NCBI RefSeq assembly: GCF_001625215.2
Contig: NC_030385.2
Location: 25,909,135 to 25,973,134, forward strand
From: Daucus carota subsp. sativus
Taxonomy: Eukaryota; Streptophyta; Magnoliopsida; Apiales; Apiaceae
Reading direction: 5' to 3'
Length of the DNA stretch: 64,000 nucleotides
The stretch's first letter is position 1, and each line of letters starts with the position of its first letter. This document shows, piece after piece, positions 1 to 64,000 of the stretch. The translations under genes were made by a program, and so were the position numbers. Below the pieces are notes generated by a model. That model saw only the letters and a program-made list of their open reading frames with translations, did not search any database and was not told where the DNA came from.

Positions 1-444
1 ATGACTGTTTGCTCTTGGGTTTTATGCATCATGATAGGTTATTGCTCCATGTAATTAACAGTTTCTGTTTGGATATTTGTGGATGAACAAGGGAACAACT
101 CTACTATGTTATATGTTTATTGCATATACCAATTTACTGTATAATTTGTACATTCGAATGTCATTTAATGCTGCATTTTGTGGGGAACCAAACATATTTC
201 ATGCTCTTAAGTCCTAACTATTTTTCAACTGTATATCAACAAATCTGGCCAGGTTGGTTTGTGAATTGGGTCCAAGTAAAATTTTATAGCTCACATCCTT
301 GAAATTCCTTGAAAGCGAATTTGCTGGGTAGATTATGGAGTATACAGGTTTACTTTTGCTCGAGAAAACCCGCTCAGTTGATCAGTCTCAACCAATTGGG
401 CGGAAAAACCACCGAAGAATTGTCTTGCCCAGATTTTTTTTTAA
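1..444. other. No gene recognised
   Basis: AT-rich sequence with short open frames that lack coding character. It may be the flank of a gene outside the window. I see no conserved domain, tRNA or complete mobile element here. Confidence 0.5.
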
Positions 445-636
445 GGGTCTTTCTAGTGTGTGCCCATGGGCATACATTATACACCAAATTTGATGAGATT
501 GGTGGATTTTAATTGGTGGACTTGGTGTAAATGCAGGGGGGCCATCTTTATTTATGATTAGATGACCAATAAGATTGCACCAAACTCATAGAATTTAGTG
601 TCTATTGTGTGCCCATGGCACACCATAGAAAAACCG
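445..636. mobile_element. Mutator-type MITE, 9-bp target duplication
   Basis: The 192-bp element has imperfect terminal inverted repeats of about 55 bp, GGGTCTTTCTAGTGTG at the left against CGGTTTTTCTATGGTG at the right read in reverse. Both ends carry a GTGCCCATGG-type motif. It is bracketed by TTTTTTTAA at 436-444 and 637-645, a 9-bp direct repeat as expected for Mutator-like elements, though a T-rich repeat has some chance component. There is no coding capacity. The interior shares a TGCAGGGGGG motif with the larger element at 41151. Confidence 0.6.
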
Positions 637-1109
637 TTTTTTTAATGTGAATATTCCTTCCGGCTTCATACCTGGCTTCATATTTTAAATTATCTTTATT
701 TATTTGAAAGTGTATTTTAAGCTATCCCGAATAGCATCTTTTCCAAAAATTTGATTTTTGATTGTGTGAAGAATTGAAATTTACATAAAGTTCTGTTCGG
801 TGTTGCCGTTAATAATAATAATAGTTTTTAATACATAAATAAAAATATTAAAATCATTTTTGAAAATAATCAGAATCATAATTATTAAAAAAAATATAAT
901 TATAATTTAAAAAATATAATTTTAATATTTTCAAAAAAAATATTAAAATCATAATTATTTAATCAAAATATTTTGGAATTTTACTATTTCAAACCAAGGA
1001 AGTAATAATTCACCCAAAATAAATCCGATATTCAATAAATTACTTTATTCTTTTCTAAATTAATTTTAATAAATCCCGGTTTTATATCTGCCACTGCCAG
1101 CAATCCCTA

Positions 1110-1120
1110 CATATAAAAAC
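1110..1120 (+). promoter_or_regulatory. TATA-like box of SPOC copy A
   Basis: CATATAAAAAC lies about 110 bp upstream of the ATG at 1222. The corresponding place in copy B (5984) has CATATAATAACC. Both stand in conserved sequence shared by the two copies, so the promoter seems to have been duplicated with the gene. Confidence 0.4.
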
Positions 1121-1221
1121 ACATCGTTTATGTTGTACAGCCGTCGTTGTCTGAAGCTCCTACGATATTGACGGTGTGTATAATCTAATTTTGCAGCTTC
1201 TTTCGAATCCGTCCATAAGAA

Positions 1222-3557
1222 ATGGTACGTATTTTCTATTCAGTCCCTGTTAATTGTTACTTATGCTTTGTTTCACTGCTCAATGTTTTAGGGTTTTTTT
1301 TAGTATTTCTTCGTTATCGTTTTTACTTGTACTTTTCGACTCGTGGATGGTCGCTATACTCTTGGTTTCTTACCCAACACACAACACATACACCTAGCTT
1401 CGCTGAATTTTTATTTTTCAACATGTGTTATGCTCGATAAATGAACAAAATTAATTAATTTCACGCGATTCATCATAGGACGTTATGCTGTTGTTTTTCT
1501 TTCACCAGATTCGATTAGCTCGGATTTAATCATTTTCAGGTGCCAAAAATTATTGTTTTGCCAAATTCCGACTTTGTAAAGTTGACTATATTGGGTCGAA
1601 TTTAATTATATCTATTGCTACCGAATTCGGTCGAATTCAAAATAAATTTGACCGGTCTAGCGGTTGAATTTAGGTTAACTTCGACCGAATTTCGTCGAAA
1701 TTTGCTAAATTTGATTGACTTCTTGTGATCGAATTTATCAGTTTTTATGTGTTCGAAATTATCCGTTTTTCTGTAGTAGTTGCAACATGTAAATTTTTGA
1801 TGCAACTTCATGTTTCTTGACTACCTTCTCTTGTGAGTACTCTGTTGGATCAAAACGATTATTCAACTGCCCTTTTATCTCAGTCCAACTTTTGATTCTA
1901 TAAGCTTCGTCCTCAAAGTGTCATATAGATGCAGATATATTTTTATTCAGTAAAGAATTTTAAATGATTTTGATCGTTAAAGCTTTTGTAATTGTAGATC
2001 TTTTCCATCTGTCTCACCCATTATAAGAACTAGTTGGCATTGCCAAGGTCAAATTGTAGTAAATTCCACTTCAAACTTGTGCCATCTTAATCATTGTTAG
2101 CGGGTTAAGTTTTTTTCTATAAATTCACCATAGATAAATGTTTTTCTAATTGTAGCAACGTCTTCTTCAATCCTCTTGTTTGTAGCTCGTAAACTCTTTG
2201 GCATCACCATGGCCACTAAATTCTGGGACTACTCACTTCAAACTTATATCATTGTTCATCTAGGTTTAACAATAGATGATTCATGTGTATCTCATATGTA
2301 AAGATGCATTTGTTAATGTTTCTAATTTTTATTACGTAGAATGAGTGAATCATATGTGTGTTGGAAAGTTTTTTCAAGATGCGATACATACGGTCACAAG
2401 GAGTAAATGCTGGCTATAGTGTTTCATGTTGCAACACCTGATTAAGCCAGTGAGCAATTTACTTGATCCTCTGAATTCTGGTGCTATGTGGCAAAGTAGA
2501 GTGTCTCGGCTGACGTTATTTTCCTCAGACTTCTGTTTGAACTACATCTGCGATGTGGGTCGTGTCTGTGATTAGTGATGAAACTTTACTTGAGTGACCA
2601 GTGGTTCTGTAATATATTTGCAGTAACCTTGTAGCCCCATCAGGTTGTGTAATACAGAAATTACCTGGTGCAATCTGTACTCTAGTCCTCAGAACCTTTA
2701 AAATTGGGGTTTGGTGTTGCCTTTCTGCCTATGTAAAAATTACCTTTTCAGATTGTTTCCTGTTTTGGTGTTAGGAAACTGGGAAGGAGGTAAGTTTGTG
2801 TTCATACAGCGTCTTTGGGGCTGTTGTGTTGTGTGATCTGGTACCTGGATACTTTTTCTTTGTGAACTACTTCTATGTACTTTGAATGTACCCGAGTCTC
2901 GACTGCAACACAAATTTCCAGAAACAGGGATAAACATGTACTTCTTTTCCACAATACTTTTTATCTGGTGATGTGTTTATACCATATGGCTTCTGCATCT
3001 TGTTAGATAGTAGAGCTTAGCACGTATATGTTTTAGAGGACCCTTATAATTTTGAAGCTGCTTATTGTATTACTCGTTACATGGTAATTCTGTGTGAGAA
3101 TGTTTACTTTGACAAGTTGTTAATGTCCTTGGACAGCATTTTTGGTGTTTTTGTTTTCTGAACTAAGAAATTCCCATCTATCTGAATCTGGATATTCTCA
3201 GTAAAAATGCTGATAGTATGACTGTTATCTAAATGGTATATCAAAGTTTTAATATACCTGGTCATTTGGAATGACTTATTGAGGTTTTTGAATCTTACAA
3301 GAATAATATTTTATTTAATGTTGTTATTTTCACAGGAGAAATCTTCAACTCCAAAAAGCCAAGATTCCAGCCCCTCGAGCAACACAAATCAGTCGGAGGT
3401 TTCAGCAATTACAGTGCAACTGCAAGAAGTACAACCATTCCAGCAGAATTCAGGTACACATGAAGATGGAGACTCAAACTACCAGAAACGGCTGCAAGAA
3501 ACACTAAAGCGGGCAGTAGATCTTCTTCACCGACTTCAGCGAAGGGAAGAAAAGTGA
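1222..3557 (+). pseudogene. Internally deleted RRM/SPOC gene (copy A), possible micropeptide
   Basis: This is a tandem copy of the 6121-14723 gene that kept only its two ends. ATG at 1222-1224 is followed at once by the donor GTACGT, as in copy B. Sequence to about 2360 matches copy B intron 1 (to about 7210), then jumps to sequence matching 10980-12075, ending in an acceptor at 3334-3335. The last exon, 3336-3557, starts with GAGAAATCTTCA as copy B exon 3 does, then jumps after about 12 bases to the copy B 3' end (from 14525). Both RRMs and SPOC are gone. Phases agree (0 and 0), so splicing 1222-1224 to 3336-3557 would give about 74 residues: a Ser/Gln-rich stretch plus a charged C-terminal helix, ending in a natural TGA. 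It may be a dead copy or a microprotein; without RNA data I call it a pseudogene. Confidence 0.65.
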
Positions 3558-5356
3558 AGTCATGGTGATACTTTTTGCATCATTGCATGCAGCTACAATC
3601 GTTCGTTGATTAGTGACTAAAGAAAAGGATAATTAGATGTTGCTTTGGATATTTTACTTTAAGGAGGTTGCTTTTTTAAATTACTGTTGGAAGATCGTGG
3701 ATTTATGGGTTTTCTTGGAAAACAATTTCCCGTAATCTCTCAAACAGGTAGGAAAATTTTCTAGTAATTTTTCATTTAAGAGCTTGAATAAAGAACCTCT
3801 TGGAGATGCTCTAAGATTCAGTTGGAATGAATTTAATGCACTTTTAGCTAATCAAGTAACTGCCTTGGTTGATTGTTTTAAGAAGATTATAGACATATTT
3901 TTCAATTTAAAAACAGTAGAACAAAGTTATACATGACCTTGGCAAAGGGGACTTTTAATGGCCTGTATACCTTCAATTTTATTAGTAAATATTGTACAAT
4001 ATATCACAATTAGATAAACAATAGCCAGTGTTGATAAAATTGTGCTGAGGCGCAGCGAGGCGCTAGGTAAGCAACTTGATTTACCCGGCCGCATTCTTTT
4101 CTATGGATTACACGCCTCAACATGTAAGGCACGAGGTGCTGCTCGGTCGAAAGTGTATCTTATTTATTCGAAAGTGTATTTTAAGCTATCCTGAGTAGCA
4201 TGTTTTTCAAAAATTTGATTTTTGATTGTGTACATTCTAAGAAGATGAAGAGTTGAAATTTACGTAATGCTCCGTTCGGTGTTGCTGTTACAGGTAATAA
4301 TAATAGTTTTTTTTTACTGAAAAGCAGTTAAAAAATTATTTGATAAATTTAAAAGCAAAATTTTCAAACTATCAGTTTTTAAGTCAAAGAATTGGTTTTA
4401 GGAAAAACAAGTCCCACTCTACTGATAAGTGTAAACAAAGAATCACTCTTTCAAACATATATTCGTGGGAATGTTAAGTTACACAAGTGATAATAACATT
4501 ATGGTTATTATGAGACACACACAATATAAATCTAATATGCGGTTATATAGATACATATCTATCCTATCAATTATAAACATGATATATATGAATCGAAAAG
4601 TTACATATAATATCTTATAATTAATAACTATTAATTGTTAAAGTTATGAAACCCACATATATGACATATTTTTTTTAATTAAAATCAATCCTCTCCTGAA
4701 CTAGTCTTGATAAATTCTGATATGCATTAATTTTGACGACCGATAAAATTGATAAGAAATTGATTTCTGATAAATTCCGATAATTTTTTTATAATAACAA
4801 ATTCTTATATCATCAAATATATCTAACATTTTTCTTTAAAAATATTACGAGATAAAATTAAACGGGTTTACAAACTTGTGATTTGTAAATTTCTTGAAAA
4901 TATATCATAAATGTTGAACTATTTCTTTTTTTGACAAGAAAATGGATCTTGTGATGGATAATGTTAGCAAGGTCAAATGGAAGAGAGTAAATCATTAGTA
5001 TCATGATTCTTTTTTCTTTAAACAAAAAGCAGTCCTCAAATTGTTTACCTTTTTTAGAACGTTTATCTTGGAGGGTAGGAATTCGACATGTAATTTGAAA
5101 TTTTTATAAAGTATAATTTTACAGATTATTTTAAACTTCATTTTAATTAAATTTAGTGGTTAAATATTTTGATAAAAAATTATGAAATATTTTATATGCA
5201 TCTTAAAATTCATGTTATACAATGCAAGAAAGAAAATTGTAAAGAAATAAAAAGACCGAGAGAATATTAAAAGGCAGAATTGTTACATTATCAATTATAT
5301 TAGAGACGTTTGATTTATGATTAACGAGTCCGATCAAGGAAAATGAAAACCTGAAA
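3558..5356. other. Spacer between the two SPOC copies
   Basis: Sequence to about 3740 is homologous to the 3' flank of copy B (14724-14900). From about 4150 to 4310 the sequence repeats the stretch at 690-830, which marks the left part of the duplicated unit. The remainder, about 4310-5356, is AT-rich, has no counterpart in front of copy A and holds no recognisable gene. Confidence 0.5.
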
Positions 5357-5512
5357 CTCACATGTTGGTATTTGAATTAATAATTTAGTAACATGAAACG
5401 AAAATTTCAATATCACTTGAAATATAACTCTTTTCTCACATGTTGGTATTTGAATTAATAATTTAGTAACATGAAACGAAAATTTCAATATCACTTGAAA
5501 TATAACTCTTTT
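5357..5512. repeat. 78-bp tandem duplication
   Basis: Two adjacent, apparently identical 78-bp units (5357-5434 and 5435-5512), each starting CTCACATGTTGG and ending AACTCTTTT. The lack of visible divergence points to a recent duplication upstream of SPOC copy B. Copy A has no equivalent. Confidence 0.8.
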
Positions 5513-5797
5513 CTGATATACACATTCTCATATTCTCGTATCTATGAATCTTATTCCGTCATTCTGATTCCCTATTCCAGTTTAACTCATGATCCAAAAC
5601 TCCTATTATTAATTTTAATTATAATTATCTAATCAAAATATTTTAGAACTTTACCATTTCAAACACACGAAGTAATAATTCACCCAAAATAAATTCGATA
5701 TTTTAATACATCATTTTTTTCTTTTTTAAACTAAGTTTACGTCCTGCTCCCGAATAGGAAAGCAAGTGATAAAAAAAGTAAAGTTATGTAATTTTCG

Positions 5798-5950
5798 TTA
5801 CTGTGTGCTCTCGAGTTTTTTAAAACAAAAAAAGCAAGTGAAAGTGTATGCAAATATAGCATACTTTCATTTTAAAAATTTCACATCAAAAATGGAATGA
5901 TTACTTTCACTTGCATTTTCTCCTAGAAAAACTCAGAGACCAGGGCATTA
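5798..5950. mobile_element. Small inverted-repeat element in the copy B promoter
   Basis: Left and right arms of about 50 bp are imperfect inverted repeats sharing GCAAGTGAAAGT and a GAGTTTTT-type motif around a short centre. Copy A has continuous sequence across the matching position (about 1060-1075), so this is an insertion specific to copy B. It stands about 170 bp upstream of the start codon. Family unknown; ends are approximate. Confidence 0.5.
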
Positions 5951-5983
5951 ATAAATCCAGTTTTTATATCTGTCGGTTCCCTG

Positions 5984-5995
5984 CATATAATAACC
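5984..5995 (+). promoter_or_regulatory. TATA-like box of SPOC copy B
   Basis: CATATAATAACC lies about 130 bp upstream of the ATG at 6121 and is at the same relative position as the box of copy A. Confidence 0.4.
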
Positions 5996-6120
5996 ACACA
6001 AATTTATGTTGTACAGTCGTTTTCTGATGCTCCTCCGATATTGATGGTGTGTATAAAATAATCACATGCCATTCTGCCAATTTAATTTTGCAGCTTCGTT
6101 CGAATCCAAGTCCATAAGTA

Positions 6121-9100
6121 ATGGTATGTATATTCTATTCCAGTCCCTGTCAATTGTTAGTACTTTGTTTCAACTTTTACTGCTCAATGTTTTAGGGTTT
6201 TTTTAGTATTTCTTCGTTATTGTGTTTACTTGTACTTTTTTCGAAGTACTTTCAACTCGTGGATGTTCGCTATAGTCTTGGTTTCTTACCCAACACATAC
6301 ACCTAGGCTACCTAGCTTCGCTGAATTTTTGTTTTTTAACATGTGTTGTGCTCGATAAATGAACAAAATTATTCTTATCACACGATTCATCGTAGAACGT
6401 TATGCTGTTGTTTTTCCTTCGCCAGATTCGATTAGCTCGGATTTAATTAATTTCAGGTGTTAAATTTTCATTTTTTGACCAAATTCCGACTTTGTAAAGT
6501 TGACTATATTGGGTCGAATTTAATTATATCAATTGCTACCAAGTTCGGTCGAATTCAAAATAAATTTGACCGGTCTGGCGGCCGACTTTAGGTTAACTTT
6601 GATCAAATTTCGTTGAAATTTGCTAAATTTGGTAGACTTTTTATGATCGAATATATCCGTTTTTCTCTAGTATAGTTGCAACAAGTAAATTTTGAATGCA
6701 ATTTCATGTTTCTTGACTACCTTCTCTTGTGAATACTCTGTTGGGCCAACTTCTGATTCTAAGAACCTAATTTTTCATAAGCTTCGAAGGGTCATATAGA
6801 TGCAAATATCATTTTATTCAGTAAAGAATTTTAAACGATATCCGATCAATAAAGCTTTTGTAATTGTAAATCTTTTCAATCTGCGTCACCCATTTTAAGA
6901 ACTATTAAGCATTACCAAGGTCTAATTATAGTACATTCAACTTCGAACTTGTGTCATCTTAATCATTGTTAGTGGGTTAAGGTTTTTTCTATAAATTTAC
7001 CATAAAGAAATGTTTTTCTAATCTTAGCAGCGTTTTCTTCAATCCTCTTGTAAATTCTGCGGCATCACCATGGCCACTAAATTCGAAGACATCTTACTTC
7101 AAACTTGTATCACTGTTCATCTAGGTTGAACAATAGATTATTCATGTGTATCTCGTATGTAAAGATGCATTTATTCATGTTTTTAATTTTGATTACGTAG
7201 AATGAGTGAATGACATGTGTGTTGGTATGTTATGATATAGTGTATGTATGCACAATTCCTTCTAAAATGGTTGAATGAGCTGTGTATGTGTTGAGAGTCT
7301 AGTTATGTTGGTTTTGTTAGGCCTGATGTGCATGTGAAACTGCAGTCTGGCAGGGGAGAAAGGGAAAGGTCTCGAAGAGACTATGTTACAAGGTCTGACG
7401 AGTGGAGTCATCTTGGTGGTCGTAGAAATGCACCGCCTTCGAGGCATCTTTGGGTAGGAAGTCTGGCTCACAACTTATCTGAGGGAACTTTAAGGAAACA
7501 CTTACAAAGGTTTGGTGAGCTAGAGAGTGTTGCTTTTCAACCTGGTCGGGGCTATGCTTTTGTTAATTATAAGTACAAGGAAGATGCGTTTGCTGCAATT
7601 AGAGGACTTCAAGGGTGTTTTGTCGCAGGCGATCGGCTTAAGATTGAGTTTGCAAAGTCGGTTAGTATTGTACACCTTTGGATGCTTTATTTAAGAGCTC
7701 ATTTGAATTTTTGTCTATGTATATTATTTGATTTATTTGTTTATATAGGTGTCTTGTTAGTTTATAGTCATGTTATGATACATTGCACATGTTAAGTACG
7801 CATCAGTGACAAGAAATACCACAGGACAAACATGTGCGGCTGGAAAACTGACTTGGCAACAAAAGTTAGTAGGTAGAGAACCTTGAAATGGTCGGTCTCT
7901 CAACAAATGAATAAGAACGTACCCTAATTCTCAGCTTCTTTCCTTGCAACTATTGTTAATCTCAGGGTCATATACAAAAGCAAACTATGATAAACCTAAA
8001 ACCGCCGTGATTCAGTAAGTCCTTTCTCCATCTACCAGGAGCTTTCGGTTTAGTCCAGTCACCCAAAACCAGTAATACTAATATTCTATAATATAACATT
8101 TTACCACAACAAACTGGAGGTCTGCTAACAATGCATCGGTGGGCCTGGGTACAGGGCTGCTAACTTTACAAATAGAATGTGATATATTTCGACACACTCT
8201 AAACATTGTACCTTAAGCACATATATAAAGAAATCTCAAATAGTTGCAAGTCAATCGATTTAAAAAATAATTCTGCACTTAATTTTGGCCGTTTGTGCTT
8301 CTACATTTGGAAAAGCCACATAAATCATCAAGGTTGGTGAAGATACATTATCTTTTAATAGATATAGGTTGACAATATCTTCGAGTGACAAGTTACCTCT
8401 TCATTTGTTGGATAGCAACCAGTTTTCTCCCTAGGGATAGTCATTATGCTTCCCCAGCACATGCAAAATATTTGCACATATAACCTGTTTTATTAGAATG
8501 ATCGCCTTGTCCTAAGTTTTGTCCCTGGCCTATGTTTCCCATGGTTGTAATGTGCATGTCTGATGAATAGCAAGTGCTACATATAATTTGCAGTTTACAA
8601 CCACGTGCTACATGGTTGTAATGTGCATGTCTAATGAATAGCACGTGCTACGTATAATTTGCAGTTTATATGAGTGTAAGAATTTCGAAAGCATAATATT
8701 AATATCATTTATATCCTTTTCTGAAAAATCACCTTCCTGAGTTCCTCACATTCCTTAAAACAGTTCTACCACATTCACATCATACATAAAGCAAAGGGTG
8801 ATGCTTATCACAATCTCATTTAGTATGTTGTCTCTAGAAAGCAGGGTGCTGAGGCAATTTCAATCCCAACTACATAATCAAAGTTGCTTTACTGAACTTA
8901 ATTATGTCACTACTAGAAGTCTAGAACCAACGCTTCCCATTCTGCAGGGATAGCATAGTAAATAAGCTGACTTAGTAATATATTCTAGGATGCAAAATTG
9001 CCATATACATAAGATTTTTTCTATTTAACGCAAATGAAAAATGCTACAGATATAATAATGTTAAGATATACGTGGTTTACGAGGAAATTCAATTTGTAGT

Positions 9101-12100
9101 GGGCAGTTATCTGTTGGAGGAGAAATGGTTCTTTCATCTTCCCACAACTCTCATATAAATATATACTTAGTCAAAGTACAAAATATGATTCAAGCAAATT
9201 GCTTCAAGTCTAGGACTGAAGAGTCTTGGTCGATGCCTAAACATATCTTCTGAAAGGATGCATAAAAAAAAAGCCCAAATTGTTGAAATTCAAGAAATAC
9301 ATTTGTGTTGGCAATCTGAGATTCTATATGCTCTATCTGGGCATATTTGAGCTTGCCAATGAGTGAATGGAAACAGATGAGATCCTTGAATGACTCCTCT
9401 TTTTCTTTTTGCATCTGTATGCTAATGGCTTACAAAGAAAAAACTGAATACAGAAGTGGAGGTCTCTCCAATCATTTCCATGTGTAGCAACTGCATCAGC
9501 ACGGATAAATTCTTGTTCTTTTGTTGTTTTTTCTGCCACCTTAATGTCAAGAAGTATCTGATTCTATGAGGGATCTATCTATTGACAGTTATCTTTCCAG
9601 ATATACTGGCTTTAGTTAGGTTTTCTATTCCAGCAAGTGTCCTTGGCCAATAAGAGTGAGTAGCAGGACGTTATCAGCTTTACATTGTCAATACGTCATG
9701 ATAACATCTAACAACATTCATCCCGGCATATTCTGAACCTATTATCAAAAAAACTGTCTTGATATCCACAACCTTTTAGATAAATTTTCATATCAAGTGT
9801 AACGAATGCCTGATAAATTTCCATATCAAGTGTAACAGCACCCTGAATGCCTGATAATCAACTTCCACCATATAAAGGTCATGAGATGCACAACAAGTAT
9901 TATATATTGTTCATGGTTATACTTCATTCAGCATTCCTTTTCAGAAGTTGTAGCGAGGCTTTTTGATAATCTGTTTTAAGCATGAACCGATGCAAAAAAA
10001 ATAAATATCAGTTTGGCTGTTACCTGAGAGCTATTAACTTTAGATTTACTTCGTATGTAGAACACAATTGAGTGGATTTGGATTAATTCCAAGGGATTGT
10101 CATATTATTTGGTTTGTGTTTGGAAGTGCTATCACAAGAGAGGATTATGGGTGTCATCATAGGTTAGAGTATCTGTTGGTGTTGGTCGCTTAAAGCTTTT
10201 TTTCTCTGCTCTTCTTATGTTATCTGGGTATCTCTGTGTGCATTCTGAACGATTCTATGATACTACCTACTTCTATGCTTGATCAGAGAAGATAGTAGTT
10301 ATATTTTGATATGTTTGACATCATTATAGAAGCTTTAACTGGATTTATCTTATATTAGGAAGTGCTACTTGTAAAAAAAACGAAAGTGTTTTAAGATTTT
10401 AAGCCATTAAGTATTTAAGCAATAAGATATATGAGCTAATACATTGAGAGAATAAGAGGTATATCTTTCTGTTTCTTATGTGCTTTCATTTAGTATAAAA
10501 CACTGGATGAGAATTACTCGCCAGCTAATGAAACGAAGCTGATCAGAGCTTTAAAATAGGCCGCTCTCTATTTTCTTTCCAATAAGCAAAGATCCCTCAT
10601 CGAATCTAACATCTACAAAAAATTTGTTACTGAACACTGTGAACTATGAAGCTCCAAATATGAAGAACTGGAATATTACCTCAAGGTTATACATCAATCT
10701 CCCTACTTACCCGTTATTGTCATTGTTACATATATAAAGTAGTATAACTTAAATTTGAGCCCATCAGCACAAAAAATTTGTGATTTAGTAGTTAAATTTG
10801 ATGAGAACCTTTGGGCAGCCAACAATAATTGCTCAATTAGCCACGGATATTAACAAGAAAGGCAGTTTTGCATAAATCAACAATTGATGCACATCATCAA
10901 CATCCCAAAAATGTTTACTACAAAGTAGATGAAGAAAGGAGCTTCCAAAATACTCATATTACTGAAAATATGAATGTTTTTTCAAGATGCGATACATACG
11001 GTCACAAGTGGTAAATGATGGTTATAGTATTACATGTTGTAAGTTGTAACAGCTGATTAAGCCAGTGAGCAATTTACTTGATCATCTGGATTCTGGTTCT
11101 ATGTGGCAAAGTAGAGCGTCTTGGCTGATGTTAGTCTCCTCGACTTCTGTTTGAACTACATCTCTGATGTGGGTGGTGTCTGTGATTAGTGATGAAACTT
11201 TACTTGAGTGGCCAGTGGTTTTGTAATATATTTGCAGTAAACTTGTAGCCCCATCAGGTTGTGTAATACAGAAATTACCTGGTACAATCTGTTTACCGAT
11301 CATGTGATTTCAGAGTAAACAATATCTTTGTCGAACATTGATGCTCTTTTTTTGTAGGCTTGTTGTAAACTAGGGGTGCTATGATAAATTTGTTTGATTA
11401 GGAACTCTGTTAATGAAAACCTTATCTTACTCTAGTCCTCAGAACCTCTAAAACAGGGGTTTGGTGTTGCCTTTCTGCCTATTTAAAAATTACCTTTTCA
11501 AGTTGTTTCCTGTTTTGGTGTTAGGAAACTGGGAAGGAGGTTAGTTTGTGTTCATACAGTGTCTTTGGGGCTGTTGTGTTGTGTGATCTAGTACCTGTTT
11601 ACTTTTTCTTTGTGAACTGCTTCTATGTACTTTGAATGTACTCGACTGCAAAACAAATTTCCTTCTTTTCGACAATACTTTTTATCTGGTGATGTGTTTA
11701 TACTTTATACCATATGGCTTCCGCATCTTGTTCGATAGTAGAGCTTAGCACGTATATGTTTTAGACGACCCTTTTAATTTTGAAGCTACTTATTGTATTA
11801 CTCATTACATGGTAATTCTGTGTGAGAATTTACTGTGACAAGTTGTTCATGTTCTTGGACAGCATTTTTGGAGTTTATGTTTTCTGAACTAAGAAATTCC
11901 CATATATCTGAATCTGGCTGTTCTCAGCAGAAGTGCTGATAGTATGACTTTTATCTAAATGGTATATCAAAGTTTAAATGTACCTGGTCTTTTAGAAATG
12001 ACTCATTGGGGTTTTTGAATCTTACAATAATAATATTTTATTTAATGTTGTTATTGTCACAGGAGAAATCTTCATCTTCATCAGTGGATACAAATTTAGA

Positions 12101-14723
12101 ACCTAGTGAAGTCTTATGGATTGGGTTTCCTGCGGTGCTGAAGGTGGATGAGACAATTCTAAGAAATGCCTTTTCACTATTTGGTGAAATTGTGAACATT
12201 ACTGCATTTCCTGGTCGCGGCTATGCCTTTGTCCGCTTCGGAAGTTTAAGGTCAGCTTGCAGGGCTAAAGATACTCTTCTTGGAAATTTATTTGGCGATC
12301 CTCGTGTGCACATTTGTTTTGCAAAGAGTGAGTATACTTCCAGGGGACGGAATCCTGTGGAAGCCCCTTCCTCCCCAGATATCAGGCCATTTTCACGCAT
12401 TGAAGCTTCTCATGAGAAGTTGCGACATAATAAAAGAAGCTATGAGAACATATCTAGAGTTCCCAAATTGGCGCCCCCTCGGTTTATTACTGATATGGAG
12501 TCCCAGGATCCTGATCTTGTGCTTTTCCAGAGGAAGGGTAATGAAAAGCCTATTATTGATGGTGCATCTGAACGAGGATTCCAAGATCTGGGTCCAGAGC
12601 TGCGACCTCCGAGGAGTGTTTATGAGCACCAAAGTAGTCCTCCAAGAGATAGAGGTGCCCACTTCCGTGATTATTCTCAACTAGATATTCCTAGACAAGG
12701 TCAGTTATATGATAATGCTTGGAACTTGCCAGAAGATCCAACGCTTTTTCATGAATCTAAGAAACCAAAGATCAGTTTTTTTCCACATGAAAATGAACTT
12801 CCCGAGTATTATTTTTGTGATCCTGAACGAGTAAAACGTGAGTTGCCTAAAATACCCGATTACCACCAGCTTGATGCCTACAACAAGAACTTCTGTTATG
12901 GATCTTTTGGGCATGAACAGATCCCTGATAGAGCGATAAATGAAAAGCAGCCATTTGGTGAGAGAAGTGAACACTGGAATAAACCAAGTAATGGTTTCCA
13001 GACTAGACCTGTTCCATTTCCTCCAAATCATGTCAAATGGAAGAGACCATCTGAAGAGTTGAATGAGCCTTCTCCAAATGAAGTTTGGGAATGGGAAGGA
13101 ACTATCGCAAAAAGAGGAACTCCAGTTTGTCGTGCTCGCTGTTCTCCGGTGGGAAAACTGCTGGATATTATACTGTAAGTTCTTAAATTTGTTGATCATT
13201 ACAAAATCTCCAGGAAATTGCCTCAGTTTGTCTTGGTAGATAGGAATCTTTCAGAAATACAAGCTTCATGTTTATTTCATCTGTTATCTGTTCACATTTG
13301 CTATCTCTTTTTGTTTTCTAATCCTACTAATTAATCTTGCTATGATCAATAGTTGTCATTCTCTCAATATATTAGACGTGACAATATATTATAATTAAAG
13401 CTAGTGATAGCTATATAGAAGCTATGGAAACAATATAATGAGCACAAAAGGCCTTTGGACGAAGCTCCAACCAACAAGGAAGATCTTTTTTTCTTTTGAA
13501 GTTGAAGTGTTGAACTGTGGAACTTGATTTCATAGATTTCTCCTTTGCCATCTACTTGTTTCTTTCAGCTACTCTAGTAACTCTTCTCTATCTGGAAAAA
13601 AAAAGATAACTAGCATGTTAAAATTGTTGCAAGGTGCATTTGTTGTTATTGTTACACTGCATGTTAGCATCTATTTGTGCATTGAAATTTATTCATGCTG
13701 CAGGCCTGACTTTCTGGATTGCACAACAAAGACCGATATAGACATCCTGGCAAAGCATTACTATGAATCTGTCAGTTCTTGGGTAGTAACTTTTTTTCCT
13801 TATAGCGACGCTGATATTGCATCTTACAATGAACTCATGAATTATTTGGGGAAAAAGCAGAAAGCTGCAGTTGCTAAAATTGACGAGAACACCACTTTAT
13901 TTCTTGTTCCTCCTTCAGAATTTTCTGACGAAGTACTAAAAGTTCCAGGGAAACTTGGTATCTCTGGTGTTATTTTAAGGTCTGAAAATCTTGGTCCCAG
14001 TATTCAGTCTCTTCATAATCCGATTGAGAGAAACGACACAAGTTACGGGTCTTCCTCTGTGGCTCCTTTTTCAGATCAGGGAAACCTTGGAGTACAGAAT
14101 GTACATTTCCTGGCAAAGTTTCCTACTCCCCAACCTGCATCTTTTGAAGGCCCTGATCATATTGCTAGAAGCCTAGAACTACACCTCCCACCATTAATGA
14201 TAACAGGCATATGTATCAGCATAACCCATCACAGGGTTCAAAATGGCTGGCAGGCAATCTGGAAACCCACAATGCTGGTGCTGGAAACCGAGCAACACAA
14301 CCATTCAGCGCTCCCTTCGATTCTGTCAGCCGAGAATACAACTCTGCAACAGTGCCATGTTATGCGGACTACCCACCAGGGTTTTCTGGGACCGCTTTTG
14401 CTGGAAGCACTAACCCTTCCCATGAAACACCACCATCTTCGTCTGCAACTCTCCGACCAGAACAACTTGCGCAGCTGGCAGCATCTCTTCTTGGGCAATT
14501 AAGGCAACCAGAGGTCCCGTCAGAAAGCCAAGATTCCAGCCCCTCGAGCCACACAAATCAGTCGGAGGTTTCAGCAATTACAGTGCAACAAGAAGTACAA
14601 CCATTCCAGCAGAATTCAGGTACACGTGAAGATGGAGACTCAAACTACCAGAAACGGCTGCAAGCAACACTAAAGCTGGCAGGAGATCTTCTTCACCAAC
14701 TTCGGCAAACGGAAGAAAAGTGA
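6121..14723 (+). CDS. RRM- and SPOC-domain RNA-binding protein (FPA / AT4G12640-like), frameshifted near 14173
   Basis: Proposed exons are 6121-6123, 7346-7660, 12063-13174 and 13704-14723; phases agree at every junction. Exon 1 is just the ATG followed by donor GTATGT. RRM1 is at about residues 34-105 (RNP2 LWVGSL, RNP1 RGYAFVNY) and RRM2 at about 122-193 (LWIGFP, RGYAFVRF). A charged linker follows, then SPOC at about 448-570, recognisable from WEGTIAKRGTPVCRARC, LAKHYY and TTLFLVPPSEF. SPOC proteins of this group act in the nucleus; FPA controls RNA 3'-end choice and flowering time, while this subgroup is little characterised. After about residue 633 the frame carrying the expected C-terminus (LRPEQLAQLAASLL and a final helix ending REEK-like at 14723) is offset by one base. 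A single missing C in AGCCTAGA near 14172-14174 would explain it. If real, the protein ends out of frame at 14502. Intron 2 is unusually long at 4.4 kb. Confidence 0.82.
8541..8682. repeat. 71-bp tandem repeat
   Basis: Two units with a 71-bp period, beginning ATGGTTGTAATGTGCATGTC at 8541 and again at 8612, differ by only a few substitutions. They lie within intron 2 of SPOC copy B. Confidence 0.75.
9190..9539 (-). pseudogene. Possible relic of an unidentified gene (antisense in intron)
   Basis: Two overlapping minus-strand frames look more protein-like than their surroundings: one with ADAVATHGNDWRDLH, then, after a CAG at about 9417, one with KDLICFHSLIGKLKYAQIEH. A frame change or splice would join them, but no convincing donor is seen. 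I do not recognise the protein. It could be a fragment carried in by a mobile element, or chance. Confidence 0.25.
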
Positions 14724-15067
14724 AGTCATGGTGATACTTACTTTTTGCATCATTGCATGCAGCTACAATCGTTCGTTAATTGGTGACTAAAGAAAAAGAT
14801 AATTACATGTTGCTTTGGATATCTTGTTTTAAACTTTAAAGAGGTTGCGTTTCTAAATTACTGTTGGAAGATCGTGTATATATGGGTTTTCCTGGAAAAC
14901 GATTTCCCTTTTAGAGTTATTGACACCAAAAAAGTGTGCCTGGCTGTCATGGGCGTATTTTTCTCAAGTTTATATAATTTTTATTTGAACGTATTTTAAT
15001 TATTTATGTTAGTAAGTTATGTTTTGAGACGGTGTTTTCGTCGTTAAAAAATAATCACTTAAGATCC
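14724..15067. other. 3' flank of SPOC copy B
   Basis: The first about 190 bp matches the 3' flank of copy A (3558-3740) and probably contains the 3' UTR. The rest is AT-rich without recognisable features. Confidence 0.5.
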
Positions 15068-15076
15068 AAAAAATTG

Positions 15077-16240
15077 GGGTGTTGGCCCCAAATATCCAAA
15101 TTTGAGGTATTAATGTCCTAAATATCAAAATATCCGATAAATGGCCCTCATTGACATGTAGAGACGCTCATGGTGTAGCGTTTTGGTTAAAAAACCAAAA
15201 CGCTACATCGTGTAGCGTTTTAGTTTGTTTTTTCTTTTTAAAAAGAAGTGAAGACGCTATTGTGAGTATCGTGCAGCCTTTTGGTTGTAAATTTTTTAAA
15301 TTAAAGTATAAAACGCTACTATCACTAGCGTTTGCCTCTGTGGTTTTTTTGATTTTTTAATTTTTTTTAAAGTCAAAATACTAACCACTAAAGTGTTTAT
15401 ATTCGTTGTGTTCAATATGAAACATAAAACGTTACTAAAAGCAACGTTTAAGGCTGTGTTTCAAAAGCTTAAAATTAATAAACGTTACATCTTGTGCTGT
15501 TTGAATTTTTTTTAATTTTCATAAAATAAACTTAATTTTAGATATAAATAAATCTTTCTAAAATTTAAATATGAACCCTAAAATATTAAAAATATTAAAT
15601 ATTAGCTCACTTTTTTAAACTGGTTTCTCGGCTTTCGGGCGGAAAAATTTAATTTTCAAGTATAATTTAATCATTCTGCAACCCAAACCTAAACCCCAAA
15701 TGTTAACGGTTGTAAATTTATTTATTCCGCCAGCGTCTCGGCTTCAGGGCCTTCGGCCCTTCAGCCTCGCTTAATTAGGGTTTAGGCTCGAGGGAGTAGG
15801 GCCTACCGGCCCTACACCCTCAATCCTAAACCCTAACCGTCGGCCAATTTAATATACAGTACGAATTAATCATTCTGCAACCCAAACCTAAACCCTAAAT
15901 GTTAACGGTTGTAAATTTATTTATTCCGTCGGTCTCTCGGCTTTAGGGCCTTCGGCCCTGCAAATAACCCAAATATGAACCCTAAAATATTAACTGACTG
16001 TTAATTTACGTTCAATTATTACTTTATTAGGAATTAAGAAAATTATTTTAAAAAAAGGAAAAAGAAACAAAAGGAGTTGGGCTTGGGCTTAAAGTTATAA
16101 ACGCTAATGCGTTTAGCGTTCTCCCTTTTATACAACACGCTACTTCACTAGCGTCTTTACTTGTTATTTAGGGCCATTTTTACAAAATATGTTATTCAGG
16201 GCATTAAACTTTAATATTTTGTTATTTAGGGCCTTTTTTC
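15077..16240. mobile_element. Non-autonomous Mutator-like element, 9-bp target duplication
   Basis: A 1,164-bp element bracketed by AAAAAATTG at 15068-15076 and 16241-16249. Its ends form imperfect terminal inverted repeats of about 85 bp with repeated (T)GGCCCTAAATAAC-type motifs that run into GACGCT. The interior has many AGCGTTT/AACGCTA motifs in both orientations, several of them able to form hairpins. It also has two direct copies of a roughly 100-bp segment (about 15670-15770 and 15868-15960) containing plant-telomere-like CCCTAAA and palindromic GGGCCTTCGGCCCT. No transposase is seen. Confidence 0.7.
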
Positions 16241-16249
16241 AAAAAATTG

Positions 16250-16817
16250 TTTATAATGTCAAAATTAAATAACATAATCAAACTTCTCAAACATACTGAG
16301 ATGTATAAATAGTAAGATCTTGAACAGAAACAGTGTTGGTGCTTTACCCCATATATCAATCTCATCATAAAATCATCCTTGAACTGTTTTGCTGCATAAT
16401 GAATCCCATAATTCATCAACTATTGAATGTCCATCACCTATTATAAAATAGAACTTTTTTTTTTTTTTAAGTATATGTATGGAACTTAAATTTTATGCAT
16501 TTCACATGCGAAGTAGAGCTGTCCACGAATATATCTTTCTAATTTCTAAATTTCTTAATTTATTTGCTATGTGAAAATGTAATATTTAAATTTTTTACCA
16601 AACCTTACACACTGCACAGAACACAACACGAAGCTTGATGTAGTTTAGTCTATTATATATTTTATTTTTATTTGTAATTTTCTTTTTTCTTAATGCACCC
16701 GCAAAATTGATAAAATTGAAACACCCCAGTAAGCAACAAAGATACTATTGAACCAAGATTTCTAATTTATAAAACGTGCTGATACATCGCGCAACTGAAT
16801 ATCATCAACAAGTCACA
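16250..16817. other. Spacer upstream of pseudokinase gene 1
   Basis: AT-rich DNA with no recognised gene. An open frame on the minus strand at 16222-16419 lacks coding character. Confidence 0.5.
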
Positions 16818-16827
16818 CTATATAACC
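16818..16827 (+). promoter_or_regulatory. TATA box of pseudokinase gene 1
   Basis: CTATATAACC, followed by CACCAAGAAATCT, lies about 170 bp upstream of the ATG at 16994. The CACCAAGAAATCT stretch also stands next to the TATA-like box of gene 3. The leader then has the pyrimidine-rich CATCACCCATCT-type motifs shared by all three genes. Confidence 0.55.
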
Positions 16828-16993
16828 ACCAAGAAATCTGTTGAATAATCACCCATCTATTTTATTCTATTCATACATAATCTACACCTCTGATTCTTGA
16901 TGCTTCATCTTCTTCATCATCAACTCAGTCATCACCCATCTCTACTACTCGCTGAATCTTGATCATTCCCATTTTACATTCTTGCTTTTCATA

Positions 16994-19900
16994 ATGTCTC
17001 AGTTGATCAATCTTGTTATCAAAAATGGCTTAACAAGATACAAGGTTTTGAGAGTCATTGGGAAATGGGGTCCTGCATTCACTCTCCCACTCTATGAAGC
17101 TGCCGTTCTTTCCCCTCAAGACAACAAGACCCCCGTCTCATTGGTGGCCTTCAAGATTATCAGCAAACTCCAAGAAGGCTACTACAACATGGCTCTGCAA
17201 GACATCGAAACCTCCCAATTCTACTCTCGTAATCCCGATATTTTGCCATACATGTCATCTTTTGAGGCCAGGGTAAAAGGGGTTAAGCTTCTCTGCATTG
17301 TCTTGCCTTATGATAATTTTGTCACGTCTCTAAGGTCTTTACAAATTTGGGATGCAAGATTCTCTCGAGGCCTGCAAGAGAGCATGATTGCTTTAATTCT
17401 CCGAAGAACCTTGACTGGCCTTGACGCGATTCACCAGAGTCAGAGGCGCCACACCAGGATCACAGCAGACACTGTGTTTTATGATATTGATGATCCTACT
17501 TTCTATCTGTCTTATGCAGCTTCTCTTTATCAGCGGACTGGTCCTGTGAATCGCGGTGATTGGAATAGTCTCCCGGTGGACAGAATGCTGGCATGGGCTT
17601 TAGCCCCTGAAGTTAAGCATGATGAGTCATTGGAGTTTGTGGATTTTTACGCGGCTGAAGAATCTGATATTTGGCTTATTGGAATCTTGGCTTTGGAGTT
17701 GGCTTATGGAAGGATTCTTGTGGAGAATCGGAGAGAATTGCTTGACATTGTTAATTACATTTGTAGTGATCCTGAAGTTTTGACGGATACTTGGGAGGAA
17801 CTGAGGATTAAATCTGGAGAGTTTGCTCGAGGGGCTGATCCATTAGAACTAGCAATTGTCTTGCCTGTGGAAAAGACAAGATTTAGTAAGCGTTTTGGTA
17901 AATTTCTGGCCCGGTGTCTTGCTGCTGAACCGCAGAATAGGCTATCTGCAGAAGAGCTTGTTATGGATCATGAGTTCTTGAGGGTAAATGTAGGGAAAAT
18001 GAAGACATTCAGTGGTATGTTTGGAGAGCCAAATCATCGACAAGACCGGTTTCTTCATCAAGATGTTGGAAAGAAACAAAAAACATCATCTAAACAGAGA
18101 AATCATCTAACCTTTCGTCACAATGGCATCACTTACACAATTTTGGAACCTATTGGCAAATGGGGGTTCGAAAACAACCTGATTGTTTATGAAGCTGTCG
18201 CTGCCTCTGGAATTAAGGATTCGTGTCCTCAACATGTGGCCTTAAAAATGACCAGGGACATTGAAGTGTATTTCAACCTAGCCGCGGACAGCCTGAGGAG
18301 AAGTACTTCAGTCAATGATTTTCATATTTTACCCTTAAACACATACTTCCTGAAACACATAGAACGATATGAAACACTTTGTATGGTACTGCCATTTGAT
18401 GCTCAAGTGGTGTCTCTCCGCTCAATCATACAAAGCCGCCCAAAATTTGCTGGTGGAATTCCCCAAATCTGTATTGCTGTTTCTCTACTGCACGCTTTAA
18501 GGGGGCTCCAGGTGATCCACTCTAAGAGTCAAGATCACTGTGAAATTACAGCGGGTAACATCTTCTATCATATTGAAGACAAGTCTATCAAGCTTGCATA
18601 TGCAGCCTCATGTTATGAAAGGACTTATGCTGCTGAAGAATCTGGTGAATTTTCAATGAACAAGTTGCTGTCATGGGGAGTACCGCCAGAGATTGTCAGA
18701 GAATTGGACTTGATCTATGAATACGACGTATTTGCAGCTGATATCTGGTTTATTGGAATTGCGGCTTTGGAATTGGCTTATGGGAAAATCCAAGTGGCGA
18801 ATAGCAATGAATTGTTTAGAATTGCTAGCTACATAAGCTCTGTGAGAGAGCTGCCTAATACATGGGAGGAACTTAGGACTGAAGCTGCTGAAGCGGATAT
18901 TTTGAGAGAGATCCTCAAGTTGCCCACAGCTTCGGATAACCCACAGAGATTTGATAAATCTTTTGGTAACTTTGTAGCAATGTGTCTGGAGGAAGTCGAT
19001 GAAAGGGCATCTGTAAATGAGCTATTAATGGACGGTTTTCTGAGGCACGTTCATGAAGGAGAAAGTATAGAGATCTTTAAGGCCGTGATGATCAAGGGAT
19101 ATAAACATTTAGACAAAAAGAACGTAGGTGAATTTCTTGATGGAGATAACCAAATGAAACAGGCAACATCATCTGAACAGAGTGATCATCTTTCGTTTTG
19201 TCACAATGGCCTGACTTACACGATTCTTGAACCTATTGGGACATGGGGGCTAGGGGCATTTGGACCCTCAACCACTCTACCTGTTTATGAAGCAGTCACT
19301 ACCTCTGGATCAAATGATCCCTCGCCTCAGCACGTAGCCTTCATAATGGCCTGCAGCCTTCGTGAGCGTTTATTCGATCTAGCATCATACAGCATCAAGA
19401 AAAGTATTCCATGCAGTCATATCAATATTTTACCCTTTAACACACACTTCTTTATACAGTTAAAAGGCCACAAAACACTTTGCATAGTACTGCCATTTGA
19501 TGCTCAAGTGTTGTCGCTCCGCTCAATCATACAGAACCGCCCAAAATTTGCTAATGGGATTCCCCAAACCTGTATAGCTGTTGCTCTACTGCACACTGTA
19601 AGGGGACTCCACGTGCTCCACACGAAGGATGAACCTCACTACGAAGTCAATGCAGGTAGCATCTTCTATCATATTGAAGATAAGTCCATCAAACTTGCCT
19701 TTGCAGCATCCTCTTATGAGCGGACTTGTGCTGCTGAAGAATCCAATGAGTGTCCAATTAATGAGTTGTTTGTATGGGCACAACCGCCAGAGGTTGATGG
19801 CTTACTAAGAGCCTATTTACTTCATGAATTCAACAATTTTAAAGCGGATATCTGGTTTGTTGGAATTGCGGCTCTGGAATTGGCTTATGGGAAAATCCGA

Positions 19901-20218
19901 GTGGTGAATCGTGAAGAAATGTATAGAATTGCTAGCTACATAAGCAAAGTGAGAAGGTTGCCTAATACATGGGAGGAACTTAGGACTCAAACTCAACAGG
20001 ACAGAAAAAACCACAAGTTTCCCACAGCTGCTGAGGAGCCACAAAGATTTAATGAATATTTTGGTGATTTTGTAGGATGGTGTCTGGATACAGAACCGGA
20101 TGAGAGGCCATTTGCAAATGAGCTATTGATGCATGATTTTCTGAGGAACGTTCATGAAGGAGAAAGTATGGAAATCTTCAAGGCTGTGATGATCAAGGGC
20201 TGTACAGATTTGGACTAG
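16994..20218 (+). CDS. Triple-domain pseudokinase (Ste20/BLUS1-like fold)
   Basis: One uninterrupted frame of 1,074 codons from ATG 16994. It contains three kinase-like domains at about residues 15-345, 378-700 and 738-1066. Family marks are a YKVLRVIGKWG-type glycine-loop remnant, a VAxK strand, APEV or PPEI/PPEV in the activation segment, and SDIWLIGILALELAYG / ADIWFIGIAALELAYG, which matches the ADIWSFGITALELAHG motif of plant Ste20-type kinases. Catalysis looks lost: the HRD position reads HTR, HCE and HYE, and the DFG position is a YAA or FAA sequence in all three. The VAxK lysine survives in domains 1 and 2 (VAFK, VALK) but is Ile in domain 3 (VAFIMA). Domain 2 keeps the loop Asn (AGNIF). 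No signal peptide or membrane segment is seen. A scaffold or ATP-independent regulator is likely; the role is unknown. Domain 3 is very close to domain 2 of the next gene. Confidence 0.88.
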   Translation: MSQLINLVIKNGLTRYKVLRVIGKWGPAFTLPLYEAAVLSPQDNKTPVSLVAFKIISKLQEGYYNMALQDIETSQFYSRNPDILPYMSSFEARVKGVKLLCIVLPYDNFVTSLRSLQIWDARFSRGLQESMIALILRRTLTGLDAIHQSQRRHTRITADTVFYDIDDPTFYLSYAASLYQRTGPVNRGDWNSLPVDRMLAWALAPEVKHDESLEFVDFYAAEESDIWLIGILALELAYGRILVENRRELLDIVNYICSDPEVLTDTWEELRIKSGEFARGADPLELAIVLPVEKTRFSKRFGKFLARCLAAEPQNRLSAEELVMDHEFLRVNVGKMKTFSGMFGEPNHRQDRFLHQDVGKKQKTSSKQRNHLTFRHNGITYTILEPIGKWGFENNLIVYEAVAASGIKDSCPQHVALKMTRDIEVYFNLAADSLRRSTSVNDFHILPLNTYFLKHIERYETLCMVLPFDAQVVSLRSIIQSRPKFAGGIPQICIAVSLLHALRGLQVIHSKSQDHCEITAGNIFYHIEDKSIKLAYAASCYERTYAAEESGEFSMNKLLSWGVPPEIVRELDLIYEYDVFAADIWFIGIAALELAYGKIQVANSNELFRIASYISSVRELPNTWEELRTEAAEADILREILKLPTASDNPQRFDKSFGNFVAMCLEEVDERASVNELLMDGFLRHVHEGESIEIFKAVMIKGYKHLDKKNVGEFLDGDNQMKQATSSEQSDHLSFCHNGLTYTILEPIGTWGLGAFGPSTTLPVYEAVTTSGSNDPSPQHVAFIMACSLRERLFDLASYSIKKSIPCSHINILPFNTHFFIQLKGHKTLCIVLPFDAQVLSLRSIIQNRPKFANGIPQTCIAVALLHTVRGLHVLHTKDEPHYEVNAGSIFYHIEDKSIKLAFAASSYERTCAAEESNECPINELFVWAQPPEVDGLLRAYLLHEFNNFKADIWFVGIAALELAYGKIRVVNREEMYRIASYISKVRRLPNTWEELRTQTQQDRKNHKFPTAAEEPQRFNEYFGDFVGWCLDTEPDERPFANELLMHDFLRNVHEGESMEIFKAVMIKGCTDLD

Positions 20219-21180
20219 AAGAACCCTGTAGAAGAGATTTTTCAATTTAATGTTTTCTTGAGACAGGACTTCATTTACTGGTTTGTATTATAAAGAGTTC
20301 GATAATAACATTTGTTTTTGTAGTAGTTCAAGTATAGCAACAGTTCTCTTTCTCCCTTTTCCCTGGACAAAATCTATGCATTTTTCTAAGGTTTGTTAGA
20401 AGAAAGTGAATTTCCAATTTTTTGTCAATGTGAACTACTGTTTAAAGTACCGGAAATATCAAAAGTCTAGACATCAGACATCCAATATGCTCATATATTC
20501 TCTGTATGCCTATTCTTTAAGGTTTCATTAGATGCCAAACTCCGATGCAGGAACCAATGTGCAGGAATTTGTTTACAGGAAATACATTCCCAGCAAAGTT
20601 GCAGATACAATCAATGCCACCCTTTGCAGAAATAGTCAAATTTCATTTCATTGTCTCACAGTGATCACTGGATTTTTTTTAATGCTCATGCATTGAGGCA
20701 GATAACTAGGGTCTAAGGGCCTGTTTGCATGGGCTTAAAGCCCCGATTTAAGTTATTTTTTGATTTTAAACTATGTTTGTGAATAAGTCTCGGCTTAAAG
20801 TTGACTTAAATTTTTTTGATAAAATTACCCATAAGTTATAAATTTTCCGTAAATCATTTTTATTTTTATTATTATATTTTTAATAACTCGTAAATAAGTC
20901 ACATTAAGTCACAAATCAAGTTAAGTCATAAGTCATAAACTCGGCCATACGGGTAACTTAAATTTCATGTATAAAATTTTAATTTAAATACACCGATTTA
21001 GTAAAAATTAATAAATGTAATGGTTTTGACTATCAATTTCACAATAATTATATATAAAATATACAAGTATATATTTTAAATATCTATATTCATTACCAAC
21101 ATTCAGAATTTAAATTCTAAAAAAAAAATTACCATCACAGTTTTGTCACAAAATTTTAGAACAGAGAAGCGCCCAGAAAT
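20219..21180. other. Intergenic region after pseudokinase gene 1
   Basis: 20219-20360 resembles the 3' flanks of the other two pseudokinase genes (TATAAAGAGTT, CATTTGTTTTTG). 20440-20640 resembles 27600-27800, downstream of gene 3, so the duplicated block extends beyond the coding region. A MITE-like stretch follows at 20716. Confidence 0.55.
20716..20961. mobile_element. MITE-like sequence (GGGCCTGTTTG type)
   Basis: It begins GGGCCTGTTTGCATGGGCTT and ends near GGCCATACGGGT, with many internal AAGTCA/TAAGTT motifs. Such ends and interiors are typical of small plant DNA elements. No clear target duplication was found, so limits are approximate. Related sequence occurs at 29720-30160. Confidence 0.4.
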
Positions 21181-21190
21181 CTATTTAAAC
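21181..21190 (+). promoter_or_regulatory. TATA-like box of pseudokinase gene 2
   Basis: CTATTTAAAC preceded by AGAAAT, identical to the box in front of gene 3 (24762-24771). It is about 280 bp upstream of the ATG, and the leader contains the repeated CATCACCCATCTCT motif. Confidence 0.5.
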
Positions 21191-21464
21191 AGCTCTCCCA
21201 ACTTCAAACTTGCTCACAGATCATCACCCATCTCTCTATACATAATACACACACAGTCTATACAATCTATACATGAAGATATAATGTTGCATAGTCTGAT
21301 TCTTGATACATCATCTTCATCATCATAACAACTCATCATCACCCATCTCTACGTCCATAAACCATAATCTTGATCATTCCCTTTTACGTTCTTGCTTTCT
21401 TGTTATTCATCAATCTTGCTTCATTCCATCTTCACGTTCTTGATTTTCATACTCAAACACTTTG

Positions 21465-23627
21465 ATGTCTCAGTTGATCAATCTTGTCGTCAAAGATGAC
21501 TCGACAAGATACAAGCTCTTGAGAGTCATTGGGAAATGGGGTCCTGCATTCACTCTCCCACTCTATGAAGCTGCCATTCTTTCCCCTCAAGACAACAAGA
21601 CTCACCTCTCATTAGTAGCCTTCAAGCTCATCAGCACCGGTCAAGTGGACTATTTCAACTTGGCCTTTCAAGATGTTAAGGCCTCTCAAGTCTTTCAATA
21701 TAATTCTATCATCTTGCCTTTCATGAGGTATTTTCAGGCCAATGTAAAAGGGGGTACACTTCTCTGTATTGTCTTGCCTTATGATACCATTGTCACTTCT
21801 CTTCGATCTTTACTATTGTCGAATCCAAGATTCTCTGAAGGCCTCGAGGAGAAGATGATTGCATTGGTTCTTGAAAGAGCCTTGATTGCCCTTGATGCAA
21901 TTCACAAAGCTGGCAAATGTCATGCAAGAATCACAGCAGATACTGTCTTTTATGATCTTGGAGAGCCCACTTTCTATCTTGCTTATGCAGCTTCTTTATA
22001 TGAGCGGACTAGTCTGAAGAATGTTGATGTTTGGAATTGTCTCCCTGTGAACAAAATGCTGGCATGGGGTTTAGCCCCTGAAGTTAAACATGATGAATCA
22101 CTGGAGTTTGTGGATGTATACGAGACGGATAAATCTGATATTTGGCTTATTGGAATCTTGGCTTTGGAATTAGCTTATGGGAGGATTCTAGTGGAGGATC
22201 GGAGAGAACTGCTTGACATTGCTAATTACATAAGTAGCCACCCAAAAGTTTTGACAGATACTTGGGAGGAACTTAGGATTAAATCTGGAGAGTTTGCTTC
22301 TGGGGGTGATCCAGGAAAACTGCCAATCGTCTTGACAGTGAAGCAGACAAGATTTAGTGACCGTTTTGGCGGCTTTGTGGCCAGGTGTCTTGATGCTGAT
22401 CCAGAGAACAGGGCATCTGCAGCAGAGCTACTTAATGTGCATGACTTCTTGAGGGAAAATGTAGAGAACATGACGACATTCAGAGATATGGTGACTGCAG
22501 GAGCAAAGCCTCACGATGCACTCTCATCTGAACAGAGTGATCATCTTTCGTTTTGTCACAATGGCCTCACTTACACAATTCTTGAACCTATTGGGACATG
22601 GGGGCTAGGGGCATTTGGGCGCTCAACCACTCTACCTGTTTATAAAGCAGTCACTACCTCTGGATCAAATGATCCCTCGCCTCAGCACGTAGCCTTCATA
22701 ATGGCCAGCAGCCTTCGTGCTCCTTTATTTGATCTAGCATCATACAGCATCAAGAAAAATATATTTTGCAGTCATATCAATATTTTACCCTCTAACACAC
22801 ACTTCTTTATACAGTTAAAAGGCCACGAAACACTTTGCATAGTACTGCCATTTGATGCTCAAGTGTTGTCTCTCCGCTCAATCTTACAGAACCGCCCAAA
22901 ATTTGCTAATGGGATTCCCCAAACCTGTATAGCTGTTGCTCTACTGCACACTGTAAGGGGGCTCCACATGCTCCACACCAAGGATTATGATCACTTAGAA
23001 ATCACTGCAGGTACCATCTTCTATCATATTGAAGATAAATCCATCAAACTTGCATTTGGAGCTTCCTGTTATGAGCGGACTAGTGCTGCTGAAGAATCTG
23101 GTGAGTGTCCAATCCAAGAAGTGTTTTATTGGGCAACCCCGCCAGAGGTTGATGTCTTATCACGAGCCAGAAAACTTCATGAATACGACAGATTTAAAGC
23201 TGATATCTGGTTTATTGGAATTGCGGCTCTGGAATTGGCTTATAGGAAAATTCCAGTGGTGAAGCGGGAAGAATTGCTCAGAATAGCTAGCTACATAAGC
23301 CAAGTGAGAAGGTTGCCTGATACATGGGAGGAACTTAGGACTAAAGCTGATGAATTAGAGGTTGTGAAAACTCAAAGGAATAGAAAATTCCTTAAGTGTC
23401 CCACAGCTCCTGAGAACCCACCAAGATTTGATGAACATTTTGGTAATTTTGTAGCAATGTGCCTGGATGCAGAACCGAATGAGAGGCCACTTGCAAATGA
23501 ACTACTGATGGATGAATTTCTGAGGAACGTTAACGAAGGAGAAAGTATGGAAATGTTCAAGGCTGTGATGATCAACGGATATAGAAATTTTGACAAAAAG
23601 AAAACTGTAGCTATCGGTTCTGCATAG
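21465..23627 (+). CDS. Double-domain pseudokinase (Ste20/BLUS1-like fold)
   Basis: Intronless gene of 720 codons from ATG 21465; the start MSQLINLV is shared with gene 1. It has two kinase-like domains, at about residues 15-345 and 368-700. Domain 1 keeps the VAFK lysine and APEV; the HRD position is HAR and the DFG position lies in LAYAAS. Domain 2 has lost the lysine (VAFIMA), reads HLE for HRD and has T where the loop Asn should be (AGTIF). SDIWLIGILALELAYG and ADIWFIGIAALELAY mark the alpha-F helices, and a TWEELR motif follows each. The C-terminal tail ESMEMFKAVMI recurs in all three genes. Domain 2 is nearly identical in DNA to gene 1 domain 3, which suggests recent exchange. Function unknown; a catalytically dead regulator is inferred. 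Confidence 0.88.
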   Translation: MSQLINLVVKDDSTRYKLLRVIGKWGPAFTLPLYEAAILSPQDNKTHLSLVAFKLISTGQVDYFNLAFQDVKASQVFQYNSIILPFMRYFQANVKGGTLLCIVLPYDTIVTSLRSLLLSNPRFSEGLEEKMIALVLERALIALDAIHKAGKCHARITADTVFYDLGEPTFYLAYAASLYERTSLKNVDVWNCLPVNKMLAWGLAPEVKHDESLEFVDVYETDKSDIWLIGILALELAYGRILVEDRRELLDIANYISSHPKVLTDTWEELRIKSGEFASGGDPGKLPIVLTVKQTRFSDRFGGFVARCLDADPENRASAAELLNVHDFLRENVENMTTFRDMVTAGAKPHDALSSEQSDHLSFCHNGLTYTILEPIGTWGLGAFGRSTTLPVYKAVTTSGSNDPSPQHVAFIMASSLRAPLFDLASYSIKKNIFCSHINILPSNTHFFIQLKGHETLCIVLPFDAQVLSLRSILQNRPKFANGIPQTCIAVALLHTVRGLHMLHTKDYDHLEITAGTIFYHIEDKSIKLAFGASCYERTSAAEESGECPIQEVFYWATPPEVDVLSRARKLHEYDRFKADIWFIGIAALELAYRKIPVVKREELLRIASYISQVRRLPDTWEELRTKADELEVVKTQRNRKFLKCPTAPENPPRFDEHFGNFVAMCLDAEPNERPLANELLMDEFLRNVNEGESMEMFKAVMINGYRNFDKKKTVAIGSA

Positions 23628-24027
23628 CTAGCTGTGAAGAGATTTATCATTTTTTTTGAATGTTTTCAAGACATTGACTTCATTTACTAGGTTGGCATTA
23701 TAAGGAGTTTGATGATGACATTTGTTTTTGCAGTAATTCCAATATAGCAACAGTTCTCTTTCCCTTTCCATTGAATTTTTCATTGATACAATGTCTGATT
23801 TCACTTGGATGCTATCTACTTTGTTCAGAGTTTGTTTTGGTGATTGAGTCTTCTTCCTATATACTAGCAGAAGTATAATATATCACCTGGCCATGACCTA
23901 TTGGGAAAAAAAAATGTATTCATTCCCATTTTGGTAGATAAGAACTAGTTAGAATGCTCCACAGCTCTTAACAGAAAAATTTAAATTTCTCACAGACACG
24001 TTTACTAATGGATGAAATTGTTGGAAT
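23628..24027. other. 3' flank of pseudokinase gene 2
   Basis: The first about 140 bp is homologous to the 3' flanks of genes 1 and 3. The rest shows no gene. Confidence 0.5.
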
Positions 24028-24330
24028 GCCTCAAAATATTTTCGGGGCTATCATCCAGTCGTTTCTCATCTTCATCATTTACCTGAGAGAATTTCTGGAG
24101 ACGGAATGGAGGATAAAAGAAATTAATATGGGAAATACAGAAAACGACGAGTGATTGAGGGCCTTGTAAGCTAGATAACTTTTATGGGAAGCCTCTGCTT
24201 TAGCCTTCAAGTAATTACGGAATCTTGCTAAATCTAAAGAACGTTCATTCCATAGCTGACCCTTGAGCCGAGTCTAGCTAAAACTAAAGACCACTCATGC
24301 CAAAACCGAACCTTGAGACATCTATAACTC
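24028..24330 (-). pseudogene. Relic of the NifU-like gene (last two exons)
   Basis: This stretch is a degraded copy of 27987-28250. The plus-strand text GGGCTATCATCCAGTCGTTTC matches the last exon of the intact gene, and GAGTGATTGAGGGC... with AAAGAACGTTCAT matches the preceding exon and intron. In-frame stops and small insertions destroy the reading frame, and part of exon 3 seems repeated. It lies between pseudokinase genes 2 and 3, as the intact gene lies after gene 3, so gene and neighbour were duplicated as one block. Confidence 0.7.
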
Positions 24331-24761
24331 GAAACAAGAGTTCATGGGATGAAGCCAGTCATTCAGATAACAGTGACTATGTGCATCACAACACTAACAA
24401 AATAACTTTACAGAATTATACAATAAACTCCAGTCCTTTAAATACACATTTTCCACTGACAGTCTTGAAATTGTTCTTACCATCTGTAAAAATGTCAAAA
24501 TACGCTATCGCAGATAGGGAGAAAAAGTCAGGGACAGATCCAGTAGGGTTCGGGCGCTTAAACACCCCCTACCCAAAAAAAAAGAAAGTAAAATTAAAAT
24601 TGTATATATAAACATCCCATAAAAAAATTTAGTAGTGTTTTATAATATGTATGACTTTATATTTGATATCAGGAAGGGAACTATAAAAAAAATGAATTGA
24701 AAATTTATCCTAACAAATTATGCCAAGGCAAACTGAATATAACCCTGAACCACCAAGAAAT

Positions 24762-24771
24762 CTATTTAAAC
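24762..24771 (+). promoter_or_regulatory. TATA-like box of pseudokinase gene 3
   Basis: CTATTTAAAC within CACCAAGAAATCTATTTAAA, about 230 bp upstream of the ATG at 24993. It shares the core with gene 2 and the upstream flank with gene 1. Confidence 0.5.
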
Positions 24772-24992
24772 CACTCTACCCATCTTCAACTTGCTCTGTA
24801 ATCACCCATCTACACACTTATATACACATGTTGTAAACTCTGATTCTTGATACTTCATCTTCATCATTATCAACTCACTGATCACCCATCTGACATACCT
24901 GCATAAACTTGTATCCACTGCTTCTTGCATCGTTTCGTTTTCGAGTACATTCTTGCTTTCTTGATCTTCACAAATCTTGATCAAGCACTTCC

Positions 24993-27155
24993 ATGGATGA
25001 GTTGATCAATATTGTTGTCACAGACAGCGAAAGACAAGCAAGTTACAAGATTCTGAGAGTCATTGGAAGATGGGGTCCTGCATTCACTCTCCCAGTCTAT
25101 GAAGCTGCCGTTCTTTCCCCCAAAGACAACAATACTTACATTTTCTTTGTTGCCTTAAAGATTATCAGCAGTACTCAAGAGGAATACTTCAACATGGCCA
25201 TTCAAGATGTCGAAGCCTCTCAAGTCTTGGCCTCTCAAATAAATTCCAACATTCTGCCAGTCCTTGAATCTTTTAAGGCCAATGTGGAAGATGTTCCACA
25301 TTTCTGCATTGTCTTGCCTTATGATACTACTGTCATGTCTCTTCGGCCTCTGCTGTTGTCGAATCCAAGATTTTCTGGAGGTATGGATGAGAAGATGATT
25401 GCATTAGTGCTCGTACGAGTCTTGGCTGGCCTCGATGCAATTCACCAATCTGGCAAACATCACAAAAGGATCACGGCTGATTCTGTCTTCTATAATTTTA
25501 ATGCACCAAATTTCTATCTTGCTTATGCAGCTTCTCTATATGAGCGGACTACTCATCCGAATCTTGGTAATCCAAATTTCCGCCCTATAGACAAAATGCT
25601 GGCCTGGGGTTTAGCCCCTGAAGTTAAACAAGATGAATCATTGGATTTTGTGGATGTTTACAACACGGAGAAATCTGATGTTTGGCTTATTGGAATCTTG
25701 GCTTTGGAATTAGCCTATGGGAGGATTCTAGTAAAGGATCGCAGAGAATTGCTTGACATTGCTAGTTTCATAAGGAGACGTGGAATTTTGACGGATACTT
25801 GGGAGGAGTTGAGGACTAAATGTGCAGAGTCTGATCCGGGTGCTGATCCAGTGAAACCACCAAATGTCTTGTCAGTGAAGCAGACAAGATTTAGTGAACG
25901 TTTCGGTGGCTTTTTGGCCTGGTGTTTTGATCCTGATCCAGAGAGTAGGGCATCTGCAGAAGAGCTGCTTCATGGGCATGACTTCTTGTGGGAAAATGTA
26001 GGGACCATGAAGACATTTAATGATATGTTGACAGTAATGGATCCTCACGTAGACCGCTTTCTTGATCGAGTTCCAAAGAAAAAACAGAGTGATCATCTTT
26101 CGATTCGTGAAAAGGGCATCACTTACACAATTATGGAACCTATTGGGACATGGGGGCAAGATTACTGTCATATAGTTTATGAAGCAGTCACCACCACTGG
26201 ATTTAATGATACCTCTCCTCGATCCGTGGCCTTCACAATGGTCAAGAACAATGAAGGTGAGGTTTATGAGAAGGCCGAAAAGAGTCTGGAGAAAAGTACT
26301 TCAGTCAATCATATCAATATTCTACCCTTAATCGCACACTTCCTTAAACAATTGAAATATGAAACAATTTGTATGGTACTGCCATTTGATGCTCAAGTGT
26401 TGTCTCTCCGCTCAATCATTCAAAGCCGCCCAAAATATGCTGATGGGATTCCTCAAAACTGTATCGCGGCTTCTCTACTGCACGTTTTAAGGGCGCTCCA
26501 TGTGATCCACTCTAAGGGTGAAGATCACTCTGAAATTACAGCAGCTAACATCTTCTATCATATTGAAGATAAGTCCATCAAACTTGCCTATGCAGCCTCA
26601 TGTTTTGACCGGACTTATGCTCCTGAAGAATCTGGTGAATTTGGAATAAACAAGTTGCTGTCATGGGGAGCACCACCAGAGCTTGATATGGTGAAAGAAT
26701 CGCCCTTAAAACGTAAATACGACGCATTTGCAGCTGATATATGGTTTATTGGAATTGCAGCTCTGGAATTGGCTTATGGGAAAATCAAAGTGGCAAGTCG
26801 CAATGAATTGCTTAGAATTGCTAGCTACATAAGCAATGTGGGAATTCTGCCTAATACATGGGAGGAACTTAGGACTGAAGTTTTTGAAGCGGAGATTTTG
26901 AAATATCACCCGACAAGAAAGTTCCTCAAGTTTCCCACAGATTTTAAGAACCCGCCAAGGTTTGATGAATATTTTGGTCATTTTGTAGCAGTGTGTCTGG
27001 ATACGAATCCCAAGGAGAGGCAATTAGCAGATGAGCTTTTGACTGGTGGTTTTTTGGGGCACATTAATGAAGAAGAAAGTATGGAAATCTTCAGGGCCAC
27101 GATGATCTTGGGATATAAAGATTTAAATAAAAAGAAAGCTATAGTTACCGGTTGA
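24993..27155 (+). CDS. Double-domain pseudokinase (Ste20/BLUS1-like fold)
   Basis: Intronless, 720 codons, with ATG at 24993 (MDELINIVV). Two kinase-like domains lie at about residues 17-350 and 372-705. Domain 1 keeps VALK and APEV, but the HRD position is HKR and the DFG position falls in LAYAAS. Domain 2 has Thr instead of the lysine (VAFTMV) and HSE for HRD, yet keeps the loop Asn (AANIF). SDVWLIGILALELAYG and ADIWFIGIAALELAYG are intact, and TWEELR follows each. It is the most diverged of the three genes, with an extra charged stretch around DRVPKKKQSD between domains. It converges on the minus-strand NifU-like gene, about 830 bp apart. The role is unknown; loss of both catalytic aspartates in both domains argues against phosphotransfer. 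Confidence 0.88.
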   Translation: MDELINIVVTDSERQASYKILRVIGRWGPAFTLPVYEAAVLSPKDNNTYIFFVALKIISSTQEEYFNMAIQDVEASQVLASQINSNILPVLESFKANVEDVPHFCIVLPYDTTVMSLRPLLLSNPRFSGGMDEKMIALVLVRVLAGLDAIHQSGKHHKRITADSVFYNFNAPNFYLAYAASLYERTTHPNLGNPNFRPIDKMLAWGLAPEVKQDESLDFVDVYNTEKSDVWLIGILALELAYGRILVKDRRELLDIASFIRRRGILTDTWEELRTKCAESDPGADPVKPPNVLSVKQTRFSERFGGFLAWCFDPDPESRASAEELLHGHDFLWENVGTMKTFNDMLTVMDPHVDRFLDRVPKKKQSDHLSIREKGITYTIMEPIGTWGQDYCHIVYEAVTTTGFNDTSPRSVAFTMVKNNEGEVYEKAEKSLEKSTSVNHINILPLIAHFLKQLKYETICMVLPFDAQVLSLRSIIQSRPKYADGIPQNCIAASLLHVLRALHVIHSKGEDHSEITAANIFYHIEDKSIKLAYAASCFDRTYAPEESGEFGINKLLSWGAPPELDMVKESPLKRKYDAFAADIWFIGIAALELAYGKIKVASRNELLRIASYISNVGILPNTWEELRTEVFEAEILKYHPTRKFLKFPTDFKNPPRFDEYFGHFVAVCLDTNPKERQLADELLTGGFLGHINEEESMEIFRATMILGYKDLNKKKAIVTG

Positions 27156-27986
27156 TCTTATTAGCTTGCTATGATGAGATTTGCCGATTATTTCTTAATG
27201 TTTCCTGGAGATGTACTTCATTTACTAAGTTTGTAGGTAGCTAGCTGGGATGAGATTTGTCGATTCTTTTTCTTAATGTTTCCTGAAGATGTATACCAGT
27301 TTGTAGGTATAAAGAGTTTGATGATAACATTTGTTTTTGCAGTAAATCAAATATAGCAACAGTCCTCTCTTTGCATTCCAATTCAGAATGATACTGTGTC
27401 TGATGTCACTTGAATGCTGTCTATTGTGTTAGAGTTTTCTTTCTATAACCTGGCCATAAATTACTGGAAAGAAACTGTATTAATTATCTAAGGTTTGTTA
27501 CAAGAAATTAGATTTCATCAAAGCTGTAGGAAAAAACAAACAGAACCAGCCTAGTAAGATTTTAGCCAAATTTTGTGTCATTGTCTGATACTGTATAAAA
27601 GTATTTGAAATATCATACATTAAGAGTTCAAATATGAAGTATGTTCATGAATGTTCTATATGTTTATTATCTAAGGTTTCATCAGATACTGAACTCCCAA
27701 GCAAAAACCAATTGCCTGGACTTTGTTTACAAGAATTAGTTCCCAGCAAAGCTGCAGTGACAAACAATACCATCTTAGTGCAGAAGTAGCCCGATTCATG
27801 TAATTGTGGTCATGCATTGTGTCCCATTTGATAATGCTTCCGCTTTTATCTTCATTGTTGCTTCTGGCATAACTATTATGGTGTACAATTTCCCTCGGAA
27901 GTAATAATAGTACGCTCAAATTCCCATTCTGATAGATTGCCTTTGAATCAAAGAACTGGATTAAATGCTCCACAACTTTTAATACC
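27156..27986. other. Convergent intergenic region
   Basis: 3' UTRs of pseudokinase gene 3 (plus) and the NifU-like gene (minus). A GAGATTTG(C/T)CGATT / TTTCCTG(A/G)AGATGTA motif is repeated at about 27177 and 27250, suggesting a small local duplication. No other gene is seen. Confidence 0.5.
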
Positions 27987-29072
27987 TCAGAAATTTTCAG
28001 GGCTATCATCAAGTTGTTTCTCGTCTTCTATATCTACCTCCAAGATTTCCTGCAGAAAAACACCCAATAAATATTAAACAGAAGACGATGAGTGATTGAG
28101 GGCTTTGTAAGGTACATGACTTTTACCGGAATCCTCTGCTTCAAGTAGTTACCAAGTCTTGCTAAAATTAAAGAACGTTCATGCCAAAACCGGCCCTTGA
28201 GACTAATCTTTACATATGGACCATCCACTTCAGCTAATTCTGCCACTCCTGAAGTTCATTTTTTATATTTTAGCACGACTAGAAACAGAATTCAGCATAT
28301 ACCTAAGCGTACAAAAGTAAGTCACCTGTCATGCCAACCGAAGTGTCAAAGATATGTGAGAACTGCATTTTGAGGGAAAAGAGCGTTTTTGTTACAATTA
28401 TATCATGTACATACAGAATACCAGATAAGAATAGAGTTATCATTCCAATTGTCGAAAACAATCCTGTTTTTCTGCAAACACTTTAGCATTTTCATACAGA
28501 TGGTCGTCTAACTTGATACACAGTACAGGTTTACAAAATGAATCAAGCTTGAACCCCCCTGGTCTTTAAATTAGATTCTTATACTAATTGTAATTGTTGA
28601 AATTCAAAATAATCTCGTCATAAATTTCACTACTACAAGCACTTGGGAACCTGTATTCCATTTGAAATCCAGACATTCAAATATTAATATAAACCCGAGA
28701 ATTTGAAATAACAACTCAAATCCTGTCATTTGAAATTCATCATTTGAAATAAAATGCACGATTCCAAACATCCGCTTATATGATTCATTTATTTAATTTT
28801 ACAACATTGAGGCAGAGAGCGCATACCTTTTCTCTAGCATCCAGGAGGACTTGCTTCACATTATCCTCCGTTAAGTCGAGTTCTTGAAGCGATGCTGAAA
28901 TGCTCATGCAGCGCAATGCTGGCCTGCCTGTCAACTTAACTGATGATGATCTCCTTCTAGTATGCTTAACACTTGATGATCCATTCAACTTGAATATATC
29001 AGCAAGCAAAACTTTGGGCTGTACTTGTGAGCTGCAATGGCAGTAGCAGTAGCTGCTGGGTAAAATGGACAT
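27987..29072 (-). CDS. Plastid-type NifU-like domain protein lacking the CxxC motif
   Basis: Four exons on the minus strand: 28827-29072, 28326-28362, 28127-28248 and 27987-28049. All have GT/AG borders and fitting phases, for 155 residues. The N-terminus is Ser/Arg-rich with few acidic residues, as in a plastid transit peptide (about residues 1-55). The rest has the pattern of a NifU C-terminal domain: LTEDNVKQVLLDAR, AELAEVDGPYVKISLKG, LGNYLKQRIPEILEV and a DIEDEKQLDDSPENF tail. NifU proteins carry two cysteines (CxxC) in the segment after the KLxG strand to hold an Fe-S cluster. Here it reads RFWHER with no cysteine, so cluster binding is unlikely. Function is not known to me. Exon 2 is only 37 nt. 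A relic copy sits at 24028-24330, and intron 1 (28363-28826) contains a MITE. Confidence 0.8.
28600..28775. mobile_element. MITE in intron 1 of the NifU-like gene
   Basis: ATTTGAAAT-rich sequence that matches, in reverse orientation, the stretch at 36395-36590 (shared TGATTTGAGTTGTCATTTC-type core). Two copies of the same small repeat in one window support a mobile element. The ends were not resolved. Confidence 0.5.
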
Positions 29073-29348
29073 TGTATTATCTTGTATCTCTTGCCCTTTA
29101 CTAGTTGGTCTTGGTGAAGTGATCAGAGAGCAGCTCAGAACTCACATCCCCTGCTTATCCTTTATTTTCTGTTTCTGTGGTCAATAACTAACTCACAATC
29201 TCACAACTACTACATTTCTTTCTAAAAGAAATGAAATTTCCCTGTTCTATTTAAAATTACATAATAATTTTTAAAGTGTTCTCAAGAAATTTATGAAATT
29301 TATGTTTTGATGTAATTCTTTTCCTACCTTCTAGGCTGAAAAATAATA

Positions 29349-29583
29349 CTTCCTCCGTCCCACAATACATGTCACTTTGATTTTTTTTACGTAATTTGAG
29401 GTGCAAATAAAACATATGTCTATAGATTATTTTTCAAATTTTCTTTTTCTGAATAAAGATATGGATGTTATATTTTTATTTAGAAAAAGAAACTTTGAAA
29501 AATAATGTATAGAAATATGTTTTATTTGCACATCAAATTACGTGCAAAAGGTCAAAATGACATGTATCGTGGGACTGAGGGCG
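29349..29583. mobile_element. Stowaway-type MITE
   Basis: 235 bp with terminal inverted repeats CTTCCTCCGTCCCACAATAC and, at the other end in reverse, CGCCCTCAGTCCCACGATAC, flanked by TA on both sides (29347-29348, 29584-29585). The interior is a long hairpin (GTGCAAATAAAACATAT against ATATGTTTTATTTGCAC). Confidence 0.85.
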
Positions 29584-29718
29584 TATTATTCATTTACTCA
29601 AAGTCTGTATATATAATATTGTAAGAATTCACAAGCATAATGCTACTTAAAAGTAATATTACAATATAAAAAAACACAATTAATAGAAAGTTCAATATAT
29701 ATGTGAATTAATCCTTAA

Positions 29719-30161
29719 CACTGTGTCCGGAGCCTGCTTGTCCGGCTTTAAGCTGGGGTTTAAAGTTGTTTCCAATTCCAATGAAAAATGTTTGTTTGTA
29801 TAGTAAATATGTCCATTTAAAGACAGAAATAAGTTTCTTTTCATATGTTTTGTTTTTATGGATATTATTAGGGCTTGGCCCTAAATTCTGGCTGGGGTGG
29901 TTTATCCCCATAATTAATATATTTCTGCTTATCAAAAAAAGTCAGAAATAAGTTAGAAACTGACTTAAAACCGGAAGTTAGTTTAAGGTATTTCTTCCGA
30001 TGACCTAATTTTTTTTAACTTTTTTTTTGGTAAAAATTACCAATAAATCATAAGTTACTCATAAAACACTTTTATTTTTATATTATATTTTTTTTTGAAG
30101 CAATTTTTATATTATATTTTTAATAACCCATATGTCATTAATAAGTCAAAATTATTTTAGA
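29719..30161. mobile_element. Older MITE-like element, interrupted by the hAT
   Basis: Starts near GGAGCCTGCTTGTCCGGCTT and contains AAGTTAGAAACTGACTTAAA and ATAAGTCA motifs like those at 20716-20961. Its right end appears to continue after the hAT insertion as CTGGTCAGATAAACG at 31554-31568, so the hAT landed inside it. Confidence 0.4.
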
Positions 30162-30169
30162 CTCCAGGC

Positions 30170-31545
30170 TAGTGGTGGCATACGGGCGTCCCGTGACGAG
30201 ACGAGACGAGTCGGAGGCGAGACGAGTTGATGAAAGTTGAACTCGTGGACGTCTCGTGTAAGACTAGCGAGACGAGCCGAGCCGAGACGAATCTCAAAAT
30301 ATTAAACTCGCGTCCAACTCGCGAGTTTTGGCGAGTTAGACGAGTTATACATATTTTTTCTTCTGCAGTTGTAGCCTGTAGGCTGTAGCTGGACAGTTCA
30401 TTTACGTAGGGACACAGTGTGTGTGGGCTCAGGGGACCAACTCGCCAAACTCGCCTTCTTTTGTTTTACTGTTGTTGACTTGATTTTTTTGGTTTTCCAA
30501 TTTCCTGTACCAGTAGGCAGTAGCCGTGCACTTCTACTTCAAATATATATTATTTAATTTTTATTAATTTATTATGTAATAAAAAAAAGAGTACGGTACC
30601 TCTATTTATTTTATTAATTAAAAAAAAATTACAACTGATTTGAGAGGACTCCTCTCAAAAAAACGGAACAAACCGCATTTATATTCAAAACAAAATAAAA
30701 ATAAAAAATTACATTTAAATTGAAATATAAATCTAAAACACAAAACTAATTTTTTATTCTTCTTCTTCTTCTTGTTCTGGAATAGCCGACGTGCCCGATT
30801 CCGATAAAGTGTCCATTGTCATCCAAACATCGTCTTCTCCTTCCGAGTCATCTTCTTTCCTTCCTTGTTGTCTTTTTGCGGCTTGATCCCAATCTTTTTT
30901 ACAAACTAATATTTTTACGACATCCGGAGATAGACTTGATCTTTTTTCGTCCAATACTCTTCTTCCCGCACTAAAAGCGGACTCCGATGCAATTGTAGAA
31001 GCGGGAACTACTAAAATGTCTCTCGCAATTTTAGCTAAAACCGGAAATTGATTCTCATGATTCTTCCACCAAGAAACCCATCAAGAATTTAAGATAGCAC
31101 CCAAAAAATAATTATTTTTTATGCCTTGATGATATTTGTATTGTGTATCCTGGTGTTTGATCATGTAACATTTGATGTATGGTGTATCAGATATGTGGAT
31201 TTTCATTGTTTTACCCAAAGTGTAAGCACTCTTGAAATATGCTATGTACTGACTCTGTTCGTAGATAAAAGTTTGAAGAGACAGATGCTGCTCTGCACGG
31301 GCGAGACGAGACGAGCTCGTACGAGGCGGGCGAGACGTCTCCGAGACGAGCGAGCGTGCGTGCCGATACGTTCGAGCCGAGACGAGACGTTCGCGTTTTC
31401 TCAAACCCAGGCTCGTGATCGTCTCGTATAGCTTAACGAGATGAGGCGAGTTTTAACTCGTCTCGCGGCGTACCGGTATTCAACGAGTTAAAAGGCGAGC
31501 CGATACGAGTCGAGTCGTTTGAACTCGTTCGTTTGGCCACCTCTA
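30170..31545 (-). mobile_element. Non-autonomous hAT element with transposase remnant
   Basis: A 1,376-bp element flanked by a perfect 8-bp duplication CTCCAGGC (30162-30169 and 31546-31553), the size made by hAT transposases. Terminal inverted repeats are TAGTGGTGGC at the left and TAGAGGTGGCC in reverse at the right. Subterminal regions (about 30185-30345 and 31290-31530) are dense in GACGAG/ACTCG repeats in both orientations, like transposase-binding arrays. On the minus strand 30754-31080 encodes the hAT C-terminal dimerisation segment (ASESAFSAGRRVLDEKRSSL and an acidic tail). It starts right after a TGA at 31082, so the upstream transposase is missing. Confidence 0.9.
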
Positions 31546-31570
31546 CTCCAGGCTGGTCAGATAAACGTTA

Positions 31571-31832
31571 CTCCCTCCGTCCCATAATACTTTTCTTGTT
31601 TCTCTTTATCACGTTTGCCAACACACATTTTTTATGGTTAATATCTTTAATTTCGTATTGGTATTACATATAAAAATTTCACCGTATTAAAGTATTCGTA
31701 AATACGAATCCAACAAGATCACTCATGAATATATTTAATTTTATAAATTAGACGTAAATTAGTAATTTATCTCATGTTATGAAGAGTCCCGACATATCAA
31801 ACGAGAGAAGTAAAAAAAAGAAACGGAGGGAG
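31571..31832. mobile_element. Stowaway-type MITE
   Basis: 262 bp, ends CTCCCTCCGTCCCATAATAC and, in reverse, CTCCCTCCGTTTC, with TA at 31569-31570 and 31833-31834. It lies immediately beyond the hAT and its host element. Confidence 0.85.
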
Positions 31833-31834
31833 TA

Positions 31835-33102
31835 GTAGATTTTGGTGCAAAAAGTAGTTGCTAACGGATAGCATTGTCTTCAGAAATATTGCAGGTGTAG
31901 AGGCCTACAGGGATCGGGTATCTGAGCTTAAGCCCACTCCTAAGGCCCAAATGCTCATCAGTCATTTCGTAGAGTAGGCAATATATTGAGCATAGATGCC
32001 TGCAGCTGAGTTTTTAATCTTTTGAGTGAGTTTATACGGTTTTAAACCATTTTCGATTTTAAATTTATTATTGTGAAAGTTGGTTTAGAATTAAAAATAA
32101 AATTTTAAAAATAAGTCAGAAATCATCTTCTTTTATTTTTATAATTTTTCCACTAAAATCAATTTCAACATTAAAATAAATAAATTATCAAATTCATTTT
32201 TGTTATTTCTTCATAAATATAAAATTAATCAAATAGACAATTTAAATTCAGCACTTTCAGATTAAGTCACTATAAGAGTATAAGTCATAATTCATAATTT
32301 TAAACGTGATTTTCGCTCTTTTTCTGACAAGAACATGATTAGCCTGCTCTTTCAAAATTTGTTAATCCGCCTGTGAGCCACAAAATGGATAAAGAAACAC
32401 CATAAAGACATACAAGGGCTGTTTTGGTGAGTTCAAAATAAGTGTTTTTTGTTTAACATAAAAAAGTGAAGTAGAAGTAGCAGGTCAAAACTTATAAATG
32501 ATTAAGAAAATAAGTAGAAGTGCTGAAACAAAAGTTAGGAATCCTAACTTCTTTTAAGTATTTCTTTTTATATAAACGGTACAAATAAGTATTTCTAACT
32601 TATAAATATAAAAATCGGACTTATAATCGATTGCGAAACACCACCGTAGTCCGAGTCCTCACGAGATTTGGAGCTATGATTAAAGAGATTTTCATAATAG
32701 TGGAATTAATTTTAACACAAAAGGAACTTGTTATTGTCACTAAGAAACAAACAAGAGAAGAAAAAATGATCAAAGGAGGATGCATGTAAGTTTGTTGTAG
32801 ACATATAATTGCTGGAGGCGGCCTAGAAGCATAATCTTTCCTTCTTTGAAAGATGCATGTATAGATAAGATGTACAGAGACTTAAATGAACAGATACAAA
32901 AAGACTAGACCAGATCTGCATGCATGAAAAAGAGTGGAGGAATCAAAGCTATTAATGTCACACAACACAAGTAACAAATACAATTCAGATCATTCAATTT
33001 TCTCAACCACCTCTTCTTTTTACTTATAAGTAGCTAGCAGCCAACACTGATAGTGCCACCATCACCTCCTTCATTTCACTAATAATAGCTACTGCTAGTA
33101 GC
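31835..33102. other. Upstream region of the CASP-like gene
   Basis: AT-rich. A probable MITE occupies about 32408-32653 (starts GGGCTGTTTTGGTGAG, ends near GCGAAACACCACCG). The last 120 bp before the ATG at 33103 form the likely leader, with TTATAAGTAG at about 33024 as a possible TATA element. No gene is seen. Confidence 0.45.
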
Positions 33103-33957
33103 ATGGCGGACAAGAAAAGTAGCAACGGTGGTGGAGATTCAGCAGCTGGGATGGGGATGGAACCATCAAGGGAAGAGGGAAGCAAGAATATTGGAGAGAC
33201 TTTGTTGCGGTTGCTGCCTATAGCTCTCTGTCTCTCCGCGCTTGTTATAATGCTCAAAAACTCCCAGTCCAATGATTTTGGTTCCCTCTCGTACTCTGAT
33301 CTTGGTGCTTTCAGGTCCTTGATCTTTACCTTCTCATTTATCACTTATTTCTCTAATCCTAACAGGAGACTTTTTCTACCTAATATTGAGTGTTTAAGGG
33401 ATAAAATCTTATACTAAGGACTTAAATCCCTTTACTAAATTTGTATATACAGGTATTTGGTGCACGCGAATGGTGTTTGTGCAGGTTATTCCCTCCTCTC
33501 AGCAATTGTCTCAGCTGTTCCTCGTCCATTAACCATGCCAAGAGCCTGGACCTTTTTCGTTCTTGACCAGGTTCGCTAATTACATCTCACATATCTTATT
33601 TTTACCACAAAATCTCACTGTGATGCATTCTAATTAGTCTCACCATACACAACTTCTAATCATATCACATATATAATATAGGTATTTACATACATAATAC
33701 TGGGAGCTGGGGCAGTATCCACGGAGGTCATGTACCTTGCATACGAGGGAAATGCAGCAATAACATGGAGTTCAGCATGTGGATCATTTGGGTTATTCTG
33801 TCACAAAGCCACATCAGCTCTGGCCCTAACTTTCGGAGTAGTTATATGCTATGCCGTGCTTTCCCTCATCTCTTCTTACAAGCTCTTTAGCAAGTATGAT
33901 GCCCCAGTAAACACCAGTAGTAAAGGAATCGAGATAACACCTGCATTCTATGCCTGA
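33103..33957 (+). CDS. CASP-like membrane protein, subfamily 2 type
   Basis: Three exons, 33103-33314, 33453-33570 and 33682-33957, with consistent phases and GT/AG borders, giving 201 residues. There are four predicted membrane helices: around residues 31-50 ([18 protein letters not shown]), 70-92, 108-130 ([16 protein letters not shown]) and 160-185 ([20 protein letters not shown]). The conserved family Arg in the first helix and Asp before the third (VLDQ) are present, and the [20 protein letters not shown] loop is typical of CASPL2 proteins. CASP proteins form plasma-membrane scaffolds that guide lignin deposition; the CASP-like relatives are less well known. Termini probably face the cytosol. 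The short N-terminal Ser/Gly-rich tail is family-like. The subfamily number is a judgement from memory of the family. Confidence 0.88.
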
Positions 33958-34404
33958 TCTGTGGTTATGCGTGTTGTACTGGGAACAACTTGCTAAAGTC
34001 TGAAACAAAATAATGAAACAGTAGTTAGTAAAATACTAACATGTACGGATGCACTAGAGATCTAAATCTATTAACTAATCATGTTATTGTCCATTACTTA
34101 TCATGTCACTTACAAGCTCTTTATGGAATTCTCATGTCATAATGATATATATTTTGATGGTTCATTTTGGGTTCTTATTTTCTTCTGTCAAATAAGTAAA
34201 ATTGTGATACAGTGCAGCATCTACAATGAGAAAGTGGTGAAACTTCTTTCTCTAGTCATAAGGATATTATGATAGTTCACTTTTCAGTTCCCAGTCAATC
34301 TCAATAATCAATATACCAGGGAGGCAGTGCACCACCTACAATACCTAAGTGTACTGTCTTATCGCCCTGGGAAAAAAATTATGCTGACATAGTCTAATGT
34401 TAGG
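33958..34404. other. Spacer between CASP-like gene and first tRNA
   Basis: 3' flank of the CASP-like gene and AT-rich DNA. AAAAAAA at 34373-34380 reads as a T run on the minus strand and could end transcription of the tRNA gene at 34405. Confidence 0.45.
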
Positions 34405-34477
34405 CGCCGTCTGTGGGAATCGAACCCACGACCACGGGATTAAAAGTCACGCGCTCTACCAGCTGAGCTAAGACGGC
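34405..34477 (-). tRNA. tRNA-Lys (anticodon TTT), copy 1
   Basis: On the minus strand the 7-bp acceptor stem GCCGTCT/AGACGGC, D arm GCTC/GAGC, T arm GTGGG/CCCAC and loop TTCGATT fold as a complete tRNA without an intron. The anticodon loop CTTTTAA gives anticodon TTT for lysine, and the discriminator is G. Internal promoter boxes TAGCTCAGCTGG and GGTTCGATTCC are present. The anticodon stem has one T-C mismatch (third pair), shared by all three copies. Confidence 0.95.
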
Positions 34478-35559
34478 ATATATTGCTACTGCACTAAGCT
34501 ACAAAATCCAACAATATGAAAGCCTGCTATCTCAATGAAATGTAAGCACACCGCAGTTCACACACTGCCTTCACAGTGCAATGCAATGGCAGCAATTCTG
34601 CTAGCATACAGTGAACAAACAACGCTCAAGTATTTTAGATATAGAATATCTTATTAATTATTACTGGTTTGGAAACATGGAATCCATCAAGCTACCAAAG
34701 AGAAAAGAAAAGAAAAACTGTTTGTGCACCACTAGGCAGTGTGCATAATGTGCAACTCCAGTGATATATAACCTAGAGTAAAAAATGCTAGGCACCCATT
34801 ACGACATTGGCACAAAGTTTACTTGCTTATAGCCATTATTACCTAACAAGGAAAAAATTATACCAGTTCAAATCATTAGAGATCAAAATTTAGAGCCAGC
34901 TTCTCTTGTTGATTCTTCTACACATGCTTAGAAAGTCAATGATCACCCTAAACATTTTAAAACAGCTTAGATCTAGTCATCAAGATATTGTACTATATTA
35001 GACAGGAAGCTGAAGATCTTTCAGCAGCAATGTAATAAGCACTTGTTTCCTCAGAAAAGGTGCGAAAATATGCACAATACTAAAATTTTAACTACTCGTA
35101 TTCTGATATTAGCTAAACCAAACACCCCTTCAGGCTTCAGACATTTAGCTATCTATACAGATAAAAAATGGAACAACTTAAAAAGATAAAAGCGAAGCTT
35201 AATACAGAGACAGGGTCATGGAAAATAAAAGGATGTCCATAATGCAGAAAAGATATGAGAATAGTAGCACCAATGCTTTCTAAATAATATTCATACAAAA
35301 AAACCAGAGACAGTTCAAGAGAACATGGCACCAAATGACTGACCTTGTGAAAGGATGCAGCCCATTCAGACTTTTGGATTTAATTAAGAATATTCCCAAG
35401 TAACCGGAATTCACGACTGCATTTTCACACATCTATTCCTTTCCAGTTTCCACAAAACTTCATAAAACACATCTTATCAAATAATGTCTAAGCCGATAAT
35501 GCCCGGATCATTCCTTCACCACAAATATAATATAAAACATCTGTACATCCAATGATATA
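34478..35559. other. Tandem unit 1, between tRNA copies 1 and 2
   Basis: Contains segments homologous to the other two units: TTTCAGCAGCAA near 35017, TAGCTATCTATACAG near 35147, and a decayed copy of a small exon at about 35340-35385 (minus). No intact gene is seen. Confidence 0.5.
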
Positions 35560-35632
35560 CGCCGTCTGTGGGAATCGAACCCACGACCACGGGATTAAAA
35601 GTCACGCGCTCTACCAGCTGAGCTAAGACGGC
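35560..35632 (-). tRNA. tRNA-Lys (anticodon TTT), copy 2
   Basis: Identical in sequence to copy 1 over the whole gene, including the G discriminator, the internal promoter boxes and the mismatch in the anticodon stem. Downstream on the minus strand an AAAA (plus strand, about 35533) offers a weak T-run terminator. Confidence 0.95.
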
Positions 35633-37317
35633 TCATGTGTTTAAAAACCACTTTAATCAGAGTAACCCACAAAAGCAACAATTTGAAAACAACCAACTGG
35701 AATGCACTGTATGGCAACCAATTACAATGCCCTGTGTGCAGCTGTGGATGAAGGAGAACATGGCCCAAACGTTTTCTTAGGCCAAAAGGAAACCATAATA
35801 AGACAGCTGGTCTGAGCCCCCATGATTGCGCCTTAGACCTCCAGAAGTTTTAACACTGTAAACTATGCAAAATGAAAAGTCATGTTACAAAGTACATAAA
35901 CCATGCGAAGTGTTCAGGTTACAAATTTACAATTACTTGTAAACAATGGATGCATCCCAGCACAGAAAAAGGAAGGATGGTTGCTGCACAACTAGCCAGA
36001 TTGTATTATTTACAACTCTCCTGATCCCATTCACTTAAAAATGCAACGCATCCCAGAGGACATATGCGCATAGTTTTACTTCCATATAGCCAAAAGCCAT
36101 CAATTATTTAAAGATATAATTGTAATACATCACTACTTACAAAGAAAAGGAAAAGACACACACTTATGTATTGCAGATTTAGTTATAGTAGTTATATAAT
36201 TAACCTGAAACAATAAAAACATCTTAGATAATTGTACTATATGAGACTATGCCAAGGAACTTTCAGCAGCAAAACTAACACATCCAGCTATCTTCACAGG
36301 CGGTACTGGAAGAACCTCATTAATATACATTATCACAAATAAACTAAATACAATATCAACATCAAGGAGAATGAAAAAATGTTCATAAGATTGTGTTTGG
36401 GAAAATGTAATGCATTTCAAATGCTGGATTTCAAATGATGGATTTCAAATGACATGATTTGAGTTGTCATTTCAAATTCTCTAAGTATATGGATTTCATT
36501 TGAAATCCTAATTCTTTTGTTTATCCAACCATGTCTTTGACCAAATTCAGAATTTCAAGTGAAATCCATGTTTCAAAATAGGCCATAGACGTAATCAAAT
36601 GCGGAAAAGATAAAATAGTACTTTTAAGAGTGCTTACTAGAGCCTGATCGACCTTATAAAGAGGCGCAGCTAGTTCAGACTTCTGACTCCCAGTGCTAGA
36701 ACAGGTCTAAGTGACTGTAAATCAACCATGGAATTTGATTTCAGCTGCCATCGACATAGTGCTAGCACTAGAACTGAAGCCACTTATTACAACTACAACC
36801 TTAGAGAGGCGTGAGAGAGTACTACTACATCAACCAGTTGAAGCTGCATTACCATCAATCCCAAGGGCAGCAACTGGTTCTTGATAACATACAAAAATAT
36901 GTTACTGAGAAGATAAACAAGACAGACCAACAATTAGAAATGTTTCATCATGAAGATATAAAGATGGAAAAAGAAATACAAAGAATGACATCGGCATTTA
37001 TTAGATGACAAGCCAACTACAAAGACAATACATAGTTTTCAGGCCTCAGCAAATATAATAGGAACAGACCATTGATGTAGAACCCTGAAAAACTTGCCAG
37101 CTATTATAAGTTAAAACCAGAATGAACATTTCTGATTCATAAAGAAACTTCATAACAATCAATGGAGCTGTCATCTCAGTAAATTGCAGTCCAAGATAGA
37201 GGTTCAGTCATCTTCCTCAAGGGCTCAAACAAACATGTGGAGAATCTGCAATAACAATTTGAACCACATTGGCAGTCCCCGAGTAAAAGGTTGTCTAAAA
37301 AAAAAAAAAATTAAGAT
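35633..37317. other. Tandem unit 2, between tRNA copies 2 and 3
   Basis: Holds a MITE copy at 36395-36590 (reverse of 28600-28775) and a duplicated small exon at 36638-36682 on the minus strand. The plus-strand open frame 36811-37008 lacks an ATG and shows no known domain. A run of 14 A at about 37297-37310 can serve as terminator for tRNA copy 3. Confidence 0.5.
36638..36682 (-). pseudogene. Duplicated small exon of an unidentified gene
   Basis: A 45-nt exon-like stretch with GGGAGTCAG in front and GTAAGCAC behind. It reads KSELAAPLYKVDQAL. The matching stretch at 38361-38408 reads ESEVAPPLYKIGQLVL with the same donor GTAAGCAC. The parent gene is unknown. Similarity in both sequence and splice sites argues that it was once coding. 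Confidence 0.4.
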
Positions 37318-37390
37318 TGCCGTCTGTGGGAATCGAACCCACGACCACGGGATTAAAAGTCACGCGCTCTACCAGCTGAGCTAAGACGGC
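37318..37390 (-). tRNA. tRNA-Lys (anticodon TTT), copy 3
   Basis: The 72 bases of the folded body are identical to copies 1 and 2, but the discriminator base is A (plus-strand T at 37318) instead of G. A strong T-run terminator follows on the minus strand. Because the discriminator can affect charging, this copy may differ in efficiency. Confidence 0.93.
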
Positions 37391-39736
37391 TCATGTATTC
37401 ATGAACCCCGCTTAAAAATAAAACACGAGAAAAAACAATTTTATAGCCAACAACCAGTGGAAGGGAGTGATAGTCCAAACACTTCTGCAAACCCAAATGA
37501 AACTGAGAAAGCTAACCAGACTTCACCTACAAGTCAACAGTTCCGCATTCTGTTTTCAAAAATTTTGACACGATATATACCTAAAAAGAGAAGTCAGTAT
37601 ACACGGCATATAAATCACTAAACAGGTAAAAAATTAAATAAATTTGTATCATATAATTCGTATTGAAACATTTGATTTATCTCGACACAATAAAAAAGAG
37701 ATGATTGGTCCAACAGGACATCTACCATTCTGCCGATCACCTTCACTTAGAAGCAAGGTGCTCCAACAGGACATTCACACAATTTTACTCGTGTATAGAC
37801 AATAGCCTTACATGTTCGAAGTATATCAATTATTGTAAATATTGATATAACTATTTCACTAGAGAAGGAAAAGGAAATGCCGGTGCTCCAACAGGACATT
37901 CATACAATTTTACTCGTGTATAGACAATAGCCACACATGTTTGAAGTATATCAGTTATTGTAAACATTGATATTAATACTTTATAACTACTTTACTAAAG
38001 AAGGAAAGGAAATAACACTTAGATTAATGCAGATTGATATTTGAAATTAATTACTCCTGTGGCTTCTCTTTCACAAGTTTAATACCAGTGGCGAAATGAT
38101 AATCCTAAGAAAATCAAAACAACTTAGATCCACATATCGTAGTATATAGGCAGGAACTTCAAAAATCTTTTAGCACCAAAAGTTCAAACATCCAACTATC
38201 TATACTGATAGAACTGGATGAACTTCAAAAATAAATTCTGACAAACTAACTTAATACAGAGACAGTCTCACACTCTCAAAAAGAAATAACAAAATTGTGT
38301 TTAAACGAGAAAGGTATGTAAAAAAGATATAATAAGAATAAGAATAACACATGTGCTTACCAGAACAAGCTGACCAATCTTGTAAAGAGGCGGAGCTACT
38401 TCAGACTCCTGGAATTGATAAGGAATGTGTCCAAGTGACTGGAATTAGCACATGAAAACTAGTTTAGCTGTCAACCACATAGCCATAGTTATAGCACTAG
38501 AACTGGTAACTGGAGCAACTGAAAAATAAATAACTGCATACTTTTAATAATACCATTGTAGTATTGGTTTTTCTCACTAGTGATTCATACATTGACATCA
38601 AAATTTTAACTTTGTTAGTCTCGCCTTTGTTTTAGCCAACCCTAACAAAATGTTTAACCAATATGAATTACTATGAAATAGAACCAGACGGGGGAAATAA
38701 TCCATCATCTCAACGTAAAAAGAATAATCTTAAATTTACTTTCTTCTTTCTAATTGTCTTCTTCTCGGTAATTTCTTTCTAATATTCATCTACAATGAGG
38801 GTATTCTCAAGGGTTATCGCCACAACCATTGGCAATTAGTATCCGATAGTATTGGGAAGCGGTAACACCAGAAAAAGTCAATATCAATATGACACCATGG
38901 AGAATATATATCCCAAACAAATTCCAATGCATCTTCTGGTTTTCTCAATATTCTACCACTTGTTGCTCTGCCTGATGTTTACTAAAAGAATCTACTTATG
39001 TCAAAAAAAGTAGAAAAATTACTGCTTATAAGTGATATTACACAACTAGTAAATCTTAACATAATTATCAGAGTACTTTTTAACTTACAAGTCACCTATC
39101 AAAGGAAACAAACGAGGTTTGGAGCAATAGAGTTTTTTAGGCATGTTGGGTTTGAAGAGTCTATGGATTTTCTACTTAGTTAAGTGTTGCATGTTTGTCG
39201 TAATACTTTACTACTTTCAAAAAACAATTTCTCTATTATAAGATAAAATCAAGTTCTCCGTACATCTTACCCTTTGTTTCGAATCAGTAAAAAATTAATA
39301 CGCATAATGAGGCTAAGTAATGTGTTTATGTTCTACGGAGGATACCTGAATAGTACCTTTTCAATCATCCACACACAACTAGTGTTTGATATTATTGGTC
39401 AATTAGCCATGCTCGTATGAAACGCTTGCCCAGATGAAACAAGCCCCAGGTTGTTTGTGAAAAATGGTTGGAGGTCAAGAATATGACTTGGAGCCTTTTC
39501 GCATGTCTGTCTATTCATGTTTTTCTGAAAAACAAGATTCATGAGAAACTCCGGACACTTCGTCCACAGTAGACAGTTGGACTTGGAGCCCCGCAAACAA
39601 TTAATTTTCCGTGAAAAAAATGAAAATGTTTTTTTATGTTCCAGACCGCGTACAAACTTTTTCTCAAAATGAAATGCGTTAAGTTTTGACAGTAATGGGT
39701 TTTCTATATTCACATAAATAGTATCAATTAAAACAT

Positions 39737-39738
<2 letters not shown>
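37391..39738. other. Tandem unit 3 and AT-rich flank
   Basis: 37391-38480 repeats motifs of units 1 and 2, and the phrase GTGCTCCAACAGGACATTCA is itself duplicated (about 37767 and 37881). A small exon copy is at 38361-38408. Beyond about 38500 the sequence is AT-rich without recognisable genes. Confidence 0.45.
38361..38408 (-). pseudogene. Small exon of an unidentified gene, best preserved copy
   Basis: Acceptor TCAATTCCAG, then 48 nt reading ESEVAPPLYKIGQLVL, then donor GTAAGCAC, all on the minus strand. It is the clearest of three copies that alternate with the tRNA-Lys genes. No flanking exons of the same gene were found in the window. Confidence 0.45.
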
Positions 39739-39774
<36 letters not shown>

Positions 39775-40590
39775 AAACAAAAGGCTTTCATTACTTCTTC
39801 AAATCATCCAAAATAATCTCCACCAAATGAGTAGGAGGAGATGTAAACACAATAAAGCAATTTAACATACAGGGAACTCTTGCCAAACAATGAGCTACCC
39901 TATTAGCTTGCTTACGAACATGACATAAACGAATACTTGGAGAATCTTGAAGCATGAGTCTGCACTGCTCCTGGATATAACCAACTTCTAGCAAATTCAC
40001 CGTGCCTTCCATCAGTGCTCGACATACTAGCAGGGAATCAGATTCAAGAGTAACCCTCTGAATTGATTGTTCCATAATCCATGATAAAGCCTCCCTTACA
40101 CCAATACATTCAGCCTCCATTACAGTTGCTGGCCGGGGTAACGAAATACACTTACCTCCTACAAATGCTCCTTCCTGATCACGAAGTACCATGCCTACAG
40201 AAAAAGATTCATGTCCCGGGAAAAATGATGCATCAACATTAAGTTTCAGCTCCCCTGGTTCTGGAGGTTGCCATCTTCTCAATTTGCTGGCTCCCTTAAC
40301 GTTCACAGCTCTCCTGTCCACACTTGTTTTACGAGCAGACTTCCACTCATTATACACTTTAAACGTGTTCTCCATAGCAATTGTAGGGTTCATCCATTGG
40401 TTCTGCCAGACCTTTTTGTTTCTCCAAAACCAAATACCCCAAAGCACCAGGCAGATAGAGACAATCTCTTCATGTTTAGCAGTGGCCAATTTCTGAAGTA
40501 ACCAATCTGGAGCTGAATACACCTCCCTCATGTTATACTTGAGATCAACAGATTGCCAACAACTCTCCGCAAATCTACAGTCGATTTGTA
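39739..40590 (-). mobile_element. 5'-truncated LINE, RNase H end with poly(A)
   Basis: On the minus strand an open frame ends at 39791 (TAA), followed after 17 nt by 35 A (plus-strand T at 39739-39773), as in an inserted LINE transcript. The frame starts within a zinc-finger/reverse-transcriptase tail (FAESCWQSVDLKYN). It then has an RNase H-type domain (LKLNVDASFFPG, GMVLRDQEGAF, ESDSLLVCRAL, VRKQANRVAHCLA). The reverse transcriptase itself is missing, so the copy is truncated at about 40590. No clear target duplication was found. Confidence 0.82.
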
Positions 40591-41141
40591 TTCAGTTTTG
40601 TCCATGTAATATTATTAAAAAATATTACACATCCACCGGTTCTTAATTCCGATTTTTTTTACTGTTCGAGAGATGGGTTTTAAGCTCTTTAACCTCATAC
40701 CCGCTCTTGTTTACTTAGATGTCATTGTATGTGTAACCACTTAATTATAAGTTATTCATAACAAATAGAGTGTTCAAAATTATGTTTGTGGGTCTATTTT
40801 ATACTTGTTGGCTTAAAGTCATTGTATGTGTTAGGATCTAGCCACTGAATTATGTTTCTCTTAAGTTATTCATAACAAGTAGAGTGTTCAAAATTATGTG
40901 TGTGGGTCTATTTTGTACGTGTTGGTTTAAATTTTTTTTACGCGTGTTGAACTCTTGATCGACTCGATACGAATATGGAATGTTAATTGGGTATATGATT
41001 GGTTAATTTACCACTGTATACTACCAGTTTTCTAGTTTTGGTTTTGTTTCCCAATTTATTTTGTTTTTCGTTATTCTTGATTGAACACGCTGATACTCCG
41101 ACTCCTCCTGTTTTGATATATTTTATAAACATTTCTAATCT
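40591..41141. other. Spacer with a direct repeat
   Basis: Two copies of a roughly 90-bp segment (about 40715-40810 and 40820-40930), sharing GTTATTCATAACAA and AGAGTGTTCAAAATTATGTG, lie in tandem. No gene is seen. Confidence 0.55.
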
Positions 41142-41150
41142 TTTTTCTAA

Positions 41151-41867
41151 CGGGGTGTTTAACATGTGCCCTCAAGGGGTGTTTAACATGTGCCCTCAGG
41201 CACAGGTTAAGGTGCATTTAATACTGTTGTTGACTGCTCATGTGGAGATATAATGTTTACTGTTTTTCATTTTTCCCGAGTTTCTTAATTTTTTTTCCTT
41301 CTCTTTCATCTTTCAACACTTTGATGTTTACTTTTTTTGATTTTTATTTTTTAACCATCACACTAATTTGTTAACTAAAAATAGAATTAAAAAAATATAA
41401 ATGATTAGAATTATATCATTTATATTTTTAATGTTATTAAAATAATAAAAAATAAATTTATTAAATATCAAATTGACTGATTTTGATTAGAAGGTTAATT
41501 TTAATTAGAAAATTAGTGTGAATGCAGGGGGGGCACCTTATTATTTGTGGGATGAAATCATAATTTATATTTTTTATACACATACATGTTATTTTCTAGT
41601 TTGTAAAAATTTCAATGACGGGGTATAGATTATTATATTAAAAAATATCTTTTATTCATCATTATTTTTTATAAAAATATAAAAAATTATATGTTAGGTT
41701 AAGAAAAATAATAATTAGAAAAATAAGTGTTGAGAAGTGATGAAAAAGAGGAGAATTAATAAAACTAAATACACCTTGAAATTCATAACCTTACAGCTGT
41801 CAACAACCACTGTGCTTTATTAAATACACCTTAACCTGTGACATGAGGGCACAGGTTAAACAACCCC
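41151..41867. mobile_element. Non-autonomous Mutator-like element, 9-bp target duplication
   Basis: 717 bp bracketed by TTTTTCTAA at 41142-41150 and 41868-41876. Terminal inverted repeats of about 85 bp share GTTTAAC.TGTGCCCTCA, CACAGGTTAAGGTG and TTGTTGAC. The left end has its first about 25 bp duplicated (GGGGTGTTTAACATGTGCCC twice). No coding sequence is seen. It shares a TGCAGGGGGG core with the element at 445-636. Confidence 0.8.
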
Positions 41868-41876
41868 TTTTTCTAA

Positions 41877-43870
41877 TTGTACTATTAGGACATCCCCTGA
41901 TATCATACTGTTTTTTTTAAAAAAAAACCGTCATATCTTTTAACAAAACACAAATCCTCTTTTTGAACTCATAAATTATTTCAAAATTATGCATTTTGAA
42001 TATAAACCAAACTTTCTCAACCCCAAGTAAATTTGTTATAAATCAAGAAATTTATGATTCCTTGTCTCCAGGTTGAATAATTTTATCATACTTGTTTCAT
42101 AAATTTTAAGACACATATGCTAGAGATTATGTGTATATTTATTTGATTTGAACAACCACAAATCTATTTCGACAATCATACTGAAGAAGCATCGGCAAGA
42201 ATGACAAATAAAAATTTGCTGAAAAAATAAAAGTGAAAAATAAAGTGCAATTAATGAGATCTAGACATTTTAGGATGGGCATTACATATGTGGTGTTGAA
42301 GTAACTCATATAATATATGATTTTGATATATGGTTTTGTATATTCTTTATGTATTGCACAACATTTTTTTAATTACACCAAGATGATGAAGAACAACTGC
42401 TAATCAATCCAAATATGAGAAAATCTAAATACTAAAATTCCAGTGCCATCGCTCCCAGATTGAAGGCCGTAATGATTTACTGACCTTTTAATCATTCCAT
42501 TATTGATAACTTTAATGTCATGAATATGAAGATTGTGTGTAATTATATTTTGAACAAATTATATCATTGATCCAGCTCCAGAACCAATGAATTTGAGCTC
42601 CACGTCCATCAATAATTTTATTACTCGTCATGGTAAGTTCTTAGCTTAGTTCGATAATCATGACGAGTTTAAATACAAACTAAAGAAACTCATCTCAACT
42701 AAGTGTCAGGTTGGGGATTAACCATGTCACTGTGGGATGGATCAATAACTACATATATCTTGCCTCCTTTGTCACATGTGGTTTGGCGGCCGAACTACTA
42801 GCGTCATCCAATTTCTAATTCAATCTGAATCATATCTCCAACATTGATTATATGATTTATAGTTATTCATGAGTCAGTTTTATGTGATCCAATCTGGATC
42901 ATATCTCGAGCACTGGTCTGTGTGATTTTTTAGTTATTTATGAGTCAGCTCTATGTACAAGTGTAATCCTATTCTTATGTCATTTCTCTTTTATATTGCG
43001 CTTCATAAGAGGATTAGCTTACAATAAAGTTCATGTAAAAGAAAAGATGCAAAATAATAAAGTTGTTCCGCATATATTAAATTTTGAATTTTTAGTCGAC
43101 ACGTATAGAAGAAAAGATGCAAATGAGAGTAATGTTATACTTATCATAATTTTTATAGATTTGATTGTAGAGGATTTGATACATAATCAATAAGACATGT
43201 ATATTTTTTTTAACGAAACTAATAAATATGTATAATTAATAGTATTTTCTCTCTCTAGTACTGTCCTTTAATATAAATATAGTAATTTTTTATGTATATC
43301 TATTAATTAAATTAAAATATATTTTATTTGAATTTTAATAAACCAATAATTTTTATAATCTAAAAGATATCAATTAATTTAATACTTACGAAAATGGGGC
43401 AAAATTTTACTGCACAAGACAATGAAGTTTGTAATGAAAGATGTTACCCAAGCCTTATCACACACATTGCATATACGATGACAGGCACAGAAATAGCCAC
43501 ACACCCGGATATCTAACCATTTGTGAATTGTGATACTTGTTTTCATTTCCGGGTCCATCTTCAATTCCATTCTCTACAGCCACACCCTCTTTTTTTATTA
43601 GCCATCTTCAACAAGCTCAATTCCAGTTCTCTTAAAGGTAAGATTTTTTCAATGACTATGCACTCTTGATATCTAATCCTTAGTTGGGTTTGTGTTTATC
43701 GAACTTATGTTCTCATATATAGTGTTTGCAAGCTCAATTGTGTGTTACTATTCTTGGGTCGTTTACAGTTCTTGAAGTAAAGATATGATTTTTATTTGTC
43801 ATTAGGCTATGACATTGAAGTTCTGGCTTTGAATTGTTGAATTTAGTAGTGAGTTAAAGCTGGTGCTGGA
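41877..43870. other. Upstream region of the IF-2 gene
   Basis: AT-rich. 42828-42960 holds a diverged tandem repeat (period about 68 bp; ATCATATCTC and TATGAGTCAG recur). The likely leader of the IF-2 gene begins near 43570, with a possible 5'-UTR intron from GTAAGA at 43638 to TTTACAG at 43768. No other gene is seen. Confidence 0.45.
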
Positions 43871-46800
43871 ATGTTAACAAGTATAAATATGAATTCAATT
43901 GCTTCCCTGGTTAGTTTGGGGAGTGTTTGTAGTTGCTCTTCTGTCCAATTTGAGGGTTCCCTTTCGTCGGTTAGTCGAGTTTCTCTGTCTCAAAGTTTTG
44001 GTAGTTTTCGGAAAGTTAAGGTTGGGAGGAGATGGAGGTATGTGTCTGTATGTAAATACTCGATTACGACTGATTACATTGCTGATCAAGGGACCTCTGT
44101 ATCACTTGATTCGACATTTAAAGGCAGTAAGGAGGATGGGAGTGATCTTATTTTGAAGCCGTCACCTAGACCTGTGTTAAAACCTGGGCCTAAGGTTGAA
44201 CCCGTTTCGGGACTTAATTCTTTAAAGGGGGGTCCTTTGAAGCCAAGTGGGGATTCGGAAGATGAGAAGTTAAAGGTTGAGGAAGAGGAGAGGAATAAGG
44301 TGATTGAGTCATTGGGAGAGGTATTAGAAAAGGCTGAAAAATTAGAAACTCGTAAGAAGGTGATTACACCAGCTAGAAAGGCTCCAACATCCAGTACAGG
44401 CACTGACCAGAGAAATGGTGCAGCGGTTAATCCTGATGCACTTCGGAAGTCTAAGACTTTAAAAAGTGTGTGGCGAAAAGGAAACCCAGTTGCCTCCGTT
44501 CAAAAGGTAGTTAAAGAACAACCAAAGATTGTAAAGATTGATAAACAAATTCCAGATACAAATACAGTGATGAAAGTTGAGTCACCACCTGCTGCCCCTT
44601 TAAAACCACCTCAACCGCCTCAAAAAGTCCAGCCAATGCTGCAAATGAGACCTTCTGCTGCTCCAAAGCCAGTGATCAAGAGAGCTGTTATCCTGAAGGA
44701 TGTAGGTGCAGCAGCAAAGTCACCAGATGCTAGTGCAGCAACAAAGTCACCGGCTGTTGATGGAACTAACTCAGCTGTAAAGACGAAAGAACGCAAGCCA
44801 ATACTGATTGACAAGTTTGCATCCAAGAAGGCTGTGGTAGATCCTTCAATTGCACAGTCTGTTTTAGCAGCACCTTCCAAACCTGGGAAAGCACCTGCAC
44901 CTGGAAGGTACAAGGATGACTACCGTAGAAAAACTGGTGCAGGAGGATCACGTAGACGTATGGCTCAGGACGATATTCCTGATGAGGATGCATCAGAACT
45001 TAATGTTTCTATTCCTGGTACAGTTACAGCAAGGAAAGGAAGAAAATGGAGCAAGGCAAGTAGGAAAGCAGCTAGACTTCAGGCAGCTAGAGACGCCGAA
45101 CCAGTTAAAGCCGAAATTATGGAAGTGGATGAAGATGGTATGTTAACTGAGGATTTAGCCTTTAACTTGGCTGTTAGTGAAGGTGAAATTCTTGGGTTTC
45201 TGTACTCAAAGGGGATTAAACCTGATGGTGTGCAAACTCTTGATAAAGACATTGTGAAAATGGTGTGCAAAGAGTATGATGTGGAAGTGATTGATGCTGC
45301 TCCTTTTAGAGTGGAGGACATGGCAAAAAAGAAGGAAATTTTTGATGAAGAAGACTTGGACAAATTAGAAGATAGACCTCCGGTACTCACTATAATGGGC
45401 CATGTTGATCATGGAAAGGTAGAGATCTTGTCTTTCTTCAGTAAAAGACTTTAGGTTTGATTAATTCTAAATTAAGTGCTTTCTTAATACATCCAATTTT
45501 GTTCCTTTGCAGACTACTCTATTGGATCATATTCGAAAAACGAAGGTATATGTTGAAACTTTACAGGTCTAGGATCTAGATGTTTGTCATTAATGATTTT
45601 ACAGTTGCGTGTAGATCTACTAGACTGCCTTATAGATATCCATGCTCTTGTAGAAAAATAAGAAAAGAAAATAATAATGCTGCTACTGTTATGAGGGAAC
45701 TAAAAAAAAGTTTATAGAACATTTTACACATTACGAGCTGCCCAAATGTTAAATGTTTCGTAGTTGCCCATAAATTGGATATGAAATCATGACTGACATT
45801 TATAGGTTGCGGCATCTGAAGCTGGAGGGATTACCCAAGGAATTGGGGCTTATAAGGTTCAAGTACCTATTGACGGAAACTTGCGACCATGCGTTTTCCT
45901 TGATACTCCCGGACATGAGGTGTTTTGTTTTTTCTGTTTAATTCTCTGTTATTGACAACGATTCCTCTGTTTATCCTTTATATTTAAATGGTATCAATGT
46001 TCTTTTTGCTAGGCATTTGGGGCTATGAGAGCTCGTGGAGCAAGGGTAACAGACATTGCTATTATTGTGGTTGCAGCTGATGATGGAATACGTCCTCAAA
46101 CAAATGAGGCTATAGCTCATGCCAAAGCTGCTGGAGTGCCAATAGTGATTGCCATAAATAAGGTATCTTCGTTTGCGTATTACATGTCAGTATGTCACAG
46201 TTGGCTTTCTGTTCCCATCTTAAAGTTGCCCACGTTTTTAATACATCTCCTCTTTATCCCACTCCCCTCCAGATAGATAAAGACGGTGCTAATCCTGAGC
46301 GAGTGATGCAAGAGCTTTCTTCAATTGGTTTAATGCCAGAAGACTGGGGTGGTGACATCCCAATGGTCCAGGTCTGTGAATGCAACATGTTAATTAATAG
46401 TAAATTATCTAGTAACGTCACGTCATATCTTTTAATGCTTTTTTTCTTCTTTGGGGGGCTACTAACTTCAATAGATCAGTGCTCTTAAAGGAGAAAATGT
46501 GGATGACCTGTTGGAAACTGTCATGCTTGTTGCGGAGGTAGGTTACTTTGTCTTGTTCCCAAGCTATTTTAGATTTAATATGTACATATCGCGCAACAAA
46601 TCTTTTTTTTTCCCGCTAAAGATTGTGCTTTTTTTTTTTTACCTTCACTGGAAATTGGAAAGAAATGCATTTATTTGCTGGCTTATAGTGGTTCCAGTTT
46701 TCAGATATTTATCTAATCTAAAATCTGCTTTTTTATCATTTAGTTGCAAGAGTTGAAGGCTAATCCTCACAGAAATGCCAAAGGGACAGTCATCGAGGCC

Positions 46801-49800
46801 GGTCTTGATAAATCTACGGGACCAGTAGCTACATTCATTGTGCAGAATGGCACACTAAAAAAGGGGGATATAATAGTTTGTGGAGAAGCTTTTGGAAAGG
46901 TTGGTGAATATAAACAAGAAACCACAACATTATTCTTACAGAAACATATTGCCTTGTGTCACCTGGAGTAATAAAGTATTGTGGCTGCTTTTCATTATGT
47001 CTATCCTGAAGAAGTTTGTCGTTTTATATGCGTAGGCACGGGCTTTATTTGATGATGGTGGAAAGCGTGTTGATGAAGCTGGACCCTCATTACCAATTCA
47101 GGTTTTTAATTTGTATCCTCTATTTAAAATTTCTGAAAACAACAGATCTTTGATTATATGCACGTAAAACAAAAAGATGACTGAAATGAGCTAAGAATGG
47201 TTTTGTGTTCTGTTTATATGCACCTTTTATAAATTTAAGTTCCATTTCCATCCAAAAGGGCCATGTGAAGAGTGTTCACAACAAATGATTTTATATATGA
47301 TTGAAGCCTGTCCTTTCTAGAACGTTTATATATGTGAATTGACTTCTCTTACACCACTTGGTCTGCTATTGACATATTTCTCCAGGTTATCGGGTTGAAT
47401 AATGTTCCGGTTGCTGGTGATGAGTTTGAGGTTGTTAGCACCCTTGATATTGCACGGGAAAAGGCTGAGTCAAGAGCCGAATCATTACGAATTGAGCGCA
47501 TTTCAGCTAAAGCTGAAGATGGAAAGGTGACACTTTCGTCCTTTGCTTCGGCTGTTTCATCAAGAACGCATACTGGGTTAGATTTGCACCAACTGGTCAT
47601 CATAATGAAGGTTGACCTCCAGGTAAGCGTAACAATTATTTTATGGTGAAAGATTTGTTACATTTAGTTAGAGTGTGGGAAATAGCTTACATATTAATAC
47701 AAATGTAAAGATGGCGCAATTCATAATAAAATAGATATAAACTATATTTAGTTAAACTAATGGCGTGCTCACTGTTTAAAATCATTTTATTAAAAAAACA
47801 TGTGCGTAGTAAGAGTAACTTAAAATTTTTAATTTTGTACAAAATAGTAGCTTAAACAGTGTAAGTATTGCACTAGAAACTAGGACAACATAGTTTAATG
47901 ATAAATGTACTAATAAAGTCAGTTATCAAGTGTTAATATGATTTGCCAATTAGGGAATCTAATTACTTCATAGTTGTCCTGTTACGTGGAGTATTTGTAC
48001 CACTATTATAAAGTGTTTGTAAAGGTGATAAGGGTCACTACTTTAATGCAGCATGTGTTCTTATTTGCTTTTCGATAGTTGTTTTGGAAGTAAAAGGGTT
48101 GCAAAAATTTTAAATAAGTGTGCCATTTTTTTCCAGATCTACATGAAACTATTTAACTTTTAAGATGTCTGGGTAAAGATGTTATTCCTATCTATTGGCC
48201 TTTTTGTTGTAATAGACTTGACAGTTAATAGTACTGATGCAAATGATATATGTACTAAGTGGGCGTCGAAGGTGTGCATATTTGTATATTCTACTAAATG
48301 GAAGATGTCCTACAACTGTTATTGTTTATATAAAGTTCTAATTTAAATTGGATTCTGAATTATATTCATTGAAGAGCTATAAAATATAAATATACTTGTG
48401 CTTTAAATTATGTTTCGCATTTCATAACAAGTTAAGATGCATACATATATGTTTATATATTTGCATTAATGTGTTCAATACATTCCATATATGTCTATTT
48501 GATTTTAATGTTCAACTGTTGTAGGATATTTAATTTTTGTAGTATTTTTACTGACATTTGAGTTTGATTCATATTGTCTAGGGATCTATTGAGGCAATCA
48601 GACAAGCCCTACAGGTCCTTCCACAAGACAATGTCACTATGAAGTTCCTCTTGCAAGCAGCTGGAGATGTGACCAAGAGCGATGTTGATCTTGCAGTTGC
48701 CAGTAAAGCAATTATTTTTGGGTTTAATGTCAAGGCACCTGGTTCTGTTAAGAGCTATGCTGACAATAAAGGAGTTGAAATTCGACTGTACAAAGTTATT
48801 TATGAACTTATTGATGACGTGAGGACTGCTATGGAGGGCCTCTTGGAGACTGTTGAGGTATATTCAAATTATCAACTTAATTGTCTGTAGTTGTCTTCTG
48901 AAGTTTATATCACTCCGGTGCGCAGTATATATTAAAATAGATAGCCTACAGTATGCTTAAACTAGTGAAATGAAAAGCAGCCTAGGCACTTAAACATTAA
49001 GATAAGTGTACTGCCTTACTTAGTGCCCAAATATAATATCTAAATAGATGTGCTTGTTTCTTGTCATGACATTTTGTACCTTGGCAGGATCAAATACCAA
49101 TTGGTTCAGTAGAAGTACGAGCTGTATTCAGCAGTGGCAGTGGTCGTATTGCCGGATGTATGGTAACAGAAGGAAAAGTAGTAAAGGATTGCGGAATTCG
49201 AGTTCTTAGAAAGGGTAGAACAGTTTATGTTGGTGTTCTCAATTCTTTGAGACGGATTAAAGAGGCTGTAAAAGAGGTAAGCATATAAAAGCCTTTATTT
49301 CCTAATTTTAGGTTCTTTTTTGGCTATATTAGATTTAATTTTTTCCCCCTTCGAAAAATAAATTTGATATCGTGTGGACCGATGGCCCACATATCAGATA
49401 TTAAACTGGTAAGAACAAATTTTAGGTTTGCTTCTTCCTTTTAAACTTCTGAGCATGATTTTATGACAAACAAGGGTCGGTTTTTCTTCAATGTTGGAAT
49501 TGCAAATAAATATAAAATTTAGTCGTATTGGCCTTCATTGCAATATTTCTTCAATCCATAGATTTTTGTGGTCCATCTTTGAGCCTTAAGCTTGATGTGG
49601 CGTTTAGCAACAGTTAGGAGAAGTCCAATTGCTGATATTCTTACTTATTTCTATCCGTAGTTTTAAACATTGTCTGGATTATTCTGTACTGCAATATCGG
49701 TATTTCCATCTAATATGTCCTATGAACTATTAAACTAATTTTGTCAATTAACCCTTTTAAAAAGCAGTTAATAGTACTGATGTTAACATACATGGTAGGC

Positions 49801-50261
49801 TCCGCACTTCTTCATTGGTAACCTTAGCATATACCAGTATTGTTGAACATTAAAATAGGTTTACGCCTCTGCCAGTTATTCTGTTAAAAATAAAACCGAT
49901 GCTTTATATCATTTCTGCAATGCCTTTCTTTCATAGGTTGTGAACCCCTTCATTGCATTTAATCTACAACCTCTAATATTATCTTGGTCATCATTTATTA
50001 AAGTAAAATTCGAATGTTCAATCTAATGTAAAATACATGAATATCTTAGCCTTTCGGGTTTAAGTTTTAAATAGTACTATCTATGGCCAACATGGACAGG
50101 TAAGTGCTGGGTTAGAATGTGGAATTGGGATTGATGACTTCAACGACTGGGAGGCTGGAGACACTTTGGAGGCTTTCAACACAGTGCAGAAGAACCGAAC
50201 ACTCGAAGAGGCATCAGCATCAATGGTAGCAGCGCTTGAAGAAGTGGGAATTGAGAGATAA
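43871..50261 (+). CDS. FUG1: Plastid translation initiation factor IF-2 (FUG1 type)
   Basis: Twelve exons: 43871-45418, 45513-45545, 45806-45919, 46013-46162, 46273-46371, 46475-46537, 46744-46899, 47036-47101, 47386-47622, 48582-48857, 49088-49276 and 50100-50261. All introns are GT/AG and phase 0, for 1,030 residues, close to the Arabidopsis protein. A Ser-rich transit peptide covers roughly the first 50 residues, followed by a basic Pro/Lys-rich region and an IF2_N domain at about 412-470. The GTPase domain has GHVDHGKT (510-517), DTPGH (560-564), NKID (614-617) and SAL (650-652), followed by the EF-Tu-like domain II and the IF-2 C-terminal domains. IF-2 brings initiator tRNA to the small plastid ribosomal subunit. 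Another ATG at 43889 could be used. The gene converges with ERO1. Confidence 0.96.
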
Positions 50262-51119
50262 CATAAAAATACAATATAATACTTTGCTTCCTGCATCATG
50301 AGGTTTCAGACTCACACCTGATAGACCAGGAAAATTGACTCCCAGCAGTTTGACAAGATCCAGCATGTGCGATTTTAACAAGCTTGATGAATCCCACCAG
50401 CTCCATGCACGGATGAAGAAGATAGAAGCTTTTGCAGAGGGTACATTGTTGTATGCTGAAAAAACTGTAAATAGTGATATATGTTAGATCCTAGCTCCTT
50501 TTTGTAAAGAAACACGGGGTGCACAATTTACAGTAACATACAAGCTGTTACATACAATCCGTTACAGGGCACATGCTTCTGTCATAAAGGATCATTGTCA
50601 GTAAAAAAACTGACCATTTGATATCTTTTTCTTTTTAGTTTTTAACCTTTCTGAGCATGATGATGCTCTGAACATGCTGATACAGAGTCTTGCAAAGTCT
50701 TGTAAATTTGGTATTTGGATACAAATGCTGAGGTTTTTCAACTGGCACATAATGTTTTCTTAAGGTGGCAATGTAAATAAAAGGCTTGAAAGTTGATTAC
50801 CTTCATATTTTTTCTTTGCTAAAGGTCCAAATTCCAGGATGCAGTTCTTGTTCAATCTCAAGCAAGTATTTCATTCACAAAAATTAACATCTATCATGAT
50901 AAATAATGTTTATATGTACAATTCTGGCAGATCACATTCTCCTTTTGCAATTTACAAACAGAAATGCCTACTAATGTTGAAGTTAATATTATCTGATAAA
51001 AAAAAAAATCCTCCTCCTAACAGGCTTGTTCTTCTGATAATTTATTTATCCTCTGACATGCTAATATACATTGTGGTTTTCTATGCAAAAATTTGTAAAA
51101 AGCTCTGGAGGTTTCTCAG
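50262..51119. other. Convergent 3' regions of IF-2 and ERO1 genes
   Basis: Holds the 3' UTR of the IF-2 gene, with a canonical AATAAA at 50776-50781 about 515 bp after the stop, and the 3' end of ERO1 read from the other side. The plus-strand open frame 50839-51375 runs antisense into ERO1 exon 9 and has no domain. Confidence 0.55.
50776..50781 (+). terminator. Poly(A) signal of the IF-2 gene
   Basis: AATAAA within TGTAAATAAAAGGC, about 515 bp downstream of the stop codon at 50261. Plant poly(A) signals are loose, so other sites may also be used. Confidence 0.4.
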
Positions 51120-54100
51120 CTACATCTGTGACCTGTACCCAAAATTGATGACTGTTTTCCATAATTCTTGCCATAACTTGATGTTTTGCTTGGGGGGTTC
51201 TATAGGTATCCCATTCATTAGTCTTTCAACAGAGGATGCCTTCTCATTGACAATCCTGATTGATTCGGATAGTTTATTGAGAAGATTTACTAGCGCAATC
51301 ACCTCATTTCTGTGTAACTGCAGCTGCAATAATAATCACACAAGAAACCGAGAATCAATCAGAGTTTCAGCTTGAAAATTTTTGAAAAATAAAAAACTTT
51401 GTAAAAGGAACAGGTGCAGGAGCTTACTGGTTGGCCCTGGTTGTGCATATCATCAACTGAGAAAAGGATGTTCAATGCTGCTCCTAGGCCAAAAACCTGC
51501 AGCTTTCCCCAAAGGCGACACTTCTCACATCCTACACAGTCCATTAGGGAACTGCATCATAAAAGTAAACAAAATATGTACAGTAAGTTTTAACCAACAA
51601 GAGCTCCTCTGAGAACTTGATTCGAGGACTATATATTCACACACTTGACTAAATATAATATCTACTGATGCTAGTTTTTTTTTTGACAAATATGGCTTAT
51701 AGCCTTACAAATGAATATTTGTTCTAAGAAATTCTCTGGGTGAGCCAGAGTCGAACGCAAGACCTGGGACGATAGAGGATAAATTCTTAACCACTAGAAA
51801 TCAGATTTTTTAAGTTACCTACTTTATTTGTAGCAAAATATCATTAATTCACATAATATTGATAAGTGTTTTGAAGGGAAAAGTTCTTAGAGACCTAATG
51901 TTTCGAAATTGCTTTTGAATTTGCTGCTTCAGTTCCGGCCCATTTTTGCCTTGCCACAATTTAGCCTCGTCAAATGGAAGTGGGCATGCATCTTGCAGTT
52001 CTGGGTTCTCTAATAGCTGCTGCATCAAGGACTGCGCTTCTAAATCCTCGGCATGATCTCCTGAGTCATACTCAGCCTGCTGCAAGTAATCTGACGCCTG
52101 TAAAACATATCAAGAACAAACAAGTTGTTTTAACAAAAACTTCATCACATAGACATATCTTGTTAAAAATTACCGAAGGCAGCGGTCCTTACTTTAGTCA
52201 GAGCTCTGAGGACGAACAGATAAGTGAAATACAGATTTTTGACACGGTCAGGGTATCTTAGTACACGATCATACATCAGCTGAAGATTTTCACCCCACTG
52301 AAATATCCATAAAAGAAGATTCGCAGTTTAGAATACATGAGCCTAGGGATCATATCAATTTGTGATCTGACTTGGGCCAAATTTTCAAAAATATTCCTCA
52401 GAAATCAGAATGCAAGCAAGCTAAACTTCTTTTATATCATACTATATCAAAGTTCGAAATCAAGGAAGAAAATTCACATTTACACAGTCTTCTCTACCAG
52501 TAACCAACTGATTTCACTACTGGCGGACCCAGAAATTTATTATAGTGGGTTCCTAATATAAATGTCAAAATAAAACGACGTAATAATGATCCTTAAAAAA
52601 AAAAGAAACAACGTAATAATGATTGTAAATAGTACAAAATACATTAACATGAGAAATATTTTTTAAATTAATCTAGTTGTGGAATAAATTGATTCATCAA
52701 TGACCAAGACGTAAGGTAGTTGGGCAGAGCCGCAGAGGAGATCGAGAAGGTCTCTGAGACAATGAGTTGAGAATTTGAGACAGATTGAATTATGTTGGAA
52801 CGTGTCCTTTACTTTTTTACTCATATCGAATTGGGTAAGTGATTAAATGGGTTCCTTGTTAAAATTTCTATGAGTTCCAGAACAACATTTATTACAAGTT
52901 ATTCTTTAAGCCCAGGCCCAAGTGGGTTCCTGGGCACCCTCTTAACTCTACGTGCGTCCGCCCCAGAGTCACTACCTGATCTTGCAAAGGAGAATTAAAG
53001 TTCTAAATATGGAATGTAAAGAGTTTAGCATTTAGAACAAGAAAAAACGAACCTGGTTAGTTTTTACATCAAGGAGATAATCAGCTGCTATATGAATCGA
53101 TATTGAGGAGTGAAGACCAGATATCAACTTGTACAATACTTTTTCTTCCTGGCAACTTTCTCCAGATGAATCTACAGGAATAAATTAAGTTATACTATAT
53201 ATATCATAGTTCGAACAATTTTAACTAGCTTAAAATAAGAAGATACAACCATATATAGGTTGACAATTATTCCCTCGCCACCAGTTTTCTGTTCTGAGTG
53301 AGGAGGTGAGAGAGCTGTGGCGTTGAGGGTTATAAAGAGTAAGTTTAGGTACTAAAATCAAGTTAAATATCTTATGAAGAAAAGTTCTCCAAATATGTTT
53401 CTTATGTGAATATTCAGCCAATCGGTTATGCACAGGAGCAATAACTCACATTTTGGAGAACTATCCAAATATATGGCATCCCATATTCTTCTAGCCGATG
53501 CCCCAGTGTAACCGGTGTAACGTTCAGGATTTAGTTGCAGATTGACGTATGTCATCTCATCTGTAGGTAAAGATTATTAGTCTTCATTTTGCAATCCAAG
53601 TAGAATTTGTGACAGAAATCAAATATAGCTTGTATGAACAATCATGAATTATACAATGAAAAGTAAATGGATATGGCTAAGCTGGATTTTTTTGACTCTC
53701 TTGAAGTTTGTCAAGAACGAATCAGGCACTTTTGAGTTATTGTTATAGATGTATGAACTATAAATCAAATTAATATTTCACATTCATTCTGCTAAAGAGA
53801 CAGAAGCCAACATAAAGATTTAATGGGACTTCATACACGGTAACAGCATCCAAGGCACATTGTTGAAAGAAAAGAATTTACCATTGTCAGTCTCATCATC
53901 ATTTGTCCATGGGTTGTCAACTGCGATCCAGCCTCTGAAGGTCTTGGTGGCCAGTGTTCGGTCAACAGTATCCTGGGGATCTCCCCTTTGACATATTAGT
54001 GGATTAGATGAAATACTTCCGTGTGGTGGCTTCTTAAATGATTCTGGAAATTCATTATCAGGGCATTCACATACACTGCAATCTCGCAACATGCACATAC

Positions 54101-55608
54101 CATCATCAAGCCAGAAGGGGCAGTCGCACCAAAGCTTGACCTGAGGATTGGAAGTTGGAACCAAGTTAGAGATAATCACACTGCAATTGTTCCACAATAT
54201 ACTGCAATATGTTACTCATACGAGGTACTTATCAATTTAAGAAACCGCACATGAAGTAAAGGCTTTCACTGCCCTCAAATGACATACTCGGTATATGTAA
54301 GCACTAGATGTTATATCAATACAGTTATATTTTCAAAAAGTTTTGAAGTGGACCAGAAGTGGGGTTGCATTGCAACATAAGAGACCCTTTCAAGTCTGAA
54401 AATATTCATGGCGAAAAAATTGCACACACTTTATAATTTATTGACACTCAGGTGAATGATTCAACTAATCTCTGCGGTCAAACTAACTTCCCTAGAGAAT
54501 TAGCACAAGCAAATTAAAGACCCCACAAGTTTATAATAGGCATTAAGAACCTGCAGTTCTTAATAGAAGTATCTTACGAAATTAAAGACATTTGTAAAAT
54601 TAAGAACTTTAAATATATATATATATTGCTCCCAAACATTGAACTAGTTAAAGGTACAGCTGATGGAAGACCTTAAAGTATCTGAAGAATGAAGTTTTCA
54701 CTAGCTGCTGCAATATAGGATTCAACACTGCTACATTAATACGATTTACTGTCTCGTAATCACAACAAGAATCCTCAATTATTCCTGATAATTCACCAGA
54801 ATCCTGCAGAAAGCACACAGAAATACCAAATGAGAACACTTCTTTTTAATTCTTGGTACGTAAATAGGAATTAAGCATGAAGTAACAGGGTGTGTTAAAT
54901 TGCAACTAAAACTCATTAATAATCGCACTCTAAAACCTTAAGATGTTAGGAGGTCACCCAACTCAACTCATACGAGGAGTGGACAATCAAACAAACAATT
55001 AAATATTAAAATTTAAACATTTGGCGTATTATGATAAGTAACTAACTCTAGCGAAACTTTATAGTGTCAGAAGGATGTCATAATTAAATTATGTAGTGTA
55101 TATTCAACAATTGACCTTGTTAAGTAAAAAGTGGTTTTGTTGGATGAATATCCAGCGGTTAAGATTATAACATCATTTTTTAACACGTTCACCTCTACTT
55201 AGTCCGTGATTAAAAAAAACCGGACATATTAAAAAATTTATAATCCTAACCGCTAAATATTCGTCCAACAGCCGAAAACATTAAGTCTGTTAAAAGATAC
55301 CCAACAATCAACAATCAATTGTTGGGGAGCAAGAACTTTAAAAATAAGCACACACGACAAACATACAATATTCCTAAAAACAGAGGAAGAGAAAGATGAC
55401 AGATCAAACAAAGTGGTACCTTTGAACACCTACAAATCTTGTGATGATCGAGGAACAGAGAGAAGTTCGGGGAATGCTTAGAAGCAAGAGCCACAGCTAA
55501 TAAAACAGCAATCACCATTGTTCCGATCCCTGTATTTAATCTCCATCCCCAAGGCTTTTTGTTCTTCCTATGGCTATTCATATTTTCATCTCCATTAGCT
55601 TCCACCAT
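51120..55608 (-). CDS. ERO1: Endoplasmic reticulum oxidoreductin 1
   Basis: Nine exons on the minus strand: 55420-55608, 54672-54803, 53882-54140, 53450-53560, 53053-53171, 52193-52297, 51895-52097, 51428-51551 and 51120-51323. Phases fit throughout, for 481 residues, close to the usual plant length. A membrane anchor lies at about residues 30-42 ([13 protein letters not shown]). The outer shuttle cysteines are C123 and C128 (MCMLRDC) and the inner active site is CVGCEKC at 378-384, next to the [13 protein letters not shown] and [19 protein letters not shown] are further family marks. ERO1 oxidises protein disulfide isomerase and passes electrons to oxygen, allowing disulfide formation in the ER lumen. 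Introns hold a SINE (51675-51805) and a non-autonomous element (52521-52968). The exact acceptor of exon 9 is ambiguous because CTGCAG follows CAG. Confidence 0.95.
51675..51805 (-). mobile_element. SINE in an ERO1 intron
   Basis: On the minus strand an A-box-like TAGTGGTTAAGAA is followed by a B-box-like GCGTTCGACTCTGGC. The body ends AAGCCATATTTGTC and then 10 A. A tRNA-like head with polymerase III boxes plus an A tail defines a SINE. A second, decayed copy lies at 60055-60160. It sits between ERO1 exons 7 and 8, in the same orientation as the gene. Confidence 0.65.
52521..52968. mobile_element. Non-autonomous DNA element in an ERO1 intron
   Basis: Ends TGGCGGACCCAGAA at the left and, in reverse, CTGGGGCGGACGCACG at the right, flanked by TCACTAC at 52514-52520 and 52969-52975. 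GGCGGA-type ends with a 7-8-bp duplication fit hAT elements. The interior has TGGGTTCCT motifs near both ends. It lies between exons 5 and 6. Confidence 0.6.
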
Positions 55609-56431
55609 TTCAATGTCAACTCAACATGCACAACATCAAACAGAGAAATATATACATACACTTGCTAAACTCCAAGATGGAAAGATGAAAGATATGTGTG
55701 TATAATATATAATAAGAAATACGTGCATGATGAATAGCGTTGAGGAACACGGATAGTTTGAACTGAAGAAAAGTCGTGGTCGTCATTCTAGAACAAGGAA
55801 ATAATAGTAAACAGAGAGGCAACTGTTTTTTCTAGTACAAGTTCGTGGGTGGAATTTATAAACATGAACTGATGAACATATTCTTACAGGGATTGTTAAT
55901 TTGTTGGGCTCCTGGGATAAGTAATTAAGTAAACGGTGTTGGTTGTTTATGGGTTTGACGGGAGAACCCACTACATGGTCTGTTGGGCTAAAAGCCTAAA
56001 ACTTTCTTTTCTCTATTATCAATTTATTTGTGTTATTTGTTTTAAAAAATTTATAAATAAGAATGGAGTGTTGGTCAGACTACCATAAGGAAAATGGTCC
56101 AAAACACCAACATCAGAGAAGATGATTTTAATTTATCATTTTACAATTCAAAATACTAGATTATCTTGTGTTTATTCCTTTTCCTTTTTGACGCTACACT
56201 AATCTATTTCATATATTGTTTTTAGTGCCAAGAAGGTAGACCTTGGTATTCTTTTTTAAAAATAAAATGATAAATTATTTGACATTAATAAATAATATTC
56301 GGGACTATTTCTCCCGACTCATGTATGAGTACTACTTAAAAGTTTAAACAGGAACGACGCATATAACATCACACACATTTTATATGACTTCCAGGATTTA
56401 TAGCTCACAATCAATATCTTATTATTGTACA
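55609..56431. other. ERO1 upstream region
   Basis: 5' leader and promoter of ERO1 (minus strand), then AT-rich DNA. No clear TATA box can be assigned and no other gene is seen. Confidence 0.45.
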
Positions 56432-58146
<1,715 letters not shown>

Positions 58147-59389
58147 GTCTATAACTATGCCACTTATGAGTCGAGCAATTTGATTGCAGTTTATATTTAA
58201 TATCTAGGATATTACTATCATATTTCATCTTTACCAAGATGTATTTGTTAGAATATATATATTTAAAATAATATTTTTTTATCAGATATATTAAGACAAA
58301 ATATTTAAAAGTATACAAGTTTAAAAGATGTATAAATTATAAATACATAGATTTCCTAAAATAAATTTATTTATTCAATAGAGTATAATTTAAAACAAAA
58401 AGTCTCATAAATTGGTCGGTTAAAATTTTTAAGATTTTATAGTTCAATAACAGTATATGTTAATTAAAGCAAGTGTATCATTAAGTAGATACTATAGTGG
58501 GAGGTGAAAAGGTATTAAAGTATTGTTCCGGCTCCGGCAGTTAGTAGTTTTTTCAGGTAAAGTCGGTTGGGTTGGCTACGTTTGATAATCCAACTAAATG
58601 CAAGTACTAGAAGCATATATTGTTACTATAATATTAGTAACATAGATATGGGAGCATTGTTAATTGCAAGTTGATTAACTTGTTAATTACTATTTCAACA
58701 TGTCGCTGTGGTCTCTGCTCTTCATTAACAATTACTGGATTAGTTGACTGATTGCCAGCATCTCTAAGTGGTTATGTGTTTTTCTGTTTGTTTCAATTGT
58801 GATCAGCAGCCTCTTAAAAGAACTCATTCCATCATAGTCGATCTATTACTTTTTCATATAATATTCATTCATTTTTCACTTAAATTATTGGTTTATAAGT
58901 AGACAACGACCCATGCAAAAGAAATGTAAGTGAAATAAATAGTCTAAAATCTTTCTACTGTTTTCTTTCAATTTTTGTTGGTTCCATTTACGAGTTTAAT
59001 ATTAATAAATAAATTATAATAATTATTATGTCATCAATTTGAGCCACGAAATCTTGGATACAACATACTTGGGATTTTTTGATCATATATTATGTATAAT
59101 ATTTAGATGATTTAAAGTAAGAAGGACAAAAATATATTAAAATGCATCTATAAAAATCTCCGATATAAAGGATAAATGATGCCATATACAAATATTATAG
59201 AGACTCCGACCATGCATTCTTGTGTAAAAATGTAACCAAACTCACCATATTTGTTATATTTATCGACTATTAGAGACCCCGACTTCAATTAATAAAAAAT
59301 AATATTTTAAAAATATAATCAAAATATAATGTAACACATCACCTTATAGATTATACAAATTTCATAATCATTATTTGGTATTCCCCATG
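58147..59389. other. AT-rich spacer
   Basis: No gene, tRNA or bounded mobile element recognised. The phrase AGAGACTCCGAC / AGAGACCCCGAC recurs at about 59199 and 59271. Confidence 0.45.
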
Positions 59390-59720
59390 CACTACATTTG
59401 CAACGGATATTCCGTCACTATTTTGGTAAATTAAAGGTGCAAAAAACAATTAGAATTCTGAACAACTGTTGCAGCTTCGTCATAGAAAATGCCGACGGAA
59501 TATTGCTTCGTTATTTTGGTGCATGGAAGGTGCAAAAAATAAGTAGAATTTTGTTGTTAAACCGTTGCAGTTTCGTAAAAAAAATCGTTGTAATACGTTA
59601 CCAAGTGAATTTTGCAACGAAAATTTCCGTCGCTAATTCTATTGCTAAACGTGATTGCTGACAGAATTTGTTAATTGCCGTCGAAAATTTATTTTGCAAA
59701 ATGCAATTTCTGTTGTAGTG
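59390..59720. mobile_element. CACTA-like small element
   Basis: Begins CACTACATTTGCAACGG and ends TTCTGTTGTAGTG, so both ends show CACTACA in inverted form. The interior repeats TGCAAAAAA, CGTCGC and TTGCAACG-type motifs, as in subterminal arrays of CACTA elements. No 3-bp target duplication is seen (ATG against TTT), which lowers confidence. Confidence 0.45.
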
Positions 59721-60054
59721 TTTTGATCGAACAATCCAATTTTGATCATAAATTAAATATACGTTATAATCACAAATTATAATATTTATATTATTAGAAT
59801 ATATATGTAGTTCACTTTAAAATGTTTGAAATTCTAAAATACTAATATATAAAATATGATATAATTTCGGCCAATTTAACCATCTAAAAAGCCAAAAAAC
59901 TTTGGGGAGTATGATTTGTCCATTTATAACTTTTGACAGATGGAAAATAGCGGTGTGGGGGTTCTCAGCTGGGAAGAGGATCTAGCAGTTATAACTACCC
60001 TGATTCAGATTGTTGATCAGCCGAATAATCAGGTATTAAGCATTGACTAGTATG

Positions 60055-60160
60055 TTTTTTTGACAAATTTGGCTTATAGCCTTACAAATGAGTATCTGTT
60101 CTACGAAACTCTCGGGGTGAGCCAGGGTCGAAAATAAACAAATCTTAATCATTACCCGTC
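60055..60160 (-). mobile_element. Decayed SINE relic
   Basis: Minus-strand sequence TTCGACCCTGGCTCACCCCG, then AAGCCAAATTTGTC and 7 A, parallels the SINE at 51675. The A-box end is lost. Confidence 0.5.
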
Positions 60161-60543
60161 TGAAACCCTGAAATGCTGAAGATGATTGCCCAAGTAACAT
60201 GTAAAATCGATAATGAATATGACATGTGTACATAATCAACTTATCACACAATAATAAACTATTTCACATGTGGCATGCATGTGCATGTGTGTAACATGCT
60301 AAGATTATTATTAGAGAATATATTAGTATCGGAGAATATAAGCCTAAAATATCTGTAACTTATGAACACAGAATTTAATTATTTAATACATATAAAATTG
60401 AACCAACCCTGTGAGAAGATGCAAAATCCATATACCGACAAAAACCAAGTGTTTTATTAATGCTAGCTGCTGCATCTCCATCTGCAATACTCGTAGGATC
60501 TCGTAAATATCTCTTATACACACAGATCAAACGTTCCTCCTCA

Positions 60544-60731
60544 CAGGGGCGGATCTAGGAAGAGGCACGTGGGGACACGTGCTCCCTCTAAATTTTTTTT
60601 TTTTACATTTTTCCACCATTCTAAATTTTACAAAATTATAGAAATGCCCCCCCAAAATTTGAAAATATATAGGTTTTTTCTGAAAATTTGCTTGGTGCCC
60701 CCCTAAGATTTTGGGTCTAGATCCGCCCCTG
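60544..60731. mobile_element. hAT-type MITE
   Basis: 188 bp with nearly perfect inverted ends CAGGGGCGGATCTA and TAGATCCGCCCCTG, flanked by CTCCTCA at 60537-60543 and 60732-60738. The interior has mirrored GCCCCCC stretches (about 60645 and 60694). No coding capacity. Confidence 0.78.
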
Positions 60732-61413
60732 CTCCTCAGGCTATAAAAGCATATTTAACTATATCGTCCATATAAATGATTAGCTAAAGTGGATTTATAA
60801 AATATTATATAAATTTTAATGAATTTATAAGAGTTTATTTTGGTGACACCAGATTGATCGACTATATTTATATTTTGAAAATGATAAGTTCTTATTATTT
60901 AAAGTAGGGAAATTATGAATGGTACCACTTTGTAATTGGCTTTTACAAGTGGTACCATCGTGTTTAAATTTACAAGCTACGAAACCACTCCGTCGAGCAA
61001 CCGTTAATCAAACGTTTGTACAAGTGTATTTAATGCTGTATTAGCAGTTGAAAATAAATAAAAAATACGGTAAAAATACGGAGACACGTGTTGAGCAGCG
61101 GATAAAAACAAAAGGCCCGTCTTATAACGGGCAAAACCCTTCTTCTTCGTCTCTAATTGAGGGTTTAAGCGGAGCGGAGCGTTTGTACAAGTATATTGTT
61201 GCTTGCATCTTCTCTCTTCTCTATTCTCAATCTCGATCACAGGTATTGATTCTTGCTCTCTTCTTGCTCCTGTAATGCATAAATGACTATCCGTAGCGAT
61301 TGTTTGAAAAAAGATGCATGCACATATATATACATATTTGTTCTTGTAGTGATTTATTTGTGTTTAAATCATTAGTTGTTAGTTTATTGGTAGTTTTTTC
61401 ATGTATCTGCAGA

Positions 61414-61542
61414 ATGGGTGATAACAAAGTGTTGAGATTTTTTTGGAGGGCTAGTGTGATTGAAGTTAAAGTAGATGTAGATAAGTGTAATATTATGGAT
61501 GTTGTTATTGACTATGAAGACGAGGCTAAAAAGAGAGGTTAG
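61414..61542 (+). pseudogene. MULE transposase N-terminal fragment
   Basis: An ATG following TCTGCAG opens a 42-codon frame, MGDNKVLRFFWRAS and an acidic stretch, ending in a stop. It resembles the N-terminal part of MuDR-type proteins only loosely. Its position just inside the left TIR supports the assignment. It is a remnant of a longer gene. Confidence 0.45.
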
Positions 61543-61547
61543 GATGG

Positions 61548-62257
61548 CAACTAGAGCTGAAAGAGCAAGACTTTGGAAGGATGATGATCTATGTCCCAAG
61601 ATTGGGAAGTTGCTCAAATCTATAAGCAAGGACATCATTACCTGCAAAGCTTTTATGTCCAGTCCTGGGTAATATGAGATTCATGAAGGTAAATCTCAGT
61701 TCCCATTGTCAATTAATAACAAGGTATGTTCTTGTGGAGCATGGCAGATCTCTGGAATCCCTTGCAGGCATGCAATCAGGGCAATGATTCATGCAAAGAT
61801 TGATCCACAAAAGGTGGTTAATACTTGGTTTCATGTCAGCACTTACAAACAAATCTATAACTACAACATTTTACCTATTCCTGATAAAGAACAGTGGCAA
61901 ACCTATGAAAACTTACCTGTTCTGAGTCCACCTACTATGAAGAGAGGTGTTGGGAGGCCATGTAGAAACAGGAGGAGAGAAGAGGGGGAAGATCAGAAAG
62001 GGAAGAGGTCCAAGACTGTCAAATGCAAGAAGTGTGAATGTTATGGACACAATGCCAGAACCTGCAAGGGGGGGCTAACTGAGAAGCAAAAAAAAGAAAT
62101 GCAGGCCAGTGGAAAGCCTCTGGTGATTCGAAATCCTAGGGTGAGGGATCAAAGTTATGCAGCTAAAGCGGCTAAGGAACCAAAGGACACAGCAACTCAG
62201 GCATCGCAGACCAATACCACACACTGCACTCCTTCACAGTCTCAATCACAGATTTAG
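61548..62257 (+). pseudogene. MULE transposase C-terminal part with SWIM and CCHC fingers
   Basis: An upstream frame (RLWKDDDLCPKIGKLLKSIS) is closed by TAA at 61670-61672 and followed in frame by YEIHEGKSQFPLSI. It then has a SWIM zinc finger CSCGAWQISGIPCRHAI (C-x-C, later C-x-H), the YNYNILPIPDKEQW segment typical of plant MULE transposases, a basic linker with GRPCRNRR and a CCHC-type knuckle (CKKCECYGHNARTC). The DDE catalytic domain is absent. The protein cannot transpose, but the fingers could still bind DNA if expressed. Confidence 0.85.
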
Positions 62258-62671
62258 TTTTCTTGAATTGTTCATGTTGTTTTTTAACATGTTTTTGATG
62301 TCCTGGTAATTACTTTTGCTGGATTTGAAACTATTGCTTGCTTGGTTTTTGCACATTCCAGTTTACAGGACATTCTGGTATTGAATATTGTCTACATATA
62401 TGTTTTGTTGGATTGTATTGTTGCAGAGGTTAAAAGCCCGGGAAATTTCAAGTTTCCTGTACTTAACTGTCTTTTTTTATAAGTTAACAGCAGCTTAAAC
62501 GTTTACTTCACAGAATGATGTTTTTAACAGGTTGTCAAATACACGATGGTACCACTTGTAAGTCAAAAACTTGCAGTGGTACCACTTGTAAAAGCCAATT
62601 ACACAGTGGTACCATTCATAATTTCCCTTTAAAGTATTATAATAGAATATACTGTAATTACATTGTAATTA

Positions 62672-62920
62672 CTCCCTCCATCTTAAATTAGATGATCCTT
62701 TTGAGAAAAAATTTTATCCCAAAATAGTTGAGCCTCTCACTTTTCAATGCATATTTAGCAACAATCTTTCATTCTCACCCTCTCTTATTTATCATTTCCA
62801 ATGTACCACTAGCTCAACACAATAAATATGGGTAAAGATGGAAAAAAAAGAGCAACCATTTAATACTCCTTAATATGTATGAAATGAGCAAAAAACTCAT
62901 CTAATTTGGGATGGAGGGAG
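62672..62920. mobile_element. Stowaway-type MITE
   Basis: 249 bp with inverted ends CTCCCTCCATCTTAAATTAG and CTCCCTCCATCCCAAATTAG, flanked by TA at 62670-62671 and 62921-62922. Confidence 0.85.
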
Positions 62921-62922
62921 TA

Positions 62923-63892
62923 CATAGTGGCAGAGGAAATCTTTAAAGGTTGATCAAATATAACCAACGGGACGACGTACTTCAGTTATAAACAAGAGGA
63001 ATGTTTTATTGGAGTTGAATTTTTTTATTTAGAGATATTCTCATGGCATCTCTAACCCTACAAAACCCGCGCTAAAAATATATGTGACATGTTAAAAATA
63101 AAATATATTTATAATATTTATCCAATGGTACAAAATTCTTGTGTATATTTATAGTCAACCTTCCGATATTGGCCATATTAATCGACTATTTTTTAAAAAT
63201 GGGTTTTATATCAAAGTGGTCACTCGTTGCGGCAAAATATCTCACTTAACACACCCATCTTATCTTATCAGGACTCATTTAAGCCACTAAAACCAAAAAT
63301 ATATTCATTTTACCCATATTACTATTCACACCTCTTTATTTACTCATTTATCAAAAATCAACCGTTTGTTTTTTTTTTCTACAAAACTACTTTGAATACT
63401 TTCATAATTGTATCTGATATTTATCAAAATAATTTGAGTTTAATAACTATCGCTATTTTTTCTCTTGGTATTAATCGAATTATGTATGGATATATATTGT
63501 TGGAAATACAAAATGCTAGAGGATTTGCGAATGAATGGCTGGACTTTATATGAGCAGGGCCGTGCCTGAGATTTGAAGTGCCCTGTGCAAAATGTAAAAA
63601 ATGTGCCTTAATAGGCTAAAAATATATGAGTACATGCAATAATAAATATTGACACAAAACTGTAAAAATCATATTACAATTAAAGTGCATAACATATTTT
63701 TTTTCAAATTATAAAAATTAACTGAAAATTGTAAAAAAATAAAACAAATACATAGATAATATAAAATTATCTGAAAATTGTTTTTCTAGCATTTTTTGAA
63801 GCAAACCCTCTAATAATATTTTTATAGTCTATATTTTACAACAAATTATTTTTATAGTCTACATTTTATATTTAAATTACTTGTTTCATATT

Positions 63893-63894
<2 letters not shown>
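62923..63894. other. AT-rich sequence without a gene
   Basis: The plus-strand open frame at 63227-63553 lacks domains and is AT-driven. From about 63547 (GGGCCGTGCCTGAG) a sequence typical of the end of a small DNA element begins, but no partner end is found before the window closes. Confidence 0.4.

Positions 63895-63928
<34 letters not shown>
63895..63928. repeat. (AT)17 microsatellite
   Basis: 34 bases of uninterrupted AT dinucleotide repeat. Confidence 0.95.
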
Positions 63929-63931
<3 letters not shown>

Positions 63932-64000
63932 TGTATAAATTAAAAATGAATATAATTTAAAATAAATTAGTTACTAAAGATTGAATCATTATTTTAATGA

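Follow-up and report, generated by a model that had tools for sequence, protein, structure and literature searches.

What purpose can a protein serve when it consists wholly of kinase-like domains that have lost their catalytic residues? Three adjoining genes raise this question in a 64,000-nucleotide stretch of plant DNA, hereafter the window (C5:25909135-25973134 of a genome of 441,086,747 bases in 11 contigs). Read from their first ATG, the three frames are the following:

16994..20218, + strand, gene 1: 1074 aa, three pseudokinase domains in the order A-B-B; Pkinase match at 1.3e-24 in 3 stretches
21465..23627, + strand, gene 2: open frame of 720 aa, A-B; Pkinase match in 2 stretches
24993..27155, + strand, gene 3: open frame of 720 aa, A-B; Pkinase match in 2 stretches

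From stop to stop the open reading frames extend over 16901-20218 (gene 1, 1105 aa), 21444-23627 (gene 2, 727 aa), and 24981-27155 (gene 3, 724 aa). The Pfam Pkinase profile scored above its cut-off in all three proteins and matched 3, 2, and 2 stretches in them, respectively. The seven kinase-like domains (3+2+2) are of two types; domain A comes first in each protein and is followed by domain B, and gene 1 possesses a second B. Protein identity is 33 to 40% between A and B, 60 to 68% among A-A pairs, and 59 to 81% among B-B pairs. The original prediction of three neighboring genes with two or three serial kinase-like domains is borne out by the open reading frames, the profile matches in 3/3 proteins, and the alignment, while the description of the genes as intronless is based only on their unbroken frames. 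The regions upstream of the three genes can be partially aligned, and they contain TATA-like boxes 176 to 284 bases before the ATG, which were read by eye and are candidates:

16818..16827, + strand, candidate TATA-like box CTATATAACC upstream of gene 1
21181..21190, + strand, candidate TATA-like box CTATTTAAAC upstream of gene 2, aligned with the gene 3 box
24762..24771, + strand, candidate TATA-like box CTATTTAAAC upstream of gene 3, aligned with the gene 2 box

A sigma-70 promoter scan, which is meaningless for a plant, was discarded.

The domains and the fate of their catalytic motifs are listed one by one:

17003..18040, + strand, gene 1 domain A: VAFK kept; HRD changed to HTR; DFG to YAA
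18107..19135, + strand, gene 1 first domain B: VALK kept; HRD to HCE; DFG to YAA; a converted-looking patch shared with gene 3
19190..20215, + strand, gene 1 second domain B (third domain): VAIK lysine lost; HRD to HYE; DFG to FAA
21474..22508, + strand, gene 2 domain A: VAFK kept; HRD to HAR; DFG to YAA; modeled with AlphaFold2
22545..23600, + strand, gene 2 domain B: VAIK lysine lost; HRD to HLE; DFG to FGA; 3' end copied in dispersed repeats
25002..26045, + strand, gene 3 domain A: VALK kept; HRD to HKR; DFG to YAA
26094..27128, + strand, gene 3 domain B: VAIK lysine lost; HRD to HSE; DFG to YAA

As had been predicted, the HRD and DFG aspartates are missing throughout the alignment (0/7 domains each), with R or E in place of the former and Y or F in place of the latter. 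The predicted retention of the core was likewise confirmed, since the H of HRD, APE/PPE, [AS]D[IV]W..GI.ALELAY, and TWEELR are each present in 7/7 domains. Residues common to 12 aligned domains of the wider family are the H of HRD, the PE of APE, DxW..G, AxEL, and the C and R of the last helices. We infer from these losses that proteins made of the seven domains would be unable to transfer phosphate. An unusual catalytic or nucleotide-binding activity that dispenses with the HRD and DFG aspartates might be suspected from the VAIK-type lysine, a residue that the original prediction had not considered, kept in 4/7 domains (every A domain plus the first B of gene 1), as pseudokinases such as STRAD still bind ATP. 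It is nonetheless very improbable, given that both aspartates are gone from every domain, that the VAIK-type lysine is absent from 3/7, and that the GxGxxG glycine loop is missing from 5/7, the two B domains that hold a GLGAFG string having it inside an insertion.

The kinase fold is seen in a structure model for domain A and in sequence profile matches for domain B. The AlphaFold2 model of gene 2 domain A has a pLDDT of 84.5 and a pTM of 0.87, and STRAD and the active kinase MST3 tied when this model was compared with known structures, so that function is not decided by the nearest structure. A model of the whole gene 2 protein reached a pLDDT of only 37.2, and the packing of its domains therefore cannot be taken from the model. 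An unrelated fold is ruled out by the Pkinase profile matches and the Ste20-type kinase fold.

Relatives of the three genes exist elsewhere in the genome, among them at least five with a single domain and several broken copies. Searching the genome with gene 2 yielded 25 match rows, of which four correspond to the window genes. Five open, single-domain, intronless relatives of 319 to 572 aa were found (L013, L017, L021, L026, and L030); L026 spans two match rows, the second being L031. Broken copies occur as opposite-strand pairs on C9 (L014/L015) and C1 (L016/L020), and L025 on C8 is an L026-type copy whose frame is broken. The other ten rows cover parts of five dispersed repeats on C2, C3, C5 (two), and C8, which are 90 to 99% alike over their shared stretches and each carry a 0.4-kb piece from the 3' end of a gene-2-like copy. 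A second search, with the L030 protein, gave 16 rows: L030 itself, two new relatives with an internal stop (C7 and C5), eight rows of known members, and five other open-frame matches, among which all four that were inspected are kinases of other groups with both aspartates. The family counts are lower bounds from these two queries. All five open single-domain relatives lack both aspartates, and the Pfam Pkinase profile scored above its cut-off in four of them, the L026 protein reaching 27.1 against a cut-off of 31.7.

Are the frames of the three window genes maintained by selection? Their 2514 codons contain no stops, and dS between the copies is 0.15 to 0.47. Under simulated random substitution at 0.1, 0.2, and 0.23 per site, the genes acquired a mean of 6.7 to 21.0 stops each, and among 300 runs per setting no frame stayed open except in 1/300 for gene 3 at 0.1. 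The dispersed repeats provide a natural control: at 13.4 to 15.8% divergence from gene 2, their copied fragments hold 3 to 5 stops in 132 to 135 codons of the gene 2 frame, and none of their indels relative to gene 2 is a multiple of three, whereas the second B of gene 1, 13.9% from gene 2, has zero stops in 119 codons and a single gap of 24 bases. Chance open frames are ruled out by the simulation together with these stop-bearing repeats.

The dN/dS ratios of the three A-A pairs are 0.43, 0.49, and 0.55, with upper bootstrap limits of 0.57 to 0.76. Five bootstrapped B-B pairs gave 0.57 to 0.75, and in two of these five the interval touches 1 (gene 1 first B/gene 3 B, to 1.04; gene 1 second B/gene 2 B, to 1.27); the sixth pair (gene 1 second B/gene 3 B), left out of the bootstrap, has a ratio of 0.80. 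Codon comparison points to purifying selection that is clear for domain A and weaker for domain B. Within the compared piece of the gene 1 second B and gene 2, we counted 23, 11, and 16 changes at codon positions 1, 2, and 3; as there is no third-position excess, the argument for this domain rests on the kept frame and not on the codon pattern. The proteins could be dispensable relics on their way to becoming pseudogenes, still open through recent origin or weak constraint; the broken relatives elsewhere, the high B-B ratios, and the codon pattern of the gene 1 second B agree with this. Such a fate is distinctly unlikely, however, in view of the complete absence of stops at the observed dS, the stops in the fragment copied outside genes at equal divergence, and A-A ratios clearly below 1. 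The predicted selection for a noncatalytic role is upheld by the kept frames and the A-A ratios, and the B-B ratios lend it less support. A dN/dS near 1 or an unrelated fold had been named as evidence against the prediction; neither outcome was obtained for domain A, the picture being less clear for domain B.

In both domain types, the segment from the catalytic loop to the “DFG” has the lowest dN/dS among seven segments (0.22 and 0.18). Its pooled ratio was matched by 4/5000 random column sets and 5/345 contiguous windows, in a test whose segment was chosen after the segment values had been seen and whose domain pairs overlap and are not independent. The low ratio stems partly from a high pS (0.40 versus 0.29), and on pN alone 30/345 windows are equally low. 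These values are suggestive of an altered pseudo-active site that matters in its altered form.

The third domain of gene 1 seems to have its own history. DNA identity between the second B of gene 1 and the B of gene 2 is 87%. Along the two genes, identity rises from ~0.53 to 0.9 near 19105 and drops past ~20360, which marks a tract of about 19105-20360; beyond ~20360, the flank of gene 1 resembles that of gene 3 (0.70 to 0.79) and is unlike that of gene 2 (0.32 to 0.43). The second B therefore most likely arrived, together with its linker and 3' flank, as a copy of a gene-2-like sequence. Within the first B of gene 1, one patch resembles the B of gene 3 at 0.83 to 0.90, and sequence exchange among the copies of the cluster seems to have taken place.

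As to the origin of the family, a pattern search of the genome revealed four MAP4K-like loci. Of their 3-kb stretches, three contain HRD, two contain DFG followed by GTPCW on the next exon, and two contain SAWNF; all four loci have MAPEV on a further exon, with GTPCW and MAPEV on separate exons in 2/4 and MAPEV alone in the other two. The pseudokinase profile gave 95.8 and 74.1 bits on two MAP4K loci with exon pieces joined, compared with 16.8 to 55.5 on five other kinases. An unrooted tree of 19 rows unites all 12 pseudokinase domains in a single group (100/100) and splits the five other kinases from the pseudokinases and MAP4Ks at 98/95. Among the active genes sampled in the genome, the nearest are clade-III-like MAP4Ks. 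The predicted kinship with Ste20/BLUS1-type kinases agrees with the Ste20-type fold, but a specific BLUS1 origin does not follow from it. Since the MAP4Ks of this genome are split into exons, the family may descend distantly from a simple retrocopy of a spliced MAP4K.

In the 19-row tree, L013 falls with domain A at 89/97; this grouping is unresolved in the tree made without active kinases, where 1/9 inner branches is firm. Branches are long, and the placement of L026 above all is unsure. If L013 belongs with domain A, then A and B diverged no later than about the time L013 branched off, so that the A-B protein appears to have arisen by fusion of two old paralogues, unless B was lost in L013. 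Tandem duplication of one domain inside one gene is not favored as the source of A-B, considering the L013 grouping and the A-B dS of 1.57 to 2.13.

With catalytic residues lost and frames kept by selection, a role in binding or scaffolding is more plausible than an enzymatic one. We give roughly even chances to the reading that the three are working genes of a MAP4K/Ste20-derived pseudokinase family, with A and B head to tail, whose products act as binding or scaffold proteins. The domains would serve as rigid binding modules without phosphate transfer, in which the fixed noncanonical pseudo-active site and the C-lobe bind other proteins. The likeliest partners would be Ste20/MAP4K-type kinases or their partners, by analogy with STRAD and its partners LKB1 and MO25. 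With two or three domains in series, one protein could engage several partners simultaneously or strengthen its binding to a single one, and it might operate as a scaffold or a competitive regulator of a kinase cascade.

These copies might instead be immune baits, that is, fast-evolving copies, guarded by an immune receptor, of a MAP4K-type kinase that is the target of pathogen effectors, as has been proposed for the pseudokinase portion of tandem kinase proteins (TKPs). The clustering, the exchange between copies, the intact and broken relatives, and the raised dN/dS fit birth-and-death evolution, which is common in plant defense genes. We hold this account to be rather improbable, as the cluster has no known link to an effector, a receptor partner, or a resistance locus, no resistance-gene domain was found in the 8/26 listed window ORFs that were scanned beside it, and the lowest dN/dS falls at the pseudo-active site. 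It is conceivable that the family represents a lineage-specific plant signaling class composed wholly of serial Ste20-derived pseudokinase domains, which senses or rewires MAP4K signaling or pathogen attack on MAP4Ks with its reshaped, conserved pseudo-active site serving as the surface for binding; it would then be a second, independent invention of a tandem (pseudo)kinase sensor outside the receptor-kinase lineage. We put this forward as speculation that is probably wrong. Both pseudokinases and tandem kinases have central roles in plant immunity and in kinase regulation. A selected chain of dead Ste20-type domains, with decayed copies as a same-genome control, would show a MAP4K-type kinase turned into a purely binding protein and multiplied, and the cluster offers a clear protein set for testing the role of the pseudo-active site.

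Known systems resemble the cluster in part. STRAD is an animal protein with a single pseudokinase domain and a C-terminal WEF motif for MO25, whereas the cluster proteins are serial and from a plant, and none of the 8 family proteins has a WEF-type MO25 motif. The clade III plant MAP4Ks, which include BLUS1, share the Ste20-type fold and the ADIW..GI.ALELA core with the cluster domains. Unlike these MAP4Ks, the cluster proteins lack the catalytic aspartates, GTPyWMAPEv, S(G/A)WNF, and a long C-terminal half, and the split exons of the MAP4Ks contrast with the unbroken frames and two or three serial domains of the cluster genes. The GTPyWMAPEv signature is reported in 94% of 249 green-lineage MAP4K sequences and S(G/A)WNF in 64% of MAP4K clade III (PMC8415026); the former was found in 0/12 domains and the latter in 0/8 proteins of the pseudokinase family, so a docking mode in common with MAP4Ks is only a guess. 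Arabidopsis MAP4K9 is a MAP4K whose HRD, DFG, glycine loop, and signature motif are all severely altered, and the available text of its description, on which this likeness is based, does not call it serial (PMC8415026).

The closest parallel in architecture is the TKPs, a described plant class of serial kinase domains with one pseudokinase, for which decoy roles have been proposed (PMC6170490). Like the cluster proteins, WTK1/Yr15, RPG1, Pm24, and Sr62 have two kinase-fold domains per chain; according to the accessible accounts, these arose by duplication or fusion, and most of the proteins include a pseudokinase. In a set of 92 TKPs, one domain is putatively active and 175/184 domains are receptor-kinase-like, Ste20 not being among the other families named in the available text (PMC6170490). 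The cluster differs in having the catalytic aspartates in 0/7 domains, all of them Ste20-like. The claim that no such plant class had been described does not hold for serial (pseudo)kinase proteins as such, which are known as TKPs (PMC6170490). As far as the available texts go, no plant protein has been described as serial Ste20 pseudokinases, an earlier listing in a TKP survey (Nat Genet 2025, 57:254) being possible; what appears to be new, within those texts, is a series in which all domains are dead and Ste20-like rather than receptor-kinase-like.

The 3′ piece of a gene-2-like gene, stops included, has been captured in dispersed repeats of ~1 to 2.5 kb elsewhere in the genome, which are 90 to 99% alike across the stretches that they share:

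L018, contig C5
L019, contig C5
L022, contig C3
L023, contig C8
L024, contig C2

The source of the captured piece is window 23212-23650, and the repeats probably represent a transposable element that has picked up a gene fragment.

The single-domain pseudokinase L021 (L021:1093-2808, minus strand) adjoins L013, another open single-domain relative, and the C-terminal tail of L021 is composed of repeated GSNVAGPST-like units. Two broken copies of an L013-type gene lie on opposite strands at C9:30.27M (L014/L015), as do two more at C1:24.76M (L016/L020); these copies share ~40 to 54% protein identity with L013.

Upstream of the cluster, stretches of window 691-3731 are 82 to 91% alike to stretches of 4156-14908, a region of likeness in which RRM_1 matches were found at 7295 and 11943; this looks like a duplicated RNA-binding gene. 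A perfect direct repeat lies at window 5357-5514, with an offset of 78 bases between two matches of 80 bases each. The neighbors at 33034-62257 were judged ordinary by Pfam:

33034-33417, Casparian strip membrane protein domain
39791-40591, reverse-transcriptase-like (RVT_3) piece
43853-45454, IF-2 N-terminal region (25.0 bits, just below the 25.3 cut-off)
53820-54215, ERO1
61673-62257, SWIM zinc finger
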